Shown here piece by piece: positions 1 to 64,000 of a stretch of 64,000 nt of DNA (its first letter is position 1; the number at the start of each line of letters is the position of its first letter). Both the position numbers and the translations under genes were made by a program. The notes under the pieces are model-generated. The model was not told where the DNA came from, searched no databases, and was given only the letters and a program-made list of their open reading frames with translations. The DNA is from Carbonactinospora thermoautotrophica (GTDB lineage Bacteria > Actinomycetota > Actinomycetes > Streptomycetales > Carbonactinosporaceae): assembly GCF_001543895.1 (NCBI RefSeq), contig NZ_JYIJ01000017.1:372001-436000 (forward strand), written 5' to 3'.

Positions 1-2182
1 GGAGCCAGCGCGCGTCCGGGACGTGGTCGAGCAGGTCCGGGGTCGTGACGAACACCGGGCCGGAGAACGTCGAGAGGAAGCCGCGCAGCTTCAGGTACCG
101 GTCCAGCTGCGCCCTGGCGGTCGGGGCGCCCGCGTCGGCGAACGGCGAGTCGGCGTGCAGCTCGCGGTGCAGGCGCGGGTCGATCGCGTCCTCCGGATGC
201 AGCACGATGCCGGTGTGCAGGCCCTCCAGGCGGAACGCGAGCAGGTCCTGCTCCAGGGCGTTGTCCGTGCTCTCTCCGGTGATGGCGTACAGGCCCTCGA
301 AGAGCACGTGGCTGTACGTCTCGCCGATGTGCTGGCGCTGCTCGGCCGCCCATTCCGGTTCCCGCCAGGTGCGCGGCTGGATGCGCTGGCGGCGGGGGGC
401 GGGGCCGGGCTCCTCGCCGGCCTCCGGCGCCTCGTGGTCGACGGGCTCCAGCGTGATGACCTCGGCCCGCGCCTCGGGCAGGAACCGTTCCACGGACCGG
501 CACCACTCCTCGGCCTGGCCGCCGACGTCGCGGGGCCCGATGACGAGCGAGGGCTTGTCGTAGCGCTTGCGCCCGGCCGGCGCGGGCCGCGTGGGCGGCA
601 GCGGCTCGGGACGCAGGCCGGTCAGCTCGCTGTACAGCTCGACGAGGACCTTCTCCTGCCGTTCCCAGCAGTGCTCCTCGAGGAAGCCCGGTCGGTCGTA
701 GACCGCCGTGTAGCGGTCGCGGTCCGCGAGCACCTTCTTGACGGCCTCGGCCAGGGACCTGGGGTCACCGGCCGTGAACACCTCCCCGTTGCCGGTCGCC
801 CGGGTGAACTCCGACATCGTCTTCACGTCGGAGACGACGATCGGCAGCCGGGCGTGCATGTACTCGTAGTACTTGGTGATGAGCGACAGCTCGTGGTTGG
901 GGACCCGCAGCAGCGGGATCATGCCGATGGTCGCCGACGAGAGGTAGGGGACGACCTGGTCGGTGCGCACGTACGGGGCGACGTGGAACCGGTCGGTGAC
1001 CCCGCAGCGTTCGGCGACCGCCTCGACGGCCTCCAGCCGGTGGTTGCGGATGTTCGCCACGACGACGGCGTGCACGCCCGGGAGGTACTGCAGCGCCTCG
1101 ACCATCGTGTGGATGCCGCGGTCGTGGTTGACCCAGCCCGAGTACACCAGCACCGGGACGTCGTCGGGCAGGCCGACGGTGCGGCGCAGGTTCGGCATGC
1201 CCGGCCCGCTGGCCTGGCTGTTCGCCAGCGGCGGGCAGTTGGTCACCACCGCCGGCAGCTCCCGCAGCCGGTAGGTGTCCTTGAGGATCCGCGCCAGCGT
1301 CGGCGACACGGTGAGCACGCGGTCCACGCGGTGGATGTACTCGGCCTCCAACCCGGTGTACGCGGCCCGCATCTCCGGCGTGTACGTCTGCACGCCGGTG
1401 ATCAGCTCGTGGGCGTCGTAGATGACCTTGCAGGGACGCCGGGTCACGGCGCTCACCCGGCGCGCGGCCCGCGCTGCCAGGCCGATCGTCGTGATGTCGT
1501 GGGCGTGGATGATGTCCGGCTGCAGCTGGTCGATCTCCTGGGAGAACGCCCAGTCCCAGTCGATGAACTGCGGCTGCGTGCGGCGCCAGCCACCGCCTCG
1601 CCAGAACGTGCGGAACGCGAAACCGCGCAGGCGCGCCCACAGCGGCGGCGGCTCACGCCGGAACCGCTCGTGCAGCCGCGTCGCCCAGCGCTTCCCCGCG
1701 TGCCGGGCGCGGATGGCGAACTCCACGCCGCGCAGGTACCTCGCCCGCACGCGCAGGCGGGTCCGGCGCAGCGGACCGGGCCGGCGGCCGGCGAACAGGC
1801 CCTCGGCGCGGAGTTCGTCCCGGATCCAGTACAGCTCGGCCTGCGTGTCGCGGCGGACGAACCGGGTGTAGACGCGGTCAGCGCGTTCATCGCCCGCGTG
1901 GCGGAAGCCGATCCGCCCGAGGACCCCGCGCCGGGTGAGTTCCTTGCGGTACCGGGCGAAGTTCATCGGCGCGGGCACCCAGATCACCTTCGCGCCACCG
2001 ATCGTGCTGGTCTCGCGCAGGCCGGTGGCGGAGCGCCCGAGAAGGTACACGTCCCAGCCCGCCTTGGCCATCGAGGCCGCGATCTTTTGCACGCGCGAGT
2101 CACCCGTGATGTGGTTCATCACGATCATGACCGCGCGTGGCCGACGCCCCCCGGGCCGAGCGCCCGCCTCCTCAGCTCCCAT
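1..2182 (-). CDS. Glycosyltransferase, GT4 domain fused to a second GT-like domain (3' end outside window)
   Basis: The frame is open from an ATG at 2182 to the left edge, giving about 727 visible residues. The start overlaps the stop of the upstream glycosyltransferase gene by 11 nt, so the two are probably co-translated. Residues 1 to about 515 are a GT-B/GT4 enzyme closely related to the neighbour at 2172-3764: both begin with a TGDSRxQKIA motif, both have PDIIHAHD and YDAHE motifs, and both share a C-terminal block around positions 770-900. From about residue 540 a second domain begins (GPRDVGGQAEEW) and reaches FVTTPDLLDHVPDARW at the edge. That matches the separate glycosyltransferase at 3957-5174 (NIAGQPTEW; FVSTPGLLDYVPDAR). 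The protein is therefore probably bifunctional, adding two sugars to a surface polymer in the cytoplasm. Donor and acceptor cannot be read from sequence. Confidence 0.85.
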   Translation of the reverse strand, partial: MGAEEAGARPGGRRPRAVMIVMNHITGDSRVQKIAASMAKAGWDVYLLGRSATGLRETSTIGGAKVIWVPAPMNFARYRKELTRRGVLGRIGFRHAGDERADRVYTRFVRRDTQAELYWIRDELRAEGLFAGRRPGPLRRTRLRVRARYLRGVEFAIRARHAGKRWATRLHERFRREPPPLWARLRGFAFRTFWRGGGWRRTQPQFIDWDWAFSQEIDQLQPDIIHAHDITTIGLAARAARRVSAVTRRPCKVIYDAHELITGVQTYTPEMRAAYTGLEAEYIHRVDRVLTVSPTLARILKDTYRLRELPAVVTNCPPLANSQASGPGMPNLRRTVGLPDDVPVLVYSGWVNHDRGIHTMVEALQYLPGVHAVVVANIRNHRLEAVEAVAERCGVTDRFHVAPYVRTDQVVPYLSSATIGMIPLLRVPNHELSLITKYYEYMHARLPIVVSDVKTMSEFTRATGNGEVFTAGDPRSLAEAVKKVLADRDRYTAVYDRPGFLEEHCWERQEKVLVELYSELTGLRPEPLPPTRPAPAGRKRYDKPSLVIGPRDVGGQAEEWCRSVERFLPEARAEVITLEPVDHEAPEAGEEPGPAPRRQRIQPRTWREPEWAAEQRQHIGETYSHVLFEGLYAITGESTDNALEQDLLAFRLEGLHTGIVLHPEDAIDPRLHRELHADSPFADAGAPTARAQLDRYLKLRGFLSTFSGPVFVTTPDLLDHVPDARWL

Positions 2183-3764
2183 GATTCTCGGCTATTCCTA
2201 CCCGTCGGCTCGCTTGCCTCATAGCTTTCGCCGCGCTGATCCTCGTGTAGACCCCGAGCAGCGTCGGAACCTGGTGCTCCCAGGAGAACCGCTCCAGCAG
2301 TTCGGCATCGTAGACCTTGGTGTAGCGGTCGCGGTCGGCCAGCACCGCGCGCACGGCGTTCGCGCAGCCGGTCGCGTCCCCTGCCGGGTACACCTCGCCG
2401 TTGCCCAGCTCGCGTGTGAGGTCCGCCTGCCCCCGCATGTCGCTGACCACCACCGGCAGGCCGGCGTGCATGAACTCGTAGTACTTGGTGCAGATCGCGA
2501 TCTGGTGGGCCGGGGTGGGCAGCAGCGGGATGATCCCGACGGTCGCGGTCCGGATGAAGTCCACGACCTGGTGCGGCTTGACGTAGGGCAGGATGTGCAG
2601 CCGGTCGGCGACTCCCAACTCGGCGGCGCGCTCCTCCAGGGCCACCACGTAACGGTGCCGCTCACCGACCAGCACGGCGAAGTGCACCCCCGGCAGCCGC
2701 GGCAGGGCCTCGACCACGGTGGTGAGGCCCCGCAACGGCGTGACGACGCCGGGATAGACCAGGATGGGTACCCGCGGGTCCAGCCCGAGAACGGTCCGCA
2801 CGTCCGACACCGGCTCCTCGTCCGGACGGTCCCGTTCCGGCATGTTCGCGACCACGGCCGGCAACTCCGAAAGCCGGTACCGGTCGCGCAGGATCTCCGC
2901 CAACGGGTGGCACACCGTGATCACCGCGTCGGCCAGGGAGATGTACTTGGCCTCCTGGTGGGTCATGACCGGGCTCCAGGAGGGGTCCGCGCGCACCACC
3001 CCGGCGACGTACTCGTGCGCGTCGTACACGACCTTGACGGTGCGACCGGCCTTCCGGGCGCGAGCGGCGGCCCGGACCGCCAGCCCGAGGGCGTCGACGT
3101 CGTGCGCGTGGATGATGTCCGGCCGCGCCTTGTCGATCTCCGGGCCGAACGCGATCTCGAAGTCGGTCAGCTCCGGCTGGTAACGCCAGGCGCCCTTGTC
3201 GTGGGAGAGGGCGCAGACGGTGCGCGTCTTGATCCGGTCCCACGCGGACGGGGCGATCTTGCGGCGCTGAAACCGTCGGGCGCTGCGCTCGTACAGGCGC
3301 CGACGCCCCTCCACCAGGTAACCACGCCAGCGTAAGCGGGCCCTGAGCCACGCCAGCCGCATGCGGTGGAACGGGTTGGCTCCCAGTTCCCGGGCACGCC
3401 ACAGCTCCACCTGCAGATCGTGGCGCCGTGCCCGCTGCTCCTCGCACCGCATCCGGGACAGGTCCGCCGAGCGGTAGCCGAGCCATCCGAGCAGCCCGCG
3501 CGGCGGATGGGTACGGCGGTAGGTCTGCCCGGTCATCCGCGCCGGCACCTTGATCACCCGGGCGTCGCCGAGCCGCGACTCCTCGCGGCGACTGCTCTTG
3601 GCACGGCCGATCAACGTGACGTCCCATCCGGCCGCGGCGGCCGAGCGCGCGATCTTCTGCGCACGTGAGTCACCGGTGACGAAGTTGGTCAACACCATGA
3701 CGACGCGGGAGGTGTCCCCCCGCTCGGCGCCACGGTGACCGGCCTGCTCGGGGCTGCTGGACAA
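2172..3764 (-). CDS. GT4-family glycosyltransferase
   Basis: This 530-residue GT-B glycosyltransferase has an N-terminal acceptor domain (VLTNFVTGDSRAQKIA), a central PDIIHAHDVDALGLA and VVYDAHEY segment, and a C-terminal donor domain with VYPGVVTPLRGL, HILPYVK and PLLPTPAHQIAICTKYYE followed by MHAGLPVVVSD. I take TTG at 3764 as the start because a perfect AGGAGG lies 7 nt upstream; the next in-frame ATG (residue 23) would cut into the first beta strand. It follows 3957-5174 after an AT-rich 192-nt gap and overlaps the fused glycosyltransferase downstream. The long basic insert at about residues 85-190 is shared with the paralogue. It is likely a cytoplasmic enzyme of cell-surface polysaccharide assembly; the sugar is unknown. 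Confidence 0.88.
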   Translation of the reverse strand: MSSSPEQAGHRGAERGDTSRVVMVLTNFVTGDSRAQKIARSAAAAGWDVTLIGRAKSSRREESRLGDARVIKVPARMTGQTYRRTHPPRGLLGWLGYRSADLSRMRCEEQRARRHDLQVELWRARELGANPFHRMRLAWLRARLRWRGYLVEGRRRLYERSARRFQRRKIAPSAWDRIKTRTVCALSHDKGAWRYQPELTDFEIAFGPEIDKARPDIIHAHDVDALGLAVRAAARARKAGRTVKVVYDAHEYVAGVVRADPSWSPVMTHQEAKYISLADAVITVCHPLAEILRDRYRLSELPAVVANMPERDRPDEEPVSDVRTVLGLDPRVPILVYPGVVTPLRGLTTVVEALPRLPGVHFAVLVGERHRYVVALEERAAELGVADRLHILPYVKPHQVVDFIRTATVGIIPLLPTPAHQIAICTKYYEFMHAGLPVVVSDMRGQADLTRELGNGEVYPAGDATGCANAVRAVLADRDRYTKVYDAELLERFSWEHQVPTLLGVYTRISAAKAMRQASRRVGIAENHGS

Positions 3765-3845
3765 GCGGGTGCCTCCTCGGATCGAACCCGGCCTTCCGGG
3801 GATGGGCGGGAGACTTCAAGTCCTCTACCCATGTGACCGAAAGTA

Positions 3846-3912
3846 ATCATGCCGCCACGGCATAATCAGGGATGATCCGACACATACCATTGCTTAATAT
3901 CTGCCTAATATC
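3846..3912. promoter_or_regulatory. AT-rich intergenic segment with inverted and direct repeats
   Basis: The 192-nt gap before the glycosyltransferase at 2172-3764 is strikingly AT-rich for this genome. It holds an inverted repeat at 3846-3866 (ATGCCG-cca-CGGCAT core, extended by two further pairs beyond one mismatch). A heptamer TAATATC is repeated at 3895-3901 and 3906-3912, an 11-bp period that would place both copies on one DNA face. I infer a promoter/operator region for the two distal glycosyltransferase genes; no regulator can be named. Confidence 0.4.
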
Positions 3913-3956
3913 ACGCAAAGTACTATCTACCGTCACCCCAAAGGGCTAGGCGCGCG

Positions 3957-5174
3957 CTACTTGCGGCGGACCCGCGCGGCCAGCCGGCGGGCCGCCAGGT
4001 GCAGGGCGGGGTTGGCTTCGATGCGGTCGCGCAGCGTGGGCCGGGCCGGGGCGCCGCCCTCCCGACGCAGCCGCTCGACCTCGGCCTCCAGCGCGCGCAA
4101 CCGCGCGTCGCCGGCCGTGCGGGGCCAGTCCGGGTACCCCGCGGTGATCTTGGTCCGGGGCGCGGTGTACTCCTGGACCAGCAGGCGCGCCACGGCCTCC
4201 CGGTCGTGATGCCTGCGGACCCAGGCGACGCCCTCGGCGCGCAGGCGGGCCCGCTCCCGCGGGTCGGCCGCCAGCTCGCGCACCACCTTGCCGAGCGTGT
4301 CCTTGGTGACCTCGACCACGGGCGTGCCCGGGGTGCGGGCCCGGTTGCGCTCGTGCACGTGGGCCAGTGCGACGGCGCCGCAGGCCATGGCCTCGACCGC
4401 CACCAGGCCGTGGTCGCCGATCGTCATCGAGTCCACGACCATGTCGGCCCGCCGGAACTCGGCCTTCACCTGCTCGCGGGTGAGCCCGGACAGCGCCCGG
4501 TACTCGATCACGCCCTGCTCGTGCAACGGGATCAGGGCGGCGTCCACGTGGTGCGAGCCCTTGGTGGCCCGCTTGGACGGGATGTGCACCACGACCGGCT
4601 TGTCCGGCTCCGGGCCGCGCTCGGTCGCCCAGGCGGCGGCGTCGATGGCGAGCGGGATGTGCCGGGCGTCCGGCACGTAGTCCAGCAGCCCGGGGGTGGA
4701 GACGAACATGCGGTCGCAGAACCGCCGGCAGATCGACACCCGGGCGAGAATCGCGTCCTCGTCCACGGTCGCGTCCGCCAGGTACGAGTCCGGACCCTCC
4801 CGCTCCATGTGCTTGGACTTCAGCCGCACGTCCGAGCCGTGCCAGTGCATGAAGACCCGCTTGCCCAGGCTGCGCAGCAACGGCAGGTCCCACAGCTCGG
4901 GCAGCTCCGGCTCGTGCGCGTTGAGCAGCGAGCGCCCGTACTGGAAGTGGAAGACGTCGAAGCCGCGGACCGCGTCGTCGAGCACCTGCCACCGGTACAG
5001 CGGATCGGCGAGCAGCCGGTCCTGATCGAAGACCCGGTCCACCGGGATGCCGAACGCCGCCTCGCCGAAGCTCCACACCTCGGCGTGGTGGCCCAGCTCC
5101 TTCAGCGCCGCCGCCCACTCGGTGGGCTGCCCGGCGATGTTCCGCGGCGCGAACAGGACGCGCAGCCGCTTCAC
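3957..5174 (-). CDS. GT-B glycosyltransferase
   Basis: The product is a 405-residue GT-B protein: VLFAPRNIAGQPTEWAAAL at the N-terminus, HFQYGRS, HWHGSDVR, FVSTPGLLDYVPDAR at the domain hinge, VHIPSKRATKGSH, then a donor-binding EAMACG stretch. I chose GTG at 5174 because AAGGAGG lies 4 nt upstream and because the longer ATG start at 5213 would overlap the preceding gene and lacks a ribosome site. The gene follows the glycosyltransferase ending at 5191 by 16 nt. Its family also supplies the second domain of the fused enzyme at the left edge. Probable role: sugar transfer in surface glycan assembly. Substrates are unknown. Confidence 0.83.
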   Translation of the reverse strand: MKRLRVLFAPRNIAGQPTEWAAALKELGHHAEVWSFGEAAFGIPVDRVFDQDRLLADPLYRWQVLDDAVRGFDVFHFQYGRSLLNAHEPELPELWDLPLLRSLGKRVFMHWHGSDVRLKSKHMEREGPDSYLADATVDEDAILARVSICRRFCDRMFVSTPGLLDYVPDARHIPLAIDAAAWATERGPEPDKPVVVHIPSKRATKGSHHVDAALIPLHEQGVIEYRALSGLTREQVKAEFRRADMVVDSMTIGDHGLVAVEAMACGAVALAHVHERNRARTPGTPVVEVTKDTLGKVVRELAADPRERARLRAEGVAWVRRHHDREAVARLLVQEYTAPRTKITAGYPDWPRTAGDARLRALEAEVERLRREGGAPARPTLRDRIEANPALHLAARRLAARVRRK

Positions 5175-5190
5175 CGCGCCTCCTTCACGG

Positions 5191-6351
5191 TCAGGGGTCA
5201 CCCACCTTCTCATCGTCGGCCGCCAACCGCTCGTACAGGCCGGTCAGCACGGCCGCGTCCTTCTCCCAGGACAGCTCCCGCGCCGAGTCCCGCACGTTCC
5301 GGGCCAGCTCGGCGTACCGGTCGCAGGCCTCCCGGATCGCGGCGGCCAGCCCGGCGGCGTCCCCAGGCCGGTACAGCACGCCGATGCCGTGCCGGGTGAC
5401 GACGCGCCGCAGCTCGGCCACGTCAGTGGCGACGACCGGCACGCCCGCCTTGACCGCGTGGAACAGCTTGTTCGGCAGCGCGAGCCGGTGGTTGATCCAG
5501 CGGTCGGAGTGGGTGACCAGAGCCAGCCCGTTCTCCCGCAGCAGCGCGTCCACCTCGGCCACGGGCAGCGGCGGGCGGACCGTGGCCGGACCGGGGTCGA
5601 AGCCGGCCAGGTACGTCTCGTCGGCGGGGCCCACCAGGGTGACCGGCAGATCGACCAGGCGCGCGGCGGCCACGATCGTCTCCAGCTCCCGGTACGGGCC
5701 CAGCCGGCCCGCGTACACCAGGCCGCGCGGGGCCTTGGGCGGCGCGGGCGGCTCGGCGTAGGGGAACGTGTTGCGCACCACCCGCACGTGCGACCAGCCG
5801 TACCGCGCGCGCAACTGCTCCGCCACGCCCTCGCCCACGGTGACGACGGCGTCGGCACGCGCGCCGAGCCGCTGCTCGACCCGGCTCTCCCGCCACTTCT
5901 GCAGCGGGGCCGGCCGGCCGACCCGGGGTCGGCCCGGCCAGTACTCGTGGGTGTCGTACACGAGCTTCGCGCCCCGCTCGTCCGCCAGCCGGGCACCCAA
6001 CTCCAGGGTGGAGAAGTCGTGCGCGTGCACCACGTCGAACTCACGGGATCGCGCGTCCTGGTACGCGGCCCGCGCCCAGGACCGGAACACCTGGTTGCGG
6101 TGCTGCGGCAGCAGCAGCCAACGCGCCGCGCGCAGGTGGACCGGCAGCCTGCGGGACGCCCCGGCGCCGTCCTTCTTGAAGGCCGACCGGCCACCGGCCG
6201 AGGACACGGTGAACCCGGCCGGCCGGTACCCCTCCGGCACGTCCTTGCCGATGACGTGCACCTGGTGGCCGGCCTCGGCCAGCGTCGCCGCTTCGCGTAC
6301 CACCCGGGCGTCGTTCGCCACGTTGGTGGCCACCAGCATGAGGATCTTCAC
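5191..6351 (-). CDS. GT4-family glycosyltransferase
   Basis: This 386-residue GT-B enzyme opens with KILMLVATNVANDARVV, the actinobacterial variant of the GT4 N-terminal strand. It has FDVVHAHDFSTLELGARLA and VYDTHEYWPGR in the middle, LVYAGRLGPYRELETIV opening the donor domain, and PNKLFHAVKAGVPVVATD near the C-terminus. GTG at 6351 starts 2 nt after the stop of the GT2 gene, implying translational coupling. A much longer open frame continues upstream in this frame through the GT2 gene, but it is a shadow of that gene. It is likely to act in the cytoplasm on a lipid-linked or growing glycan. Confidence 0.86.
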   Translation of the reverse strand: MKILMLVATNVANDARVVREAATLAEAGHQVHVIGKDVPEGYRPAGFTVSSAGGRSAFKKDGAGASRRLPVHLRAARWLLLPQHRNQVFRSWARAAYQDARSREFDVVHAHDFSTLELGARLADERGAKLVYDTHEYWPGRPRVGRPAPLQKWRESRVEQRLGARADAVVTVGEGVAEQLRARYGWSHVRVVRNTFPYAEPPAPPKAPRGLVYAGRLGPYRELETIVAAARLVDLPVTLVGPADETYLAGFDPGPATVRPPLPVAEVDALLRENGLALVTHSDRWINHRLALPNKLFHAVKAGVPVVATDVAELRRVVTRHGIGVLYRPGDAAGLAAAIREACDRYAELARNVRDSARELSWEKDAAVLTGLYERLAADDEKVGDP

Positions 6352-6353
6352 GG

Positions 6354-7430
6354 TCAGGCGTCTTCTCGCGCGGGTCGGGTCTGCTCTCCTGGCCGCTTTC
6401 CCTCCCACCCGGGGACGAGCCGCGCCGGGCTGGTCAGGAACCCGATCGCCCACGAGAAGTGCATGGTCGGGATCACCAGCGGCAGCCGGACCAGCGCGGC
6501 CGGTTCGAGCCGGCGGCCGATCCACAGCGAGCCGACCAGGACGCCGGCCAGGTAACCGCCGGGGATCACGAACCCCAGCGGGAAGCCGGCCACGCCGGCG
6601 ACCGTGCCGGCGACGATCAGCAGCAGCGCCGTGGGCGGCGCCAGGTACCGGAAGTTGATCGAACCCTTGTGCAGCCGCGCCACCACCCGGCGCCAGCGGC
6701 CATAGTTGAAGTACTGCTTGGCCAGCGCCTTCAGGTTGGGCCGCGGCCGGTAGGTGACCTTGAGCCGGGGGGAGAACCAGACCAGCCCGCCGGCCTGGCG
6801 GATCCGCCAGTTCAACTCCCAGTCCTGGGCGCGGACGAACGACTCGTCGTACCCGCCGAGCCGCTCCAGCGTCTCGCGGCGGAACACGCCGAGATACACC
6901 GTGTCGGCCGGGCCCTCCTCGCCGCCGGTGTGGAACCGGGCGTTGCCGACCCCGAGCGGGGAGCTCATCGCGCAGGCGACGGCCTTCTCGAACGGCGTGG
7001 TGCCCTCGGCGTGCATGATGCCGCCGACGTTGTCCGCTCCGGTCTCCGCCAGCAACTCGACCGCGATCCGGACGTAGTCGGGCGGCAGCATGCCGTGCCC
7101 GTCCACCCGCACGATCACGCCGTACCGCGCGGCGGCGATCGCCCGGTTCAGCGCCGACGGCGTCTTGCCGCTGGGGTTGGGGACCGTGCGCACCCGGGAA
7201 TCCTGGGCGGCCAGCGCGTGCGCGATCTCGTCGGTCCGGTCGGTGGACGGCCCGAGAGCGATCACCACCTCGATCTCGCCCGGGTAGTCCTGGGCGAGGA
7301 CGTGCTGGACCGCGGTACGCAGGTGCCGTTCCTCGTTCAGCACCGGCATCACGACCGACACCGGAGGCCATCCCCGATGGAGGAGATCGCCGCCCCCGGG
7401 CGACGCCGGGTCGGGAGCAGAAGGGGTCAT
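6354..7430 (-). CDS. GT2-family glycosyltransferase, ExoA-like, membrane-anchored
   Basis: The 358-residue product has a GT-A fold: PVSVVMPVLNEERHLRTA is the N-terminal strand, IALGPSTDRTDEI the nucleotide-binding segment, VRVDGHGML the DXD-like metal site, and SFVRAQDWELNWRIRQAGG the ExxW/acceptor region. Two or three hydrophobic segments at about residues 262-340 suggest C-terminal membrane anchoring, as in succinoglycan-type ExoA enzymes. I place the start at ATG 7430; the frame stays open upstream but that part is rich in Arg and Gly with no conserved features. This is the promoter-proximal gene of the five-gene glycosyltransferase run and is divergent from the LCP gene at 7837. Confidence 0.86.
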   Translation of the reverse strand: MTPSAPDPASPGGGDLLHRGWPPVSVVMPVLNEERHLRTAVQHVLAQDYPGEIEVVIALGPSTDRTDEIAHALAAQDSRVRTVPNPSGKTPSALNRAIAAARYGVIVRVDGHGMLPPDYVRIAVELLAETGADNVGGIMHAEGTTPFEKAVACAMSSPLGVGNARFHTGGEEGPADTVYLGVFRRETLERLGGYDESFVRAQDWELNWRIRQAGGLVWFSPRLKVTYRPRPNLKALAKQYFNYGRWRRVVARLHKGSINFRYLAPPTALLLIVAGTVAGVAGFPLGFVIPGGYLAGVLVGSLWIGRRLEPAALVRLPLVIPTMHFSWAIGFLTSPARLVPGWEGKRPGEQTRPAREDA

Positions 7431-7836
7431 CGCCTCATTCCGCAAGGACTGGGCAGGCTCACAAAGCTGTTCGGGCCGCGGGCGCTCGGCGCGGCGGAAC
7501 GGAGACTCAGGGTAGCGGATCCGCACCCTGGCCAAAGTCACGCCGCCGCTCCTGGTGAGCCAGCCCTGGTGCGTTCTCGGTTCTCGCGCGCACGTGACCT
7601 CGCCGCGGGGAAAGACGTTCACATATCGCCCGCAGCGGTCACATGCCCCGTGAGGCTTGCTGGCCTGACGGGCGCACGGCCTACCATCCAACAAACTTCG
7701 CCGGGTCTTCGGACGAGGCAACCGACGGGCCCGGTCACGCGTCACCCATGTCAGCGGGGCGCGCCTGGCGCGCGGCTCGCCTGGGGTGGGGAATCCAGCC
7801 CGGCACACGACACGCCACCTGGAGGTTCTGCCCAGC
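7431..7836. other. Divergent intergenic region between glycosyltransferase operon and LCP gene
   Basis: This 406-nt stretch carries no convincing gene. Open frames cross it on both strands but show only Arg/Pro/Gly-rich shadow composition. It must hold the promoters for the leftward glycosyltransferase run and the rightward LCP gene. I do not see a clear -10/-35 pair I would commit to. Confidence 0.4.
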
Positions 7837-9741
7837 ATGCCCAGGCCGCACGACGAGGACCCGTTCGAGTCGCCTTTCCACCCCGCCTCAGCCTCCGGGG
7901 CGCCGGGCTCAGCGGGTCTGCCGACGTCGCCTGGGAGCGACCCTGTGACCTGGCCGGTCGGCTCCGACTCGCTGACGCGCATCACCCCCGCCCCGGGCGG
8001 GATGTCCCCGGGCGGCCCGCGGTCCCCGCTCGGCCCGGCCCCTCCTCCGGTCGACCCTCTCCCGAGTCCGCCGCGCCCGCCCAACCCGGCGCCCGTCCAG
8101 CGCCCCAAAGCTCCCCCGGCCGGTCGGTCGGGACACCCCGGTGAGCAACCGGGCCTGCCGAACCCGCGGAGCGCGCACCGGGCCGTGCCACGCAGCCGGG
8201 GCTCGGCCGACCAGGAGTACGCCTACTACGACGGAACCGCCGAAGCGGGTGACGCCGGCCGGGACCGGGGCGACAGCGCGTCCCGGCGCGGCGCGCGGAC
8301 CGGCCGGCGGACGGCACGACCGCGGCCCTCGGCGGGCCGGGTGTTCGCGGCCTGGGCATCCACGCTGATGGCGCTGGCCATCGTGGGCGTGAGCGGCTTC
8401 CTGTACAGCGCGGTGCACGGGCTCCTGGGATCCATCAACCGTGTGAACCTGGGGCTCGGGGAGGACACGAGCCCGGGCGAGGCGATGAACTTCCTGGTCG
8501 TCGGCTCGGACTCCCGGCAGGGTCTGACCGACAAGCAGATCCGGGAGATGCACCTGGGTCGTGACGAGTGCGACTGCACCGACACAATGATGCTGGTGCA
8601 CATCTCCAAGGACCAGGACAAGGTCACCGTGGTGAGCTTCCCGCGGGACACCTGGGTGCGGTACCCGGTGCGCACCCAGAACGGCGAGCAGCGGGCCGCC
8701 CGGGAGGGCAAGCTCAACGCCGCGTACGAGTACGGCGGCCCGGAGCTGCTGGTCAGGACTATCGAGCAGGAGACCGGGCTGAAGATCGACCACTACCTGG
8801 AGGTCAACTTCCTGGCCTTCGTGAACACGGTGGACGCGCTCGGCGGGATCGAGATCTGCCTGGAGAAGCCGTTCCGGGACCGCAGGTACACCGGGCTCGA
8901 CCTGCCGCCGGGCGTGCATCGGCTGAACGGCGTCCAGGCGCTCAAGTACGTGCGGGCACGGCACGTGGCCGGCACCGACGGCAGCGACCTGGGCCGGACG
9001 AAGCGGCAGCAGGAGTTCATCGGCGCGATGATCCGCAAGGCGTCGAGCTCGGAGACGCTGCGCAGCCCGACCCGGGTCAAGAACGTGTTGTCCTCGGTCG
9101 TCAAGTCGATCAAGGCCGACGAGAACCTGTCGCCGCAGGACCTGATGACGCTAGCGCTGAACATGCGCAACCTGTCGCCGGCCAACGCGACGTTCGTCTC
9201 GCTCCCGATCGAGAACCCCGACTACCGCCCCCCGTCCGCGCCGACGGTGAGCGCGGTCAAGTGGGACGAGGAGGCGGCCCGGCAGATCTTCGAGAACATC
9301 AAGAACGACCAGCCGGTCACCGCGCCTCCCAAGTCGACCGGCACGGTCCAGAAGGTGACCGTCCCGCCCAGCAAGGTCAAGGTCCGGGTGTACAACGCCG
9401 CCGGCACCCCGGGACTGGCCGCGAGGGTCTCCAGCGACCTGGAGGAGGCCGGGTTCGCCGTCACCGGCCCGGGCAAGAACTGGGAGACCGGGCCGTTCGA
9501 GCAGACCGTCATCCGGTACGACTCCCAGTACACCGAGTCGATCAAGACCGTGCAGGCGGCGCTGCCGAACGCGAAGGTGGAGGCGGTGCCGGGGCTCGGC
9601 CCGGTGCTGCAGGTGGTCGTCGGGCGGGACTACTCCGGGGTCACGCCGGTGCGGGTTGGGGGCGCCCCCGCGCCGCAGCAGTCCGCCAAGAAGGTCGAGG
9701 CCAAGACCGCGGCCGACGCCAAGATCTGCAAGAAGGGCTAG
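7837..9741 (+). CDS. LCP (LytR-CpsA-Psr) family glycopolymer transferase with LytR_C domain
   Basis: The 634-residue protein has a disordered Pro/Arg-rich cytoplasmic tail (residues 1 to about 160), one transmembrane helix (AASTLMALAIVG region) and an extracytoplasmic LCP catalytic domain: MNFLVVGSDSRQG, DTMMLVHISKDQDKVTVVSF followed by PRDTWV, KLNAAYEYGG, and ARHVAGTDGSDLGRTKRQQE. A C-terminal LytR_C domain follows (VRVYNAAGTPGLAARV onward). LCP enzymes move undecaprenyl-linked glycopolymers onto peptidoglycan, and the two Arg/Asp catalytic blocks are intact. I chose ATG at 7837 (GGAGG 11 nt upstream) over a longer start. Adjacency to glycosyltransferases suggests it ligates the polymer they build. 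Confidence 0.92.
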   Translation: MPRPHDEDPFESPFHPASASGAPGSAGLPTSPGSDPVTWPVGSDSLTRITPAPGGMSPGGPRSPLGPAPPPVDPLPSPPRPPNPAPVQRPKAPPAGRSGHPGEQPGLPNPRSAHRAVPRSRGSADQEYAYYDGTAEAGDAGRDRGDSASRRGARTGRRTARPRPSAGRVFAAWASTLMALAIVGVSGFLYSAVHGLLGSINRVNLGLGEDTSPGEAMNFLVVGSDSRQGLTDKQIREMHLGRDECDCTDTMMLVHISKDQDKVTVVSFPRDTWVRYPVRTQNGEQRAAREGKLNAAYEYGGPELLVRTIEQETGLKIDHYLEVNFLAFVNTVDALGGIEICLEKPFRDRRYTGLDLPPGVHRLNGVQALKYVRARHVAGTDGSDLGRTKRQQEFIGAMIRKASSSETLRSPTRVKNVLSSVVKSIKADENLSPQDLMTLALNMRNLSPANATFVSLPIENPDYRPPSAPTVSAVKWDEEAARQIFENIKNDQPVTAPPKSTGTVQKVTVPPSKVKVRVYNAAGTPGLAARVSSDLEEAGFAVTGPGKNWETGPFEQTVIRYDSQYTESIKTVQAALPNAKVEAVPGLGPVLQVVVGRDYSGVTPVRVGGAPAPQQSAKKVEAKTAADAKICKKG

Positions 9742-9793
9742 AGGCGATCACGCGGGCAGTGCCGCCTCCCCGGCCCCGCGCGGCGGGCAGGCC

Positions 9794-10321
9794 CTACTCC
9801 GAGGATTCGGCGCGCAGCGCGAGGATGGCGGCGCGCCGGGCGAGCCGGTGCTTACGGCGAATCTCCGCCTCGTGGAACCGGCGGCGGTCCTCAGGCGTCT
9901 CCGGAATGACGGGCGGCACCGAGCGGGGCCTGCCCTGCTCGTCCACGGCGACGAACACGAGGTACGCGGTGCAGACGCGGGTAGGCGGCACGCCGGTCTG
10001 GTTCCAGCGCTCGGCGACCACCCGGACACCGACCTCCAACGAAGTGCGGCCGGTCCAGTTGACCTGGGCGTGCGCGTGCACCAGGTCGCCCACCCGGACG
10101 GGCTCGAGGAACGTGAGCTCGTCCACGGCCGCGGTGACCGCGGGGCCGCCGGAGTGCCGGGCGGCCACAGCGCCGGCCACGTCGTCGACCATCTTCATGA
10201 TCACTCCGCCGTGGACCGTACCGAGCAGGTTCACGTCCAACGGTCCCATGATCCGGCTGAGCGAGGTACGCGCCGCCGAGGTGGGCTTGCCAGGCTGGCC
10301 GCGATCTAGCGAGGTCGTCAT
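9794..10321 (-). CDS. Hotdog-fold acyl-CoA thioesterase
   Basis: The 175-residue protein is a single hotdog domain of the cytosolic acyl-CoA hydrolase (YciA/BFIT-like) type: MGPLDVNLLGTVHGGVIMKM with the helix-start Asp in MVDDVAGAVAARHSGG, then FLEPVRVGDLVHAHAQVNW and a GVRVVAERW strand. It hydrolyses acyl-CoA thioesters; chain length is not predictable here. The start is ATG 10321. The gene lies between two rightward LCP genes on the opposite strand, so it is a separate unit. Confidence 0.88.
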   Translation of the reverse strand: MTTSLDRGQPGKPTSAARTSLSRIMGPLDVNLLGTVHGGVIMKMVDDVAGAVAARHSGGPAVTAAVDELTFLEPVRVGDLVHAHAQVNWTGRTSLEVGVRVVAERWNQTGVPPTRVCTAYLVFVAVDEQGRPRSVPPVIPETPEDRRRFHEAEIRRKHRLARRAAILALRAESSE

Positions 10322-10450
10322 GCCGCCACTGTATGAGGGAGGGTCGTGCCGGGGGACGCATCGTGTGCCCGGTGTGTGGCACGCCACGTCCCGGGCACCG
10401 GAGCAGGACGAATCCTCCGCAGGAAGCCGACGAGGAAGAGGTCGTAGCTC

Positions 10451-11635
10451 ATGAGTCAGTGGCCGAACGGCTGGGACGACGAGACGCAGCCGCGCGGGAC
10501 CCCGCCGCACGTCCCGGAACCCACGCAGCGGCTGCGCCGCGGGTACCCGCCCCGGGTGGACGAGCCCACACGGGTGGGTGGACCGCTGTTCGAGGACGGG
10601 TACCCCGGACGCCCGACACCCCGTCCCACCCGGCCGTCGGCACCCCGCCCCATGCGGCCGCCGCGACGCCGGGGCTGGTCCTTCCGGCGCGGTCTCACCC
10701 TGATCCTGATCATGCTGCTCACAGCCGCGGTCGGAATGTACCTGTGGGCGGACTCGAAGGTGCAGCGGTTCGACGCGCTGCCCGACTACGAGGGCCGGCC
10801 CGCCGACACGCCGGGCACGAACTGGCTGCTGGTCGGTTCGGACAGCCGGGAGGACCTGACCCGGAGCGAGCGGCGCCGGCTGCACACCGGGAGCGCCGAC
10901 GGGAAGCGCACCGACACGATCATGCTGCTGCACATCCCCGAGAGCGGTGGCGAACCAGTCCTGGTGAGCCTGCCCCGCGACTCGTACGTGGCGATCCCCG
11001 GGCGCCGCAAGAACAAGCTCAACGCGGCGTTCGCGTTCGGCGGCGCGCCGCTGCTGGCCCGCACCGTCGAGCAGGCCACCGACATCCGCATCGACCGGTA
11101 CGCCGAGATCGGGTTCGGCGGGTTCGCGCAGGTCGTGGACGCGGTCGGCGGGGTTGAGCTGTGCCCGAAGAAACCGATCAAGGACACGAAGGCCCACATC
11201 GACATCCCGGCGGGGTGCCAGACCCTGGACGGGGTGACCGCGCTGGGGTACGTGCGCGCCCGGTACTTCGACCCGCGCGGCGACCTGGGCCGGGTCGAGC
11301 GGCAGCAGGAGTTCATGGCCGCGCTCATGGACAAGGCGACCTCGCCGGGGGTCATGGCGAACCCCCTCGCGCTGAAGCGGTTCGCTGATGCCTCACTGGC
11401 CGCGGTCGCGTTCGACCAGGACTTCAAGCTCTGGCACGGCTGGGGACTGTTCCGGGCGATGAAGTCGATGAGCGGCGACGGCGGGATCAAGCTGACCGTG
11501 CCGATCAGCGACCCGGGCTTCAACCCCGGCGGCGGGATCGGCTCGGCGGTGCTGTGGGACAAGCGGGCGGCCGGTGAGCTGTTCGAGGCGCTGCGTGAGG
11601 ACCGGCCGGTGACCGCACCGCCGAAGACCGGCTGA
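10451..11635 (+). CDS. LCP family glycopolymer transferase, short form
   Basis: The 394-residue protein has a cytoplasmic Pro/Arg-rich tail, a transmembrane helix at about residues 80-97 (LTLILIMLLTAAVGMYLW) and an LCP domain: NWLLVGSDSREDL, RTDTIMLLHIP, LVSLPRDSYVAIPGRRKNK, ARYFDPRGDLGRVERQQEF. It lacks the LytR_C domain of its paralogue at 7837, so the two enzymes may differ in acceptor or partner. The ATG at 10451 follows an AAGAGG-type site. It is likely a peptidoglycan-glycopolymer ligase acting outside the membrane. Confidence 0.92.
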   Translation: MSQWPNGWDDETQPRGTPPHVPEPTQRLRRGYPPRVDEPTRVGGPLFEDGYPGRPTPRPTRPSAPRPMRPPRRRGWSFRRGLTLILIMLLTAAVGMYLWADSKVQRFDALPDYEGRPADTPGTNWLLVGSDSREDLTRSERRRLHTGSADGKRTDTIMLLHIPESGGEPVLVSLPRDSYVAIPGRRKNKLNAAFAFGGAPLLARTVEQATDIRIDRYAEIGFGGFAQVVDAVGGVELCPKKPIKDTKAHIDIPAGCQTLDGVTALGYVRARYFDPRGDLGRVERQQEFMAALMDKATSPGVMANPLALKRFADASLAAVAFDQDFKLWHGWGLFRAMKSMSGDGGIKLTVPISDPGFNPGGGIGSAVLWDKRAAGELFEALREDRPVTAPPKTG

Positions 11636-11661
11636 CCCGCCCGCGCCGGGCTGCAGGCCGT

Positions 11662-11694
11662 CGGTGCGTGCCGTCACCCTGACGACACGCACCG
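11662..11694. terminator. Bidirectional hairpin terminator
   Basis: Two 15-nt arms (11662-11676 and 11680-11694) pair at 14 of 15 positions around a 3-nt CCC loop. The hairpin lies between the convergent LCP and acyl-CoA dehydrogenase genes, as expected for a shared intrinsic terminator in an actinomycete, where the U-tract is often missing. Confidence 0.7.
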
Positions 11695-11701
11695 GCCGGG
11701 C

Positions 11702-12871
11702 TCAAGCCTTGGGCAGGCCGCGCAGCAACTGCCGGGCCATCACCAACCGCTGGATCTGGTTGGTGCCCTCGTAGATCTGGGTGATCTTGGCGTCGCGCAT
11801 GAACCGTTCGACCGGGTAGTCCTGCACGTACCCGTAGCCGCCGAGCAGTTGCACCGCGTCGGTGGTGACCGCCATGGCCACGTCGGAGGCGAAACACTTG
11901 GCGGCGGCGCCGAAGAAGGTCAGGTCGGCGTCGTTCCGCTCGGACTTGGCCGCCGCCGCGTACGTGAGCTGGCGGGCCGCCTCCAGCTTCATCGCCATGT
12001 CGGCGAGCATGAACTGGACGCCCTGGAACTCCGCGATCGCCTTGCCGAACTGCTTGCGCTCCTTGACGTACCCGAGCGCGTAGTCCAGCGCGCCCTGGGC
12101 GATGCCGACCGCCTGCGCGGCGATCGTCACGCGGGTGTGGTCGAGGGTGCGCAACGCGGTCTTGAAGCCGGTCCCCTCGGCCCCGATCATGCGGTCGGCG
12201 GGAATCCGCACGTTGTCGAAGTACAGCTCCCGCGTGGGTGAGCCCTTGATGCCGAGCTTCTTCTCCGGCGCGCCGAAGCTGAAGCCCTCGTCGTCCTTCT
12301 CGACCACGAACGCGGAGATACCGCCTGAGCCCTGCTCGGGGTCGGTGACGGCCATCACGGTGTAGTACTTCGACACCCCGGCGTTGGTGATCCACCGCTT
12401 CACGCCGTTCAGCACGTAGTGGTCGCCGTCGCGCACTGCCCGGGTCTTCATGCTGGCCGCGTCGCTGCCGGCCTCGGGCTCGGAGAGGGCGTAGGAGAAC
12501 ATGGCCTCGCCGGACGCGACCGGGGTCAGGTACCGCTTCTTCAGGTCTTCGGAGCCGGCCAGGATCAGCGGCGTCGTGCCGAGCTTGTTCACCGCGGGGA
12601 TCAGCGACGAGGAGGCGCAGACCCGCGCCACCTCCTCGATCACGATGCAGGTCGCCAGCGCGTCACCACCCGCGCCGCCGTACCGCTCGGGGATGTGGAT
12701 CGCGTGGAAGTCGTTCTCCACCAGCGCCCGGTACGCCTCCTGCGGGAACTCACCGGACTCGTCGACCTCGGCCGCGTGCGGGGCGATCTTCTCTTCCACC
12801 AGCGCGCGAACGGACTCGCGCAGCATCTGGTGCTCCTCCGGTAGCCGGAAGAGATCGAAGTCGGTGTTCAA
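11702..12871 (-). CDS. Acyl-CoA dehydrogenase
   Basis: The 389-residue FAD enzyme matches the medium/short-chain acyl-CoA dehydrogenase family in length and motifs: YALSEPEAGSDAASM (FAD/substrate contact), WITNAGVSKYYTVMAVT, RKQFGKAIAEFQGVQF, and IYEGTNQIQRLVMARQLL with the catalytic Glu. It introduces the alpha-beta double bond in acyl-CoA, passing electrons to ETF. The start is TTG at 12871 with a GAGAGG site upstream; the next Met (residue 16) would remove family-conserved sequence. In mycobacteria, as I recall, a similar gene (fadE25) lies beside purE/purK; here a 10-kb accessory stretch separates them. Confidence 0.94.
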   Translation of the reverse strand: MNTDFDLFRLPEEHQMLRESVRALVEEKIAPHAAEVDESGEFPQEAYRALVENDFHAIHIPERYGGAGGDALATCIVIEEVARVCASSSLIPAVNKLGTTPLILAGSEDLKKRYLTPVASGEAMFSYALSEPEAGSDAASMKTRAVRDGDHYVLNGVKRWITNAGVSKYYTVMAVTDPEQGSGGISAFVVEKDDEGFSFGAPEKKLGIKGSPTRELYFDNVRIPADRMIGAEGTGFKTALRTLDHTRVTIAAQAVGIAQGALDYALGYVKERKQFGKAIAEFQGVQFMLADMAMKLEAARQLTYAAAAKSERNDADLTFFGAAAKCFASDVAMAVTTDAVQLLGGYGYVQDYPVERFMRDAKITQIYEGTNQIQRLVMARQLLRGLPKA

Positions 12872-13032
12872 CTGGTCTCTACCTCTCGACGACCAACTTG
12901 TTACTCGATAGTACGCAGCGGGGGTAAACGTGTAATGACCGCGCCGTACCGGCCCGCCGAGGTCGCCTCGCTAGTCTTTCCGCATGAGTCCCGCCACCGG
13001 CCTCGGGTGAGGATCGCGACAAAGGAGAGCGT

Positions 13033-14361
13033 GTGACGTATCGGATCACCGTGTTCGGCACCGGCTACCTCGGCGCCACCCACGCCGCCTGCATGGCCGA
13101 GCTGGGATACGAGGTCATCGGCGTGGACGTCGACACCGAGAAGATCGCCATGCTCTCCGCCGGCAAGGTCCCCTTCTACGAGCCGGACCTGGAGCCGCTG
13201 CTCGCCAAGCACGTCGAGTCCGGCCGGCTGCGCTTCACCACCTCCTACGAGGAGGCCGCCGAGTTCGGCGACGTCCACTTCGTCTGCGTGGGCACCCCGC
13301 AGAAGAAGGGCGAGTACGCGGCCGACCTGCGGTACGTGGACGCCGTCATCGACAACCTGGCCCCGCTGCTGCGCCGCGAGTGCCTGGTCGTCGGCAAGTC
13401 CACCGTCCCGGTCGGCACCGCCGCCCGGCTCGCCGAGCGGCTCGCCGAGCTGGCCCCTGGTGGCGATGACGCAGCAGCGGTCGAGCTGGCCTGGAACCCG
13501 GAGTTCCTCCGCGAGGGGTACGCCGTCCAGGACACCCTCCACCCGGACCGGCTCGTGATCGGCGTCCGCTCCGAGCGCGCCGAGAAGGTGCTGCGAGACG
13601 TGTACGCGCCGCTGCTGGAAGCCGGCGTCCCCATCGTGGTCACCGACTTCGCCACCGCCGAGCTGGTCAAGGTCTCGGCGAACGCCTTCTTGGCCACCAA
13701 GATCTCGTTCATCAACGCGATGGCCGAGGTCTGCGAGGCGACCGGGGCCGACGTCACCCACCTGGCCGAGGCCCTGTCGTACGACCCCCGCATCGGCGGC
13801 CGTTTCCTGCAGGCCGGCCTCGGCTTCGGCGGCGGCTGCCTGCCCAAGGACATCCGCGCGTTCATGGCCCGCGCCGGTGAGCTGGGCGCGGACCAGGCGC
13901 TGACCTTCCTGCGCGAGGTGGACGCCATCAACATGCGCCGCCGCGCCCGCATGGTGGACCTCGCCCGCGAGCAGTGCGACGGCTCGTTCCTCGGCAAGCG
14001 CATCGCCGTGTTCGGCGCGGCGTTCAAGCCCAACTCCGACGACATCCGCGACTCCCCCGCGCTGAACGTGGCAGCGCAGATCCAGCTCCAGGGCGGCGAG
14101 GTCACCGTGTACGACCCCAAGGCCATGGACAACGCGCGCAAGATGTTCCCCAGCCTCGCGTACGCCGACTCCGCCGTTGAGGCCGCCGTCGGCGCCCACG
14201 TGGTGCTGCACCTCACCGAGTGGCAGGAGTTCCGGGAGATGGAGCCGGAGCTGCTCAACCCGGTGGTGGCCGAGCGGCGCATCGTGGACGGCCGCAACGC
14301 CCTCGACCCGGTCAAGTGGCGCCAGGCCGGCTGGGTCTACCGCGCCCTGGGACGGCCGTAA
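13033..14361 (+). CDS. ugd: UDP-glucose 6-dehydrogenase
   Basis: The 442-residue enzyme has an N-terminal Rossmann fold (VFGTGYLGATHAACMAELGY, VIGVDVD), the KSTVPVGTA and NPEFLREGYAVQD motifs, LVKVSANAFLATKISFINAM, and the catalytic Cys in GFGGGCLPKDIRAF near residue 270. A second NAD-like domain (FGAAFKPNSDDIRDSPAL) closes it. It oxidises UDP-glucose to UDP-glucuronate with two NAD. GTG 13033 has AAAGGAG upstream. Its place next to glycosyltransferases and LCP ligases suggests it supplies UDP-glucuronate for the surface polymer. Confidence 0.94.
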   Translation: MTYRITVFGTGYLGATHAACMAELGYEVIGVDVDTEKIAMLSAGKVPFYEPDLEPLLAKHVESGRLRFTTSYEEAAEFGDVHFVCVGTPQKKGEYAADLRYVDAVIDNLAPLLRRECLVVGKSTVPVGTAARLAERLAELAPGGDDAAAVELAWNPEFLREGYAVQDTLHPDRLVIGVRSERAEKVLRDVYAPLLEAGVPIVVTDFATAELVKVSANAFLATKISFINAMAEVCEATGADVTHLAEALSYDPRIGGRFLQAGLGFGGGCLPKDIRAFMARAGELGADQALTFLREVDAINMRRRARMVDLAREQCDGSFLGKRIAVFGAAFKPNSDDIRDSPALNVAAQIQLQGGEVTVYDPKAMDNARKMFPSLAYADSAVEAAVGAHVVLHLTEWQEFREMEPELLNPVVAERRIVDGRNALDPVKWRQAGWVYRALGRP

Positions 14362-14443
14362 GGACGGGCGGCGCACACCCGGCCCGGACATGGTCACGGA
14401 CCGCTGCCCGGCCACCGAGCGGCGGCGCCTGGGGCGGTAGACC

Positions 14444-15352
14444 CTAGCCGAGGTACCGCGCGAACCAGTCGAGAACGCGGCGGTAGGCCTGCGCGGCCGC
14501 GGCGGCGTCGTACCGTGGCCCGGTGTCGTTGAAGAACGCGTGGTTGACACCGGGGTAGGTGACGATCTCGTACGGCAGCCCGGCGCGTTCCAGCGCGGCG
14601 CGGGCGGCCTCGCGCGTGGCGTTGACGCGCGCGTCCAGCTCCGCGTAGATCGCGAGCACCGCGGCCTTGGCGCCGGAGAAGTCGGCGTGCTCGGGGAGCG
14701 GCCCGTAGAAGGGGACGGCGGCGGAAAGGCGCGGCTCGCCCGAGGCGAGCAGGAGCCAGACCATTCCCCCGCCGAAGCAGAACCCGACCGCCCCCACCTC
14801 GCCGCCCGGCACCCGGCGAGTGAGCTCGTCGATCCCCGCTTTCATGTCGGCCACGAACCGTTCCTGCGGCACCTTGCCCAGCGCCGCGGTGGCCTGCGCC
14901 GGGTCGCGGAAGGAACGCGTCCCGCCCTCCTCGGACAGCAGGTCGACGGCGAGCGCCGAGTACCCGCTGCCCGCGAACCGTCCCGCCACCGAGCGGATGT
15001 GGTCGGTGAGGCCCCGGTTCTCGTGGATCACCAGGACGGCGCCGCGCGGCTGCCGGGCCGGGGCCCAGGCGCCCTGGAGGGTTCGCCCCTGCGGGCCGGG
15101 GAACGTGATGTCCTGCGTCGGGACCGGGGTTGCCGCGCCGGGCGTCGCCCGTCCCGCGCCCGGCGCGGGACGGCCCGGGGCCGCCGCCCGGCCTTCGCCG
15201 CCTCCCGGGGCGCAGGCGGCCAGCAGGGCGGAGGCCGCCGCGGCGTTCAGCCCGAGCAGGGACAGGCGGCGCAGCGCCTCGCGCCGGGAGATGATCCCCT
15301 CGGCGTGGTCGACGGCGATCTCTTCCGCGAGATAGCGGTGGAAGGGACTCAT
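14444..15352 (-). CDS. Dienelactone hydrolase family protein, exported (Tat/lipoprotein signal)
   Basis: The 302-residue protein begins with a cytoplasmic-looking lead, then SRREALRRL, a twin-Arg-type motif, a hydrophobic stretch and LLAAC, a lipobox. After a Pro/Gly/Ala linker comes an alpha/beta-hydrolase of the dienelactone hydrolase family: VIHENRGL, the nucleophile Cys in GFCFGGG, an acidic residue in IYAELDARV and His in YPGVNHAFFND. Such proteins hydrolyse lactones or esters; the substrate here is unknown. The ATG at 15352 has GGAGG 5 nt upstream. A Tat-exported lipoprotein hydrolase is inferred from the signal alone. Confidence 0.86.
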   Translation of the reverse strand: MSPFHRYLAEEIAVDHAEGIISRREALRRLSLLGLNAAAASALLAACAPGGGEGRAAAPGRPAPGAGRATPGAATPVPTQDITFPGPQGRTLQGAWAPARQPRGAVLVIHENRGLTDHIRSVAGRFAGSGYSALAVDLLSEEGGTRSFRDPAQATAALGKVPQERFVADMKAGIDELTRRVPGGEVGAVGFCFGGGMVWLLLASGEPRLSAAVPFYGPLPEHADFSGAKAAVLAIYAELDARVNATREAARAALERAGLPYEIVTYPGVNHAFFNDTGPRYDAAAAAQAYRRVLDWFARYLG

Positions 15353-15513
15353 CGCGGCCTCCGCGACCAGTGACCCCGGGCTCCCCGGCGCCAGAATTGA
15401 CCGAAAACATTCCTAATGACGATATTCTGCCTTCCCGGGGAGCGCCGGGTATCCCCTCGGCGGCCGGGTACGGACGGCGTGGCGCGGCCGGACTGGGCAT
15501 GGTCATGGCTCAA

Positions 15514-15567
15514 CGTCGAGTGTGCGTGTCGTCACACGAACGCGTGTGACGACACGCACACTCGACG
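15514..15567. repeat. Long palindrome, copy 1 (25-bp perfect arms)
   Basis: Positions 15514-15538 and 15543-15567 are perfect inverted copies around a 4-nt loop (AACG). The same 25-bp arms recur at 24542-24595 with loop CACG, and the outer 11 bp (CGTCGAGTGTG) recur in a variant at 16461-16496. Copy 1 lies in the 311-nt gap between the divergent hydrolase and DUF559 genes, which otherwise shows no gene. It is not at a gene end, so a simple terminator role does not fit this copy. Confidence 0.9.
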
Positions 15568-15663
15568 CGTGGGTGTGACGCCCGACGTCATGTTCGCCCG
15601 GGATATCCACAGATCGGCTTTCCGGCGTGGCCTCCCGGCGAGCAAAGCCGCAACCTACGGGTT

Positions 15664-16569
15664 GTGAGCGATCTTCCTCCCGCGCCCGGCGCTGTCGCCG
15701 TGGCCCAAGCGCTCCTGGACACCGTGCCTCCGGGCACCCTGGTCACCGGGCGACTCGCCGCATGGCTGTACGGCGTGCTCGAACCGGGTACCCGAGACCA
15801 GATGCCACTCGACGTCGCGACTCGGCTGGGGAACGGCCCGCACGTGCGCCGCTCCGGCGTGCGCGCCTCCCGGCGCCGGCTCGACGAGGACGATGTGGTC
15901 ACCTGCCACGGCCTGCTCGTCACCAGCTCGCTGCGCACCTGTTTCGACCTCATCCGGTCCAGCGGGCTGGTCGAGGGGGTGGCGGTGGCGGACGCCTTCT
16001 TGCACGCCGGTTTCTTCACGCAGCTCCAGCTCGTGAAGTACGTGGACGCGCATCCGGGGTGGCGGAACGTCCGGCGAGCCCGTCAGGTGGCGCTGCTGGC
16101 GCATCCGGATGCGGAGTCACCGGGCGAGACCGCGCTGCGGCTCGTGCTCGTCCTGGCCGGGCTGCCCGAACCATGCGTCAACGCTCCGCTGTTCGACGAG
16201 CGCGGCCGGTACCTGGGCCGGCCGGATCTGTTGTACTTGGATCCGGTCTTCGGCATCGAGTACGACGGCGCGTACCACGACGACGAGGACGTCCGCAGGA
16301 TCGACGTCCTGCGGGAACAGCGCTTCCGGGATGCGGGCATCCCGCTGTTGCGCTACACGGCCGAGGACCTGCAACGGCGCCAACATGTGATCGTCGACGT
16401 GGTCCGCAGCGCGTTGCGAGGCGACCCGACCCTGCTCGAAGAGGCTGCGTGGCCCCTGACGCGTCGAGTGTGTTTCGCGCGAAGCACACTCGACGCAGCC
16501 CGAGAGACGGCGGCGCGGCATCAAGGCCGTGGCCAAGGCGCCGTCGACGTCGCATCGGTCAGGAGCTGA
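15664..16569 (+). CDS. DUF559 (Vsr-like endonuclease fold) protein, AbiEi-like architecture
   Basis: The 301-residue protein has an N-terminal helical region (TLVTGRLAAWLYGV; LLVTSSLRTCFDLIR) typical of AbiEi/DUF559 two-part proteins. Its C-terminal PD-(D/E)XK-type domain carries GRPDLLYLDPVFGIEYDGAY, HDDEDVRRIDVLREQRFRD and IPLLRYTAEDL. DUF559 proteins are common in actinomycetes; a nuclease or toxin-antitoxin role is suspected from fold but is not shown. The start is GTG 15664, with no strong ribosome site. The gene is bracketed by palindromes: copy 1 upstream and a variant at 16461-16496 inside its last 110 nt, which encodes a poorly conserved tail. It may be a mobile cassette. Confidence 0.75.
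   Translation: MSDLPPAPGAVAVAQALLDTVPPGTLVTGRLAAWLYGVLEPGTRDQMPLDVATRLGNGPHVRRSGVRASRRRLDEDDVVTCHGLLVTSSLRTCFDLIRSSGLVEGVAVADAFLHAGFFTQLQLVKYVDAHPGWRNVRRARQVALLAHPDAESPGETALRLVLVLAGLPEPCVNAPLFDERGRYLGRPDLLYLDPVFGIEYDGAYHDDEDVRRIDVLREQRFRDAGIPLLRYTAEDLQRRQHVIVDVVRSALRGDPTLLEEAAWPLTRRVCFARSTLDAARETAARHQGRGQGAVDVASVRS
16461..16496. repeat. Variant palindrome sharing outer arms with copies 1 and 2
   Basis: GCGTCGAGTGTG (16461-16472) is inverted at 16485-16496. The 12-nt centre is itself palindromic (TTCGCGCGAA core) apart from one G-T pair. The outer 11 bp are the same as in the long palindromes at 15514 and 24542, but the inner part differs. A further flanking pair GGCTGCG (16443-16449)/CGCAGCC (16494-16500) could extend or compete with it. 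It lies in the coding end of the DUF559 gene. Confidence 0.8.
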
Positions 16570-16618
16570 CTGCGTGTGACCCAAGTTCCCTGGCCCAAGG
16601 GAGACAGGGCGACGACGG

Positions 16619-17164
16619 TCACGCCTGGGGCATGTCCTGCCCTTTCGGGTCAGGTTCGTTCGTGTCCCCGGTGAGTTCGGCGGTGGCGTCGCGCTGGATG
16701 CTCGCGGACCGGCGCAGGAAGTCGAGGATCAGCTCGAGCTGGTCGTCGGTGTAGCTGGCGTACAGGTCGTTCAGCCTGCGTACCAAGCCCTCGAACAGCG
16801 CGCCGAAGCCGGCGATGCGGTCGTGGTCGATCTCGACGATGACCCGTCGCCGGTCGGCGGTGTCGCGGACGCGCCGGACGAAGCCCTTGCGCTCCAGCCG
16901 GTCGATCAGCCCGCTCACCGAGGCCGGGGCGAGGCCTGAGCACTCCGCGATCTCGCCGGCGGTGAGCGGGCCGAGCCGCTCGAGAAGATCGAGGGTCTTC
17001 TCCTCGGTCGCGCCGAGACCCATGCGCGCGCTGACGGCGGCGTGGAACATGACGGCCGCGTTGCTGTGGTTCCGGCCCGCCTCGTGCAGCGCGGCCAGCA
17101 GTTCGGCCCGCCGCCCGCCACGGCGATCCGGATCGCCGGTTGACACCTCGAACCACCCCTCCAT
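16619..17164 (-). CDS. MarR-family transcriptional regulator
   Basis: The 181-residue protein has a winged helix-turn-helix: KTLDLLERLGPLTAGEIAEC, SGLAPASVSGLIDRLERKGF (recognition helix) and VRRVRDTADRRRVIVEI (wing with the DxRRR signature), followed by dimerisation helices. It is divergent from the flavin monooxygenase at 17225, with a 60-nt gap that contains a good inverted repeat. It is likely a ligand-released repressor of itself and the monooxygenase operon. Confidence 0.9.
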   Translation of the reverse strand: MEGWFEVSTGDPDRRGGRRAELLAALHEAGRNHSNAAVMFHAAVSARMGLGATEEKTLDLLERLGPLTAGEIAECSGLAPASVSGLIDRLERKGFVRRVRDTADRRRVIVEIDHDRIAGFGALFEGLVRRLNDLYASYTDDQLELILDFLRRSASIQRDATAELTGDTNEPDPKGQDMPQA

Positions 17165-17167
17165 ACA

Positions 17168-17187
17168 TTTCGTTCGGACGAACTAAA
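17168..17187. promoter_or_regulatory. Probable MarR operator
   Basis: The sequence TTTcGTTCGgaCGAACtAAA is an inverted repeat, 5-bp inner arms plus three outer pairs. It starts 4 bp upstream of the MarR ATG and lies 38 bp before the monooxygenase start. Position and symmetry fit an autoregulatory MarR site serving both promoters; this is inference. Confidence 0.55.
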
Positions 17188-17224
17188 TAATAACCTTGTC
17201 TGAGGCGGGCACGGGAGCGGCGAC

Positions 17225-18415
17225 ATGACCAAGGCACTGATCATCGGGGGTGGCATCGGTGGGCCCGTGGCCGCCATGGCGTTGCAGCGTGCCGGGATCG
17301 AGCCGGTGGTCCACGAGGCCTACGACCGGCCCGCCGACTACGCCGGCTTGTTTCTCAACATCGCCTCCAACGGCCTGGACGCGCTGCGGGCGATCGACGT
17401 CAACGTGGCCGGGCGCGCCGACGGCTTCCCGATCCCCCGCCTGGTGATGTGGAGCGGCACCGGCAAGCGACTCGGTGAGGTCGCCAACGGGGCCCGGCTA
17501 GCCGACGGCACCGTGAGCATGTGCGTCAGGCGCGGCCTGCTGCAGCGGGTGCTGCGCGAGGAGGCCCAGGGTATCGCCTTCGAATACGGCAAGCGCCTGG
17601 AGTCCTACACGGTCACCGCAGGCGGTGTCGAGGCCCGGTTCGCCGACGGCACCCGGGCCGCCGGGGACATCCTGATCGGCGCGGACGGCATCCACTCCCG
17701 CACCCGCCGGATCCTCGACCCCGGCTCCCCCGAGCCCAGCTTCACCGGCCTGGTGAGCGTCGGCGGCTACAGCCACAGCGCGAGCCTCGCGCCGACGACG
17801 AACACCCAGCACCTCGTGTTCGGCAAGCGCGCGTTCTTCGGGTACCTGGTCCGCGAGTCCGGCGAGATCTACTGGTTCGCCAACCTGTACTACCCCGACG
17901 AGCCGACCCGGCAGTCCCTGGCGGGCGTGTCCGCGTCGGAGTGGAAGCGGCGGCTGACCGAGCTGTTCGCCGACGACATGCCCCTCATCCGCGAGATCAT
18001 CGACGGCACCACCGGTGAGATCGGCGCGTACCCGGTCCACGACATCCCGACCAGCCCCGTCTGGCACCGCGGCCCGGTCGCGCTCCTCGGCGACGCCGTA
18101 CACGCCACCTCACCCAACGCCGGACAGGGCGCGGCCCTAGCGTGCGAGGACGCCGTCGTCCTCGCCAAGTGCCTGCGCGACCTGCCCGACACCGCCAGCG
18201 CCTTCGCCGCCTACGAGCGGCTGCGCCGCGCGCGGGTGGAGAAGGTCGTCGCCTACTCGCGCAGGCTCGGCAACGCCAAGACCGCCGGCCCGGTGGCCCG
18301 CTTCTTCCGGGACCTGATGATGCCGCTCGCGCTGAAGATCTTCGCCAACGAGAAGGCCCACGCCTGGATGTACACCCACCACATCGACTGGAATGAGAAG
18401 GTCGGCTCAGCCTGA
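17225..18415 (+). CDS. FAD-dependent monooxygenase (PHBH-like)
   Basis: The 396-residue class A flavoprotein monooxygenase has ALIIGGGIGGPVAAMALQRA (GxGxxG), a GADGIHSRTR motif (DG fingerprint) at mid-protein, and GPVALLGDAVHATSPNAGQG (GD fingerprint, FAD ribityl contact) near the C-terminus. It hydroxylates or epoxidises an organic substrate with NAD(P)H and O2; the substrate is not predictable. Adjacency to MarR suggests induction by a small aromatic or drug-like compound. The methyltransferase at 18427 follows by 11 nt. Confidence 0.92.
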   Translation: MTKALIIGGGIGGPVAAMALQRAGIEPVVHEAYDRPADYAGLFLNIASNGLDALRAIDVNVAGRADGFPIPRLVMWSGTGKRLGEVANGARLADGTVSMCVRRGLLQRVLREEAQGIAFEYGKRLESYTVTAGGVEARFADGTRAAGDILIGADGIHSRTRRILDPGSPEPSFTGLVSVGGYSHSASLAPTTNTQHLVFGKRAFFGYLVRESGEIYWFANLYYPDEPTRQSLAGVSASEWKRRLTELFADDMPLIREIIDGTTGEIGAYPVHDIPTSPVWHRGPVALLGDAVHATSPNAGQGAALACEDAVVLAKCLRDLPDTASAFAAYERLRRARVEKVVAYSRRLGNAKTAGPVARFFRDLMMPLALKIFANEKAHAWMYTHHIDWNEKVGSA

Positions 18416-18426
18416 GAGGCGTTGCC

Positions 18427-18957
18427 ATGCGCAGACCGATGGCCGCGGTCGCGAGCACGGTGTTCTTCGTGCTGGGACCAGGTTCCGTCGCGGGCCTGGT
18501 TCCGTGGTTGCTGACGGGTTGGCGGGTGTCCGAGCCCATACCGTACTGGGCGCCCTTCCGGGTAGTGGGTGCCGTCCTGCTCGCTGCGGGGGTGGTCGTG
18601 CTAGTGCAGGCCTTCGTGCGGTTCGTCGTGGAGGGCCAGGGCACGCCGGCGCCGGTCGCGGCACCCGAGCGACTGGTGGTGGGCGGGGTGTTCCGGTACG
18701 TCCGCAATCCCATGTACCTGGCGTCGTTGGCCGCCATCGTCGGCCAGGCACTGGTCCTGGGCCAACTGGTGCTGCTGCTGTACGCCGCAGCCGTGGGCGT
18801 CGTGGCGGCCGCGTTCGTCCGCTGGTACGAGGAGCCCGCCCTGAGCCGCCGGTTCGGCGTGCAGTACGAGGCCTACCGGCGTGCGGTACCACCGTGGTGG
18901 CCCCGCAGACGCCCGTGGGAACCGGGCGAGTCCCACCGGGACGGCGAGCAACAGTGA
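18427..18957 (+). CDS. Isoprenylcysteine carboxyl methyltransferase (ICMT/PEMT)-like membrane protein
   Basis: The 176-residue protein has about four hydrophobic segments (about residues 4-30, 42-66, 96-130) and the family signature GGVFRYVRNPMYLASLAAIV followed by RWYEEPALSRRFGVQYEAYR. Those two blocks form the SAM-binding site in the ICMT/PEMT superfamily. It probably methylates a small or lipid-like substrate at the membrane. The 11-nt spacing to the monooxygenase implies one transcript, possibly a detoxification or modification pair. Confidence 0.82.
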   Translation: MRRPMAAVASTVFFVLGPGSVAGLVPWLLTGWRVSEPIPYWAPFRVVGAVLLAAGVVVLVQAFVRFVVEGQGTPAPVAAPERLVVGGVFRYVRNPMYLASLAAIVGQALVLGQLVLLLYAAAVGVVAAAFVRWYEEPALSRRFGVQYEAYRRAVPPWWPRRRPWEPGESHRDGEQQ

Positions 18958-19051
18958 GAATCGCCCAAGGTCGGCCCGCCGCTCACCCACGGCGCCGATC
19001 CACGGCAGCGGACCCCTGAAGCTCCACGGGACACGCCCCGGTGGGCTCGAG

Positions 19052-19273
19052 TCAGGCCAGGTCGAACTCGCCGGCCTTCACGCCGGCTGTGAACGCGGCC
19101 CACTCGCGGGCGCTGAACACCAGCTTCGGCCCGTCCGGGTTCTTGGAGTCGCGGACCGCGACGAAGCCGCTGACGGCTGCGACCTCGACGCAGTTGCCGC
19201 CGCTTCCGCTGCGGCGGCTCTTGCGCCACTCGGCGTGGGTCAGGTCCAGGTCGGCGGGCTTCGTCTCGGGCAC
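19052..19273 (-). CDS. DUF397 protein
   Basis: The 73-residue protein shows the DUF397 pattern: WRKSRRSGSGGNCVEVA, VAVRDSKNPDGPKLVFSARE, W and FTAGVKAGEFD. GTG 19273 immediately follows the TAG stop of the XRE gene, with GGAG just upstream, so the pair is translationally coupled. XRE/DUF5753-DUF397 pairs are abundant in Streptomyces-like genomes; in the studied BldB/Scr and AbaA-type cases they regulate development and antibiotic production. The specific role here is unknown. Confidence 0.93.
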   Translation of the reverse strand: MPETKPADLDLTHAEWRKSRRSGSGGNCVEVAAVSGFVAVRDSKNPDGPKLVFSAREWAAFTAGVKAGEFDLA

Positions 19274-20140
19274 CTATAGCTCCTTGGCTACCTTCTCGAT
19301 CAGCGACGCCGAGTCCTTCGGTGAGAGCGCCGCCGAGCGCAGGTGGTCGAACGCGCGCTGGTAGCGGCGGATCTCGTCGTCATCCTCGATGTACAGGTTA
19401 CTGCCGAGGTTTTCCAGGTACACAACGTCGAGTTCGACAGGGTCCGGGAACTCCAGGATGACGAACGGGCCGCCGATGCCGGCCGGTGGCCCGGCCGAGA
19501 ACGGCAGCACCTGAATCGCGACGTGGGGCAGGTCGTGGTGGACCTCGAGCAGGCGGTGGAGCTGCGCGCGCATGATCTCCGGCCCGCCCACCACGCACCG
19601 CAGGGCGGCCTCGCCCAGGATGGCCCACAGGTGCAGCGGCTGCTCCTTGGTGAGGACCCGCTGCCGCTCCATCCGCAGTGCCACGAACTTGTCGATCTCC
19701 TCACGGCTGTGCCACAACACGCGTCCGGCCTCGATCACCGCGCGGGCGTAGTCCTCGGTCTGGAGCAGTCCCGGCACGAGCTGGATCTCGTATGACCGCA
19801 TCGAGGCCACGTCTTCTTCCAGGCGGATGAAGTCGCGGAATGGGTCGGTCAGCACGTCGTTGAACTTCTGCAGCCAGTGCCCGCGCATCCGGGACTCCCG
19901 GGCGAGCGTCAACAGCGCGTCGTAGCGCGGGCCGGGTTCGATGCCGTACCGGGCCAGGAGCACGCGCAGGTCCAGGGTCCGGATCCCGATGTGCCCGGTC
20001 TCGATGCGGCTGATCTTCGAGTCGGAGCACTCCAAGATCTTGGCAGCGTCCTCCAGCGTCATGCCCGCCGCCTCCCGCAGACGGCGCAGCTCGGCTCCGA
20101 GCCTGCGGCGGCGCACGGTCGAGACCTGCTTGGTGGTCAT
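19274..20140 (-). CDS. XRE-family regulator with DUF5753 domain
   Basis: The 288-residue protein has an N-terminal helix-turn-helix at about residues 10-65 (RRLREAAGMTLEDAAKILEC, SDSKISRIETGHIGIRTLD), then a DUF5753 ligand/partner domain (MRSYEIQLVPGLLQTEDYAR; VQVLPFSAG-like block; LVYLENLGS-like block). Its start at 20140 faces the ATP-binding protein gene across an AT-rich 176-nt gap that probably contains its operator. It is the DNA-binding half of the XRE/DUF397 pair. Confidence 0.93.
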   Translation of the reverse strand: MTTKQVSTVRRRRLGAELRRLREAAGMTLEDAAKILECSDSKISRIETGHIGIRTLDLRVLLARYGIEPGPRYDALLTLARESRMRGHWLQKFNDVLTDPFRDFIRLEEDVASMRSYEIQLVPGLLQTEDYARAVIEAGRVLWHSREEIDKFVALRMERQRVLTKEQPLHLWAILGEAALRCVVGGPEIMRAQLHRLLEVHHDLPHVAIQVLPFSAGPPAGIGGPFVILEFPDPVELDVVYLENLGSNLYIEDDDEIRRYQRAFDHLRSAALSPKDSASLIEKVAKEL

Positions 20141-20316
20141 GGGGCCAGTCTGCCGAGCCCATATCCGGGTATACCAGTCACCCTTTCGGGTTAATTATGC
20201 CTAGGTTAAATATTGCATTCTTAGTTTCTTCCGTCATGCTGTGGGCACAGCGGATCACGCACCGTGACATTCCGCTCATGTGTGGTTGCAGGTCCAGGAG
20301 CGAAAGGACGGCCAGC

Positions 20317-20709
20317 ATGACGGGGAGGCTGGCGTACCGGACCGATCTGAAACCCGAGCCGGCCGAGGTGCGCCGGGCGCGGCACGCGGTGCGCGAGCAG
20401 GTGTCGCGCTGGGGTCTGGCAGCGCTGACGGACACCGCAGCGGTGGTGGTCTCAGAGCTGGTGACCAACCTGGTCCGCCACGCCCACGCACCGGGCTGGC
20501 TGCGGGTCGCCTACGTCAACGGCGTGCTGCGGATCGAGGTGTTCGACCCTGACCCACACACCCCGCAGCCGTGCGACGCCGATCTCGACGACGAGGCCGG
20601 CCGGGGCCTGGCCCTCGTCGCCACGCTGGCCGCCGAGTTCGGCTGGGAGCCCCGCGACGGCGGCAAGGTCGTCTACGCCGAACTCCACCACAGCGATGTC
20701 CCGGCTTGA
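20317..20709 (+). CDS. RsbW-like ATP-binding protein (HATPase_c, anti-sigma type)
   Basis: The 130-residue GHKL protein has an N box (VVSELVTNLVRHAHAP), a DPDPHTPQP stretch and a G box (DDEAGRGLALVATLAAEFGW) ending in GGKVVYAEL. Such proteins bind anti-anti-sigma or sigma factors and phosphorylate partners. ATG 20317 has AAAGGA about 9 nt upstream; a longer in-frame start at 20197 would add an uncharacteristic leader. It is divergent from the XRE/DUF397 pair, a common actinomycete arrangement suggesting a shared regulatory module. Confidence 0.88.
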   Translation: MTGRLAYRTDLKPEPAEVRRARHAVREQVSRWGLAALTDTAAVVVSELVTNLVRHAHAPGWLRVAYVNGVLRIEVFDPDPHTPQPCDADLDDEAGRGLALVATLAAEFGWEPRDGGKVVYAELHHSDVPA

Positions 20710-20782
20710 GCTGGCCTGGTACGCCGCCTGGACCCTGCTGCTCGCCCTGCTCCTGCTCGCCCGCGGCTGCCTGGACCGATGA
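20696..20782 (+). CDS. Small single-pass membrane protein, 28 residues
   Basis: The ATG at 20696 overlaps the last 14 nt of the ATP-binding protein gene. It encodes 28 residues: a short lead (MSRLELAWYAAW), a Leu/Ala-rich helix (TLLLALLLLA) and a tail RGCLDR. The overlap favours translational coupling, and the hydrophobic pattern is not what a shadow frame usually gives. No function can be assigned, and it could be fortuitous. Confidence 0.45.
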   Translation: MSRLELAWYAAWTLLLALLLLARGCLDR

Positions 20783-20824
20783 ACCGCCGAATCCAAAACC
20801 CTTAGCCGAGAGGGGGATCAGCCC

Positions 20825-21120
20825 ATGGACGACATCCGGATCGAGGACCACGGCCCCGACCGGTACCGCCTGACGTTCCTCGCCGGCCCGTTCCACAACC
20901 TCGTCGCGCTGTCCTTCCAGGACCTGGAAAACTGCTCCAGGCCCGGGTCAACGCCGCCGTCCAGCAGGCCCACCGCCGCCGCCTGCGCACCGCGCCGACC
21001 GTGGTCCCACACCCGGCCACCACCGCCGCCCCGCCCCACCAGTACCTGCCAGCGCACCCCGCGCCACAGCCGCCCGCCCCCGCCTTCCCGACCCAGCGCC
21101 AGCGATCGCAGTCAGGCTGA
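20825..21120 (+). CDS. Small protein, apparently frameshifted
   Basis: ATG 20825 has a GAGGGGG ribosome site and encodes MDDIRIEDHGPDRYRLTFLA and on to SFQDLE. At the A-run 20928-20931 the natural continuation (KLLQARVNAAVQQAHRRRL, then a Pro/Ala/His-rich tail) lies in the -1 frame and ends at TGA 21120. In the annotated frame the reading instead runs into Arg/Pro shadow sequence to 21175. One extra A in the run would restore a 98-residue protein with a helical core. It is either a one-base deletion, a sequencing error in a homopolymer, or less likely a frameshift site. It sits in the ATP-binding protein/small membrane protein operon. Confidence 0.55.
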
Positions 21121-21161
21121 GCGACCGGGGCGTCCCCAAGCGCGGCAGGTACCAGCGGGCG

Positions 21162-24100
21162 TCAGATCCGCCTGATCCGCACTCGGCCGCGCACCGCGTC
21201 CAGGCCACGCACCCGCTGGCCCTTGGCGAGCCGCACCTCCAGGCCGCTCAAGCCCGCCAGCGGGGACAGGTCCACCTCCTCGGACACGCCATGCAGGTTA
21301 AGGTAACGCAACGTGCGCAGGCCGGCGAGGGGGGTGAGGTTGCGGACCGCGGTCTCCCAGAGGAACAAGCATTCGAGCCGCGGGTGCCCGGCCAGCGGCG
21401 TGAGGTCCGTCACCTGGCGGCAGCCACCCAGGTTCAACCACTCCAACCGTTTCAACTCAGCCAGCGGCGTCAGGTCCCGCACCCAGTCGGTGTGGAACAT
21501 GGCGAACTGGCGCAACTGGGGCGCGACCTCCGGGACCTGCGCGAGCCCGCCGTCCAGTGGCACCTCCGACAGGGAAAGCTCGGACAACCGGGGAAGCTGG
21601 GCGAGGAACGCCAGGTCGCGCAGGCGCGGCGCCTCCCGCAGGCCGAGCTCCTGGAGCCCGTCCAGCCGGGTGAGCGGGATGAAGTCCATGATCCTGTCCA
21701 GGCCGAACAGGGTGAGGCTCCGCAGCCCGGGGAACTGGGTGAAGACGTCCAGGCTCTCCAACCACCGGCATCCAACGGCCAACTCGACCAGATGGGGAAG
21801 CCCGCGCAGGGCCGCGAGATCCAGCGGCTCGTCTCCGAGGTACCAGAGGTTCAGACGTTCCACCGCCTGATGCTGGGTCAGCACGCTCAGGTCGGCGGCC
21901 TCGTCGAAGGGGACGGTCAGCTCGGTGAGCGCTGGGACGCCCGCCAGCAGAGCGAGGTCACCCGCGAACGCTTCGAGCCGCCGCAGCCGGCGCAACCGCC
22001 GGGTGTGCGGCAGCAACCCCTGCCGCTCCCAGCTCAGCCGCAACCCTCCCTCGTCCAGCGGGGCGTCCGCGAGCACAACTCGCGCGTACTCATCCGGGTC
22101 GAAGTAGTCCCACCCCGCGACCAGTTCGCGCTGGACCCGTTTCCGCGAGTCGGCCGCGTACCCGGCGAGCAGGGCGAGGGCGGCCGGCCCGTTGACCAGC
22201 ACAGCGGTGCGCACGGTCGCAGCGGCCGCCGCCTCGGACAACCCGGACAGGTCACGGGGCAGATGGCGGAGCGCCTGCTCCCCCACGGCGGCCAGGGTCC
22301 GGGCCTCGACGATGCTACGCGGCGGGAGCAGCTCGTCCAAACAGCCCTCCACCCGCCGCAGCAGGTCGGGCGGAAGCAGCCGGGCGGTCTCCAGGCAGGC
22401 GGCGGCGAGCAGCTTGAGCCGCCGGGCGTGTCTCGGCTCCCGGTCGGCCCGGTCGAGCAGCGCCTCGACCAGCTCCGCGCAGAGCCTGGGGTTGGCGTGG
22501 CCGGCGGCCATGACGACGACCTCGCGCCACTGGTCGCGGTGCGCGCGGCCGGCGACCACGAGCAGCCGGTCGGTCTCGGCGGCCTCCTTGGCAGCCAGGT
22601 ACTCCTGGAACGTACGGTGCACGAAGTCCACCCGCCCGGCGACCGGCTCGCGGGTCACGCCGCTGCGGTGGAGCAGATGGTCGAGGAGCTTGGCCGGCTC
22701 GGCGTCCACCCCGGGCATCTGGGCGGCCCGCAGCCCGATCCAGTCGGTCACCCGTTCGGTCGGGGCCTCGGACAGGTCGCTCTCGGCCAGCCGCCAGGCG
22801 AGGTCCTGCAGCAGCGTGGTCTTCTGCTCGGCGGTGAGCGGCACCTCGCGAGAGCTGGGCACGTCGCGCTCGGCGTCCCGGCGCTCCAGCAGCAGGTCGA
22901 GCGCGGCCCGGTACAGACCCATCCGGTCGCGCGGGAGGTAGGTGTTGCGGTCCAGGTTGAGCGCACAGAGCATGGCGCACAGCAGCGGCGCGGTGGCGAG
23001 CGCGCGCAGGTGGGGCGCGGCGGCCAGCCGGCCGAGCAGCGCCTTCTCGTACCGGGGCAGCTCGGCCTCGGAACACGGCAGGTTCCCGGCGGCGCGGATC
23101 GCCGCGTGCCACTGGCGGACGAAGGCGGTGATGTCCGCCGGGCTCATCGGCTCCAGCATGGCCGAGCCGAACCCTTCGGCCGCGAGCCAGTTCGCGGCGG
23201 CGGCCGCCGGCCGGGAGGTCACCACGTACCTCGCCTTCGGGTACGCGTGCACCAGCTTGCGCAGCCAGCCCCGTACCTTCTGGCGCTGGGGGCCGGTCAG
23301 CTCGTCCACGCCGTCCACGAGCACGAGGGCCAGGCCGCTGGCGAGCTGCCGCTGGACCCAGCCGGGCGGCATGATCCCGACGTAGTGGTCCGCCACACCG
23401 TCCAGGAACTGTTCGGGCCGGGGCAGCGGCTGGTCCGCGTACGAGCGGAGCTTGACCAGGAAGGGCACGCAGCCGTTCCAGTCCGCCAGGTCGGCGGTGA
23501 ACCGCCCCCGGGCAGCCGTCACGGCCAGCCACCTCAGCAGCGTGCTCTTGCCCGACCCGGCCTCGCCCCGGATCAGCATGCGCGGGGCCTTGCCGAGCGC
23601 GCTCTCCACCCGGACCCGGCCACCCTCGGGCTCGGCCTCCCGCCAGTCGGCCAGGCGGAAGCGCCCCAGGTCGTGGATCCTGCGGGCGCGCCGGGAAGGT
23701 GACCGGCCCTCGGTGCTCACGCTCAGGCTGATGTACGCCACGCTGAGCGTGGTCTGGGGCCGGTACCGGCGCACGTCCACCCCGAACAGCTCGACCTCGT
23801 CCAGGGTGTCGCTGACGCACTCCAAGTACTTGCGGCGGAACTCCTCGTCGTGGTCGGTGCCGGCCGGCGCGTCCAGGGTACGGACGGGCAGCCGGTCCAG
23901 CATCCGCTCGATGTCGTCGGTGAACGCGGACAGCCGGGCCAGCGTCTCGGCGGCGGCCCGACCCTGGAACGCGGGGAGCTGCTGGACCATCCGCACCAGG
24001 CACTCGCAGCACTCGTCGAGCACCAGCTCGTACAACGCCCGTGCCGGCTCCCCCAGCGCGGCCCGGACAGGCGCGTCGGGCAGCTCCGCGCGCACCTGGC

Positions 24101-24452
24101 GGGCCAGCTTGACCGGGTCGACGTCGGCGGCGAACAGCGCCTCGTCCGACAGGTCGGCGGCGGCCAGGGTGTCGGCCACGGCGAGCAGCGCCGCCTCCCG
24201 CTCGTAGTCCTCAAGTCCGCGGTACTCCTGGCGGATCAGCGGGTCGAGCCGGGCGGCGAGCCGGTCGCCCATCCGCTCGAACTGGCGCAGCGCGTCCCGC
24301 TTGACGAACTCGTTGACCCCGGTCCGCCCGACCAACTCGACCAAGGACAGCGAGCGCTCCGCCTCGGCCCGGCGCGCGGCCAGCCAGCGGCGCGCCACCT
24401 GCTCCGCGACCAGCTTGCCGAGGTCGAAGACCGCTTTGGTGAGATCGACCAT
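21162..24452 (-). CDS. NACHT-LRR protein, bacterial NLR-like (bNACHT)
   Basis: The 1096-residue protein has an N-terminal helical domain (1 to about 250) of the NACHT-associated helical type. The NACHT ATPase follows: Walker A GEAGSGKST at 296-304, Walker B LALVLVDGVDEL at about 374-385, sensor VVTSRP at 410-415 and the winged-helix motif FVHRTFQEYLA at 610-620. A C-terminal leucine-rich repeat sensor runs from about residue 830 (repeats such as LTPLAELKRLEWLNLGGC). Bacterial NACHT proteins are anti-phage factors in tested cases; this one is assigned by architecture only. It stands alone on its strand, with a long palindrome 90 bp upstream of its ATG. No separate effector gene adjoins it, so any effector activity must be in the N-terminal domain. 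Confidence 0.9.
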   Translation of the reverse strand: MVDLTKAVFDLGKLVAEQVARRWLAARRAEAERSLSLVELVGRTGVNEFVKRDALRQFERMGDRLAARLDPLIRQEYRGLEDYEREAALLAVADTLAAADLSDEALFAADVDPVKLARQVRAELPDAPVRAALGEPARALYELVLDECCECLVRMVQQLPAFQGRAAAETLARLSAFTDDIERMLDRLPVRTLDAPAGTDHDEEFRRKYLECVSDTLDEVELFGVDVRRYRPQTTLSVAYISLSVSTEGRSPSRRARRIHDLGRFRLADWREAEPEGGRVRVESALGKAPRMLIRGEAGSGKSTLLRWLAVTAARGRFTADLADWNGCVPFLVKLRSYADQPLPRPEQFLDGVADHYVGIMPPGWVQRQLASGLALVLVDGVDELTGPQRQKVRGWLRKLVHAYPKARYVVTSRPAAAAANWLAAEGFGSAMLEPMSPADITAFVRQWHAAIRAAGNLPCSEAELPRYEKALLGRLAAAPHLRALATAPLLCAMLCALNLDRNTYLPRDRMGLYRAALDLLLERRDAERDVPSSREVPLTAEQKTTLLQDLAWRLAESDLSEAPTERVTDWIGLRAAQMPGVDAEPAKLLDHLLHRSGVTREPVAGRVDFVHRTFQEYLAAKEAAETDRLLVVAGRAHRDQWREVVVMAAGHANPRLCAELVEALLDRADREPRHARRLKLLAAACLETARLLPPDLLRRVEGCLDELLPPRSIVEARTLAAVGEQALRHLPRDLSGLSEAAAAATVRTAVLVNGPAALALLAGYAADSRKRVQRELVAGWDYFDPDEYARVVLADAPLDEGGLRLSWERQGLLPHTRRLRRLRRLEAFAGDLALLAGVPALTELTVPFDEAADLSVLTQHQAVERLNLWYLGDEPLDLAALRGLPHLVELAVGCRWLESLDVFTQFPGLRSLTLFGLDRIMDFIPLTRLDGLQELGLREAPRLRDLAFLAQLPRLSELSLSEVPLDGGLAQVPEVAPQLRQFAMFHTDWVRDLTPLAELKRLEWLNLGGCRQVTDLTPLAGHPRLECLFLWETAVRNLTPLAGLRTLRYLNLHGVSEEVDLSPLAGLSGLEVRLAKGQRVRGLDAVRGRVRIRRI

Positions 24453-24541
24453 CCGGCCCTCCCCCGATCACCGTATGCGAGGGCCAGTATGACGAAACGA
24501 CTAGCCGGGTGGGCGCCGGCCGAAAACTCGGCCGCCCATGA

Positions 24542-24595
24542 CGTCGAGTGTGCGTGTCGTCACACGCACGCGTGTGACGACACGCACACTCGACG
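24542..24595. repeat. Long palindrome, copy 2 (25-bp perfect arms)
   Basis: Arms 24542-24566 and 24571-24595 are identical in sequence to those at 15514-15567; only one base of the 4-nt loop differs (CACG against AACG). It sits 16 bp after the purE stop and about 90 bp upstream of the NACHT start. It could terminate purKE transcription or insulate the NACHT promoter. A second small hairpin (GGCCGA-aaac-TCGGCC) lies between it and the NACHT gene. Confidence 0.92.
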
Positions 24596-24610
24596 CGAAC
24601 GGGGCAGGCG

Positions 24611-25162
24611 TCAGACCGAGAACCCGGCCGGCGGGGCCGAGCGGCGGGCGCGCAGGCGCGCGCCCTTCTCCTTGGCCTGGCGGTTCAGCTCGCCCTGGAA
24701 GGCCTCCATGCGGGCCAGCAGGTCGGCGTCGAACGCGGCCAGGATGCGGACCGCGAGCAGGCCGGCGTTGCGCGCCCCGGCGACCGACACCGTGGCGACC
24801 GGGACGCCGGCCGGCATCTGGACGATCGAGAGCAGGGAGTCCATGCCGTCCAGGTACCTGAGCGGCACCGGGACGCCGATGACCGGCAGCGGCGTGACCG
24901 AGGCGAGCATGCCGGGCAGGTGGGCGGCCCCGCCCGCGCCCGCAATGATCACCTTCAGGCCCCGGCTGGCCGCCGACGACCCGTACTCGACCATCTCGCG
25001 CGGCATGCGGTGCGCGGAGACGACGTCGACCTCGTACGGGACGGCGAACTCCTCCAGGGTCTGGGCGGCGGCCTCCATGATCGGCCAGTCCGAGTCGGAC
25101 CCCATCACGATCCCGACGAGCGGGGCGGGGCCGCTGACGCCGAACTCGGGTACCTCGCTCAC
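24611..25162 (-). CDS. purE: 5-(carboxyamino)imidazole ribonucleotide mutase
   Basis: The 183-residue class I PurE has [32 protein letters not shown] and [19 protein letters not shown], all nucleotide/active-site motifs. It converts N5-CAIR to CAIR in purine synthesis. GTG 25162 overlaps the purK stop (GTGA), giving coupled translation. It is slightly longer than the usual 160-170 residues because of a basic C-terminal tail. Confidence 0.97.
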
Positions 25163-26301
25163 GTGATCTCCCCTCGCAGGTAGGCGGCGGCGTGGCGGGC
25201 CCGTTCCCGCACGTCCTCCAGGTCGTCGCCGAGCACGGTGACGTGCCCGATCTTGCGGCCGGGGCGCACTTCCTTGCCGTACATGTGGATCTTCAGCCCC
25301 GGGTCGCGGGCCATGCAGTGCTCGTAGCCGCCGTAGATGTCGGGCTCGTCCAGGCCGAGCACGTTGGCCATGACGACGTACGGGGCGGTGAGCGAGGGGT
25401 CGCCCAGGGGCAAGTCGAGCACGGCGCGCAGGTGCTGCTCGAACTGGGAAGTGCGCGCGCCCTCGATGGTCCAGTGACCGGAGTTGTGCGGCCGCATGGC
25501 CAGCTCGTTGACGAGCACGCCGGCCGGGGTGTCGAACAGCTCCACGGCCAGGACGCCGGTGACGTCCAGCTCACCGGCGATCTTCAACGCGGCCTGCTGG
25601 GCGGCGGCGGCGTGCTCGGGGTCCAGCCCCGGGGCGGGCGCGATCACCTCGCGGCACACGCCGTCGACCTGGACGGTCTCCACGACCGGGTACGCCACGC
25701 CCTGGCCGTGCGGGCTGCGGGCGACCAGCGCGGCCAGCTCGCGGGTGAACTCGACCTTCTCCTCGGCGATCAGGCGGATCTTGCGCGCCGTGGCCTCCTC
25801 GACCAGCCGCCGCGCCTCCTCGGAGGAGGGGACGACCCACACGCCCTTGCCGTCGTACCCGCCGCGGCGCGCCTTGAGGACGACCGGCCAGCCGACCTCC
25901 TCGGCGAAGGCGGCGACGTCCCCGGCGGTGGCCACGTGGCGCCAGCGGGGGCAGGGCACGCCGGCACGGGTGAGGCGCTCACGCATCAGGCCCTTGTCCT
26001 GGGCATGGACCAGCGCGTCCGGCCCGGGCCGCACGACCACGCCCTCGGCCCGCAGGGTGCGCAGGTGCGCGGCGGGCACGTGCTCGTGGTCGAAGGTGAC
26101 CACGTCACACGCGGCGGCGAAGGCGCGCAGCGCGTCGAGGTCGCGGTGGTCGCCCAGGTGGACGTGGCGCGCGACCTGCGCCGCCGAGTCGTCCGGGGTC
26201 TGCGCGAGGACCCGGAAGGTGATGCCGAGACCGATGCTCGCCTGGTGGGTCATGCGCGCGAGCTGGCCGCCCCCGACCATGCCGACAACGGGGTACTCCA
26301 C
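25159..26301 (-). CDS. purK: 5-(carboxyamino)imidazole ribonucleotide synthase
   Basis: This ATP-grasp enzyme of about 380 residues has [16 protein letters not shown] (N-terminal domain), [34 protein letters not shown] (ATP loop), [11 protein letters not shown], and [20 protein letters not shown] with metal ligands. It carboxylates AIR to N5-CAIR using ATP and bicarbonate, feeding PurE. I prefer GTG 26301 as the start; a TTG at 26310 is also in frame, and neither has a strong ribosome site. Confidence 0.96.
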
Positions 26302-26624
26302 GAACCTCAAGGGTACGGGTGCGGCGAGACGTGGCTGGAGGCGGCCGGACGTCAGCCGGTGGGCGGTGACCGGCCACCCGAAGGGGTACGTTATCGAATT
26401 GATATGTCATGGCGGAAATCGACGACCGGCAGGGCGGAGATCGCCGGACGCACCCGGCGCGAGCTGTCACTCCTTACTGGAGCGGGTGGCTGGACACCGC
26501 CGTCCGGGTGACGGTCAGCGACCCCCGGTCACCGTGTGTCGGCCAAGTCGGTTTCAGATCTACCCCTGGCCGCCGGATAACCTCGTCAGGTGACGGTTTC
26601 GCGTACGAGTCCCCAGGCGGGCGG
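26302..26624. other. Intergenic region between purK and gtrA
   Basis: This 323-nt divergent gap has no convincing gene; an open frame from 26409 reads into gtrA but its first 72 codons look non-coding. A symmetrical AT-rich motif (TATC-gaatt-GATA, near 26392-26404) may be part of a promoter or operator for purK. Confidence 0.35.
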
Positions 26625-27221
26625 GTGCTCGTGAGGGTGGTCCACGCGCTCTACGAGCGTTCCCGGATGCTGATCCACGAGGTGACCAAGTTCGGCCTCG
26701 TGGGTCTGCTCAACGTCTTCGTCAACATGGGGGTCTTCAACCTCACCATCCACACGGTCTTCGAGCGCCAGCCGGTTCGGGCGAGCGCGCTCGCGACGGT
26801 GGTGGCGACGATCTCCGCGTACCTGTTGAACAAGTACTGGACGTTCAGCCACCGGGAGGGGAACCACGGCATCGGCCGGGAGACCGTCCTGTTCTTCGTC
26901 CTCAACGGCGTCGGTTTCCTCATCGAGCAGGTTGCGGTCACCCTCACCTGGTACGTGCTCGGCCTCAAGACCGGGCTGTGGGCCAACGCCGGCAAGTTCC
27001 TCGGCATCGCGCTGGGCACCGCCTTCCGGTTCTGGTCGTACCGCAAGTGGGTGTGGGCCGAGGTGGCCGAGGCCGGTGAGGCCACTCGGGTCGCGGCCGA
27101 GGCCGATCCGGAGCGCGAGGGCGTCTTCGCCGAGATGCCGAGCGCGTTCGAGGAGCTGAAGGACGCGTCCTCGGCTCAGGATCCGTGCGCCCCACCCGAG
27201 GTGTCCAGCCGGGCCTCGTAG
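26625..27221 (+). CDS. GtrA-family membrane protein
   Basis: The product is about 198 residues with four transmembrane helices (roughly 20-42, 48-66, 88-112, 120-138) and the family hallmarks KFGLVGLLNVFVNMGVFNL, SAYLLNKYWTF and GTAFRFWSYRKWVW. GtrA-like proteins are thought to flip or hold lipid-linked sugars for glycosylation of surface polymers. I set the start at GTG 26625 by family alignment. A charged C-terminal tail of about 40 residues follows the last helix. Its 3' end overlaps the convergent histidine kinase gene by 46 bp. Confidence 0.88.
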   Translation: MLVRVVHALYERSRMLIHEVTKFGLVGLLNVFVNMGVFNLTIHTVFERQPVRASALATVVATISAYLLNKYWTFSHREGNHGIGRETVLFFVLNGVGFLIEQVAVTLTWYVLGLKTGLWANAGKFLGIALGTAFRFWSYRKWVWAEVAEAGEATRVAAEADPEREGVFAEMPSAFEELKDASSAQDPCAPPEVSSRAS

Positions 27222-28447
27222 GCGTTCAGGAAGATCGCGAACACCGGCGGGCGCAACTGGAGCAGCTCCAGGCGCCCGCCGTCGGCTTCCGCGAGGTCGC
27301 GGGCGACCGCCAGTCCCAGCCCGGTGCTGTTCCGGCCACTCACCGCGCGCTCGAAGATCCGGTTGCCCAGCTCCGGCGGCACGCCCGGCCCCTCATCGGC
27401 GACCTCGACCACCACCCAGTCGCTGAGCCGCCGGGTCCGCACGGTGACGCTGCCCTTGCCGTGCATGAGCGCGTTCTCCAGCAGGCAGGCCAGCACCTGG
27501 GCGAGCGCGCCCGGAGTGGCCACCGCCCTGAGCCCTGGCTCGCCCCGCACCTTGAGCCGCCGGTCCGCCTTGCGGAACGCCGGGCGCCATTCCTCGATCT
27601 GCTGGTGGACCACGTCGTCGACGTCCACCTGGACGGCCGAGTCGGCCTGGCGTTCCCGCGACTCGTTGAGCAGCCGCTGCACCACGTCGGTGAGCCGCTC
27701 GACCTGGCTGAGCGCGATCGCCGCCTCCTCCTTGACGATCTGCGGGTCGTCGGTGGCGATGATCTCCTCCAGCCGCATGGACAGCGCGGTGAGCGGGGTG
27801 CGTAGCTGGTGGGAGGCGTCCGCGGCGAGCCGGCGTTCCGCGGTGATCATGCGGGCGATGCGCTCGCCGCTGGAGTCGAGCACCTCGGCGACCCGGTCCA
27901 GTTCGGGGATCCCGTAGTGGCGGCGGCGCGGCTTGGGGTCCCCCGAGCCCAGCCGCTCGGCCGCGCGCACCAGGTCGGCCAGCGGGCCGGTGATCCGGCG
28001 CGCCTGGAGCAGCGTCAGACCCGCGGCGGAGGCGGTCGCGAACAGCGAGGCCGCGAGGATCAGCAGCCAGAACGCCTGGATCTCCCGCTCGATGTCCTCG
28101 CGGCCCTGGACCAGCTCGACCGTCTCCCCGTGGGCGCCGACACCCCGTGCGGCGAGCACGTCGTCCTCGCGCGGCGGGGTGCCGACCGCGATCGGCGGCC
28201 GCCCGGGGATGCGCACCACCGCGTACTGGTCGGGCCGCAGCTGTCGGGCGAGGCGCTGCGGCTCGACCGGCACGCGGTTCTCCAGCCACAGCTCCACGTT
28301 GGACGCCAACTGCTGGCTCTCGACCTGGAGGTGGTCACGCGCCCGGCTCTCGATGGAGCGGGCCTGGATGACGCCCAGCGGGACGCCGAGCAGCACGACC
28401 ACGACCAGGACGACCGTCAGCGTGGAGGACAGCAGGCGGGACCGCAC
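27176..28447 (-). CDS. Two-component sensor histidine kinase
   Basis: The 423-residue kinase has TM1 at about 8-28, an extracytoplasmic segment of about 95 residues, TM2 at about 126-148, a HAMP linker, the H box ADASHQLRTPLTAL, an N box (LENALMHG), and G boxes DEGPGVPP and NSTGLGLAVARDL. It phosphorylates the response regulator encoded 12 nt upstream. The stimulus is unknown; the small periplasmic loop suggests direct sensing of an envelope signal. The start is GTG 28447. Confidence 0.93.
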   Translation of the reverse strand: MRSRLLSSTLTVVLVVVVLLGVPLGVIQARSIESRARDHLQVESQQLASNVELWLENRVPVEPQRLARQLRPDQYAVVRIPGRPPIAVGTPPREDDVLAARGVGAHGETVELVQGREDIEREIQAFWLLILAASLFATASAAGLTLLQARRITGPLADLVRAAERLGSGDPKPRRRHYGIPELDRVAEVLDSSGERIARMITAERRLAADASHQLRTPLTALSMRLEEIIATDDPQIVKEEAAIALSQVERLTDVVQRLLNESRERQADSAVQVDVDDVVHQQIEEWRPAFRKADRRLKVRGEPGLRAVATPGALAQVLACLLENALMHGKGSVTVRTRRLSDWVVVEVADEGPGVPPELGNRIFERAVSGRNSTGLGLAVARDLAEADGGRLELLQLRPPVFAIFLNAYEARLDTSGGAHGS

Positions 28448-28459
28448 GCGACCGCTCGC

Positions 28460-29131
28460 TCAGTCCCGTTCGAAGCGGAAGCCGACGCCGCGCACCGTGG
28501 TGATGTACTTCGGGTGGTGGGCGTCGTCCCCCAGCTTCTTGCGCAGCCACGAGATGTGCATGTCCAGCGTCTTGGTGGAGGACCACCAGGTGGTGTCCCA
28601 CACCTCGCGCATCAACTGGTCCCGCGTGACCACCCGGCCGGCTTCCCGGACCAGGACCCGCAGCAGGTCGAACTCCTTGGCGGTGAGGTTCAGCTCCTTG
28701 TCGCCCAGCCAGGCCCGGTGCGACTCCGCGTCGATCCGCACCCCGTGCACGCCGGTCGTGGTGTCGTTCTGGCCGCGCCGCAGCAGCGCCCGGACCCGCG
28801 CCAGCAGCTCGGCGAGGCGGAACGGCTTGGTCACGTAGTCGTCCGCGCCCGCGTCCAGCCCGACCACGGTGTCCACCTCGTCCGCGCGTGCGGTGAGGAT
28901 CAGCACCGGAAAGGAGTGCCCGTCGGTCCGGAGCCGGCGGCACACCTCCAGCCCGTCCATGCCGGGGAGGCCGAGGTCCAGCACGAGCAGGTCGACCCCG
29001 CCCTGGACGGCATACCCCAACGCCGCCGGCCCGTCCTCCCGCACCTCGACGTCGTAGCCCTCGCGCCGGAGGGCCCGGGCCAGTGGTTCGGAGATGGCCG
29101 TGTCGTCCTCGGCGAGCAGAACGCGGGTCAT
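28460..29131 (-). CDS. OmpR/PhoB-family response regulator
   Basis: The 223-residue regulator has a receiver domain with acidic pocket AEDD (8-10), phospho-acceptor Asp52 in LVLDLGLPGMDG and Lys102 in TKPF. The winged-helix DNA-binding domain contains LTAKEFDLLRVLVREAGRVV and ends YITTVRGVGFRFERD. It is the first gene of the two-gene operon with the kinase. Targets are not evident from the window. Confidence 0.95.
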   Translation of the reverse strand: MTRVLLAEDDTAISEPLARALRREGYDVEVREDGPAALGYAVQGGVDLLVLDLGLPGMDGLEVCRRLRTDGHSFPVLILTARADEVDTVVGLDAGADDYVTKPFRLAELLARVRALLRRGQNDTTTGVHGVRIDAESHRAWLGDKELNLTAKEFDLLRVLVREAGRVVTRDQLMREVWDTTWWSSTKTLDMHISWLRKKLGDDAHHPKYITTVRGVGFRFERD

Positions 29132-29388
29132 GACCCGATGGTAGGTCGGAATCCGCGTGCCGGGCGCGGCACCTACCCGCCCGGGAGCGGTTCAGCGGCC
29201 GGGATACCGGGCTCCCCTGTCATCGCAGCCAGTCATACCAAGGCCATCAAAACCACAGAATCAAAGGTCAATGCTACCCTTATGTCGATCTTTCTGACGT
29301 TGTTCACCCATAGATCGATTAGCGACGAAGTTCAGATGTCTGGTATCACGCGAAGGATGTCATCGCGATCCGAAAGGCTCGACAAAGG

Positions 29389-30870
<1,482 letters not shown>

Positions 30871-30892
30871 GCCGCCGCCATGCCGACGCGGG

Positions 30893-32674
30893 TTAGGCGT
30901 GGTCGGGGCCCGCGACCGCCACGGCGAGCAGCGCGTGCAGGACCGGGCCCAGGCCGTGTACCGGCGCACTCTCCTGGCCGGTGAACACCTCCACCAGCCA
31001 GCCGCCGCCGTCAGGCTCGGTCACGCCGGCCGCGAGCACGCCGTGGTGGCCGCCCCGGACCAGGACAGCCTCCTCGGTCGGGTCATTGTCCGCAGCGCCC
31101 AGCTCGGCCGTGTACGAGCCCCCACGCACGGCCGCCGCGCGGGCCGGGTAGTCGTCGAGGTTCGCCGCACGCTGCTCCAGGCTCGCGGGGAGATGGCCGG
31201 CGTCCGCCGCGGCCGTGGACGTGCCGTATCCGACCAGATGGAGGAGCTGCCCGTCCGAGGGCACGTACGAGAGCCGCCACGCCTGGGCGCCGAGCGACCG
31301 GGCGGTCACCTGGGCCACCCGCTCCAGGCGGGTCCCGGGGTCCTCGGCCCCCTCCAGCTCGCGCAACACGGACATGAGCAGTTGGCCCGGGTCCACGTGC
31401 GCCGCACCGCGGAACCGCCGGCGGTCACCGGACCGGTACCGGGACGGCTCCTCCTCCACCAGGCGCACGGTGACGTCCGGGGCCGCGCCCCGCCCGGCGA
31501 CGACCGGCATGGTGGCGCCGGCGCGCTTGGCGCGGTACTGGGCGGCGTCGGCGAGCCGGAACAGCCGCTGGGCCGTGGTCACCGGCCCGACCGGGTCGCC
31601 GGTGGAGGCCACCCCGCAGGCCACCCCCTGCCCGCCCGGCAGCGCGAGCGCACGCCGGCACACCTCCTCGGCGAGGCGTACCGCGTCGTCGGCGTCGTGC
31701 TCCTCGACGAGCACGCAGAACTCGTCGCCGCCGAGCCGGGCGGCGAGGCTGCCGGGCAGCTCGGCCGAGGCCTCCGCGAGCAGCCGGGCGAAGTCCATGA
31801 GCAGCCGGTCACCGGCCTCGTGACCCTGCTCGTCGTTGAGCTGTTTGAGCCCGTTGACGTCGCAGACGATCAGGCTGACCACGCCTCCGTGGCGACGGTG
31901 GCCGGCGATGGCGAGCGCGAGCCGCTCGTCGATGGCGCGCCGGTTCGCCAGCCCGGTGAGCGGGTCCTGGAAGGCGAGGCGTTCCAGCCGCTCGACCTGT
32001 TCGGCGTGCGCCACGGCGGCGGCCACCTGGGCGGCCAGCGCGTGCGCGAACACCAGGTCCTCGGCGTCGAACGCGGCCTGGTCCGGGCGCCGGGTGGCCT
32101 GGAACTGGCCGACCGTGTGGCCGCCCACGACGATCGGCACGACGATCAGGTTCCGCCGTTCACGCCGTATCTGGGGGTCGCACCCGGCAGGGCTGGTCCC
32201 GAGGTCGTCGAGCGGGCGGGCCGGCTGGGGCAGGTCGCAGTACGGAGCGCGGGACGGCGTCCCGGCCTCGGCGTGGAAGGCCGCGGGCCGCCAGGAATCA
32301 TGAGCCGAATTCGAATCGACAACGTTGTCATACTTTGCCAAGTCGTCGCCTGCCGCGGCACGCAGCGGCACCCCGTCACGCTCCCCCACCACGAGGGACA
32401 CCGACGCCGCGTCGAGCGCGCGGCGGAGCTGGGACGCGGCCTGCTCGATCACGCTCTCCACACCTCGGACCGTCGCGAGCGTCTGCGCGAGGTCCGCGAC
32501 GGCCCGCAGGCGGTCGCGCACCACCGCCCCGCCGCGCACGGGCTCCTCGCCGATCGTCCCTCCGGGTGCCTGGCTCACGCTGTCGATATCGGCAGTTCCG
32601 TCAACCACCTGAACAGAAGGCGAGGAACAATTCTCGCCCTCACCTGATGCTCTTATCCCGGTAAGACGGTGCAT
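30893..32674 (-). CDS. GAF-GGDEF diguanylate cyclase
   Basis: The protein has a GAF-like sensor (about residues 60-230; IVVPIVVGGHTVGQFQATRR), a GGDEF domain (DPLTGLANRRAIDERL, VCDVNGLKQLNDEQGHEAGD, LAARLGGDEFCVLVEE) and a further GAF-like C-terminal third. The GGDEF signature is intact, so it should make cyclic di-GMP; I see no RxxD inhibitory site directly upstream of it. There is no EAL domain. I prefer ATG 32674 (GGGGGAG 11 nt upstream) to the longer ATG 32722. No transmembrane helix is visible, so it is cytosolic. Confidence 0.9.
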   Translation of the reverse strand: MHRLTGIRASGEGENCSSPSVQVVDGTADIDSVSQAPGGTIGEEPVRGGAVVRDRLRAVADLAQTLATVRGVESVIEQAASQLRRALDAASVSLVVGERDGVPLRAAAGDDLAKYDNVVDSNSAHDSWRPAAFHAEAGTPSRAPYCDLPQPARPLDDLGTSPAGCDPQIRRERRNLIVVPIVVGGHTVGQFQATRRPDQAAFDAEDLVFAHALAAQVAAAVAHAEQVERLERLAFQDPLTGLANRRAIDERLALAIAGHRRHGGVVSLIVCDVNGLKQLNDEQGHEAGDRLLMDFARLLAEASAELPGSLAARLGGDEFCVLVEEHDADDAVRLAEEVCRRALALPGGQGVACGVASTGDPVGPVTTAQRLFRLADAAQYRAKRAGATMPVVAGRGAAPDVTVRLVEEEPSRYRSGDRRRFRGAAHVDPGQLLMSVLRELEGAEDPGTRLERVAQVTARSLGAQAWRLSYVPSDGQLLHLVGYGTSTAAADAGHLPASLEQRAANLDDYPARAAAVRGGSYTAELGAADNDPTEEAVLVRGGHHGVLAAGVTEPDGGGWLVEVFTGQESAPVHGLGPVLHALLAVAVAGPDHA

Positions 32675-33245
32675 TTCACCACGAACTCCCCCGTGCCGGC
32701 GCGAGCCTATGACGCAGATCACGCGCGCTGTGTAGTCGGATGATCACTCAGGGTCGTCACAATGCGCCGGGAGCGCAAGAGGACATCTTTCCCAAATCAC
32801 CCAACAGCACTAAAGATCTGCCGCAAAGCAGACACCTGTACGGCCGCGTGTATTACGTAAATACGACACGAGTAGTGGTGACGCCGTGGCTGGCCGCCGG
32901 ACACGAGTACCGCTGACGAGATCGGGGAGCCACGGTGTGGCCACGCGTGACGGCACGGATGTCCCGCAGCGGGCGGGTGGTCACGGCAGGCCCTTGGCGA
33001 GCGCGTCCCGCGCCATCCGCGATCGAGGACCGGCGGGCTGGGCCCGCTGCGGCGCCTGGGGAACATCCGTGCCCTTGCCGCCCTGGCGCGGGAAGTCCCA
33101 GCGGAACCCGCCGCAGCGGCATGGCGGCCGTGCCCAGCCAGCCACGTCATCCCGCATACGGGCGGCGCGGAACGACTAGCTGGGAACGCCGCCGGTCTTC
33201 CGGACGACCCGTCGAAGGCTGCGTCGAAGGCTGGGGCAGCCAGGC
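32675..33245. other. 571-nt gap without a convincing gene
   Basis: Frames of 89-178 residues cross this stretch on both strands, but all are Arg/Pro/Ala/Gly-rich with no conserved pattern and no ribosome site. The part near 32700-32880 is AT-richer and should contain the promoter of the GGDEF gene. Nothing else is seen. Confidence 0.4.
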
Positions 33246-34034
33246 TCACTCGCCCGGCCAGTCGGGCTTGCGCTTCTCGTTGAACGCCGCCACGCCTTCC
33301 TTGCGGTCGCCGGAGAAGGCGGTCGCCCGCCACGCGCCGTCCTCGATGTCCAGGCCGGCGGCGAGGTCGACGTCCGCACCGTACCGCAGCGCGCGCTTGG
33401 CGTTGCGCACGCCGACAGGCGAGTTGTCCGCGATCCGCGCGGCCAGCTCCAGCGCGACCTTACGGTCCTCACCGGCCGGCACCCGCCGGTCGATCAGGCC
33501 GAGCCGCTCGGCCTCGGCGATCTCCACCCGACGGCCGGTGAAGATCAGGTCGGCCGCGCGGGAGTACCCGACGCGCCGGACCAGCAGTTGGGTGCCGCCC
33601 CCGCCGGGGATCACGCCCACGGTCACCTCCGGCAGCCCGACCACCGCGGTCTCGTCGGCGACGATCAGGTCGCAGGACAGCGCGAACTCGAAGCCGCCAC
33701 CCAACGCGTACCCGTGCACGGCCGCGATCGTCGGCATCGGCAGGTTGAGCACGCCGCCGAACGCGGCCCGGAAGTGGGGCCGCTGCCGCATCAGGTCCGC
33801 GTCCGTGAACGAGTTGCGCTCCTTCAGGTCCGCGCCCACGCAGAACGCCTTCTCGCTCGCGGAGCTCAGCACCACCGCGCGCACGCCCCGGTCGGCCGCC
33901 AGCTCGGCCGTGGCGCGGGCGATCTCCTTCGCCATCGCCGTGGACAGCGCGTTGTGCGCCTCGGGCCGGTCGAGCACCAGCTCGGCCACATGCCCGTCCC
34001 GGCGGATGCTGACGAACTCGTACGTGGCTTCCAC
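33246..34034 (-). CDS. Enoyl-CoA hydratase/isomerase family protein
   Basis: The 262-residue crotonase has LDRPEAHNALSTAM, the oxyanion-hole segment AFCVGADLKE, and AAVHGYALGGGFEFALSCDL. The catalytic region PEVTVGVIPGGGGTQLLVRRVG contains the conserved Glu before VTVGVIP. It hydrates enoyl-CoA in fatty acid or branched-chain catabolism. As I recall, this gene neighbours cya and birA in Streptomyces as well. Confidence 0.94.
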   Translation of the reverse strand: MEATYEFVSIRRDGHVAELVLDRPEAHNALSTAMAKEIARATAELAADRGVRAVVLSSASEKAFCVGADLKERNSFTDADLMRQRPHFRAAFGGVLNLPMPTIAAVHGYALGGGFEFALSCDLIVADETAVVGLPEVTVGVIPGGGGTQLLVRRVGYSRAADLIFTGRRVEIAEAERLGLIDRRVPAGEDRKVALELAARIADNSPVGVRNAKRALRYGADVDLAAGLDIEDGAWRATAFSGDRKEGVAAFNEKRKPDWPGE

Positions 34035-34124
34035 GCCCGGAAGGCTACTCGGCCCCGCCGCCGGCCCGGGAGGAGGCCCTCGGAGCCGCGCGGCAGAGCG
34101 CGAGGACCGCCGTCCGGTAGCCGA

Positions 34125-35114
34125 TCAACCCGCGTGCCGGCGGCGCAGCCGCAACGGCTCGACCAGCCCGAACCCGTGCACCGACCGCTGCGGCATCGGG
34201 ATCAGCTCGTACCGCTCGTCACCGGCCAGCGCCTCGGCCATCGCGGGGTCGATGACCACCGTGGACGCCGGCGCGAGCGTGGTCAGCCGGCTGGCCAGGT
34301 TGACGGTGGTGCCGTACACGTCGCCCTGGCGTCCGATCACCGAGCCGTACGCGATGCCGACCCGAAGCTTGGGCAGGTTGTGCAGGGCGTCCAGCTCCTC
34401 CACCAGCCGCAGGCCGATCTCGGCGGCGGTGTCCGGCTCGTCGGCCACGAACAGCACCTCGTCGCCGATCGTCTTGATCAGCCGCCCGCCGGCCCCCGCG
34501 ATCGTGTCCGCCGCGTGCTCCTCGAACACGTCGACCAGCTCGGCTAGCTCCCGCTCGTTGAGCTGCCGGCTCAGCTCGGTGTAGTCGACCAGGTCGGCGA
34601 ACCCGACGGCGAGGGTGAACAGGGCCACCTCCTCGTCGGCGGCCGCCGGGACGAACCGGGTCGCCGCCGCGGCGAAATGCCGCCGCCACGCGTAGATCAG
34701 CAGCCACTCCAGCTCCGGGATCAGTTCCGCGGCGATCTCGTACGCGCGCTCGCCGCGCCGCTCCGCGTCCTCGCCGAGCTGCCCGGTCTCGGCCAGATGC
34801 TCCACCAGCGCGGTGCCCTGCCAGATCGCCAGCCGCGCCGTGGTGTAGCCGAGAGCCCGGGAGATCCGTACGGCCAACCGGGGGTCGATGTGGCCGCTGT
34901 CGATCAGCAGGCGGACCCGCCGCAGCGCCTCCAGGTCCAGGTCGGTGAACATCCGTACGCCGTCCGGGACGTCGGCGAAGCCGAGCGCCCGCCACAGCGC
35001 GCGCGCCTGGTCGTGCGGGAGCCCGACCAGCTCGGCGAGCTCCTCCCGCGTGTAGCGGGCCTCGCCAAGCAACAGCCGGTCCAGCCGGGCGCCGGTGGAA
35101 CGGTTCTCGTTCAC
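34125..35114 (-). CDS. cya: Class III adenylate cyclase with N-terminal regulatory domain
   Basis: The 329-residue soluble protein has an N-terminal helical regulatory domain (about 1-150; YTREELAELVGLPHDQARAL), like the autoinhibitory domain of mycobacterial Rv1264. A class III cyclase domain follows: ALFTLAVGFADLVDYTELSR with the first metal Asp, and GGRLIKTIGDEVLFVADEP with the second. NLASRLTTLAPA is the transition-state region. It makes cAMP from ATP. GTG 35114 overlaps the stop of the PH-domain gene (GTGA), implying coupled expression. The position beside birA and accD matches the Streptomyces cya locus as I recall it. Confidence 0.93.
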   Translation of the reverse strand: MNENRSTGARLDRLLLGEARYTREELAELVGLPHDQARALWRALGFADVPDGVRMFTDLDLEALRRVRLLIDSGHIDPRLAVRISRALGYTTARLAIWQGTALVEHLAETGQLGEDAERRGERAYEIAAELIPELEWLLIYAWRRHFAAAATRFVPAAADEEVALFTLAVGFADLVDYTELSRQLNERELAELVDVFEEHAADTIAGAGGRLIKTIGDEVLFVADEPDTAAEIGLRLVEELDALHNLPKLRVGIAYGSVIGRQGDVYGTTVNLASRLTTLAPASTVVIDPAMAEALAGDERYELIPMPQRSVHGFGLVEPLRLRRRHAG

Positions 35115-35656
35115 GTGCCGTCTATCTCGTACTCGTCGTCCGCGATCTCGCGGCGCCGCCGGGCGGCGTCCTCCTCCACGAGCCGGTACAGCTCCCGCTG
35201 CACCTCCTCGACGCGGGGCACCGACTCCAGCACCAACTGCCCGCGCTCACCGGCCGACTCGACGACGAGCGTCCCGCAGCCGAGGATCCGCTCCAGCAGC
35301 GAGTCGTGGGAGAACGACACGTCGTTGACCCGAGCGAGCGGCATGTCCCGTCCTTCCCGGGTGATCACCCCGACCCGGGTGATCAGCCGCCGGTTGGTGA
35401 TCGTGTAGTTGGTCGTCACCCACTTCAGCCACGGCCAGCACGTCCAGCGCAGCACGACCAGCAGGGCGAGCACACCGATCGCGATCCGCAGGTACAGCTC
35501 GGCGCCGCCCAGCTCCGGCACGACCGCGGCCAGGAACCCCGCCGCGCCGGCCGTGACCAGGAAGATGAGCACCGGCACGACCAGCGCCTTCCAGTGGGGA
35601 CGCAGGTCGAGCCCGATGACCTCGTCCGGGCTGAGCAGCCGGGTCGGGTACCCCAT
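35111..35656 (-). CDS. Membrane protein with bacterial PH (bPH2, YdbT-like) domain
   Basis: The 181-residue protein has two adjacent transmembrane helices (about 22-48 and 55-72), then a PH domain: TNYTITNRRLITRVGVITRE, MPLARVNDVSFSHDSLLERI and LGCGTLVVESAGERG. A charged C-terminal tail follows. ATG 35656 has AAGGAG 5 nt upstream. Its stop overlaps the adenylate cyclase start, so the pair is probably co-translated and may act together at the membrane; that functional link is inference. Confidence 0.88.
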   Translation of the reverse strand: MGYPTRLLSPDEVIGLDLRPHWKALVVPVLIFLVTAGAAGFLAAVVPELGGAELYLRIAIGVLALLVVLRWTCWPWLKWVTTNYTITNRRLITRVGVITREGRDMPLARVNDVSFSHDSLLERILGCGTLVVESAGERGQLVLESVPRVEEVQRELYRLVEEDAARRRREIADDEYEIDGT

Positions 35657-36004
35657 GCGTCTCCTTCCAACACCCGCGTGGGCATCCTGACACGTTCCAG
35701 CCCCCGCGCCCAGTGGGCAGGCCGGGATGCCCGAGGTCAGGAGCCGGCCCGGGCCCGCCACCCGGCCGGATACCGCTCCTGCGTGCTCATCACGCCGCCC
35801 CGCGGCTCCCCGGTCGCGCCAGGGGATCCGGCCCCGCCCGGTACGGCGACGGCCTGGTGCTCGGCGCGTGATGGGGGGCGGTCTGGCCGGCGTACGGCGC
35901 GCGGTCACCCGCCGGCCTGGTCGCGGCCAGGGGACCTGCCCGGCCCGGAATCCGCGAAGGCCCGGGCCGGGATCTCCCGGCCGGGGCGCGGGAGCCGCCG
36001 GCTC

Positions 36005-36193
36005 AGAGCGTGTTGCGGAACCACTTGTCCGGCTCGCCGGCCCCCGCATCCACGCCGGCTACCGGGGGTGCGGGGGTGTCCCCCACAAGGCACAGCGTCG
36101 CGAAGGCCGGACAAGCCGGTACGTGGCTTGTCCTCCGCCTTGCCAGCGGGATGACCGGCTCGCTGATCGAACAGCGGTTCCGCAACACGCTCT
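36005..36193. mobile_element. 189-bp MITE-like element with perfect 18-bp terminal inverted repeats
   Basis: Left end 36005-36022 and right end 36176-36193 are exact 18-bp inverted copies. The 153-bp interior codes no convincing protein; both strands carry a 61-codon frame only because the ends are inverted copies. The right end supplies the last two bases of the birA stop codon (36192-36194). I could not identify a target-site duplication. It looks like a miniature inverted-repeat element mobilised by an IS not present in this window. The rest of the gap, 35657-36004, shows no gene. Confidence 0.75.
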
Positions 36194-37004
36194 AACGCAC
36201 GTGCACCACGTCCCCGGCGCCGACGCGCTCCTCGCCGGCTGCCGTGCGGACCACGAGGTGACCGGCTGGGTCGATGTCCACGGCGTCGCCTTCCACGACC
36301 CGGCCCGCGGGCAGCTCCACCCGGACCCGGCGGCCGAGGGTGACGCAGCGGTCCCGGTACGCGGCGCGCAGGCCGCTGGCCTCCGGGTCGCCGCCGGCCG
36401 CGCGCCAGCGCCCGTACCACTCGGCGATCTCGCGCAGCATGGCGCGCAGCAACGGGTCACGGTCGGTGCAGGCGCTGCCGGCGAGGGCGAGGGAGGTGGC
36501 GGTGGGGACGGGCAGCTCGTCGATGCGCAGCGTGACGTTGAGGCCGATGCCGAGCACGATCGCGTCGTCGACCCGCTCGGCGAGGATGCCGCCCAGCTTC
36601 CGGTCGTGCACGAACAGGTCGTTGGGCCACTTGAGGCCGATCTCCAGCTCGGCCAGGCGGCTGACCGCCGCGCACGAGCCGACCCCGGCGAGCAGCGGCA
36701 GCCAGCCCCACCGCGCGACCGGCACGCCGGCCGGCCGCAACAGCATCGAGAACGTGAGCCCGGAGCGGGGCGGCGCGACCCAGGCCCGGTCCAGGCGACC
36801 CCGCCCGGCGGTCTGGGACTCGGCGACGATCACCAACCCCTCGGGCGCTCCGTCCCGGGCGGCGCGGACGGCGTCGGCGTTGGTGGAGCCGGTCTCGGGC
36901 AGGACCCGGATCTCACGCCACAGCCCGCCGGGCACGGCGAGCGCCCGGGCGAGTTCCCGTGGACGCAGCGGCGGCCGCAGCAGGTCGGAGTAGGGAGAGT
37001 CCAC
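36192..37004 (-). CDS. birA: Biotin-[acetyl-CoA-carboxylase] ligase
   Basis: The 270-residue ligase has VLPETGSTNADAV, the biotinyl-AMP loop AESQTAGRGRLDRAW, LLPLLAGVGSCAAVSRL, LKWPNDLFVHDRKLGGILAE and a C-terminal SH3-like domain (VRVELPAGRVVEGDAVDID). There is no N-terminal helix-turn-helix, so it is a monofunctional ligase, not a repressor. It biotinylates the BCCP domain of the carboxylase encoded at 57500. It is divergent from accD. The stop codon overlaps the end of the MITE-like element. Confidence 0.95.
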   Translation of the reverse strand: MDSPYSDLLRPPLRPRELARALAVPGGLWREIRVLPETGSTNADAVRAARDGAPEGLVIVAESQTAGRGRLDRAWVAPPRSGLTFSMLLRPAGVPVARWGWLPLLAGVGSCAAVSRLAELEIGLKWPNDLFVHDRKLGGILAERVDDAIVLGIGLNVTLRIDELPVPTATSLALAGSACTDRDPLLRAMLREIAEWYGRWRAAGGDPEASGLRAAYRDRCVTLGRRVRVELPAGRVVEGDAVDIDPAGHLVVRTAAGEERVGAGDVVHVR

Positions 37005-37134
37005 CCGCTCAGCGTATGCCGCTCGTCACAGTGCCTGACGCCAGTGGCAAGCTGAGCCTGGTGCCTGGATACGCTACGGGCGCCGCCTGGGGGTGCGGGT
37101 GCCCCCGTGAAGCGCACACGACCGGGAGGACACG

Positions 37135-38745
37135 ATGGCCGAGAGCGCTGCCGTTCCGGAGAGCGACATCGACATCCACACCACCGCGGGCAAGCTGGCC
37201 GACCTGCACCGGCGGCTGGACGAGGCGGTGCACGCCGGGTCGGCACGCGCGGTCGAGAAGCAGCACGCCAAGGGCAAGCTGACCGCTCGGGAGCGCATCG
37301 ACCTGCTGCTCGACCCCGGGTCGTTCGTCGAGCTGGACGAGCTGGCCCGGCACCGGACGACCAACTTCGGGATGGACAAGGAGCGCCCGTACGGCGACGG
37401 CGTCGTGACCGGGTACGGCACGATCGACGGCCGCCAGGTGTGCGTGTTCGCCCAGGACTTCACGGTGTTCGGCGGCAGCCTGGGCGAGGTCTTCGGCGAG
37501 AAGATCGTCAAGGTCATGGACCTGGCGCTGAAGACCGGCTGCCCGATCATCGGGATCAACGACTCCGGCGGCGCCCGGATCCAGGAGGGCGTGGTCTCCC
37601 TCGGCCTGTACGGCGAGATCTTCTACCGGAACGTGATCGCCTCCGGCGTGATCCCGCAGATCTCGCTGATCATGGGGCCGTGCGCGGGCGGCGCGGTGTA
37701 CTCCCCGGCGATCACGGACTTCACCGTGATGGTGGACAAGACCTCGCACATGTTCATCACCGGCCCGGACGTCATCAAGACGGTGACCGGCGAGGAGGTC
37801 GGCTTCGAGGAGCTGGGCGGCGCCCGCACCCACAACACCAAGTCGGGCAACGCGCACTACCTGGCGAGCGACGAGAAGGACGCCGTCGAGTACGTCAAGG
37901 CGCTGCTCTCCTACCTGCCCAGCAACAACCTGGAGGACCCGCCGGCCTACGACGTCGAAGCCGACCTGGAGGTCACCGACTACGACCGGGAACTGGACAC
38001 CTTCATCCCGGACTCGCCGAACCAGCCGTACGACATGCACACGGTGATCGAGCACGTGCTGGACGACGGGGAGTTCCTGGAGGTCCAGCCGCTGTTCGCG
38101 CCGAACATCATCTGCGGCTTCGGGCGAATCGAGGGCCGCTCCGTGGGGGTGGTCGCGAACCAGCCGATGCAGTTCGCCGGCACCCTGGACATCAACGCCT
38201 CGGAGAAGGCGGCCCGGTTCGTCCGCACCTGCGACTGCTTCAACATCCCGGTGCTCACGTTCGTGGACGTGCCCGGCTTCCTGCCCGGCACCGACCAGGA
38301 GTGGAACGGCATCATCCGCCGGGGCGCGAAGCTGATCTACGCGTACGCCGAGGCGACCGTGCCGAAGGTGACCGTGATCACCCGCAAGGCGTACGGCGGC
38401 GCGTACGACGTCATGGGATCGAAGCACCTGCGGGCGGACATCAACTTCGCCTGGCCGACCGCGCAGATCGCGGTGATGGGGGCCCAGGGCGCGGTGAACA
38501 TCCTGTACCGCAAGGAGCTCAAGGAGGCCGCGGAGAAGGGGGAGAACCCCGACGAGCTGCGGGCCCGGCTGATCCGGGAGTACGAGGACACGCTGGCCAA
38601 CCCGTACGTGGCCGCTGAGCGCGGGTACGTGGACTCCGTCATCCCGCCCTCCTACACCCGGCCGCATGTGATCAGGGCGCTGCGCGCGTTGCGGAACAAG
38701 CGCGACACGCTGCCGCCGAAGAAGCACGGCAACATCCCGCTGTGA
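37135..38745 (+). CDS. accD: Acyl-CoA (propionyl/acetyl-CoA) carboxylase beta subunit
   Basis: The 536-residue carboxyltransferase has the AccD5/PccB layout. The N-terminal crotonase half has [36 protein letters not shown] and [18 protein letters not shown]. The C-terminal half has [35 protein letters not shown] and [15 protein letters not shown]. It transfers carboxyl from biotin to acyl-CoA, giving malonyl- or methylmalonyl-CoA. ATG 37135 has GGGAGGA upstream. The small epsilon subunit follows, and the biotin-bearing alpha subunit is at 57500, 18.7 kb away. Confidence 0.96.
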
Positions 38746-38754
38746 GGTGTGGCC

Positions 38755-38967
38755 ATGGAGACACCCTTCCTGCGCGTGGTGCGCGGCGAGCCCACGGCGG
38801 AGGAGCTGGCCGCCGTGGTGGTCGTGCTCCAGGCCCGGGCCGCCGCGGCTGCCGGTGCGGCCGCCCCGGCCGAGCCGCCCTCGGCGTGGCGGGACCGGTC
38901 CCGGTACGTGCGCCGGCCGCTGGCGCCGGGACCGGGCGCGTGGCGGGCCAGCGCCCTGCCCCGCTGA
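38755..38967 (+). CDS. accE: Acyl-CoA carboxylase epsilon subunit
   Basis: The 70-residue protein matches actinobacterial AccE/PccE: LRVVRGEPTAEELAAVVVVL, an Ala-rich linker and SAWRDRSRYVRRPLAPGPG, W at the C-terminus. It bridges alpha and beta subunits in the holoenzyme. ATG 38755 has GAGG 7 nt upstream and lies 9 nt after the accD stop; a GTG two codons upstream is also in frame. Confidence 0.9.
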   Translation: METPFLRVVRGEPTAEELAAVVVVLQARAAAAAGAAAPAEPPSAWRDRSRYVRRPLAPGPGAWRASALPR

Positions 38968-39000
38968 CCGGCGGGGCGGCGGGACGGTAGCCTCGACGGC

Positions 39001-39588
39001 GTGACTCCAGTCGTACTCGCTTCCGCCTCACCCGCCCGCCTGAAGCTGCTCCAGGCCGCCGGGCTGGACCCGAAGGTGATCGTGAGCGGGGTCGACGAGA
39101 GCACGATCACCGCGGACACGCCCGGGGAACTGTGCCGCGCGCTCGCCGAGGCCAAGGCGCAGGCCGTCGCCGCCCAGCTCGACACGGGCCTGGTCATCGG
39201 TTGTGACTCGGTGCTGGAGCTGGACGGCCGGGCGCTGGGCAAGCCGGCCAGCCCCGAGGAGGCGGTCGAGCGCTGGCGCGCCATGGCCGGGCGGACCGGC
39301 ACGCTGCTCACCGGGCACTGCGTGATCGACGTCGCCGCGAGGCGGCGCGTGTCCGACGTCGCCGCCACCCGGGTGCGGTTCGGCCGGCCGACCGAGGAGG
39401 AGATCGCCGCGTACGTCGCCACCGGCGAGCCGCTGCGCGTGGCCGGCGCGTTCACCCTGGACGGCCTGGGCGGCTGGTTCGTCGAGGGCATCGACGGCGA
39501 CCACGGCAACGTGATCGGCCTGTCGCTCCCGCTGCTGCGCGCCCTGCTCGCCCGGCTCGGTATCCGGGTGACAGATCTTTGGGCTTGA
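39001..39588 (+). CDS. maf: Maf-family nucleoside triphosphate pyrophosphatase
   Basis: The 195-residue protein has the Maf motifs [79 protein letters not shown] and VIGLSLPLL. Maf enzymes hydrolyse non-canonical or specific dNTP/UTP to monophosphates. GTG 39001 starts 33 nt after accE, so it is probably in the carboxylase operon. Confidence 0.95.
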
Positions 39589-39625
39589 GCCCCCGTCGTC
39601 CCCGAGGCGGGCGCGAGACCGGGCG

Positions 39626-41215
39626 TCAGGCTCCGGTGTCGAGGGCCGCGGCCAGGTCGCGGGCCTCGAAAGCCAGCCACAACTCCATCCGGTCGCGGCT
39701 GGAGTCCAGACGGCGGCCGGTGAGCCGCTCCACGCGGCGCATCCGGTTGCGCAGCGTGTGCCGGTGCACGCCGAGCGCCGCGGCGGCGGCCTCCAGGGAG
39801 CCGTTCGCCTCCAGGAACGCCCGCAACGAGGCGCACAGGTCGCGGCCCGGCCGGTCCGCCCGCTCGACCGGGCCGAGCACGGTCTCGGCGTACGCGGCGA
39901 GCACGGCCGGGCTGGCCGCCTCCAGCAGCAGACGGGAACTGGCGAGGGCCGCGGCGTCGGTCACGCCGCCGCCCCGCTCCCGGCTCATCCGCAGCGCCTG
40001 GCGCGCCTGCCGGAGCGAGTGCGCCGCGGCCTCCGGGTGGACGGGGGTGCCGAGCCCCACCGCGCGACCGGGGAGGAGCCGCTCCAGGGCGTCCGCGAGG
40101 TCGCCGGGCGGGTCGGGCACGAGCAGCACGACCTCGTCGCCGGCGACCTCCAGCAACGCCGCCGGGTACGCCTCGGCGAGATCCTCGACGGTGGTGTCGA
40201 CGGTGGTGCCGGCGCTGCCGGCGGCGGTGTCGGCGGCGCTGCCAGTAGTGGTGGTGTCGGCGCTGCCGGCGGCGGTGTCCACGGTGGTGTCCACGGCGAC
40301 CGCGCGCAGCACGGCCGCGGTGATGCCGACGGAGGCCAGCAGCGACCGGGCCCGCTCGGCAGGCTGGACGACGGCGACCAACCGGCGCAGCGCCTCGGTA
40401 CGGCGGCGCCGCTCGACCTGCGCCACGGCGTGCAGGCGCTCCAGCTCGATCGAGAGCAACGACACCGCGCCGGCGGCGACCAGCCGCTCGAACTGGCCGA
40501 GCGGCGCGGCCTGGCCGTACACCAGGAAGCCGCGCAGCCGCTGCGCCCCGAGCGGCTGGATCCGCTGCTCCCCCGCCACGGTGGACAGCGACGCGCTGGC
40601 GCGCAACCCCTGGGATCGCAGCCGGGCGAGTTGGGGCCGCACGTCGTCGAGCCAGCCGCCGGCCGCGCTGTCGGGCACGGCGGCGAGGACGTGGCCCGCG
40701 GTGTCGGTGACCACGGCCCACATGCCGGTCGCGGACGCGAACGCGGTGGTGACCGCGGCGATGCCGCCTGGGTGGACGGCGGCGGCGGTGAGCGAGCGCT
40801 GGGCGTCGAAGGCCCGCTGGATCTCCGCGTACCGCTCGGCGGCCAGGTGCGCGAACACCTCCTCGGTGATCGCGATGAAGGGGACCTCCTGCGGCACCTC
40901 CAGCAGCGGCAGGCCGGCCTCCTCGGCGGCCTCGGCCAGCTCCGGCGGGGTCGTCACGTGGGTGAGGTCGGCGCCGAGGCCGAGCGCGAGGCAGCTCACC
41001 CCCGCCTGGACCAGGCGGCGCACGTACGCGCGGGCCGCCGCGGGACGCAATCGCATCCCGGTCGTCATGAGCAGCTCCCCGCCGTGCAGCCAGGGCACGG
41101 GGTCCTCCAGCTCGCTCACGTGCGCGCTGACCAGGGGCCGGTCGAGCGCGTCCGCCCCGGCGACCACGCGCAGGCGCAACGCCGGGTTCTCGACGATCGC
41201 GCGAACCGTGGGCAT
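39626..41215 (-). CDS. PucR-family transcriptional regulator
   Basis: The 529-residue regulator has an N-terminal PucR domain (MPTVRAIVENPALRLRVVAG; WLHGGELLMTTG), a central GGDEF-like domain and a C-terminal PucR helix-turn-helix (LRAFLEANGSLEAAAAALGV, HRHTLRNRMRRVERLTGRRL). I chose ATG 41215, since residues upstream look non-coding. The central domain contains an unusual low-complexity run of D-T-T-V and A-G-S-A units. It is divergent from the ureohydrolase operon, which it probably activates in response to a nitrogen compound. Confidence 0.92.
   Translation of the reverse strand: MPTVRAIVENPALRLRVVAGADALDRPLVSAHVSELEDPVPWLHGGELLMTTGMRLRPAAARAYVRRLVQAGVSCLALGLGADLTHVTTPPELAEAAEEAGLPLLEVPQEVPFIAITEEVFAHLAAERYAEIQRAFDAQRSLTAAAVHPGGIAAVTTAFASATGMWAVVTDTAGHVLAAVPDSAAGGWLDDVRPQLARLRSQGLRASASLSTVAGEQRIQPLGAQRLRGFLVYGQAAPLGQFERLVAAGAVSLLSIELERLHAVAQVERRRRTEALRRLVAVVQPAERARSLLASVGITAAVLRAVAVDTTVDTAAGSADTTTTGSAADTAAGSAGTTVDTTVEDLAEAYPAALLEVAGDEVVLLVPDPPGDLADALERLLPGRAVGLGTPVHPEAAAHSLRQARQALRMSRERGGGVTDAAALASSRLLLEAASPAVLAAYAETVLGPVERADRPGRDLCASLRAFLEANGSLEAAAAALGVHRHTLRNRMRRVERLTGRRLDSSRDRMELWLAFEARDLAAALDTGA
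40211..40279. repeat. Direct repeat inside the PucR gene
   Basis: A 21-bp sequence (starting GGCGCTGCCGGCGG) occurs at 40211-40231 and again at 40259-40279, 48 bp apart, with related GTG/GTC-rich units between. It encodes the low-complexity insert rich in Asp-Thr-Thr and Ala-Gly-Ser, so copy-number change would keep the frame (48 is a multiple of 3). Confidence 0.75.
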
Positions 41216-41418
41216 GCGGCTCCGGTCAAGTGGTTGTACGGGGTGAACAGGTACCACCGTGGGGCGGCTTCCCCACCATGGCGGCACCTTACCGTCCGCC
41301 GACGCACGAGCGGATTGGCCACTGTGTACATCCCGGACGTGAAATATCGCCGTAACGGCGATTCACGGCCGGTCGCGGCGCTCCTACGCTGATGGCGCGT
41401 TCCGAGACTGGAGGTGCT

Positions 41419-42411
41419 GTGCCGAAGGACCTGACCCGGCGTGGGCCGGTCGACGCGACCGAAGTCCCGCGGTTCGCCGGGCCTGACACCTTCGCCCGCC
41501 TGCCACGCTTGGACGAGGTGGGTCACGCGGACGTCGCCGTGGTCGGGGTGCCGTTCGACAGCGGCGTGAGCTACCGCCCGGGGGCCCGGTTCGGCCCGGC
41601 GCACATCCGGCAGTCGTCCAAGCTGCTGCGCCCGTACAACCCGGCGCTGGACACCGAGCCGTTCGGCGCCCAGCAGGTCGCCGACGCGGGTGACATCGCC
41701 TGCAACCCGTTCAGCATCCGCGAAGCGGTGCGCACGATCGAGGAGCGGGCGCGCGCCCTGGTCGACCAGGGCATGAGGCTGCTCACCCTGGGCGGCGACC
41801 ACACCATCGCGCTGCCCCTGCTGCGGGTGATGGCCGAGCGCCACGGCCCGGTCGCGGTGCTGCACTTCGACGCGCACCTGGACACCTGGGACACCTATTT
41901 CGGCGAGCCCTACACGCACGGCACCCCGTTTCGCCGGGCCGCCGAGGAGGGGCTGCTCGACCCGGCCCGGTGCCTGCACATCGGCATCCGCGGGCCGCTG
42001 TACTCGCGCCGCGACCTGCTGGAGGACGCTGAGCTCGGGTTCCGGGTCGTGCGCAGCGACGACTTCGAGACCGAGGGGACGCGCGGGGTGGTCGAGCGCA
42101 TGCGAGACCGGCTCGGCACCGGCCCGGTGTACGTGTCGGTCGACATCGACGTGCTCGACCCCGCGTACGCGCCCGGCACCGGCACCCCCGAGGCGGGGGG
42201 GCTGACCAGTCGCGAGCTGCTCACCGTGCTGCGCGGCCTGGCCGGGCTGGACGTGGTCGGCGCGGACATCGTCGAGGTCGCGCCCGCCTACGACCACGCG
42301 GAGATCACCGGCATCGCGGCGGCGCACGTCGGCTACGAGCTGCTGTCCGTGCTGGCCGCCGAGGTTTCGGGGAACGCGCCTAAGGACTCGCACGGGAGGT
42401 TCGTGCCATGA
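41419..42411 (+). CDS. Ureohydrolase (agmatinase/guanidinobutyrase family)
   Basis: The 330-residue arginase-fold enzyme has all the binuclear Mn ligands: [24 protein letters not shown] and [20 protein letters not shown], followed by the substrate-loop [11 protein letters not shown]. It removes urea from a guanidino compound. GTG 41419 has GGAGG 4 nt upstream; an ATG nine codons earlier is also in frame. Linkage to a GABA-type aminotransferase and a semialdehyde dehydrogenase favours 4-guanidinobutyrate (giving GABA) over agmatine, but sequence alone does not decide. Confidence 0.9.
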
Positions 42412-43751
42412 CTCACGTGGGTGGGCCCTCGCTGCCCCAGGAGCGCCGCCTCGTCACGGAGGTGCCCGGCCCCCGGTCACGGGAGCTGCTGGCCCGCAAG
42501 CAGTCGGCGGTCGCGGCGGGTGTCGGGGTCATGCTGCCGGTGTTCGTGACCGCGGCCGGCGGCGGGGTGCTGGTGGACGTCGACGGCAACTCGCTGATCG
42601 ACTTCGGGTCCGGTATCGCGGTCACGAACGTCGGGAACTCCGCCGAGCACGTGGTGGCCGGGGTGCGCGCGCAGGCCGAGGCGTACACGCACACGTGTTT
42701 CATGATCGCCCCCTACGAGCCGTACGTGAGGGTGTGCGAGGAGCTGAACCGACTCACCCCCGGCGACCACGAGAAGCGGTCGGCGCTGTTCAACTCGGGC
42801 TCGGAAGCGGTGGAGAACGCGGTCAAGATCGCCCGCGCCTACACCCGACGGCCGGCGGTCGTGGTGTTCGACCACGCCTACCACGGCCGCACCAACCTGA
42901 CGATGGCGCTGACCGCGAAGAACATGCCCTACAAGCATCGCTTCGGGCCGTTCGCGCCGGAGGTGTACCGGGTGCCGATGTCGTACCCGTTCCGCGAGCC
43001 GGTCGAGATCACCGGCGAGCAGGCGGCGGCCCGCGCGATCAGCGTGATCGACAGGCAGGTGGGCGCGGAGAACCTGGCCGCGGTGCTCATCGAGCCGATC
43101 CAGGGCGAGGGCGGGTTCGTGGTGCCCGCGCCCGGGTTCCTGCCCGCGATCGCCGCGTGGTGCCGGGAGCGCGGCGTGGTCTTCATCGCCGACGAGATCC
43201 AGACCGGGTTCGCCCGCACCGGCGCCTGGTTCGCGTGCGAGCACGAAGGCGTGGTCCCGGACCTGATCGCCACCGCGAAGGGCATCGCCGGCGGGCTGCC
43301 GCTGTCCGCGGTCACCGGCCGGGCCGAGATCATGGACGCCGTGCACGCCGGCGGCCTGGGCGGCACCTACGGCGGCAACCCCATCGCCTGCGCCGCTGCC
43401 CTGGGCGCGATCCGCACCATCGAGGAGCAGGACCTGGTGGGCCGGGCCCGTCGGATCGGCGAGGTCATGCTGGCGCGCCTGGGCGACATGGCCGCCTGCT
43501 ACCCGGTCATCGGCGACGTGCGCGGCCGGGGCGCGATGACCGCCGTCGAAATCGTCCGGCCGGGCACCAAGGATCCCGACCCCGAGGCCACGCAGGCGGT
43601 CGCCCGTGCCTGCCACGCCGCCGGGCTGCTCGTCCTGACCTGCGGCACGTACGGCAACGTGCTGCGGTTCCTGCCCCCGCTCGTCATCCCCGACCACCTG
43701 CTCGCCGAGGGCTTGGACATCCTCGACAAGGCCTTCGCCGCCGTGAGCTGA
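42408..43751 (+). CDS. gabT: 4-aminobutyrate aminotransferase-like class III aminotransferase
   Basis: The 447-residue PLP enzyme has [58 protein letters not shown], the PLP Asp in [16 protein letters not shown] and the Schiff-base Lys in [19 protein letters not shown]. The [18 protein letters not shown] motif is typical of GabT. ATGA overlap with the ureohydrolase stop gives coupled translation. It converts GABA plus 2-oxoglutarate to succinate semialdehyde and glutamate, assuming the GABA assignment is right. Confidence 0.92.
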
Positions 43752-43768
43752 AGATTAGGAGCGCCGTA

Positions 43769-45214
43769 ATGGAGAAGAAGACGTACCCGGCCTGGGTCGC
43801 CGGGCGCCCGGTGGAGGCCGGCGACACCCTCGAGGTCACCCACCCGTACGACGGGCGCGTGATCGGCACCGCGGTGGTGCCCTCGGCCGCCGACGTGGAG
43901 GCGGCGATCGCGGCGGCGCACGCGGCCCGGCACGAGACGGCCACGCTGCCCGCGCACGCCCGCGCCGCCGCGCTCGACCACGTGTCCCGGCGGCTGACCG
44001 AGCGCGCCGAGGAACTGGCCCGGCTCGTCACCGGCGAGAACGGCAAGCCGCTGAAGTGGGCCCGGGTCGAGGTGTCCCGGGCGATCTCGACGTTCCGCTG
44101 GGCCGCCGAGGAGGCCCGGCGCTGGTCGGGCGAGCTCCAGCGGCTCGACACCGACCCGGCGGCGACCGGCCGACTGGCGGTCGTGCGGCGCGTGCCGCGC
44201 GGGCCGGTGCTCGGCATCGCGCCGTTCAACTTCCCGCTCAACCTGGTCGCCCACAAGGTCGCCCCGGCCCTCGCCGCGGGCGCGCCGATCGTGATCAAGC
44301 CGGCCCCGGCCACGCCGCTGTCGGCGCTGGTCCTCGGCGAGATCCTCGCGGAGACCGACCTGCCCGCCGGCTCCTGGTCGGTGCTGCCGGTGCCGAACGA
44401 CCGCGCGGCCGAGCTGGTGCACGACCCCCGGCTGCCGGTCGTGTCCTTCACCGGCTCCGTCCCGGTCGGCTGGAGCATCCGGGACGCGGTGCCGCGCAAG
44501 CACGTGACGCTGGAGCTGGGTGGCAACGCGGCGGTCGTGGTCTGCGCCGACTACGCCTCCGACGCCGACCTGGACTGGGCGGCCACCCGCATCGCGACGT
44601 TCGCGATGTACCAGGCGGGTCAGTCCTGCATCTCGGTCCAGCGCGTGTACGCCGACCGCACGGTGTACGACGCCCTGGCCGAGCGGGTGGTCGCCAAGGT
44701 CAAGGCGCTGCGCACCGGCGACCCGTGGGACGACGCCACCGAGGTCGGCCCGCTGATCAGCGAGGACGCCGCCGCCCGGGTGGAACGGTGGGTCTCCGAG
44801 GCCCTGGACGCCGGGGCCAAGCTGCTGACCGGCGGCCAGCGGGACGGCACCACGTACGCCCCGACCGTGCTCGCCGACGTGCCCGAGGACGCCAAGGTCT
44901 CCTGCGAGGAGGTCTTCGGCCCGGTCATGACCCTGGCCGCCGTGGACTCGGTGGACGAGGCGTTCGAGCGGGTGAACGCGTCCCGGTACGGCCTGCAGGC
45001 CGGGATCTTCACCCGCGACCTGCAGGTGGCCTTCCGCGCCCACCGCGACCTGGAGGTCGGCGGCGTGGTGATCGGAGACGTCCCCAGCTACCGCGCCGAC
45101 CAGATGCCCTACGGCGGCGTGAAGGAGTCCGGCGTCGGCCGCGAGGGCGTCCGGTACGCGATGGAGGACCTCACCTACGAGCGCGTGCTGGTGCTGACCG
45201 GCCTGCCGCTGTGA
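43769..45214 (+). CDS. Aldehyde dehydrogenase, probable succinate-semialdehyde type
   Basis: The 481-residue NAD(P) aldehyde dehydrogenase has IAPFNFPLNLVAHKVAPALA, IVIKPAPATPLSALVLGEIL, SFTGSVPVGWSI, LELGGNAAVVVCADY (general base Glu), the catalytic Cys in YQAGQSCISVQRVYA, and CEEVFGPVMTLAAVDSVDEA. ATG 43769 has AGGAG 7 nt upstream and lies 17 nt after the aminotransferase. In context it oxidises the semialdehyde made by the aminotransferase. A longer open frame extends upstream through the aminotransferase gene but is a shadow. Confidence 0.92.
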   Translation: MEKKTYPAWVAGRPVEAGDTLEVTHPYDGRVIGTAVVPSAADVEAAIAAAHAARHETATLPAHARAAALDHVSRRLTERAEELARLVTGENGKPLKWARVEVSRAISTFRWAAEEARRWSGELQRLDTDPAATGRLAVVRRVPRGPVLGIAPFNFPLNLVAHKVAPALAAGAPIVIKPAPATPLSALVLGEILAETDLPAGSWSVLPVPNDRAAELVHDPRLPVVSFTGSVPVGWSIRDAVPRKHVTLELGGNAAVVVCADYASDADLDWAATRIATFAMYQAGQSCISVQRVYADRTVYDALAERVVAKVKALRTGDPWDDATEVGPLISEDAAARVERWVSEALDAGAKLLTGGQRDGTTYAPTVLADVPEDAKVSCEEVFGPVMTLAAVDSVDEAFERVNASRYGLQAGIFTRDLQVAFRAHRDLEVGGVVIGDVPSYRADQMPYGGVKESGVGREGVRYAMEDLTYERVLVLTGLPL

Positions 45215-45220
45215 GAACCG

Positions 45221-45254
45221 GCCCCGGGGCCGCGGCTCCCCGCGGCCCCGGGGC
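45221..45254. terminator. Strong GC hairpin terminator
   Basis: Perfect 15-bp arms (45221-45235, 45240-45254; GCCCCGGGGCCGCGG) surround a 4-nt CTCC loop just 6 nt after the aldehyde dehydrogenase stop. A smaller hairpin (CCACCG-gt-CGGTGG) follows. It should end the ureohydrolase operon and marks the left boundary of the accessory island. Confidence 0.8.
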
Positions 45255-45375
45255 GGTGCCCCACCGGTCGGTGGAACATCGGTGGGACATCTGAGGAATG
45301 GCCCGGCCGCGCAGGTCCTCGCGGTTGCCTGGCCTGGCGGTCATCGGACTGGTGGGCGCGTCGGCGGGCAAGAGG

Positions 45376-45391
45376 TGATCTCGTGAGATCA
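45376..45391. promoter_or_regulatory. Inverted repeat before the peptidase E gene
   Basis: TGATCTC-gt-GAGATCA is a perfect 7-bp inverted repeat ending 7 nt before the ATG at 45399. No ribosome site is visible between it and the start, so it may be an operator overlapping the transcription start or a structure that masks translation. Confidence 0.4.
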
Positions 45392-45398
45392 TCCCCTC

Positions 45399-46112
45399 AT
45401 GCCGGCCGATGCGCCCACCATCCTCGCCACTTCCATGGGCTTTAACCGCTCCCGTGAGCCGTGGCGGCCTGGCCCGATCTTTACGTACGCATTCCGGCTT
45501 GCAGGTGCGATAGAGCGCCCGCGACTCTGCTTCATCGCCACGGCGAGCGGCGACAAGGCCGAGAGCATCCGCAACTTTTACGCGGCCTTTGCAGGCTCTG
45601 CCGTGCGCACGTCACACCTCGCCCTCTTCGACAAGCCCAATGTGCCCGGCATTCGCGCGCACCTGCTCGGTCAAGATGTCATCTGGGTCGACCGTGGCAG
45701 CGTGGCGAATCTGCTGGCGGTGTGGCGGGTGCATGGGCTGGACGACATCTTGCGCGAGTGTTGGCAGGCCGGAGTGGTGCTGGCGGGCGAGTCAGCGGGC
45801 TCGCTCTGTTGGCATGTCGGCGGCACCACTGACTCGTTCGGCGAAATCAGAGAGTTCACTGACGGCCTTGGCTTCTTGCCCTACTCCAACGTCGTCCACT
45901 ACCAGGAACGGTGGGAGCTGTACCATCGGCTCATCGCCGAAGGAGTACTGCCCGCCGGCTATGCCACCGACGCGGGCGCGGGACTCCACTACCGTGGCAG
46001 CGAGCTGGTTGAGGTCGTGGCAGATCGCCGCAACGCCTACGCCTATTTCGTTGAGCGCACGGCAGGCGACGGTGTCAACGTCACACGTCTTGAGCCGCGC
46101 CGGCTGCGGTGA
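45399..46112 (+). CDS. Peptidase E-like protein (family S51)
   Basis: The 237-residue protein of the class I glutamine amidotransferase-like fold carries the S51 nucleophile motif VVLAGESAGSLCWHVGG. It also has LFDKPNVPGIRAHLL, VIWVDRGSVANLLAVW (ligand loop) and LPYSNVVHYQERWELYH with a candidate catalytic His. Peptidase E cleaves Asp-X dipeptides; actinobacterial relatives are uncharacterised. Codon use is less GC-biased than in genes to the left, which fits an acquired segment. It stands alone. Confidence 0.85.
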   Translation: MPADAPTILATSMGFNRSREPWRPGPIFTYAFRLAGAIERPRLCFIATASGDKAESIRNFYAAFAGSAVRTSHLALFDKPNVPGIRAHLLGQDVIWVDRGSVANLLAVWRVHGLDDILRECWQAGVVLAGESAGSLCWHVGGTTDSFGEIREFTDGLGFLPYSNVVHYQERWELYHRLIAEGVLPAGYATDAGAGLHYRGSELVEVVADRRNAYAYFVERTAGDGVNVTRLEPRRLR

Positions 46113-46404
46113 GGACTCACCTTTGCGCTGTCAAGCGGTGCTGAACTTCTTGCACGTCTGAGTAATTCGACCAATGGCTAAAAGGCTGTCACGTAACTGA
46201 TCTTCTGGATTGGGCGCGGTTGCTGGCCGGTGCATGCTTGGATCAGCCGGTGAGCGTGAGCAGCCGAGATCACCTGACCACACTCCAACCAACGGCCGAC
46301 GCCACCCCGAGTCACGAGACAACCTTCAGGCTAAGGTTGGCCACTTGCTATGAAGTAGCGCTCCTCGTCACCTCTTGCTCGATCCGTTCAAAGACTTCCT
46401 GACT

Positions 46405-47507
46405 ACGGGTCGAGGTGACAGATCGCCTCCGGTTGCGGGTTGAGGTTAGCGGTTACGCAGGGTGCGCAGTTTGGCGGCTGGGGTCGCTCCCTTCATGTAG
46501 ACACCATGGTTGGCGCGGTCGCGGTTGTAGTAGCCGATCCACCGTTGCAGCGCCTGGTCGAGGGTGGCCAGGTCTTCGACGTAGCCGCGGTGGAAGAACG
46601 GTCGGTAGAACTCGTGCAACACGGTGCCCTGGAAGCGTTCCACCACGGCGTTGTGGTTCGGCGAGCGCGGCGGGCACAGGTTGTGGCGCAGCTCCAGCTC
46701 GGCCGCCGCCTGCTTGAAGGCTGCACCGGTGAACTCCGGGCCGCGGTCGGTGCGGATCCCGGTCAGCTCCACCCGCACCGCGGCCAGCGCGTGCTTGAGC
46801 TGGCGCAGGAACGCCGCGGCGGCCTCGTCGGTCTTCTCGCCGGTGATCAGCCGCACGACTGCCCAGCGGGTGGCCACGTCCACGGCGGTGAACTCCCCAG
46901 ATCGCGCCGATGCCCTTGAGCTTGCCCACGTAGAAGGTGTCCAGGCACACCTGCTCACCCGCCCTGGTCGCGTGCAGGCAGAACCCGAACGGGCCGGCCA
47001 TCGCCGCGGCGGTCACCTGCCCGGTCTCGGTGGCGGTGAGCGATGCCAACGCGGCGACCCGCTGCCGGCGGGTGCCCAGGTTGTGCCGGGCGAGCACCTT
47101 GTGCACCCCTGACGCCGAGCGGTGCACCCCGCGGGCGGCCAGCCGCGCCACGAGCTGCCGGGCGCCCAGGGTCGGATGCGCCACCGCCTCGGCCAGGGTC
47201 AGCGAGACCTCCTCGGGTGTCATCGCGTTCGGCTGGGTCGGGCGGCGCCGCGGCTTGGGCACCAGCGCGGACAGCCCGTACCGACGGGCTCTGGCCTCCC
47301 ACCGGTAATACGTCGTGCGCGAGATCCCGAACGCCCGGCACGCCGCGCTGACCCCGACCTGGGCGGCGTACTCCAGCAGGCGGACCCGACGCTGGTAGAT
47401 GATGTCCTCAGCGGTCACGTGGTGGTTCCCCTTCTGGTCACTGGAAGCAACCGAAGGCTCCCACCCGTGACCGCCCTTCTTAGCGGCCGGGTGTCACCTC
47501 AACCCGT
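46405..47507. mobile_element. IS481-type insertion sequence
   Basis: A 16-bp terminal inverted repeat with one mismatch bounds the element: ACGGGTCGAGGTGACA at 46405-46420 and the inverse of ACGGGTTGAGGTGACA at 47492-47507. Similarity continues imperfectly about 10 bp further out on both sides, so the true ends may be slightly outside. It carries one transposase gene with a frameshift. I could not define a target duplication. The 290 bp to its left (46113-46404) hold no gene I can support. Confidence 0.75.
46446..47418 (-). pseudogene. IS481-family transposase, frameshifted
   Basis: The N-terminal part (GTG 47418) has a helix-turn-helix (AAQVGVSAACRAFGISRTTY, YRWEARARRYG) and the first catalytic Asp in CLDTFYVGKLKGIGAIW. 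The integrase core continues in another frame: FTAVDVATRWAVVRLITGEK, GIRTDRGPEF with the second Asp, and SPNHNAVVERFQGTVLHEFY with the Glu. The break is at a run of four C (46895-46898 on the + strand; G on the coding strand). Removing one base restores a continuous protein. It is probably an inactivating insertion or a sequencing error; IS481 transposases normally need no frameshift. Confidence 0.85.
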
Positions 47508-47534
47508 GAACAGCAAGGTCTAGCCGGAAGCCAG

Positions 47535-48194
47535 GTGCCCCGCAAGGGGCGTTGGCAGGAACTACGCCGGCATCTCGCCTGGGGGCAAGGCCAGGATCTA
47601 CACGATATCGCGAGCCTCGATTGGCCGTCCGTACGTTCCGACATCGAGGCCAATCTCTACTCCGAACTTGAACCGCTTCCGGTGGAAGTCGAGAATTTGG
47701 GATCCCTCGTGCAGTCCAAACCGAGCGGTCCAGTCACTACTAAGCTCAAGTGGGACGCTATCTCCGCTGAAGATTTCGAGCGATTGCTATTCAACATCAT
47801 AGCCGATGCGAGCGACTACACCAATCCCAAGTGGCTCATGCACACCAATGCGCCAGATCGTGGACGAGACATCTCGGCCGAGCGAGTCACGAGCGACACG
47901 CTGAGCGGAACTAAGAACCAGCGTGTCATCATCCAAGCGAAGCATTGGCAAAATAAGTCGGTTGGCGTACAAGAGGTGTCCGAGGCCGTGGCGCAGGTGG
48001 CCCTGTGGGAACCGCCAAGAGTGCATGTGCTCGTAATAGCCACGAGCGGACGGTTCACGTCGGATGCCGTCGCCTGGATTGAGAAGCACAACGATGCTGG
48101 CAGGCAGCCACACATCGAGATGTGGCCCGATAGTCATCTAGAGCTACTGCTTGCGCAGCGACCACACTTGATCGCTGAGTTTAATCTCCGCTGA
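47535..48194 (+). CDS. Mrr-like restriction endonuclease-fold protein
   Basis: The 219-residue protein has a PD-(D/E)XK Mrr-type core: AEDFERLLFNIIADAS at about 79-93, DRGRDISAE with the catalytic Asp112, and VIIQAKHW with Gln134-x-Lys136. VQEVSEAVAQVAL and VHVLVIATSGRFTSDAVAWI follow. Mrr proteins cut modified or foreign DNA; this short form lacks the usual N-terminal winged helix, so partner or specificity is unclear. GTG 47535 lies only 28 bp from the IS end, and the N-terminal 60 residues are unlike Mrr. The IS may have truncated a longer gene. GC is clearly lower than in the flanking genome. Confidence 0.75.
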   Translation: MPRKGRWQELRRHLAWGQGQDLHDIASLDWPSVRSDIEANLYSELEPLPVEVENLGSLVQSKPSGPVTTKLKWDAISAEDFERLLFNIIADASDYTNPKWLMHTNAPDRGRDISAERVTSDTLSGTKNQRVIIQAKHWQNKSVGVQEVSEAVAQVALWEPPRVHVLVIATSGRFTSDAVAWIEKHNDAGRQPHIEMWPDSHLELLLAQRPHLIAEFNLR

Positions 48195-48298
48195 GTTTGT
48201 GTCGTTAGGGCCTGTCTTCTCTCCATGAGATGCCGCCTTGCTTCTCAAGTAGCCGTATAAGCTAGCTCGCGCCGCGTTGCCTTATGAAGGGGATGCAG

Positions 48299-48847
48299 AT
48301 GAACCGAGACGCCCAGCTCGAACTCACCCACCACAACAGCCAGGAAGCACGAGCACTGCTCGATGAACTCTGCGACGTCTACGCGGATGCCTACGGCGTC
48401 GAGCTTGACGGCGAGAAAGTCACGGCCTTCCGCGGCCGTGCGCTGAAGGCGCTTGAGCGTCCGCGCTTCGAGCTGGTCACGGCGCGCTCGGATGGACTGC
48501 TCGCGGGCTTTGTCTTTGGCTATACGCTGCCGGCGGATACGTTCTGGTGGGATGGGTTGACGCCTGAGCCGGCCGAGGGTTTTGTCCTGGAGGACGGGAC
48601 GCGCACCTTCGTGCTGGCTGAGATCGAAGTACGTCGGGCCTGGCAGGGTGCAGGGCTCGGGCGCCGGCTTCATGACGCCATCCTGGCCAGCCGATACGAG
48701 GAACGCGCGACGTTGGCCACTGGCCCCGGTGCTGATGCTGCCCGCGCCATCTATGAGCGCTGGGGTTGGCAGCAGGTGGGCAAGGTGCCAGGTGGGACAG
48801 GGGCCTACTTCTCGGAGTACACGCTCTACCTTCTGCCGCTTCGGTAA
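48299..48847 (+). CDS. GNAT-family N-acetyltransferase
   Basis: The product is about 182 residues with the GNAT acetyl-CoA loop in VLAEIEVRRAWQGAGLGRRL (V-R-x-W-x-G-x-G-x-G), a preceding strand LLAGFVFGYTLPADTFWW, and AARAIYERWGWQQVGKV in the C-terminal part. The substrate is unknown. I chose ATG 48299 (AAGGGG 6 nt upstream); ATGs at 48284 and 48293 are also in frame. Its 3' end overlaps the convergent XRE gene by 22 bp. Confidence 0.88.
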   Translation: MNRDAQLELTHHNSQEARALLDELCDVYADAYGVELDGEKVTAFRGRALKALERPRFELVTARSDGLLAGFVFGYTLPADTFWWDGLTPEPAEGFVLEDGTRTFVLAEIEVRRAWQGAGLGRRLHDAILASRYEERATLATGPGADAARAIYERWGWQQVGKVPGGTGAYFSEYTLYLLPLR

Positions 48848-50436
48848 ACGGCGAGGCGTTCGTCCAGCTCCTGCACTGGCCTGGTCTTCTCCCAAGGGGC
48901 GAGAAGCCCGCGCACCTCATCGATGCGTTGGTCGATCCGCTGTGCGGTGTTGACGGTGGTCAGGCTGGCGACGTCGCCGATAATCCGCGTTGCCTCGGTC
49001 AGTTCGCCGTGCTGGATGTATGCCTCACCGCGGAAGAGCAAGGTAAAGGCGTAGTTGTGCAGGTTGGACGGATCGAAGATGCCGAGCGACTTGGTGACGG
49101 CCTCCAAGGCCAGATCCGGCTGGCCGAGCTTGAGCGCACAGCCGCTCACCGTGGCCCAATAGAACGACTCGTCATAGAAGTACCACCAGGACGGCGCAGG
49201 CTCATCCGCCTGTATGGCCTTCAGAGCAGCGTATTCTCGGTCAAGCGCGGCATGGCACTTGTCTGCCTGGTTGGTGGCTGCATAGGCGCGGGCTGCCACA
49301 TCAGCAGCGTAGGATTGCGCCCGAGGATTACCCGCCTGTTCGGCCCAGGACTGTGCGGCAATGGCGTGGTCAATACCCACCCGCGGTTTACCTTGCCAGG
49401 TGGCGAGGTGGCTCATGGCGCAGAGCACGTAGATCACGAGATCTTCGTTTTCGGCGTCATGGGCGGCGGTGCGTGCATCCTCGTAGTAGTACTGCGCGCC
49501 GCGGTAGTCGCCGAGGTTAAAAAGCTGCCAGCCAATGAGTTGGCTCAGCTCGGCATAGATCGACAGTGCTCGCGGCTTCAAGTGGTCTGGTGCCCCGTCG
49601 ACGAGCCGCTGGACGACCTGGTGCTGGCCCAAGGCGGTTTGCAAGGCAATGCGCGGCCCCAGTACGTCACCCTGGTGACGGCAGCACAGCACGATCTTCT
49701 CTGCGTGGGCCAGCGTTGCCGCATCGAGCTGACTGGAGTCTTCCAGGACGAGCGCGACGCGGCGTTGTTCATCGGGGTCCGAGATGTCGAAGATCGGGGC
49801 GGCGGCTGCCAGCGCGAATGCGGTACTCAGCTTCGAGAGCAATGCTCGCCGGCTAAGGCCAGGAGGTAGCTGGTGCGCCCACATGAGAATCACCTGGGAG
49901 AGTTGAAGGAGGTCCATTTCCGGCAGCTGATCCATGAGTGACGGCGACAGGATCTTTGTTGCCGTCACTTGATGCCAGGGCTCACGAACCAGCGTTGGAT
50001 TGTCTGAGACGGCGATTGGGTGACCGGGTGCAACCGCAGACAGTGGCGCCGGAGCGGGACAGGACTGGTCAGCAGGGTTTGGCTGACCGTAATCCGTGCT
50101 GTCTAATAAATCCTTGACGTCGCACTGGTAAATCCGGGCGAGCCGATCCAGTGCCGTCAGGCTCGGTTCCCGTCCGCTCTGCGGCCAGGTTTCCCAGTAC
50201 GAGATCTGCTTACCGGTTAGTGGCTTCTCGCCATCCTCGCCGAGGAACAGCTCATTCCAACGATCCGCAACCGCTTGCTGGCTGAGTCCATGGGCCAGGC
50301 GGAAGGCGACACGCGCATTCACCCGTTCCTGCTGCGCAATCTGCGCCGCGATCTGCCGCCAGCTCCAACCCTGACGACGCAGCTCTCTGCTGCGCGCGGC
50401 AATCTCGGCCTTGCGGCTGCGGTGCGCCCGTGCCAT
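48826..50436 (-). CDS. XRE-type regulator with TPR-like C-terminal domain
   Basis: The 536-residue protein has a basic N-terminus (MARAHRSRKAEIAARSRELR), a helix-turn-helix (RLAHGLSQQAVADRWNELFL, LTGKQISYWETWPQSGREPS) and a long alpha-helical region of tetratricopeptide-like hairpins from about residue 240 to 510. This is the layout of SARP-related or peptide-responsive actinobacterial regulators. The start at ATG 50436 has GAAGG 9 nt upstream. It is divergent from the operon at 50678-54263 and is the likely regulator of it; that is inference from position. Confidence 0.85.
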   Translation of the reverse strand: MARAHRSRKAEIAARSRELRRQGWSWRQIAAQIAQQERVNARVAFRLAHGLSQQAVADRWNELFLGEDGEKPLTGKQISYWETWPQSGREPSLTALDRLARIYQCDVKDLLDSTDYGQPNPADQSCPAPAPLSAVAPGHPIAVSDNPTLVREPWHQVTATKILSPSLMDQLPEMDLLQLSQVILMWAHQLPPGLSRRALLSKLSTAFALAAAAPIFDISDPDEQRRVALVLEDSSQLDAATLAHAEKIVLCCRHQGDVLGPRIALQTALGQHQVVQRLVDGAPDHLKPRALSIYAELSQLIGWQLFNLGDYRGAQYYYEDARTAAHDAENEDLVIYVLCAMSHLATWQGKPRVGIDHAIAAQSWAEQAGNPRAQSYAADVAARAYAATNQADKCHAALDREYAALKAIQADEPAPSWWYFYDESFYWATVSGCALKLGQPDLALEAVTKSLGIFDPSNLHNYAFTLLFRGEAYIQHGELTEATRIIGDVASLTTVNTAQRIDQRIDEVRGLLAPWEKTRPVQELDERLAVYRSGRR

Positions 50437-50677
50437 GCCTGAGACCTTCCCGCTCATGGTGACTCGCGGGGTCATGGTACGTCGCCCAGCGCGGACAAGC
50501 GACGGCCGCCGATTGCCGAGCAGGGGCTGGGCGCGCGCACTCCACACCCGTGTGGAACTCCCCACCGCCGTGGTATTTCTGCACGCCAGAAGCTCCCCTC
50601 AGCGGTGGTCGCCCGGTGGACATGGCCGGACGAGAGTGGTGGCAGGCAAAAGGACCATCTGATCTGGGAGCCGAGCG

Positions 50678-50851
50678 ATGACCCCTCCTCCCGTTGACGA
50701 CCTCTTCCCTTCCACCGTCCACCAGCTCTCCACCATCGCCAGCCAAGTGCTGAACGAGCACGTCAACGACGCCGGCCTGTGCGCCGTGTGCGGCTCGGCC
50801 TTCCCGTGCGGGCGGGCGGTGCTGGCTGAGCACAACCTGGCTTCTCTTTGA
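50678..50851 (+). CDS. 57-residue protein with Cys motif
   Basis: The ATG at 50678 has GGGAG about 8 nt upstream. The product has an amphipathic helix (TVHQLSTIASQVLNEHVND) and then CAVCGSAFPC, a CxxCx5C cluster that may bind zinc, ending AVLAEHNLASL. The pattern is common in short actinomycete proteins beside XRE and RsbW-like genes, though no function is established. Two hairpins follow it. Confidence 0.7.
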   Translation: MTPPPVDDLFPSTVHQLSTIASQVLNEHVNDAGLCAVCGSAFPCGRAVLAEHNLASL

Positions 50852-50898
50852 GGGTTCCCGGTGTGGCGTCGAGGGCGTCCGGTGACCACACAGGGAAC

Positions 50899-50941
50899 GC
50901 CCCTGGTGCTCGTCCTCCGTCCCCCCTCGGGCACCAGGGGC
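50899..50941. terminator. Hairpin 1 after the 57-residue gene
   Basis: GCCCCTGGTGC at 50899-50909 pairs perfectly with 50931-50941 around a 21-nt loop. It starts 48 nt after the small gene's stop and is followed by CTCAAAAA, so it may be a terminator or attenuator for the downstream operon. Confidence 0.55.
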
Positions 50942-50951
50942 ACTCAAAAAC

Positions 50952-50999
50952 GCAGGGCCGGAGCGTGGTGATGCCGCCGAGCCCGCGCTCCGGCCCTGC
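50952..50999. terminator. Hairpin 2 after the 57-residue gene
   Basis: Perfect 14-bp arms (50952-50965 and 50986-50999; GCAGGGCCGGAGCG) surround a 20-nt loop. It lies 42 nt before the resolvase-like gene. Two strong hairpins in tandem suggest termination or attenuation between the small gene and the next operon. Confidence 0.6.
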
Positions 51000-51040
51000 T
51001 TCCAGCGCAAAGTGCGTCCGACCATAACGGGGAGTCGCGA

Positions 51041-51346
51041 ATGCCGCCTCTGGTCTTTGGCTATGTCCGAGCGTCCAACGTGGTGGATGCCGCCACGTAC
51101 GTCGACCGGCTCCAGAGGGCCGCCGTGTGTGAGGGGATGGTGCTGGTCGACGTCTTTGTCGAGCGCGACTCCTCGCACACGGCGTTCTTCGCCATGCTCG
51201 ATCGGCTGTGCTTCGACGAAGCCGAGGGCGTGCTGGTCCTGGCCGAACAGCACTGGGACGACGAATTCCGGATGCTGGCGGCGCAGTTCATCGACGACAG
51301 CGGGGCGTGGCTATACGTGGTGCGTGAAGTGGAGCACTCCTCGTGA
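51041..51346 (+). CDS. Resolvase-like small protein
   Basis: The 101-residue protein resembles the N-terminal catalytic domain of serine recombinases: VFGYVRASNVVDAATYVDRL with Tyr-Val-Arg-Ala-Ser at the catalytic position. FVERDSSHTAFFAMLDRLC and GVLVLAEQHW follow. It lacks a DNA-binding domain, so it is unlikely to be an active recombinase; a degenerate or regulatory role is more likely. Its stop overlaps the start of the ATP-binding protein (GTGA). Confidence 0.65.
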   Translation: MPPLVFGYVRASNVVDAATYVDRLQRAAVCEGMVLVDVFVERDSSHTAFFAMLDRLCFDEAEGVLVLAEQHWDDEFRMLAAQFIDDSGAWLYVVREVEHSS

Positions 51347-51936
51347 CGGCCACTCCGATACTTCAGCACAGCGCGCCTCCCGTGGTGAGCTACCTCGAAC
51401 TTGCCGGGCTGCTCAGTGCTGTCGGCTGGGCCAGGCGGCATACCCGGGACGTGCTTTCGGCGTGGGGCATCGAGCGCAACGCCGAGACGGTCGAGCTGCT
51501 GGTGAGCGAGCTGGTGACCAACGCCGTGCGGCATGCCCGAGTGCCCGACGGCGCGGTGACGTACCTCGACCTGGCGGAGGTACGGCGGATTTCCCTGACC
51601 CTGCGACTCCGGCGAGACCGGGTGTCGGTGGAGATCTGGGACAGCGATCCCCAGCCACCCGCCATGAGGGAACAGAGCCTCGACGCCGAAGGCGGGCGCG
51701 GCCTTTTCCTGGTCGCCACGCTCAGCAAGGAGTGGGGGTATTACCACCCGCCGACGGGCGGCAAGGTGGTGTGGTGCGTGGTGCCGCTACCGAGTAGCGG
51801 GACCGCGGATGAGGCGAGTGGGACGCCACGGTGGCCAAAACGTCAGCCCCGCACGATGCCGGTACCCAAAGCCGAGGTCGTGAATGATCCGTCGATTCTC
51901 CAGAAGGTGATCGACGGCCTTCGCCAGATGGAGTGA
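51343..51936 (+). CDS. RsbW-like ATP-binding protein (HATPase_c)
   Basis: The 197-residue GHKL protein has ELLVSELVTNAVRHARVPDG (N box), VSVEIWDSDPQPP (G1) and EGGRGLFLVATLSKEWGYY (G2), ending TGGKVVWCVVPLP. The C-terminal extension is about 45 residues. GTG 51343 overlaps the resolvase-like gene. It is likely an anti-sigma-type kinase or ligand-binding partner, a second copy of the type seen at 20317. Confidence 0.85.
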   Translation: MTATPILQHSAPPVVSYLELAGLLSAVGWARRHTRDVLSAWGIERNAETVELLVSELVTNAVRHARVPDGAVTYLDLAEVRRISLTLRLRRDRVSVEIWDSDPQPPAMREQSLDAEGGRGLFLVATLSKEWGYYHPPTGGKVVWCVVPLPSSGTADEASGTPRWPKRQPRTMPVPKAEVVNDPSILQKVIDGLRQME

Positions 51937-52065
51937 CGCCCATAGACGGCACGACCAGCGGGCGAAGGGAGCGCTTCCCATTCGACTCAGATCACCCGCT
52001 AGCGGCGCGCGCCAAGAAAGAATCCACGTAACCTGAACAGCCTGAAACACACGAGGAGACTCGCG

Positions 52066-53166
52066 ATGAAGCGCTCGCTCATCGTCGGCACGCACGCTAA
52101 CTCCTGCTACTTCCGTACGTCAGTCGCCGGCGATGCCCGGAAGGCGCTCATTCAGATCACTGAGCGCTGCAATCTGCACTGCGCTCACTGCTTCGTTTCG
52201 TCGGGCGACTGGGGCGAGCACATGTCGTTCGAGGACATCACTGAACGGGTGTTGCCGAGGTTACGCCGGGCGCGGGTCGAGCGCATCACCTTGACCGGCG
52301 GTGAGCCTTTCGTCCACCCGTCGATCATGGAGATCTGTGCTGCGATCGCGGACTTGGGGATGCCGGTCGGCATCTGCACCAACGCCACTCAGACCACAGA
52401 CGAGCAGATCGCCTACTTACAGTCCTTGGGCAACGTGCATATCAACGTCAGTTTCGATGGGTTCCGCCCGGAGAGCCATGGCAAGTTTCGGGGCAACCAG
52501 TCGTCGTTCGCGACAACCGTTGCCACCACCCGGAAGTTCGCCGAGGCCGGATTGCTGCAAGGGCTGCTGTCCACCCCGAACGCGCTGACGGACGTTGAAG
52601 AATTCGCCGCGCTGTGCGAATTCGCGGTTGAGGTTGGCGCAGGGTATGTCCTGATGAACCCACTCTCCTCATTCGGACGAGGAGTCAAGAGCAGGGGACG
52701 TCTGGCTGCGGACGAGACTAAAATGCGCGCTATCCACACCGTGACTGAGCGCTTCCGCGAGCGCGGCCTGGACGTTGTGCACATCCGCTTCCCCAACGAC
52801 GACAAGCCCCTCGGCGGCTGTGAGGCCGGCAAGCTGATTTATGTCTTCGCCGACGGCCTGACGGCGGTCTGTCCCTACCTCGTGTTCGCGGCCCGCACGC
52901 CACAGTCCAAGTACAAGGATCGGGAGTTCCTGGTGGGCAACATCCTGGAAGGCGAGGTGGCGTCCGCACTCGATGCCTACAACTTTCACGAGCGCTTCGC
53001 CGTTGGTAGCAATGCCAAGTGCGGGGCGTGTGGCATGAACTCACGGTGTGGCAAGGGATGCCCGGCCGCCTTGGTGGCCAGTGGCCAGTACATCAGGGAC
53101 GTGGACCGCGAGCAGTGCCCGGTACCCGATGACGCCGCGATGCTTCCGCTGACGGTGGTCCGCTGA
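52066..53166 (+). CDS. Radical SAM-SPASM enzyme
   Basis: The 366-residue protein has the [4Fe-4S]-SAM motif C35-x3-C39-x2-C42 (CNLHCAHC), the SAM-binding GGEP at 78-81 and a TIM-barrel region. It has a complete SPASM pattern: C252-x11-G264-x4-C269, then C319-x2-C322-x5-C328-x3-C332 and C351. SPASM enzymes usually modify peptides or proteins through auxiliary Fe-S clusters. No precursor peptide is visible in the 129 nt upstream. The SPASM set argues against a viperin. ATG 52066 has GAGGAG 8 nt upstream. The next gene starts on the last base of its stop (TGATG), so expression with it is coupled. Confidence 0.88.
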   Translation: MKRSLIVGTHANSCYFRTSVAGDARKALIQITERCNLHCAHCFVSSGDWGEHMSFEDITERVLPRLRRARVERITLTGGEPFVHPSIMEICAAIADLGMPVGICTNATQTTDEQIAYLQSLGNVHINVSFDGFRPESHGKFRGNQSSFATTVATTRKFAEAGLLQGLLSTPNALTDVEEFAALCEFAVEVGAGYVLMNPLSSFGRGVKSRGRLAADETKMRAIHTVTERFRERGLDVVHIRFPNDDKPLGGCEAGKLIYVFADGLTAVCPYLVFAARTPQSKYKDREFLVGNILEGEVASALDAYNFHERFAVGSNAKCGACGMNSRCGKGCPAALVASGQYIRDVDREQCPVPDDAAMLPLTVVR

Positions 53167-53441
53167 TGACTGGTCTGTTCATCGTCATCGAGGGACCGAA
53201 CGGAGTCGGCAAAACCACTGTCGCCTCGTTGCTGGGGACGCGACTCCGCGAACGGTCAGCCGCTCGCGTGCACCTGACGCCCGAGCCGACTCATACCCCG
53301 CTCGGGCGGCTGCTTCGATCGTCGGAATCGGTGCTGACCGGCCGGGCACTGGCGCTGGCCATGGCAGCAGATCGCTACCTCCACGTGGAGTGCGAGATCA
53401 TTCCGCGGCTTGACGATCTCGGCAAACGAGCGGATAACTGA
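53166..53441 (+). CDS. Thymidylate kinase-like protein, C-terminally truncated
   Basis: The 91 residues match the first third of dTMP kinase: FIVIEGPNGVGKTTVASLLG (P-loop at 10-18), LTPEPTHTPLGRLLRS and ALALAMAADRYLHVECEIIP. The frame then ends where family members have the DRY motif and the lid; full-length enzymes are about 200-215 residues. As written it cannot be an active kinase. The next gene begins at the very next base, so a deletion may have joined them. Its retained P-loop could still bind nucleotide. Its start is coupled to the radical SAM gene. Confidence 0.75.
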   Translation: MTGLFIVIEGPNGVGKTTVASLLGTRLRERSAARVHLTPEPTHTPLGRLLRSSESVLTGRALALAMAADRYLHVECEIIPRLDDLGKRADN

Positions 53442-54263
53442 GTGCAGATGTTTTCGATCTTGACTGTCAACATTGGCGCGGCCTCACGCGAGCGCGCCGA
53501 GGTCATGTTGCGCTGGCTGGCCGCCCGGCCAGAGGACGTGTTCATCCTGACCGAAACCAGCGCGGGCGCTGGCACGACCTATCTGCTTGATAAGTTCCGT
53601 CAGGCTGGCTTCGCCGTGGTGCACACGCCGGACGCGACCGGCGACCGCGGGACGGCGCTCGTGAGCCGGGTATCGGTCACCGACACGCTGTCCGGCCACT
53701 TCGCGGGCGTGAGCATCCCGGGCCGGGTGGCCAGCGCGCTGCTGGCAACCGAGCCGGCCGTGGCCGTGCTCGGCGTGTACGTGCCGAGCCGGGATCGCAG
53801 CGTCGAGAAGACCGAGAAGAAGCAGGCGTTCATCGACTCGCTCCTGGCCAGGCTCGACGCGCTGCCCGACGAGCTGCGTGAGCGTCTGGTGCTTGGCGGT
53901 GACTACAACGTCATCGCCCGCACGCATCAACCGCTACATCCGGGCTTCCTGGCCTTCGAGTTCGGCCTGTTGGAGGCCATTGAGGCGCACGGCTTCGTCG
54001 ACGCGCACGAACGCTGCTCCCCTGGTGAGCAGGTCTACAGCTGGATCGGCCGGACCGGGGACGGCTACCGCTACGACTACTTTCACGTCGGCCAGGCGCT
54101 CGGCGCCCACATCATGGGATGTGCCTACCTGCAGGAGACGCGTGAGCAGCGCCTCACCGATCACGCCGCCGTGACGCTCCAGCTCGATGTGACCGTCCAG
54201 TCCCGACTGGAGACCAGCGACCCAGCCGACACGACCGAGGCCGACGCGATGACGCTGTTCTAG
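53442..54263 (+). CDS. Endonuclease/exonuclease/phosphatase (EEP) family protein
   Basis: The 273-residue protein has the EEP fold residues: Asn10 in LTVNIG, Glu38 in ILTETS, Asp154-x-Asn156 in LGGDYNVIAR, Asp212 in YRYDYFHVG, and Asp240-His241 in LTDHAAVTL. These are the metal and acid-base residues of ExoIII/DNase I-type phosphodiesterases. The substrate could be DNA, RNA or a nucleotide. The start is GTG 53442 or, two codons later, ATG 53448, directly after the truncated kinase. Its 3' end overlaps the convergent CYTH gene by 4 bp. Confidence 0.85.
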   Translation: MQMFSILTVNIGAASRERAEVMLRWLAARPEDVFILTETSAGAGTTYLLDKFRQAGFAVVHTPDATGDRGTALVSRVSVTDTLSGHFAGVSIPGRVASALLATEPAVAVLGVYVPSRDRSVEKTEKKQAFIDSLLARLDALPDELRERLVLGGDYNVIARTHQPLHPGFLAFEFGLLEAIEAHGFVDAHERCSPGEQVYSWIGRTGDGYRYDYFHVGQALGAHIMGCAYLQETREQRLTDHAAVTLQLDVTVQSRLETSDPADTTEADAMTLF

Positions 54264-54808
54264 ACCAGCGTGGCTCGCACCAAGGAGTCGTAGGTGTCAG
54301 TCGTGCGCTCCACGTCCACACCGAGCGAGCGCACGAAACGGTCAAGCTCGGCCTGGACCTCGGGACCGGACTCGCCTGGTCCTACGACCTTCTCGACCTC
54401 CAGGAACACGCCCGCGTGCTCCACCTTGTCCAGGCACAGGCTCAACTCGCCCGAGGTGGCCGTACGGCGAGTCTTCACGATGCGCACGGTGGGATAGCAG
54501 CCCATCGCCAGGATCGCTCGGTGCATCTCGTCGCGGTCGGCTACCTCGGTCTCGTGCTCCAGGCAGGCCATCTCGTTGTCCAGCGGCTTCTTGAGCGTGA
54601 ACAAGTGCCGACCATCCTGCGTACGCAGCCGGGCGAAGGCGACGCCGACCTTGCTCATGCCGTACTCCCAGCCAGCCTGGGCGTACGCCTGGTCGTCCTG
54701 ATGGACGGGCGCGGAGAGCACCAGGCCGTGACGTGCAAGCGCCTGCTCCAGCGCCTCAGCGTCCCGGACGCGGTACTTGACCTCGATCTCGCGCGCTCCG
54801 TCGTTCAC
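54260..54808 (-). CDS. CYTH-domain protein (CyaB/thiamine triphosphatase-like)
   Basis: The 182-residue CYTH protein has the ExExK signature at E7, E9 and K11, then VGVAFARLRTQDGRHLFTLK with tunnel Arg/Lys, LEHETEVADRDEM, VRIVKTRRTA, LCLDKVEHAGVFLEVEKVVG, and a C-terminal TDTYDSLV. CYTH enzymes hydrolyse triphosphates or make cAMP. GTG 54808 follows GGAGAGG. It faces the radical SAM operon convergently; the association may be chance, but both handle nucleotide-type substrates. Confidence 0.88.
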   Translation of the reverse strand: MNDGAREIEVKYRVRDAEALEQALARHGLVLSAPVHQDDQAYAQAGWEYGMSKVGVAFARLRTQDGRHLFTLKKPLDNEMACLEHETEVADRDEMHRAILAMGCYPTVRIVKTRRTATSGELSLCLDKVEHAGVFLEVEKVVGPGESGPEVQAELDRFVRSLGVDVERTTDTYDSLVRATLV

Positions 54809-54822
54809 GCACCTCTCCTCGG

Positions 54823-54918
54823 TCAGCGCAGACAGTCGATCTCCACCCCATCGCGCCGGATCACGAACTCCAGGTTCAGCCGCAGCCCGGCGCTTCCACC
54901 CCGCCCCAACGTCGTCAC
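54823..54918 (-). CDS. Possible 31-residue protein coupled to efeB
   Basis: GTG 54918 overlaps the efeB stop (GTGA) and opens a 31-codon frame with a strand-like pattern (GLRLNLEFVIRRDG, VEIDC). The coupling and composition are suggestive, but no family is recognised and it may be fortuitous. Confidence 0.3.
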   Translation of the reverse strand: MTTLGRGGSAGLRLNLEFVIRRDGVEIDCLR

Positions 54919-56159
54919 GCGAACAACCGCTGCCCCCAGAACTCCCCGGGCCGGACGCCGGGCGGGCAGGCCCAGATGCCGGACCCGGTGTGCTGGAGGT
55001 ACTCCATCATCCGATCCCGGGCGGAGAGCTTCGCCTGCAGCGGGATGAACTGCTTGCGCGGGTCGCGCTGGTAGGCGATGAAGAACAGGCCGGCGTCGAG
55101 GCGGCCCAGCCCGTCGGAGCCGTCGACGAACGAGTAGCCGCGCCGCAGGATCCGCAGCCCGCCATTGGCCCCAGGGTGGGACAGCGCCACGTGGGAGTCG
55201 GCGGGCAGCTTGGCCAGGTCCACCGGGTCGTGCTCGCGGGCGGCCCCGAGAGGCGCGCCCTCGCCCTTGGTACGGCCGACGATCTGCTCCTGCTCGGCCA
55301 GCGGGGCGCGGTCCCAGGTCTCGATGTGCATCCGGATGCGGCGCGCGACCAGGTACGAGCCGCCGACCATCCAGTCCGGGCCGTCCTCGGGCGCGACCCA
55401 CACATGCTGCCGCAGCGCCTCGGTGTCGTCGCCGGGGATGTTGTTGGTGCCGTCCTTGAACCCGAACAGGTTGCGCGGGGTCTGTTCGGACGGCGTGGTC
55501 GAGGAGGTCTTGCCGAAGCCGAGCTGCGACCACCGGACGGCGACGACCCCGAAGCCGATGCGGGCGAGGTTGCGGACGGCGTGCACGGCCACCTGCGGGT
55601 CGTCGGAGCACGCCTGGATCGCGAGGTCGCCGCCGCATCGCGCCGGGTCGAGCTTGTCGCCGGGGAAGTGCGGCAGGTCCACCAGCGCGGCCGGCCGCCG
55701 GGAGCGCAGCCCGAACCGGTCCTTCCCGTCCTTCTCGAACAGGGTCGGCCCGAACCCGATGGTGATCGTGAGCCGGGCGGGCGGCAGGCCGAGCGCCTCC
55801 CCGGTGTCGTCCGGCGGCGCCTCCGGGATGCCGCCGACCGCGCCGCCCGGCCCGGCGTCCTGCCCGGCGGTCATCCGGGCGGCGGCGTCGGTCCACTTCC
55901 GGAGCAGGGCGACCAGGGCCTCGCGCGAGTCGGTGATGACGTCGAACGCGCAGAAGTGCAGCCGGTCCTGGACCGGGGTGGCGATGCCCGCCTGGTGCTC
56001 GCCGTGGAACGGCACCGCGGCCGTGGAGGCCGCCTGGTCCGCGGGGGTCGCCGCGTGGCTCGCGGCGTATCCCGCGCCGGCCCCGCCGGCCGCTCCGAAC
56101 AGCAGTCCGATCCCGGCCGCGCCCAGCAGGCCGCGACGACTCACCGTCTGCTCGCCCAT
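54915..56159 (-). CDS. efeB: Deferrochelatase/peroxidase, Dyp-type
   Basis: The 414-residue protein has a Tat signal (TVSRRGLLGAAGIGLLFGAA), then a Dyp-type heme peroxidase: LTITIGFGPTLFEKDG, NLFGFKDGTNNI (GxxDG with the catalytic Asp), VGGSYLVARRIRMHIETWDR and ALSHPGANGGLRILRRGYSF, with the proximal heme His probably in this last region. EfeB takes part in ferrous iron or heme-iron uptake at the cell surface. ATG 56159 follows GAGAGGAG. It is 23 nt downstream of efeO, forming efeO-efeB without an efeU permease in the window. Confidence 0.93.
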   Translation of the reverse strand: MGEQTVSRRGLLGAAGIGLLFGAAGGAGAGYAASHAATPADQAASTAAVPFHGEHQAGIATPVQDRLHFCAFDVITDSREALVALLRKWTDAAARMTAGQDAGPGGAVGGIPEAPPDDTGEALGLPPARLTITIGFGPTLFEKDGKDRFGLRSRRPAALVDLPHFPGDKLDPARCGGDLAIQACSDDPQVAVHAVRNLARIGFGVVAVRWSQLGFGKTSSTTPSEQTPRNLFGFKDGTNNIPGDDTEALRQHVWVAPEDGPDWMVGGSYLVARRIRMHIETWDRAPLAEQEQIVGRTKGEGAPLGAAREHDPVDLAKLPADSHVALSHPGANGGLRILRRGYSFVDGSDGLGRLDAGLFFIAYQRDPRKQFIPLQAKLSARDRMMEYLQHTGSGIWACPPGVRPGEFWGQRLFA

Positions 56160-56182
56160 GCCGTTCTCCTCTCTTACCTCTC

Positions 56183-57316
56183 TTAGCCCGCGACCGTGCC
56201 GGCCAGCTTGGACAACGGTTCGGCCAGCCCGTTCACCGCGTCGGACAGCTCCTTGCGCTGCGGCTCGGTCACCGTGTCGTACGAGACGTAGCCGTCGCCG
56301 GACCGGTACTTGGCCAGCAGCCCCTCCACCTTGGCGAACTCGGCGTCCAGCCGCTGCGCCAGCGCCGCGTCCTTCTGCTGCACGACGGGCTTGAGCAGCT
56401 CGTACACCTTCCTGGCGCCCTCGACGTTGGCGGCGAAGTCCCACAGGTCGGTGTGGCTGAACGCCTCCTCCTCGCCGGTGACCTTGCCGGTCGCGACCTC
56501 GTCGAGCAGCTCCTTGGCGCCGTTCGCCATCGAGGTGGGGGTGATCTCGGCCGTCTTCACGCGCTGTTGCAGGTCGCGCAGGTCGGCCAGGAGCTGGTCG
56601 GCGTACCGCTCCTCACCGGCCGTGGCGCCCTTGACCCACAGCGCCTTCTCCAGCCGGTGCCACCCGGTCCACTGCTGGCCGGCCTCCAGGTCGGCCTCGC
56701 GCAGGTCGACCTTGGGGTCGATGTCCCCGAAGCTCTCGGCGACCGGCTCGACGCGCTCCCAGCCCACGCGGGACGGGGCGTAGAGCTGCTTGGCCTGCGC
56801 CACGTCACCGGCCTTGACGGCGGCGGCGAACCGCTGCGTGGCCGACAGGGTGGCGTCGACCTGTTGCTGCACGTAGGTGCGGTACTCGTCCACCGCCCGG
56901 GCCAGTCGCGGATCGCTCGCGGCGGTGCCGCCGGAGCCGACGACGGTGATGGCCTGGCGGATGCCGTCGCCCTGCTTGCCGGGCTTGCAGGCGACCTGGT
57001 AGGAGCCGGCGGCGAGCGTCACGGTGAGCTGCTCGGTGTCGCCCGGGTCGACGTTGTGCAGCTCGTCGACCTTGCGGTCGCCCGGCGCGTACACGTAGAA
57101 CTCGGTGGCCTTCGCGCCCTTGTTGGTGACCGCGAAGTGGACGGTGCCGGCCGGGATCCGTGCCTTCGCGACCTGGCAGGCGGTGTCGGTGGCGGTCACG
57201 CTGACCGCGTCCGCGGCGATCTCGGGCTGGTCACCCGCGCCGCCGCATCCAGCCACCACGGCGAGGGTGAACGCACCGAGCCCGGGCAGGATGAGTGGGC
57301 GAACGTACACAGGCAT
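56183..57316 (-). CDS. efeO: Iron uptake lipoprotein EfeO (cupredoxin + M75/imelysin domain)
   Basis: The 377-residue protein has a signal with lipobox VAGC (Cys24), an N-terminal cupredoxin-like domain (VHFAVTNKGAKATEFYVYAP; VTLAAGSYQVACKPG) and a C-terminal imelysin domain with the HxxE metal motif in GWHRLEKALWVKG. EfeO binds iron outside the membrane and hands it to EfeU/EfeB. It is probably iron-regulated: a DtxR/IdeR-like box lies 21 bp upstream of its start. Confidence 0.93.
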   Translation of the reverse strand: MPVYVRPLILPGLGAFTLAVVAGCGGAGDQPEIAADAVSVTATDTACQVAKARIPAGTVHFAVTNKGAKATEFYVYAPGDRKVDELHNVDPGDTEQLTVTLAAGSYQVACKPGKQGDGIRQAITVVGSGGTAASDPRLARAVDEYRTYVQQQVDATLSATQRFAAAVKAGDVAQAKQLYAPSRVGWERVEPVAESFGDIDPKVDLREADLEAGQQWTGWHRLEKALWVKGATAGEERYADQLLADLRDLQQRVKTAEITPTSMANGAKELLDEVATGKVTGEEEAFSHTDLWDFAANVEGARKVYELLKPVVQQKDAALAQRLDAEFAKVEGLLAKYRSGDGYVSYDTVTEPQRKELSDAVNGLAEPLSKLAGTVAG

Positions 57317-57336
57317 TCAGGCTCCGCGTCAAGAGG

Positions 57337-57355
57337 TAAGGGAAGGCTTGCCTAA
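57337..57355 (-). promoter_or_regulatory. Probable DtxR/IdeR iron box
   Basis: Read on the minus strand, TTAGGCAAGCCTTCCCTTA matches 13 of 19 positions of the DtxR/IdeR consensus TTAGGTTAGGCTAACCTAA, with both half-site cores kept. Its position 21 bp upstream of the efeO ATG fits iron-dependent repression. Confidence 0.65.
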
Positions 57356-57499
57356 GGTAGCTCCACTTCACCCGAACAGGTCAAGCCTGAACCCAACGGG
57401 AGTGCTCACGAGGCATCGTGACCCGCGCCACGCCGGGTAGGTACGCGCGGAGCCGGACGAGCGCCTTAGACTCCATCGCCAGTTGAGGAGGAGGCCGTC

Positions 57500-59254
57500 G
57501 TGCGCAAGGTGCTCATCGCCAACCGGGGGGAAATCGCCGTACGCGTGGCTCGCGCGTGTCGGGACGCGGGGCTCGCCAGCGTCGCCGTGTACGCCGATCC
57601 GGACCGGGACGCGCTGCACGTCCGCGTCGCCGACGAGGCGTACGCGCTGGGCGGCAGCACTCCCGCGGAGAGCTACCTGGACATCGCGAAGGTGCTCCGG
57701 GCCGCGAAGGATTCGGGAGCCGACGCCATCCACCCCGGGTACGGCTTCCTCTCGGAGAACGCGGAGTTCGCCCGCGCGGTGATCGACGCGGGCCTGATCT
57801 GGATCGGCCCGCCACCGGCCGCCATCGAAGCCCTGGGTGACAAGGTGCAGGCCCGCCACATCGCCCAGAAGGTGGGCGCCCCGCAGGTGGCTGGCACCCC
57901 CGATCCGGTGCAGGACGCGGCGGAGGTCGTCGCCTTCGCCGAGCAGCACGGGCTGCCGATCGCGATCAAGGCGGCGTTCGGCGGCGGCGGCCGGGGGCTG
58001 AAGGTGGCCCGCACGCTGGAGGAGATCCCCGAGCTGTACGAGTCGGCGGTGCGCGAGGCCACCGCCGCGTTCGGCCGCGGCGAGTGCTTCGTCGAGCGGT
58101 ACCTGGACAAGCCGCGCCACGTGGAGACCCAGTGCCTGGCCGACCAGCACGGCAACGTCGTGGTGGTCTCCACCCGGGACTGCTCGCTCCAGCGCCGCCA
58201 CCAGAAGCTGGTCGAGGAGGCGCCCGCGCCGTTCCTGACGCCCGAGCAGGTCGACGAGCTGTACCGGGCCTCGAAGGCGATCATGAAGGAGGCCGGGTAC
58301 GTCGGCGCCGGCACCTGCGAGTTCCTGGTCGGCGCCGACGGCACCATCTCGTTCCTGGAGGTGAACACCCGGCTCCAGGTCGAGCACCCGGTCACCGAGG
58401 AGGTCACCGGCATCGACCTGGTCCGCGAGCAGCTGCGCATCGCGGCCGGCGAGCCGCTCGGGTACGACGACCCGGAGATCCGCGGCCACGCGATCGAGTT
58501 CCGCATCAACGGCGAGGACCCGGGCCGCAACTTCCTGCCCGCGCCCGGCACGGTCACGGTGTGGCGGCCTCCGTCCGGCCCGGGCGTGCGCCTGGACTCC
58601 GGCGTGGAGCAGGGCAGCGTGATCGGGCAGAACTTCGACTCGCTGCTGGCCAAGCTCATCGTCACCGGCGCGACCCGCCAGCAGGCGCTGGAGCGGGCCC
58701 GCCGGGCGCTGGCGGAGTTCGAGGTCGAGGGCCTGGCGACCGCGATCCCGTTCCACCGCGCGGTGGTGACCGACCCCGCGTTCGCCCCGGCGGACCCCGC
58801 CGAGCCGTTCCGCGTCCACACCCGGTGGATCGAGACCGAGTTCGACAACCAGATCCCCCCGTACTCCGGCGGCGTGGCGCCGGAGGAACCGGCCGAGCGG
58901 GAACGGATCGTCGTCGAGGTCGGCGGCAAGCGCCTGGAGGTCACCCTCCCGGCCGGGCTCGCGGCAGGCGCGGGCGGCAGCGCGAAGAAGGCCGCCCCGA
59001 AGCGCAGCGGCGGCAAGAAGGCCACCTCCGCCGTCAGCGGGGACGCGCTGACCAGCCCGATGCAGGGCACGATCGTCAAGGTCGCGGTCGAGGAGGGCCA
59101 GGAGGTCGCCGAGGGTGACCTGATCGTGGTGCTCGAGGCGATGAAGATGGAGCAGCCGCTCAACGCCCACAAGGCGGGCGTCGTCTCCGGCCTGAACGCC
59201 GAGGTCGGCTCGACCGTCTCCAGCGGCGCGGTGATCTGCGAGATCAAGAGCTGA
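57500..59254 (+). CDS. accA: Acyl-CoA carboxylase alpha subunit (biotin carboxylase + BCCP)
   Basis: The 584-residue AccA3-type protein has the biotin carboxylase domain ([75 protein letters not shown]) and a linker. The C-terminal BCCP domain carries the biotin Lys in [19 protein letters not shown] 57500 has GAGGAGGAGG upstream. It works with AccD and AccE (37135-38967) and needs BirA (36192-37004). In related genomes this gene is usually nearer to maf, so the 18-kb interval looks like inserted material. Confidence 0.96.
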
Positions 59255-59429
59255 GCGACGAATCCACGCTTCCGGGCATGCCGCGAGCGGGTGCCGGTCG
59301 TACCGCGCTTCGTGTTCGCTCCGCGTCCACTCCGTGTTCGAGCCGGGTTAACGCGCAGGGCTGATCGGCGGGGCGTGTCAAGGGCGTGATCTTCACGATC
59401 ATGAGAAAGCCCCTATCCTGGCCTGCGAA

Positions 59430-60755
59430 ATGGTCGCTCTCACGTTGTCCTTGCGGGCCGGTGCCGTGGCCGGCATCTGCATGCTCCTGACCTCCTCCCC
59501 TGCTCGTGCCGCTGACCAGGCCGGGAAGGTGGCTGACGCGTTGAAGGCGTCACCGGTCTATGTCAGCGATCACCTGGAGCGGTTCGCGCCGCCTGGGGAG
59601 ACCGGACAAGTCTTCGACGAGATCCGCAAGATGGGCTTCCCCACGTACGTGGCCGTGGTGCCCCTCTTCGAGAAGACGACGCCGGAGCCGCCGGCTGGAC
59701 CGGCCGGCGCGGCCCAGCCGCAGGCCACCGACGGCGAACAGCGCGTGGCGCGGTTCGCGAACGCCCTGCACGACGAACTCGGCCGTGACGGCCTGTACGT
59801 AGTGATCGACCAGGACGGGCGGCTGGCCGCGCGGGCGTACGGGGTGAACGTGGACGTGCCCGTGGCCGAGCAGGCCGCGGCGGGGCTCACCCCCCGCAAC
59901 GCGACCGCGGGATCCCGGGCGGTGACGTTCCTGCGCGTGGTGCGTTCGGGTCGGGCCGCGGAGCTGGCGACGCAGGCGCGGCAGGCGGATGAGCTGCCGA
60001 CCGCACCGGACGACGAGGAGAGCTGGGTCGGACCGCTTGCGATCACCGGTTTCCTGGGGGTCGGACTCATAGTGTTCGCTGGACTGTCGTACCGCGAGAA
60101 GATCGCCGCGCTGCTGCGCCGGGTCAGCGTGACGATGAACGGTGGACCGGTCAACGGGGTGGCGTCGGCGAAGGCGCCGGGCAAGAAGATCATGCCCGTG
60201 ATGCTCTCGCCGTCCGAGGAGCAGCTGCGGGAGTGGACGGAGCCGGAGTTGAACGCGCTGTCCTCGGCAGTGGCCAGCCTGGCGGCCCGCTCGGTCCACC
60301 CCGACGCCGAGCCAGCGCGTGACCTGGCGTTTCAGGCGCAGGCCGCCGCGAGGAACCTGATGAACGACGCGGCGAGTCGCGAGGAGCTGGTGGGCGTCCT
60401 GGTGTTGGCCGAGTTGGGCCAAGACGCGGCGCGCGCCGCGCTGCGCGGGGAGCGGGCGTACCGGCCGATCCGGCCGTGCTTCTTCAACCCGCTGCACGGC
60501 CGCTCGACCACCTCGGTGAAGTGGACCCTCGCGCAGGGCGTGGTCAAGGACGTGCCCGCCTGCGACCAGTGCGCGGAGGCCGTCAAGGAGGCGAAGGAGC
60601 CGGGCGTGTTCCTGGTCCGCGAGGAGGACCGGGCCGTGCCGTACTACACGCGCGACGACTTGTGGGGTGAGACCGGCTACGGATCGCTGCGCGAGGACCT
60701 GGTCAAGCGCGTCCTGCGCGGCGATCACAAACGCACGTCTGGAGTCGGCCAGTGA
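59430..60755 (+). CDS. Exported membrane protein of unknown function, paralogue 1
   Basis: The 441-residue protein has a signal peptide (residues 1-27, ending ARAAD), an extracytoplasmic domain with VYVSDHLERF and LGRDGLYVVIDQDGRLAARA, one transmembrane helix near 205-225 (LAITGFLGVGLIVFAGLSY) and a C-terminal cytoplasmic half. That half has PCFFNPLHGRSTTSVKW and VPACDQCAEAVKEA, a possible metal site. The outer domain resembles that of the next gene. TATCCT 11 nt before the ATG and no ribosome site suggest a leaderless transcript. No function is assigned. Confidence 0.8.
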   Translation: MVALTLSLRAGAVAGICMLLTSSPARAADQAGKVADALKASPVYVSDHLERFAPPGETGQVFDEIRKMGFPTYVAVVPLFEKTTPEPPAGPAGAAQPQATDGEQRVARFANALHDELGRDGLYVVIDQDGRLAARAYGVNVDVPVAEQAAAGLTPRNATAGSRAVTFLRVVRSGRAAELATQARQADELPTAPDDEESWVGPLAITGFLGVGLIVFAGLSYREKIAALLRRVSVTMNGGPVNGVASAKAPGKKIMPVMLSPSEEQLREWTEPELNALSSAVASLAARSVHPDAEPARDLAFQAQAAARNLMNDAASREELVGVLVLAELGQDAARAALRGERAYRPIRPCFFNPLHGRSTTSVKWTLAQGVVKDVPACDQCAEAVKEAKEPGVFLVREEDRAVPYYTRDDLWGETGYGSLREDLVKRVLRGDHKRTSGVGQ

Positions 60756-61498
60756 GATCTCGCGTACGGTGCTCGGCCGGCCTGGCCGGGCTGCTCCTGG
60801 CTCTCGGGCCGAGCGTCCCGGCGGTGGCCGCCCCCGCCCCTCAGCCGTCCCGGCCACTGGCCGCGCCGGCTACAGCCGCGCCGGGGAGCCCCATGGCCCC
60901 GGTTCCTGGCGACCGGATCAGCCGCGCAACCGCCGAACTGGCGCGCTCGCGGCTGTTCGTGGACGACACGCTGGCGCGCCTGCTGTCGACCCGGGCGCGC
61001 ATGTCGCTGCGGCAGAAACTGCGCACCGTCCCCAACCTGTACGTGGCCGCGCTGCCGTCGCTGCTCGGGGACGAGTCGGGCGGCGATCCGCAGGTGCTGC
61101 TGCGCCGGATCGCCGAGCGCGTGGGCCGTGACGGCGCGTACGTGCTGGCCGATCAGGACGGCGCCATCCACGTGCTGCTGGTGAACGTCCCCAAGCGGGT
61201 GACGCTCTCCCCCGCGCTGGTCGACGCGGACGCGAAGGCTCCGGTGGGGATCCGCCTGGTGCAGGTCATCGACGTGATCCGGCTCGCGCGTCCGGGCCGT
61301 GCCCAGCCGCTGGCCCGGCCGACGTGGACCGCTACGCCGCAGGGGTACGACTCCAGGGTGCTGGTGGACTTCGACCGCCCCGCCGGCACGCCCGCGTGGG
61401 TGACGCTGCTGTGGATCGTGGTCGGCGGGCCGCTGCTCGGCCTGGCCCTGTACGGCGGCCGGCGCGGCGTCGCGGAGCTGCTCCGGCGTCGAGCCTGA
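60752..61498 (+). CDS. Exported membrane protein of unknown function, paralogue 2
   Basis: The 248-residue protein has a signal peptide, a Pro/Ala linker and an outer domain (ARSRLFVDDTLARLL; VGRDGAYVLADQDGAIHVLL) homologous to that of the preceding gene. A C-terminal helix (WVTLLWIVVGGPLLGLALYG) and an Arg-rich end follow. GTG 60752 overlaps the previous stop (GTGA). It lacks the cytoplasmic half of paralogue 1, so the two probably pair at the outer face of the membrane. Confidence 0.8.
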   Translation: MRSRVRCSAGLAGLLLALGPSVPAVAAPAPQPSRPLAAPATAAPGSPMAPVPGDRISRATAELARSRLFVDDTLARLLSTRARMSLRQKLRTVPNLYVAALPSLLGDESGGDPQVLLRRIAERVGRDGAYVLADQDGAIHVLLVNVPKRVTLSPALVDADAKAPVGIRLVQVIDVIRLARPGRAQPLARPTWTATPQGYDSRVLVDFDRPAGTPAWVTLLWIVVGGPLLGLALYGGRRGVAELLRRRA

Positions 61499-61507
61499 GC
61501 CCGCAAC

Positions 61508-61563
61508 GGGTGGTCCCGCCAGAAAGGGGTGGTCCCGCCAACTACGGGCTGCTGGCGGGACCA
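61508..61563. terminator. Repeated hairpin arms after the membrane-protein pair
   Basis: TGGTCCCGCCA (61530-61540) pairs perfectly with TGGCGGGACCA (61553-61563) around a 12-nt loop. An extra direct copy of the left arm, GGGTGGTCCCGCCA, is at 61508-61521 and could pair with the same right arm. It begins 10 nt after the stop at 61498. It is likely a terminator with alternative stems, or an operator array. Confidence 0.55.
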
Positions 61564-61752
61564 TGGGGGGCGCGGTGTCGTGGAGTGGGAACTCCATCCG
61601 GGTGTTTTCGGCACACCGACCAAGGAGGCGTGCCCCGGTCGGCTTCTAGCAGTCACCTCATCTCTGCATAATCCGGCTTTTAACTTTCCGGAGGTAGGAA
61701 TAACTATTCCTGGTTCGGTAAGGCCTGTGCACTACGGTAATCCGAAGACTTT

Positions 61753-64000
61753 TCATACCGAGCGCACCGAACCACCCGAATCACTCTCCTGGACCGCGGC
61801 GAGCGCGGTGGCGAGCTGGGCACGCCGCGTGATGCCCAGCTTGCGGTAGACGTTGGTGAGGTGCAGTTCGACCGTCCGCTGGGTGACGAAGAACGCCTCG
61901 GCGATCTCCCGGTTCGTCCGGCCCTCCGCGGCGAGCTGCGCGATCCGGTACTCGTGCGCGGTCAGCGCGCGCGGCCCGCAGGCCCGGCCGGACAGCGGGC
62001 GGGCGCCGAGGGCACGCAACTCGCCACGGGCGCGGTCGGCCAGCCCGCCGGCCCCGCAGACCTCGGCCAGGTCGATCGCCTTCTGCAGGTGGCGGCGTGC
62101 CTCGGCACGCTGGCCCAGGGCCCGCAGCGCCGCGCCCAGGTCGGCGAGGGCCCGCGCGTACTCGTACCGGTCGCCCGCCTCGGCCAGCCGCGCGGCCGCC
62201 TCCGCGAGTAGCCGGGCACCCTCGGCTCCGCCGCGGGTGATCCCCTGGGCGCGCAGCGCGACACCCAGAGCACGGGGCCGGCCCCACCGGCGGGCCAGTT
62301 CCACCTCCTCGGCGGCCAGCCGGCCGGCGGCGACCGGCTCCCCCAGGGCCGCGTGCGCCAGGGCCGCCTCCGACCGCCACGGGAAGAGGGCCGGGTTGAC
62401 CACGCCCCAGCGGAGCAGCCGCCGCCCGCACTCCAACTGGTCGGCGAGCGCGCCGCGCACGTCGCCGCGCGCCATGCGCAGCCGCCCCCGGCAGTGCAGC
62501 ACGTAGTTGCCGTGCCACACCTCGGGCACGACGTCGCCCAGCCCGCGGCCGGCCAGCGTGAACTCGGCGGCGTCCAGCTCCCCCAGGCCGGTGAGCGCCT
62601 CGACCAGCGCGGCCACCGCGACCAGGGCGGAGCCCCGCGCCCGGTTGCCGCTCAGGCCGTCGAACAGCTCCAGCGCGATCTGGGCGTCCTCCCGGGCGTC
62701 GGCGAGCCGCCCGAGCCGGGCCGCGATCCGCGCCCGGTACGCGCACGTCACCGCGTAGAACAACTGGTGGCCGCGGCGGCGCAGCTCCCCGGCCGCCTCG
62801 TCGCAGACGCGGTAGGCCAGCTCGGCCTCGTCCGCCCACAGGAGCGCGCACACGGCGGCGCTCACCGCCCCCGGGTCTTCAACCTGGTGGCTCAGCCCGG
62901 CGCGCACCGCCCGCCGGGCCAGCTCGACGATCTGGTCCGAGCAGGTCGCCTCCCAGGACCACCGGTACGCCAGGATGGCGGCGAGAAACCGCTCGTCCAC
63001 CGGCGAGCCCTCCTCGGGGGGCCACAGCGCGGCCAGCCGTTCCAACGGCCGCTCCCCCGCCAGGTCCGGGACCAGGAAGGCCATCGCGAGCCGGCCGATC
63101 TCCAGGTTGCGCGCGGCCGGGTGGCCCCGCCCGATTCGTTCGACGCCGCGCTCGAGGATCTCGGCGGCCTCGCGGTACTGGTCGTGCTCGTACAAGGTGC
63201 GGCCCAGCGTCCGGGCCAGGAACGCGACCTGGTCGGGGTTCTCGACCTGCTCCAACAGATCGGGGATGTGCCGGTGCACGGCGGGCAGGTCCACGTGGAT
63301 CTCGGCCAGGGCGAGCTGGACCCGCAGCTCGCGGCGGACCGGATCCGGCGCGGGCTCCCGCAGCGCCCGCCGCAGGTAGCTCACCGCGCTCCTCGGCGCC
63401 CCCTGGCTGAGCGCGTGCGCGGCGGCGACGCGCAACGGCTCGACCGCCCACGGCTCGCCGAGGGGACAGGTGCGCAGCAGGTGGGTGGCGACGCGCTCGG
63501 CCGGCGCGTGGGCCCGCCAGAGCAGGGCCGCGGCCCGACCGTGCATCGCCGCCCGCTGGGTGTGCGCCAGCTCGTACAGCACCGCCTTGCGGACCAGCGA
63601 ATAGTTGAACGCGAGCGCGGGGCGCGCGGTGAGGACGTTCATCTCGACGAGCGCCCGGGCGGCGTCCGCGGCGACCGGCGGGTCGAGCTCGGCCAGGGCG
63701 GCGGCGGTCTCCAGGTCGCACTCCTCCAGCACGGCGACGGCGCGCGCCAGGGCGGTGACCGGGAGCGCGTGGCGCTGGAGCCGGGCGGTCACGCTCCGGG
63801 CGAGCGCCTGCGGCCCCAGCTCCCGGATCGTGGGCACCGCCTCGGCCGTCGGCTTCACGTCCTCGTGCTCCAGCGCGTACAGCAGCTCACGGATGAGGAA
63901 TGGATTGCCGCCGGTGGCCGCGTGGCAGGCGGCGGCGAAGTCGGGGTCCGTGTCGACGCCGAAGACGTCCTCGGCGAGCGACGCGACGTCCTCGGCGGCC
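61753..64000 (-). CDS. LuxR-family regulator, large ATPase type (LAL-like), 5' end outside window
   Basis: The frame is open from the right edge; the visible 748 residues include a segment ATGGNPFLIRELLYALE typical of the C-terminal part of an AAA/STAND ATPase (the P-loop would lie beyond the edge). A long helical TPR-like region follows, and then a C-terminal LuxR helix-turn-helix (LTAHEYRIAQLAAEGRTNRE, IAEAFFVTQRTVELHLTNVY). Such regulators respond to a ligand or ATP and activate nearby pathway genes. A GTG at 63858 could be mistaken for its start but the coding pattern continues upstream. The preceding 61564-61752 gap has no gene. Confidence 0.9.
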   Translation of the reverse strand, partial: AAEDVASLAEDVFGVDTDPDFAAACHAATGGNPFLIRELLYALEHEDVKPTAEAVPTIRELGPQALARSVTARLQRHALPVTALARAVAVLEECDLETAAALAELDPPVAADAARALVEMNVLTARPALAFNYSLVRKAVLYELAHTQRAAMHGRAAALLWRAHAPAERVATHLLRTCPLGEPWAVEPLRVAAAHALSQGAPRSAVSYLRRALREPAPDPVRRELRVQLALAEIHVDLPAVHRHIPDLLEQVENPDQVAFLARTLGRTLYEHDQYREAAEILERGVERIGRGHPAARNLEIGRLAMAFLVPDLAGERPLERLAALWPPEEGSPVDERFLAAILAYRWSWEATCSDQIVELARRAVRAGLSHQVEDPGAVSAAVCALLWADEAELAYRVCDEAAGELRRRGHQLFYAVTCAYRARIAARLGRLADAREDAQIALELFDGLSGNRARGSALVAVAALVEALTGLGELDAAEFTLAGRGLGDVVPEVWHGNYVLHCRGRLRMARGDVRGALADQLECGRRLLRWGVVNPALFPWRSEAALAHAALGEPVAAGRLAAEEVELARRWGRPRALGVALRAQGITRGGAEGARLLAEAAARLAEAGDRYEYARALADLGAALRALGQRAEARRHLQKAIDLAEVCGAGGLADRARGELRALGARPLSGRACGPRALTAHEYRIAQLAAEGRTNREIAEAFFVTQRTVELHLTNVYRKLGITRRAQLATALAAVQESDSGGSVRSV

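Follow-up and report, generated by a model that had tools for sequence, protein, structure and literature searches.

What is the function of a bacterial operon that joins a radical SAM (rSAM) enzyme to a broken nucleotide kinase and a phosphodiesterase? This question is raised by the window, a stretch of 64,000 nucleotides from Carbonactinospora thermoautotrophica. A sequence-only reading had listed most of the genes, each of which is an open reading frame at the position given here, and had rightly described 4-base and 1-base overlaps, zero spacing and a divergent regulator. At the centre of the locus, on the forward strand, lie an rSAM enzyme with a SPASM domain, presumed to be the producer (52066..53166; PF04055, 8.5e-24), a 91-aa remnant of a thymidylate kinase (TMK)-type nucleotide kinase (53166..53441), whose frame overlaps that of the rSAM enzyme by 1 base, and an EEP nuclease, presumed to be a DNA-level antidote (53442..54263; PF03372), which follows with zero spacing. 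On the reverse strand, the gene of a CYTH-domain protein, a presumed triphosphatase (54260..54808; PF01928, 1e-14), converges on the EEP gene with a 4-base overlap. It was missing from the earlier gene list and belongs to the cassette neighbourhood.

The rSAM-TMK-EEP set is more than a chance association, since the same order and spacing recur in 19 loci of two phyla, Actinomycetota and Bacillota (actinomycetes and Clostridia). Families mostly found apart would have refuted the earlier proposal, but this is not the case: rSAM and EEP genes are adjacent in 19 of the 20 loci of this type (type I), and the twentieth has lost its rSAM gene. The distribution is sporadic, at about 1-2% of genomes, and the cassette is sometimes plasmid-borne. 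It is a mobile gene set common to actinomycetes and clostridia, of which the window holds a partly broken copy. A literature search for rSAM enzymes together with thymidylate or dTMP kinases returned nothing relevant; a paper on 4'-thiothymidine, discussed below, was found separately. The locus had been said to match no known system, and it does appear to represent a coherent, undescribed one.

The kinase links this locus to a wider family. In Thymidylate_kin, the match of the window frame is confined to positions 1-78 of 185, as expected of the "P-loop remnant" described earlier, and most of its relatives are about 197-211 aa long. About 115 codons have been lost in frame, which leaves the P-loop part and the last residues and removes the DRY motif and the LID, whereas the relatives are complete and carry all three elements in one protein. 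Because its kinase is broken, the window locus by itself has probably ceased to produce anything; the nuclease and the CYTH protein are retained. Full-length TMK co-occurs with the cassette rSAM, as had been guessed, and the cassette TMKs form one clade (100/100) separate from the housekeeping TMK. Searching two genome samples with the kinase profile only gave 43 loci above 140 bits, and in 42 of them an rSAM gene or rSAM remnant adjoins the kinase, compared with about 3% expected from some 30 rSAM genes per genome. These partners fall into five different families; four or five unrelated rSAM enzymes appear to be paired with one dedicated kinase. Borderline TMK matches from the class sample, scoring about 125-131 bits, were set aside: in the tree, the four examined fall with the housekeeping TMK, and they are without any of the cassette partners looked for.

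In the rSAM enzyme of the window, the cluster motif C35-x3-C39-x2-C42 (52168..52191, forward strand) is kept in 16/16 aligned intact members, and the SPASM domain (52819..53118, forward strand), earlier called complete, indeed has C252...G264-x4-C269, C319-x2-C322-x5-C328-x3-C332 and C351, these seven cysteines being invariant or nearly so in 18 members. The enzyme falls below the cut-off of every named metabolic family listed. Viperin (pVip) membership was rejected, as a SPASM domain is present and the pVip model (66 bits) is outscored by unrelated rSAM families (NirJ 88 bits, mycofactocin maturase 79). No B12-binding Pfam domain was matched. The closest solved rSAM enzyme is the peptide maturase SkfB and the second is the nucleoside enzyme BlsE. 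The predicted structure, computed from an alignment leaving out two plasmid-collection rows, has a mean pLDDT of 65, and the value falls under 50 over the greater part of the SPASM region. A phage origin was rejected: rSAM relatives are absent from 50,697 phage records, and IMG/VR gave two contigs only.

SPASM domains are mostly found in peptide maturases. The cysteine motif and the proximity to SkfB would therefore be consistent with RiPP maturation, with a small peptide as substrate; the 57-aa Cys protein encoded upstream (50678..50851, forward strand; pattern CAVCGSAFPC) would be a candidate. This protein is, however, absent at all 19 other type I loci, and its homologues (55-70% identical) lie immediately 3' of TMK in the type II loci L085, L089 and L092, beside a different rSAM, which means that the SPASM enzyme does not have it as a conserved substrate. 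It gave no match in a plasmid search. Clustering of flank ORFs of at least 30 aa revealed no small peptide common to the loci, PqqD was not matched among cassette proteins, and no RRE/PqqD partner is common to the loci. With partners that are nucleotide and DNA enzymes, RiPP maturation is very improbable. The earlier proposal of a modified peptide or nucleotide signal thus loses its peptide half, for which there is no conserved precursor, whereas a nucleotide product is possible.

The regulator and ATPase genes upstream look like attached regulation and not like part of the core, since they are found near several cassettes and not near most. The XRE/TPR regulator (48826..50565, reverse strand) scores 193 bits with the NsdA-family model NF053720 (cut-off 75), and its relatives are close to some other cassettes. 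A 101-aa degenerate protein resembling a resolvase N-terminus (51041..51346, forward strand) has no Pfam match of its own; its homologues are located after TMK in the type II loci L089, L092, L130 and L137, and that of L089 matches Resolvase PF00239 at 1.4e-5. The RsbW-like HATPase_c_2 gene (51343..51936, forward strand; PF13581, 5e-15) overlaps it by 4 bases, recurs in type II and also precedes several loci of types I and III.

The nature of the remaining partners points to DNA and to triphosphates. The EEP profile matches ExoIII structures at 4e-20 and the catalytic residues N10, E38, D154, N156, D240 and H241 are invariant. Fold and catalytic residues are those of exonuclease III / AP endonuclease (XthA, APE1), but the EEP reaches 64 bits against an xth equivalog cut-off of 99, ends in an acidic -LF tail and lies in an operon with rSAM and TMK. 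What had been called a nucleic-acid or nucleotide phosphodiesterase is thus predicted from its sequence to be a DNA-acting enzyme of ExoIII/AP-endonuclease type; a role as signalling phosphodiesterase was not upheld. Across cassettes the repair partner is an ExoIII-type EEP, a DEDDh exonuclease or an OGG1/AlkA-like glycosylase, the last recognized by its HhH-GPD profile (2e-5), a model of pLDDT 90 and a Foldseek match to OGG1 at 1.8e-8. The tail, -TLF in the window (54252..54260, forward strand), ends in -LF in most type I actinomycete EEPs, and for the DEDDh exonucleases seen the C-terminus is -LF or -LFE in 9/9; an acidic tail ending in -LF is therefore present on two unrelated exonuclease folds. 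Clostridial EEPs are without it. The consensus for clamp binding is a QL[S/D]LF-type peptide (PMC3716654), of which only the last two positions (LF) are conserved here and the usual Gln is absent. The tail resembles this sliding-clamp (DnaN) motif, and the nucleases may bind the clamp.

Putative triphosphatases complete the set. A CYTH or MazG-like gene is found near most type I cassettes, and CYTH genes are located after cassettes of types I and III; across loci the triphosphate-hydrolysis partners are CYTH, MazG or NUDIX. Type II cassettes have no obvious triphosphatase, and the L043 and clostridial cassettes have neither CYTH nor MazG.

We consider it probable, with some reserve, that the locus in the window is a decaying representative of a mobile family of "poison and antidote" nucleotide cassettes. 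In intact cassettes, the rSAM enzyme (of SPASM type here) would rewrite a pyrimidine deoxynucleotide, which the dedicated TMK-like kinase would phosphorylate towards the triphosphate, and the resulting analogue would damage or halt DNA synthesis. Substrate, toxicity, direction of the chemistry and clamp binding are what we infer, whereas the conservation of the cassette, the kinase clade and its pairing with five rSAM families, the kinds of partner, the tails and the asymmetric decay are observed. Protection would be twofold: the nucleotide pool would be cleaned by a triphosphate hydrolase, which is CYTH in the window and MazG or NUDIX in other cassettes, and a repair enzyme, perhaps directed by the clamp, would remove the analogue from DNA, a role played by EEP here and by a DEDDh exonuclease or OGG1/AlkA-like glycosylase elsewhere. 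Decay is asymmetric: nine loci have a broken rSAM and an intact repair enzyme and none the reverse (exact p = 0.004, a statistic that ignores kinship and includes draft genomes, rSAM being the longest gene).

The same partners, being of repair and sanitation types, could instead form a repair or salvage island with nothing toxic, in which a damaged nucleotide is repaired by the rSAM enzyme, DNA lesions are excised by the exonuclease or glycosylase, the nucleotide so released is salvaged by TMK and the pool is cleaned by NUDIX, MazG or CYTH. Radical SAM repair enzymes do exist, such as spore photoproduct lyase; the type II rSAM profile, however, matched no solved structure of that enzyme. Sporadic distribution also argues against this explanation, the loss of rSAM with retention of the repair enzyme is unexpected if both share one repair job, and four or five unrelated rSAMs for one kinase fit varied products better than lesions. 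We regard it as unlikely. In phage thymidine hypermodification, kinases, glycosylase-fold and radical enzymes occur together, and the cassette nucleases are of DNA type; a modified dTTP might thus be placed in DNA deliberately, with the nuclease or glycosylase editing or restricting. Conserved genes for a hydroxymethylase, a DNA methylase or a reader are, though, absent from all cassette types, the rSAM has no relatives in the phage records mentioned above and the nucleases bear repair-type features, which makes DNA base or sugar modification quite unlikely.

The poison-and-antidote chemistry could also serve to inhibit phages inside the cell, as with viperin, rather than to make an exported antibiotic; the two readings are not exclusive. 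The cassettes are mobile and sporadic, their core has no exporter and the clostridial copy lies near SLATT-like and nucleotidyltransferase genes. Viperin yields a chain-terminating nucleotide, which an exonuclease can strip from RNA ends (PMC9415739). In PADLOC, however, the cassette proteins matched no specific defence model and showed only the similarity general to rSAM and P-loop proteins, and the three-gene thm cassette likewise lacks an exporter, yet makes an antibiotic (PMC12691670). An intracellular role is therefore possible but doubtful.

If the poison-and-antidote reading is right, an odd single operon becomes a minable family, in which one kinase profile leads to probable sources of new deoxynucleoside antimetabolites and the immunity genes predict the effect of the product on DNA. 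We suggest more tentatively, as plausible though short of probable, that it is a hitherto unrecognized mobile superfamily: one TMK clade would serve at least five rSAM enzymes making different deoxynucleotide poisons, with two-layer immunity from pool triphosphatase and DNA repair and with exonucleases tethered to the replication clamp. Nucleotide-analogue production would thereby gain a self-immunity at the level of DNA, exerted by an exonuclease or a glycosylase, and rSAM enzymes of several families are at hand for testing.

Among known systems, prokaryotic viperins, which make ddhNTPs, share the logic of rSAM plus nucleotide kinase, but they are without SPASM and yield ribonucleotides, whereas the window rSAM has SPASM and the cassette partners are DNA enzymes. 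OxsB and AlsB are radical SAM enzymes acting on deoxynucleotides (PMC13331322), and the oxetanocin (OxsB with the phosphohydrolase OxsA) and albucidin (AlsB) systems also make nucleoside toxins by rSAM chemistry. Both enzymes are cobalamin-dependent, in contrast to the type I rSAM, of SPASM type without a B12 domain; the type III rSAM does carry such a domain, its PDB matches being AprD4-like and not OxsB. In the trioxacarcin cluster, TxnU2/U4 (PMC8934636) are DNA-repair enzymes that shield the DNA of the producer through base excision, much as the repair enzymes are proposed to do here, although they act on adducts of a DNA-binding polyketide and their glycosylase families differ from that of the cassettes. 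Judged by gene content, the closest published analogue is the 4'-thiothymidine cluster thmA-C of Photorhabdus. Its kinase is of AbmG type, where the cassettes have one of dTMP-kinase type, and neither a DNA-repair nuclease nor a glycosylase is reported for it. It has rSAM, nucleoside kinase and triphosphatase genes side by side, which type I cassettes resemble in kind, most of them with a putative triphosphatase gene (CYTH or MazG-like) close by and that of the window with a broken kinase; its product is a thymidine analogue that enters DNA, and the triphosphatase alone confers resistance (PMC12691670).

All genes listed in the sequence-only reading are present in the window. They encode, besides an XRE/TPR regulator, a 57-residue Cys protein (50678-50851, +), a 101-residue protein (51041-51346, +), an RsbW-like ATPase (51343-51936, +), a radical SAM enzyme (rSAM; 52066-53166, +), a thymidylate-kinase-like (TMK) remnant (53166-53441, +) and an ExoIII-type nuclease (EEP; 53442-54263, +). 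To these we added a CYTH-domain gene (54260-54808, -), a presumed triphosphatase gene that is convergent with the EEP gene and overlaps it by 4 bases. An EfeB-type Dyp peroxidase gene (iron uptake; 54915-56444) lies immediately past it, and no tRNA marking an integration site was found in the window. In the rSAM, the CxxxCxxC core is accompanied by all seven cysteines of the SPASM pattern. In the 91-residue kinase ORF, the Thymidylate_kin match is limited to the first 78 of 185 positions; comparison with relatives indicates that about 115 codons have gone in frame, joining approximately residue 83 directly to the apparent last residues of the gene. The host encodes its own dTMP kinase elsewhere. 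The observation was confirmed, but in place of the modified peptide or nucleotide signal proposed earlier we now read the locus as a probable nucleotide antimetabolite cassette that carries its own immunity and, in this genome, a broken kinase. The rSAM and TMK would make a modified deoxynucleotide poison, to which nuclease and triphosphatase would be the antidote.

A genome scan with the window rSAM protein revealed relatives in Actinorugispora, Micromonospora, Lentzea and three clostridial assemblies, and others came from genome samples, plasmids and IMG/VR. The order rSAM, TMK, EEP is kept with near-identical spacing in all 19 distinct loci of this kind (type I: rSAM-SPASM with EEP), still holding in Clostridia, where rSAM identity falls to about 42-43%. 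The cassette is rare: 7/392 genomes of the order and 4/395 of the class carry it (both counts include this genome), as does 1/299 of a clostridial family. Most of the relatives' kinases are full-length (about 197-211 residues), with P-loop, DRY motif and LID. A MazG-like gene lies immediately 3′ of the EEP gene in nine Streptomycetaceae-type loci; with a single sequence this assignment has weak support (E = 0.003), but the existing annotation of the copy at locus L028 is MazG-like. In the window and at loci L009, L023, L041 and L042, no more than about 4 kb separates CYTH from the rSAM start; at L044 the distance is 8.6 kb. Some type I loci also carry NsdA-type regulators and RsbW-type ATPases; the 57-residue Cys protein occurs, among type I loci, in the window only. 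The clostridial cassette L013 (3487-7197 and 9169-9984) has an uncharacterised membrane protein directly 5′ of rSAM and, nearby, a DUF4231/SLATT-like membrane protein, a nucleotidyltransferase and an N6 DNA methylase.

Profile A2, built from cassette kinases alone, was used to search both the order sample and the class sample. It retrieved 43 loci above the 140-bit threshold, and an rSAM gene or remnant adjoins the kinase in 42 of them, the exception (L096) having kept a glycosylase remnant. Given about 30 rSAM genes in a genome of 5.1 Mb, about 3% of randomly chosen genes would be expected to have one within 2.5 kb. Type II loci combine another rSAM (CPLDCAYC), the second of the set, with a DEDDh exonuclease and TMK, after which homologues of the window genes for the Cys protein, the 101-residue protein and the ATPase often come. 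In type III, an HhH-GPD protein, a B12-dependent rSAM and TMK are followed by NUDIX or CYTH, and in type IV (L099, L142, L143) TMK precedes another B12-type rSAM. A fifth rSAM, read from sequence, accompanies TMK and a MazG-like gene at L144, and types II and III are joined with CYTH in a single gene run at the composite locus L130. In the kinase tree, the cassette enzymes form one clade (100/100 support) apart from housekeeping TMK, with types II and IV each forming a clade of its own.

Like gene arrangement and kinase clade, the partner enzymes were characterized by computation; they fall into two kinds, DNA repair and triphosphate handling. The EEP profile matches ExoIII structures (4e-20) and also AP endonucleases, the type II nuclease is RNase_T/DEDDh, and type III contributes an AlkA/OGG1-type glycosylase (profile 2e-5), whose AlphaFold model (pLDDT 90) has 8-oxoguanine glycosylases as best Foldseek matches (E 1.8e-8). 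The triphosphate-handling partners are CYTH, MazG-like and NUDIX proteins. Plasmid records L052-L057, mostly Streptomyces, hold EEP homologues (27-34% identical to that of the window) in gene clusters, where an aldo/keto reductase gene is often the neighbour and genes for aminotransferase, formyltransferase, NUDIX, HIT or radical SAM proteins occur as well; these may be a sister family of nucleotide clusters.

The nucleases share a C-terminal feature. An -LF end follows an acidic stretch in 15 of 17 listed actinomycete EEPs (window and L149 included) and likewise in eight DEDDh proteins, seven of type II and one encoded near L041; no other cassette protein has it. The -LF ending occurs in 17 of 618 gene models, several of which are these nucleases themselves. 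The tails resemble the C-terminal part of clamp-binding peptides (consensus QL[S/D]LF; Pol II QLGLF; PMC3716654), but the leading Gln is not conserved in them. We infer that they may bind the clamp.

Decay of the cassettes is one-sided. Of 51 type I-III loci, 12 have an rSAM that is missing, interrupted (at L042 by a 6.3-kb insertion), truncated or frame-shifted, and the repair enzyme is intact in nine of these 12; no intact rSAM without its repair enzyme was found among the 51. This asymmetry (9 versus 0) gives an exact two-sided p of 0.004, a value on which draft genomes, shared ancestry and gene length all bear. L149, the nearest relative of the window locus (EEP 74%, CYTH 72% identical), no longer has rSAM or the N-terminal part of the kinase but retains EEP with adjoining CYTH. 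Such decay is the pattern that a poison with its antidote would give, which is suggestive rather than proof.

The host genome carries a type II locus, L051 (14323-16797; G000:C17), about 207 kb from the window cassette. Its kinase and DEDDh exonuclease (ending in -LFE) are intact and its rSAM gene has a frame change; therefore one locus is without kinase and the other without a clean rSAM. In principle, the L051 TMK could stand in for the kinase lost from the window. The same record holds a separate RiPP-like or nucleotide cluster (2864-8641), with a PqqD-like 110-residue protein, radical SAM enzymes and two P-loop kinases.

We found no paper in the open-licence literature that brings a clade of thymidylate kinases together with several rSAM families and DNA-repair enzymes in a single family of cassettes. 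Separate elements have precedents. The rSAM enzymes of oxetanocin and albucidin act on dAMP or dATP (PMC13331322), and a thymidylate kinase gene lies five genes before albA on the albucidin BAC, outside the minimal set (PMC7074753, Table 1). Viperin, an rSAM enzyme, makes chain terminators, of which ddhC can be removed from RNA ends by an exonuclease (PMC9415739), and DNA glycosylases are known as self-resistance for trioxacarcin (PMC8934636). Among published systems, thmA-C is the best parallel: its rSAM, nucleoside kinase and triphosphatase are together enough for E. coli to make 4'-thiothymidine, which is incorporated into DNA, and the triphosphatase alone confers resistance (PMC12691670).
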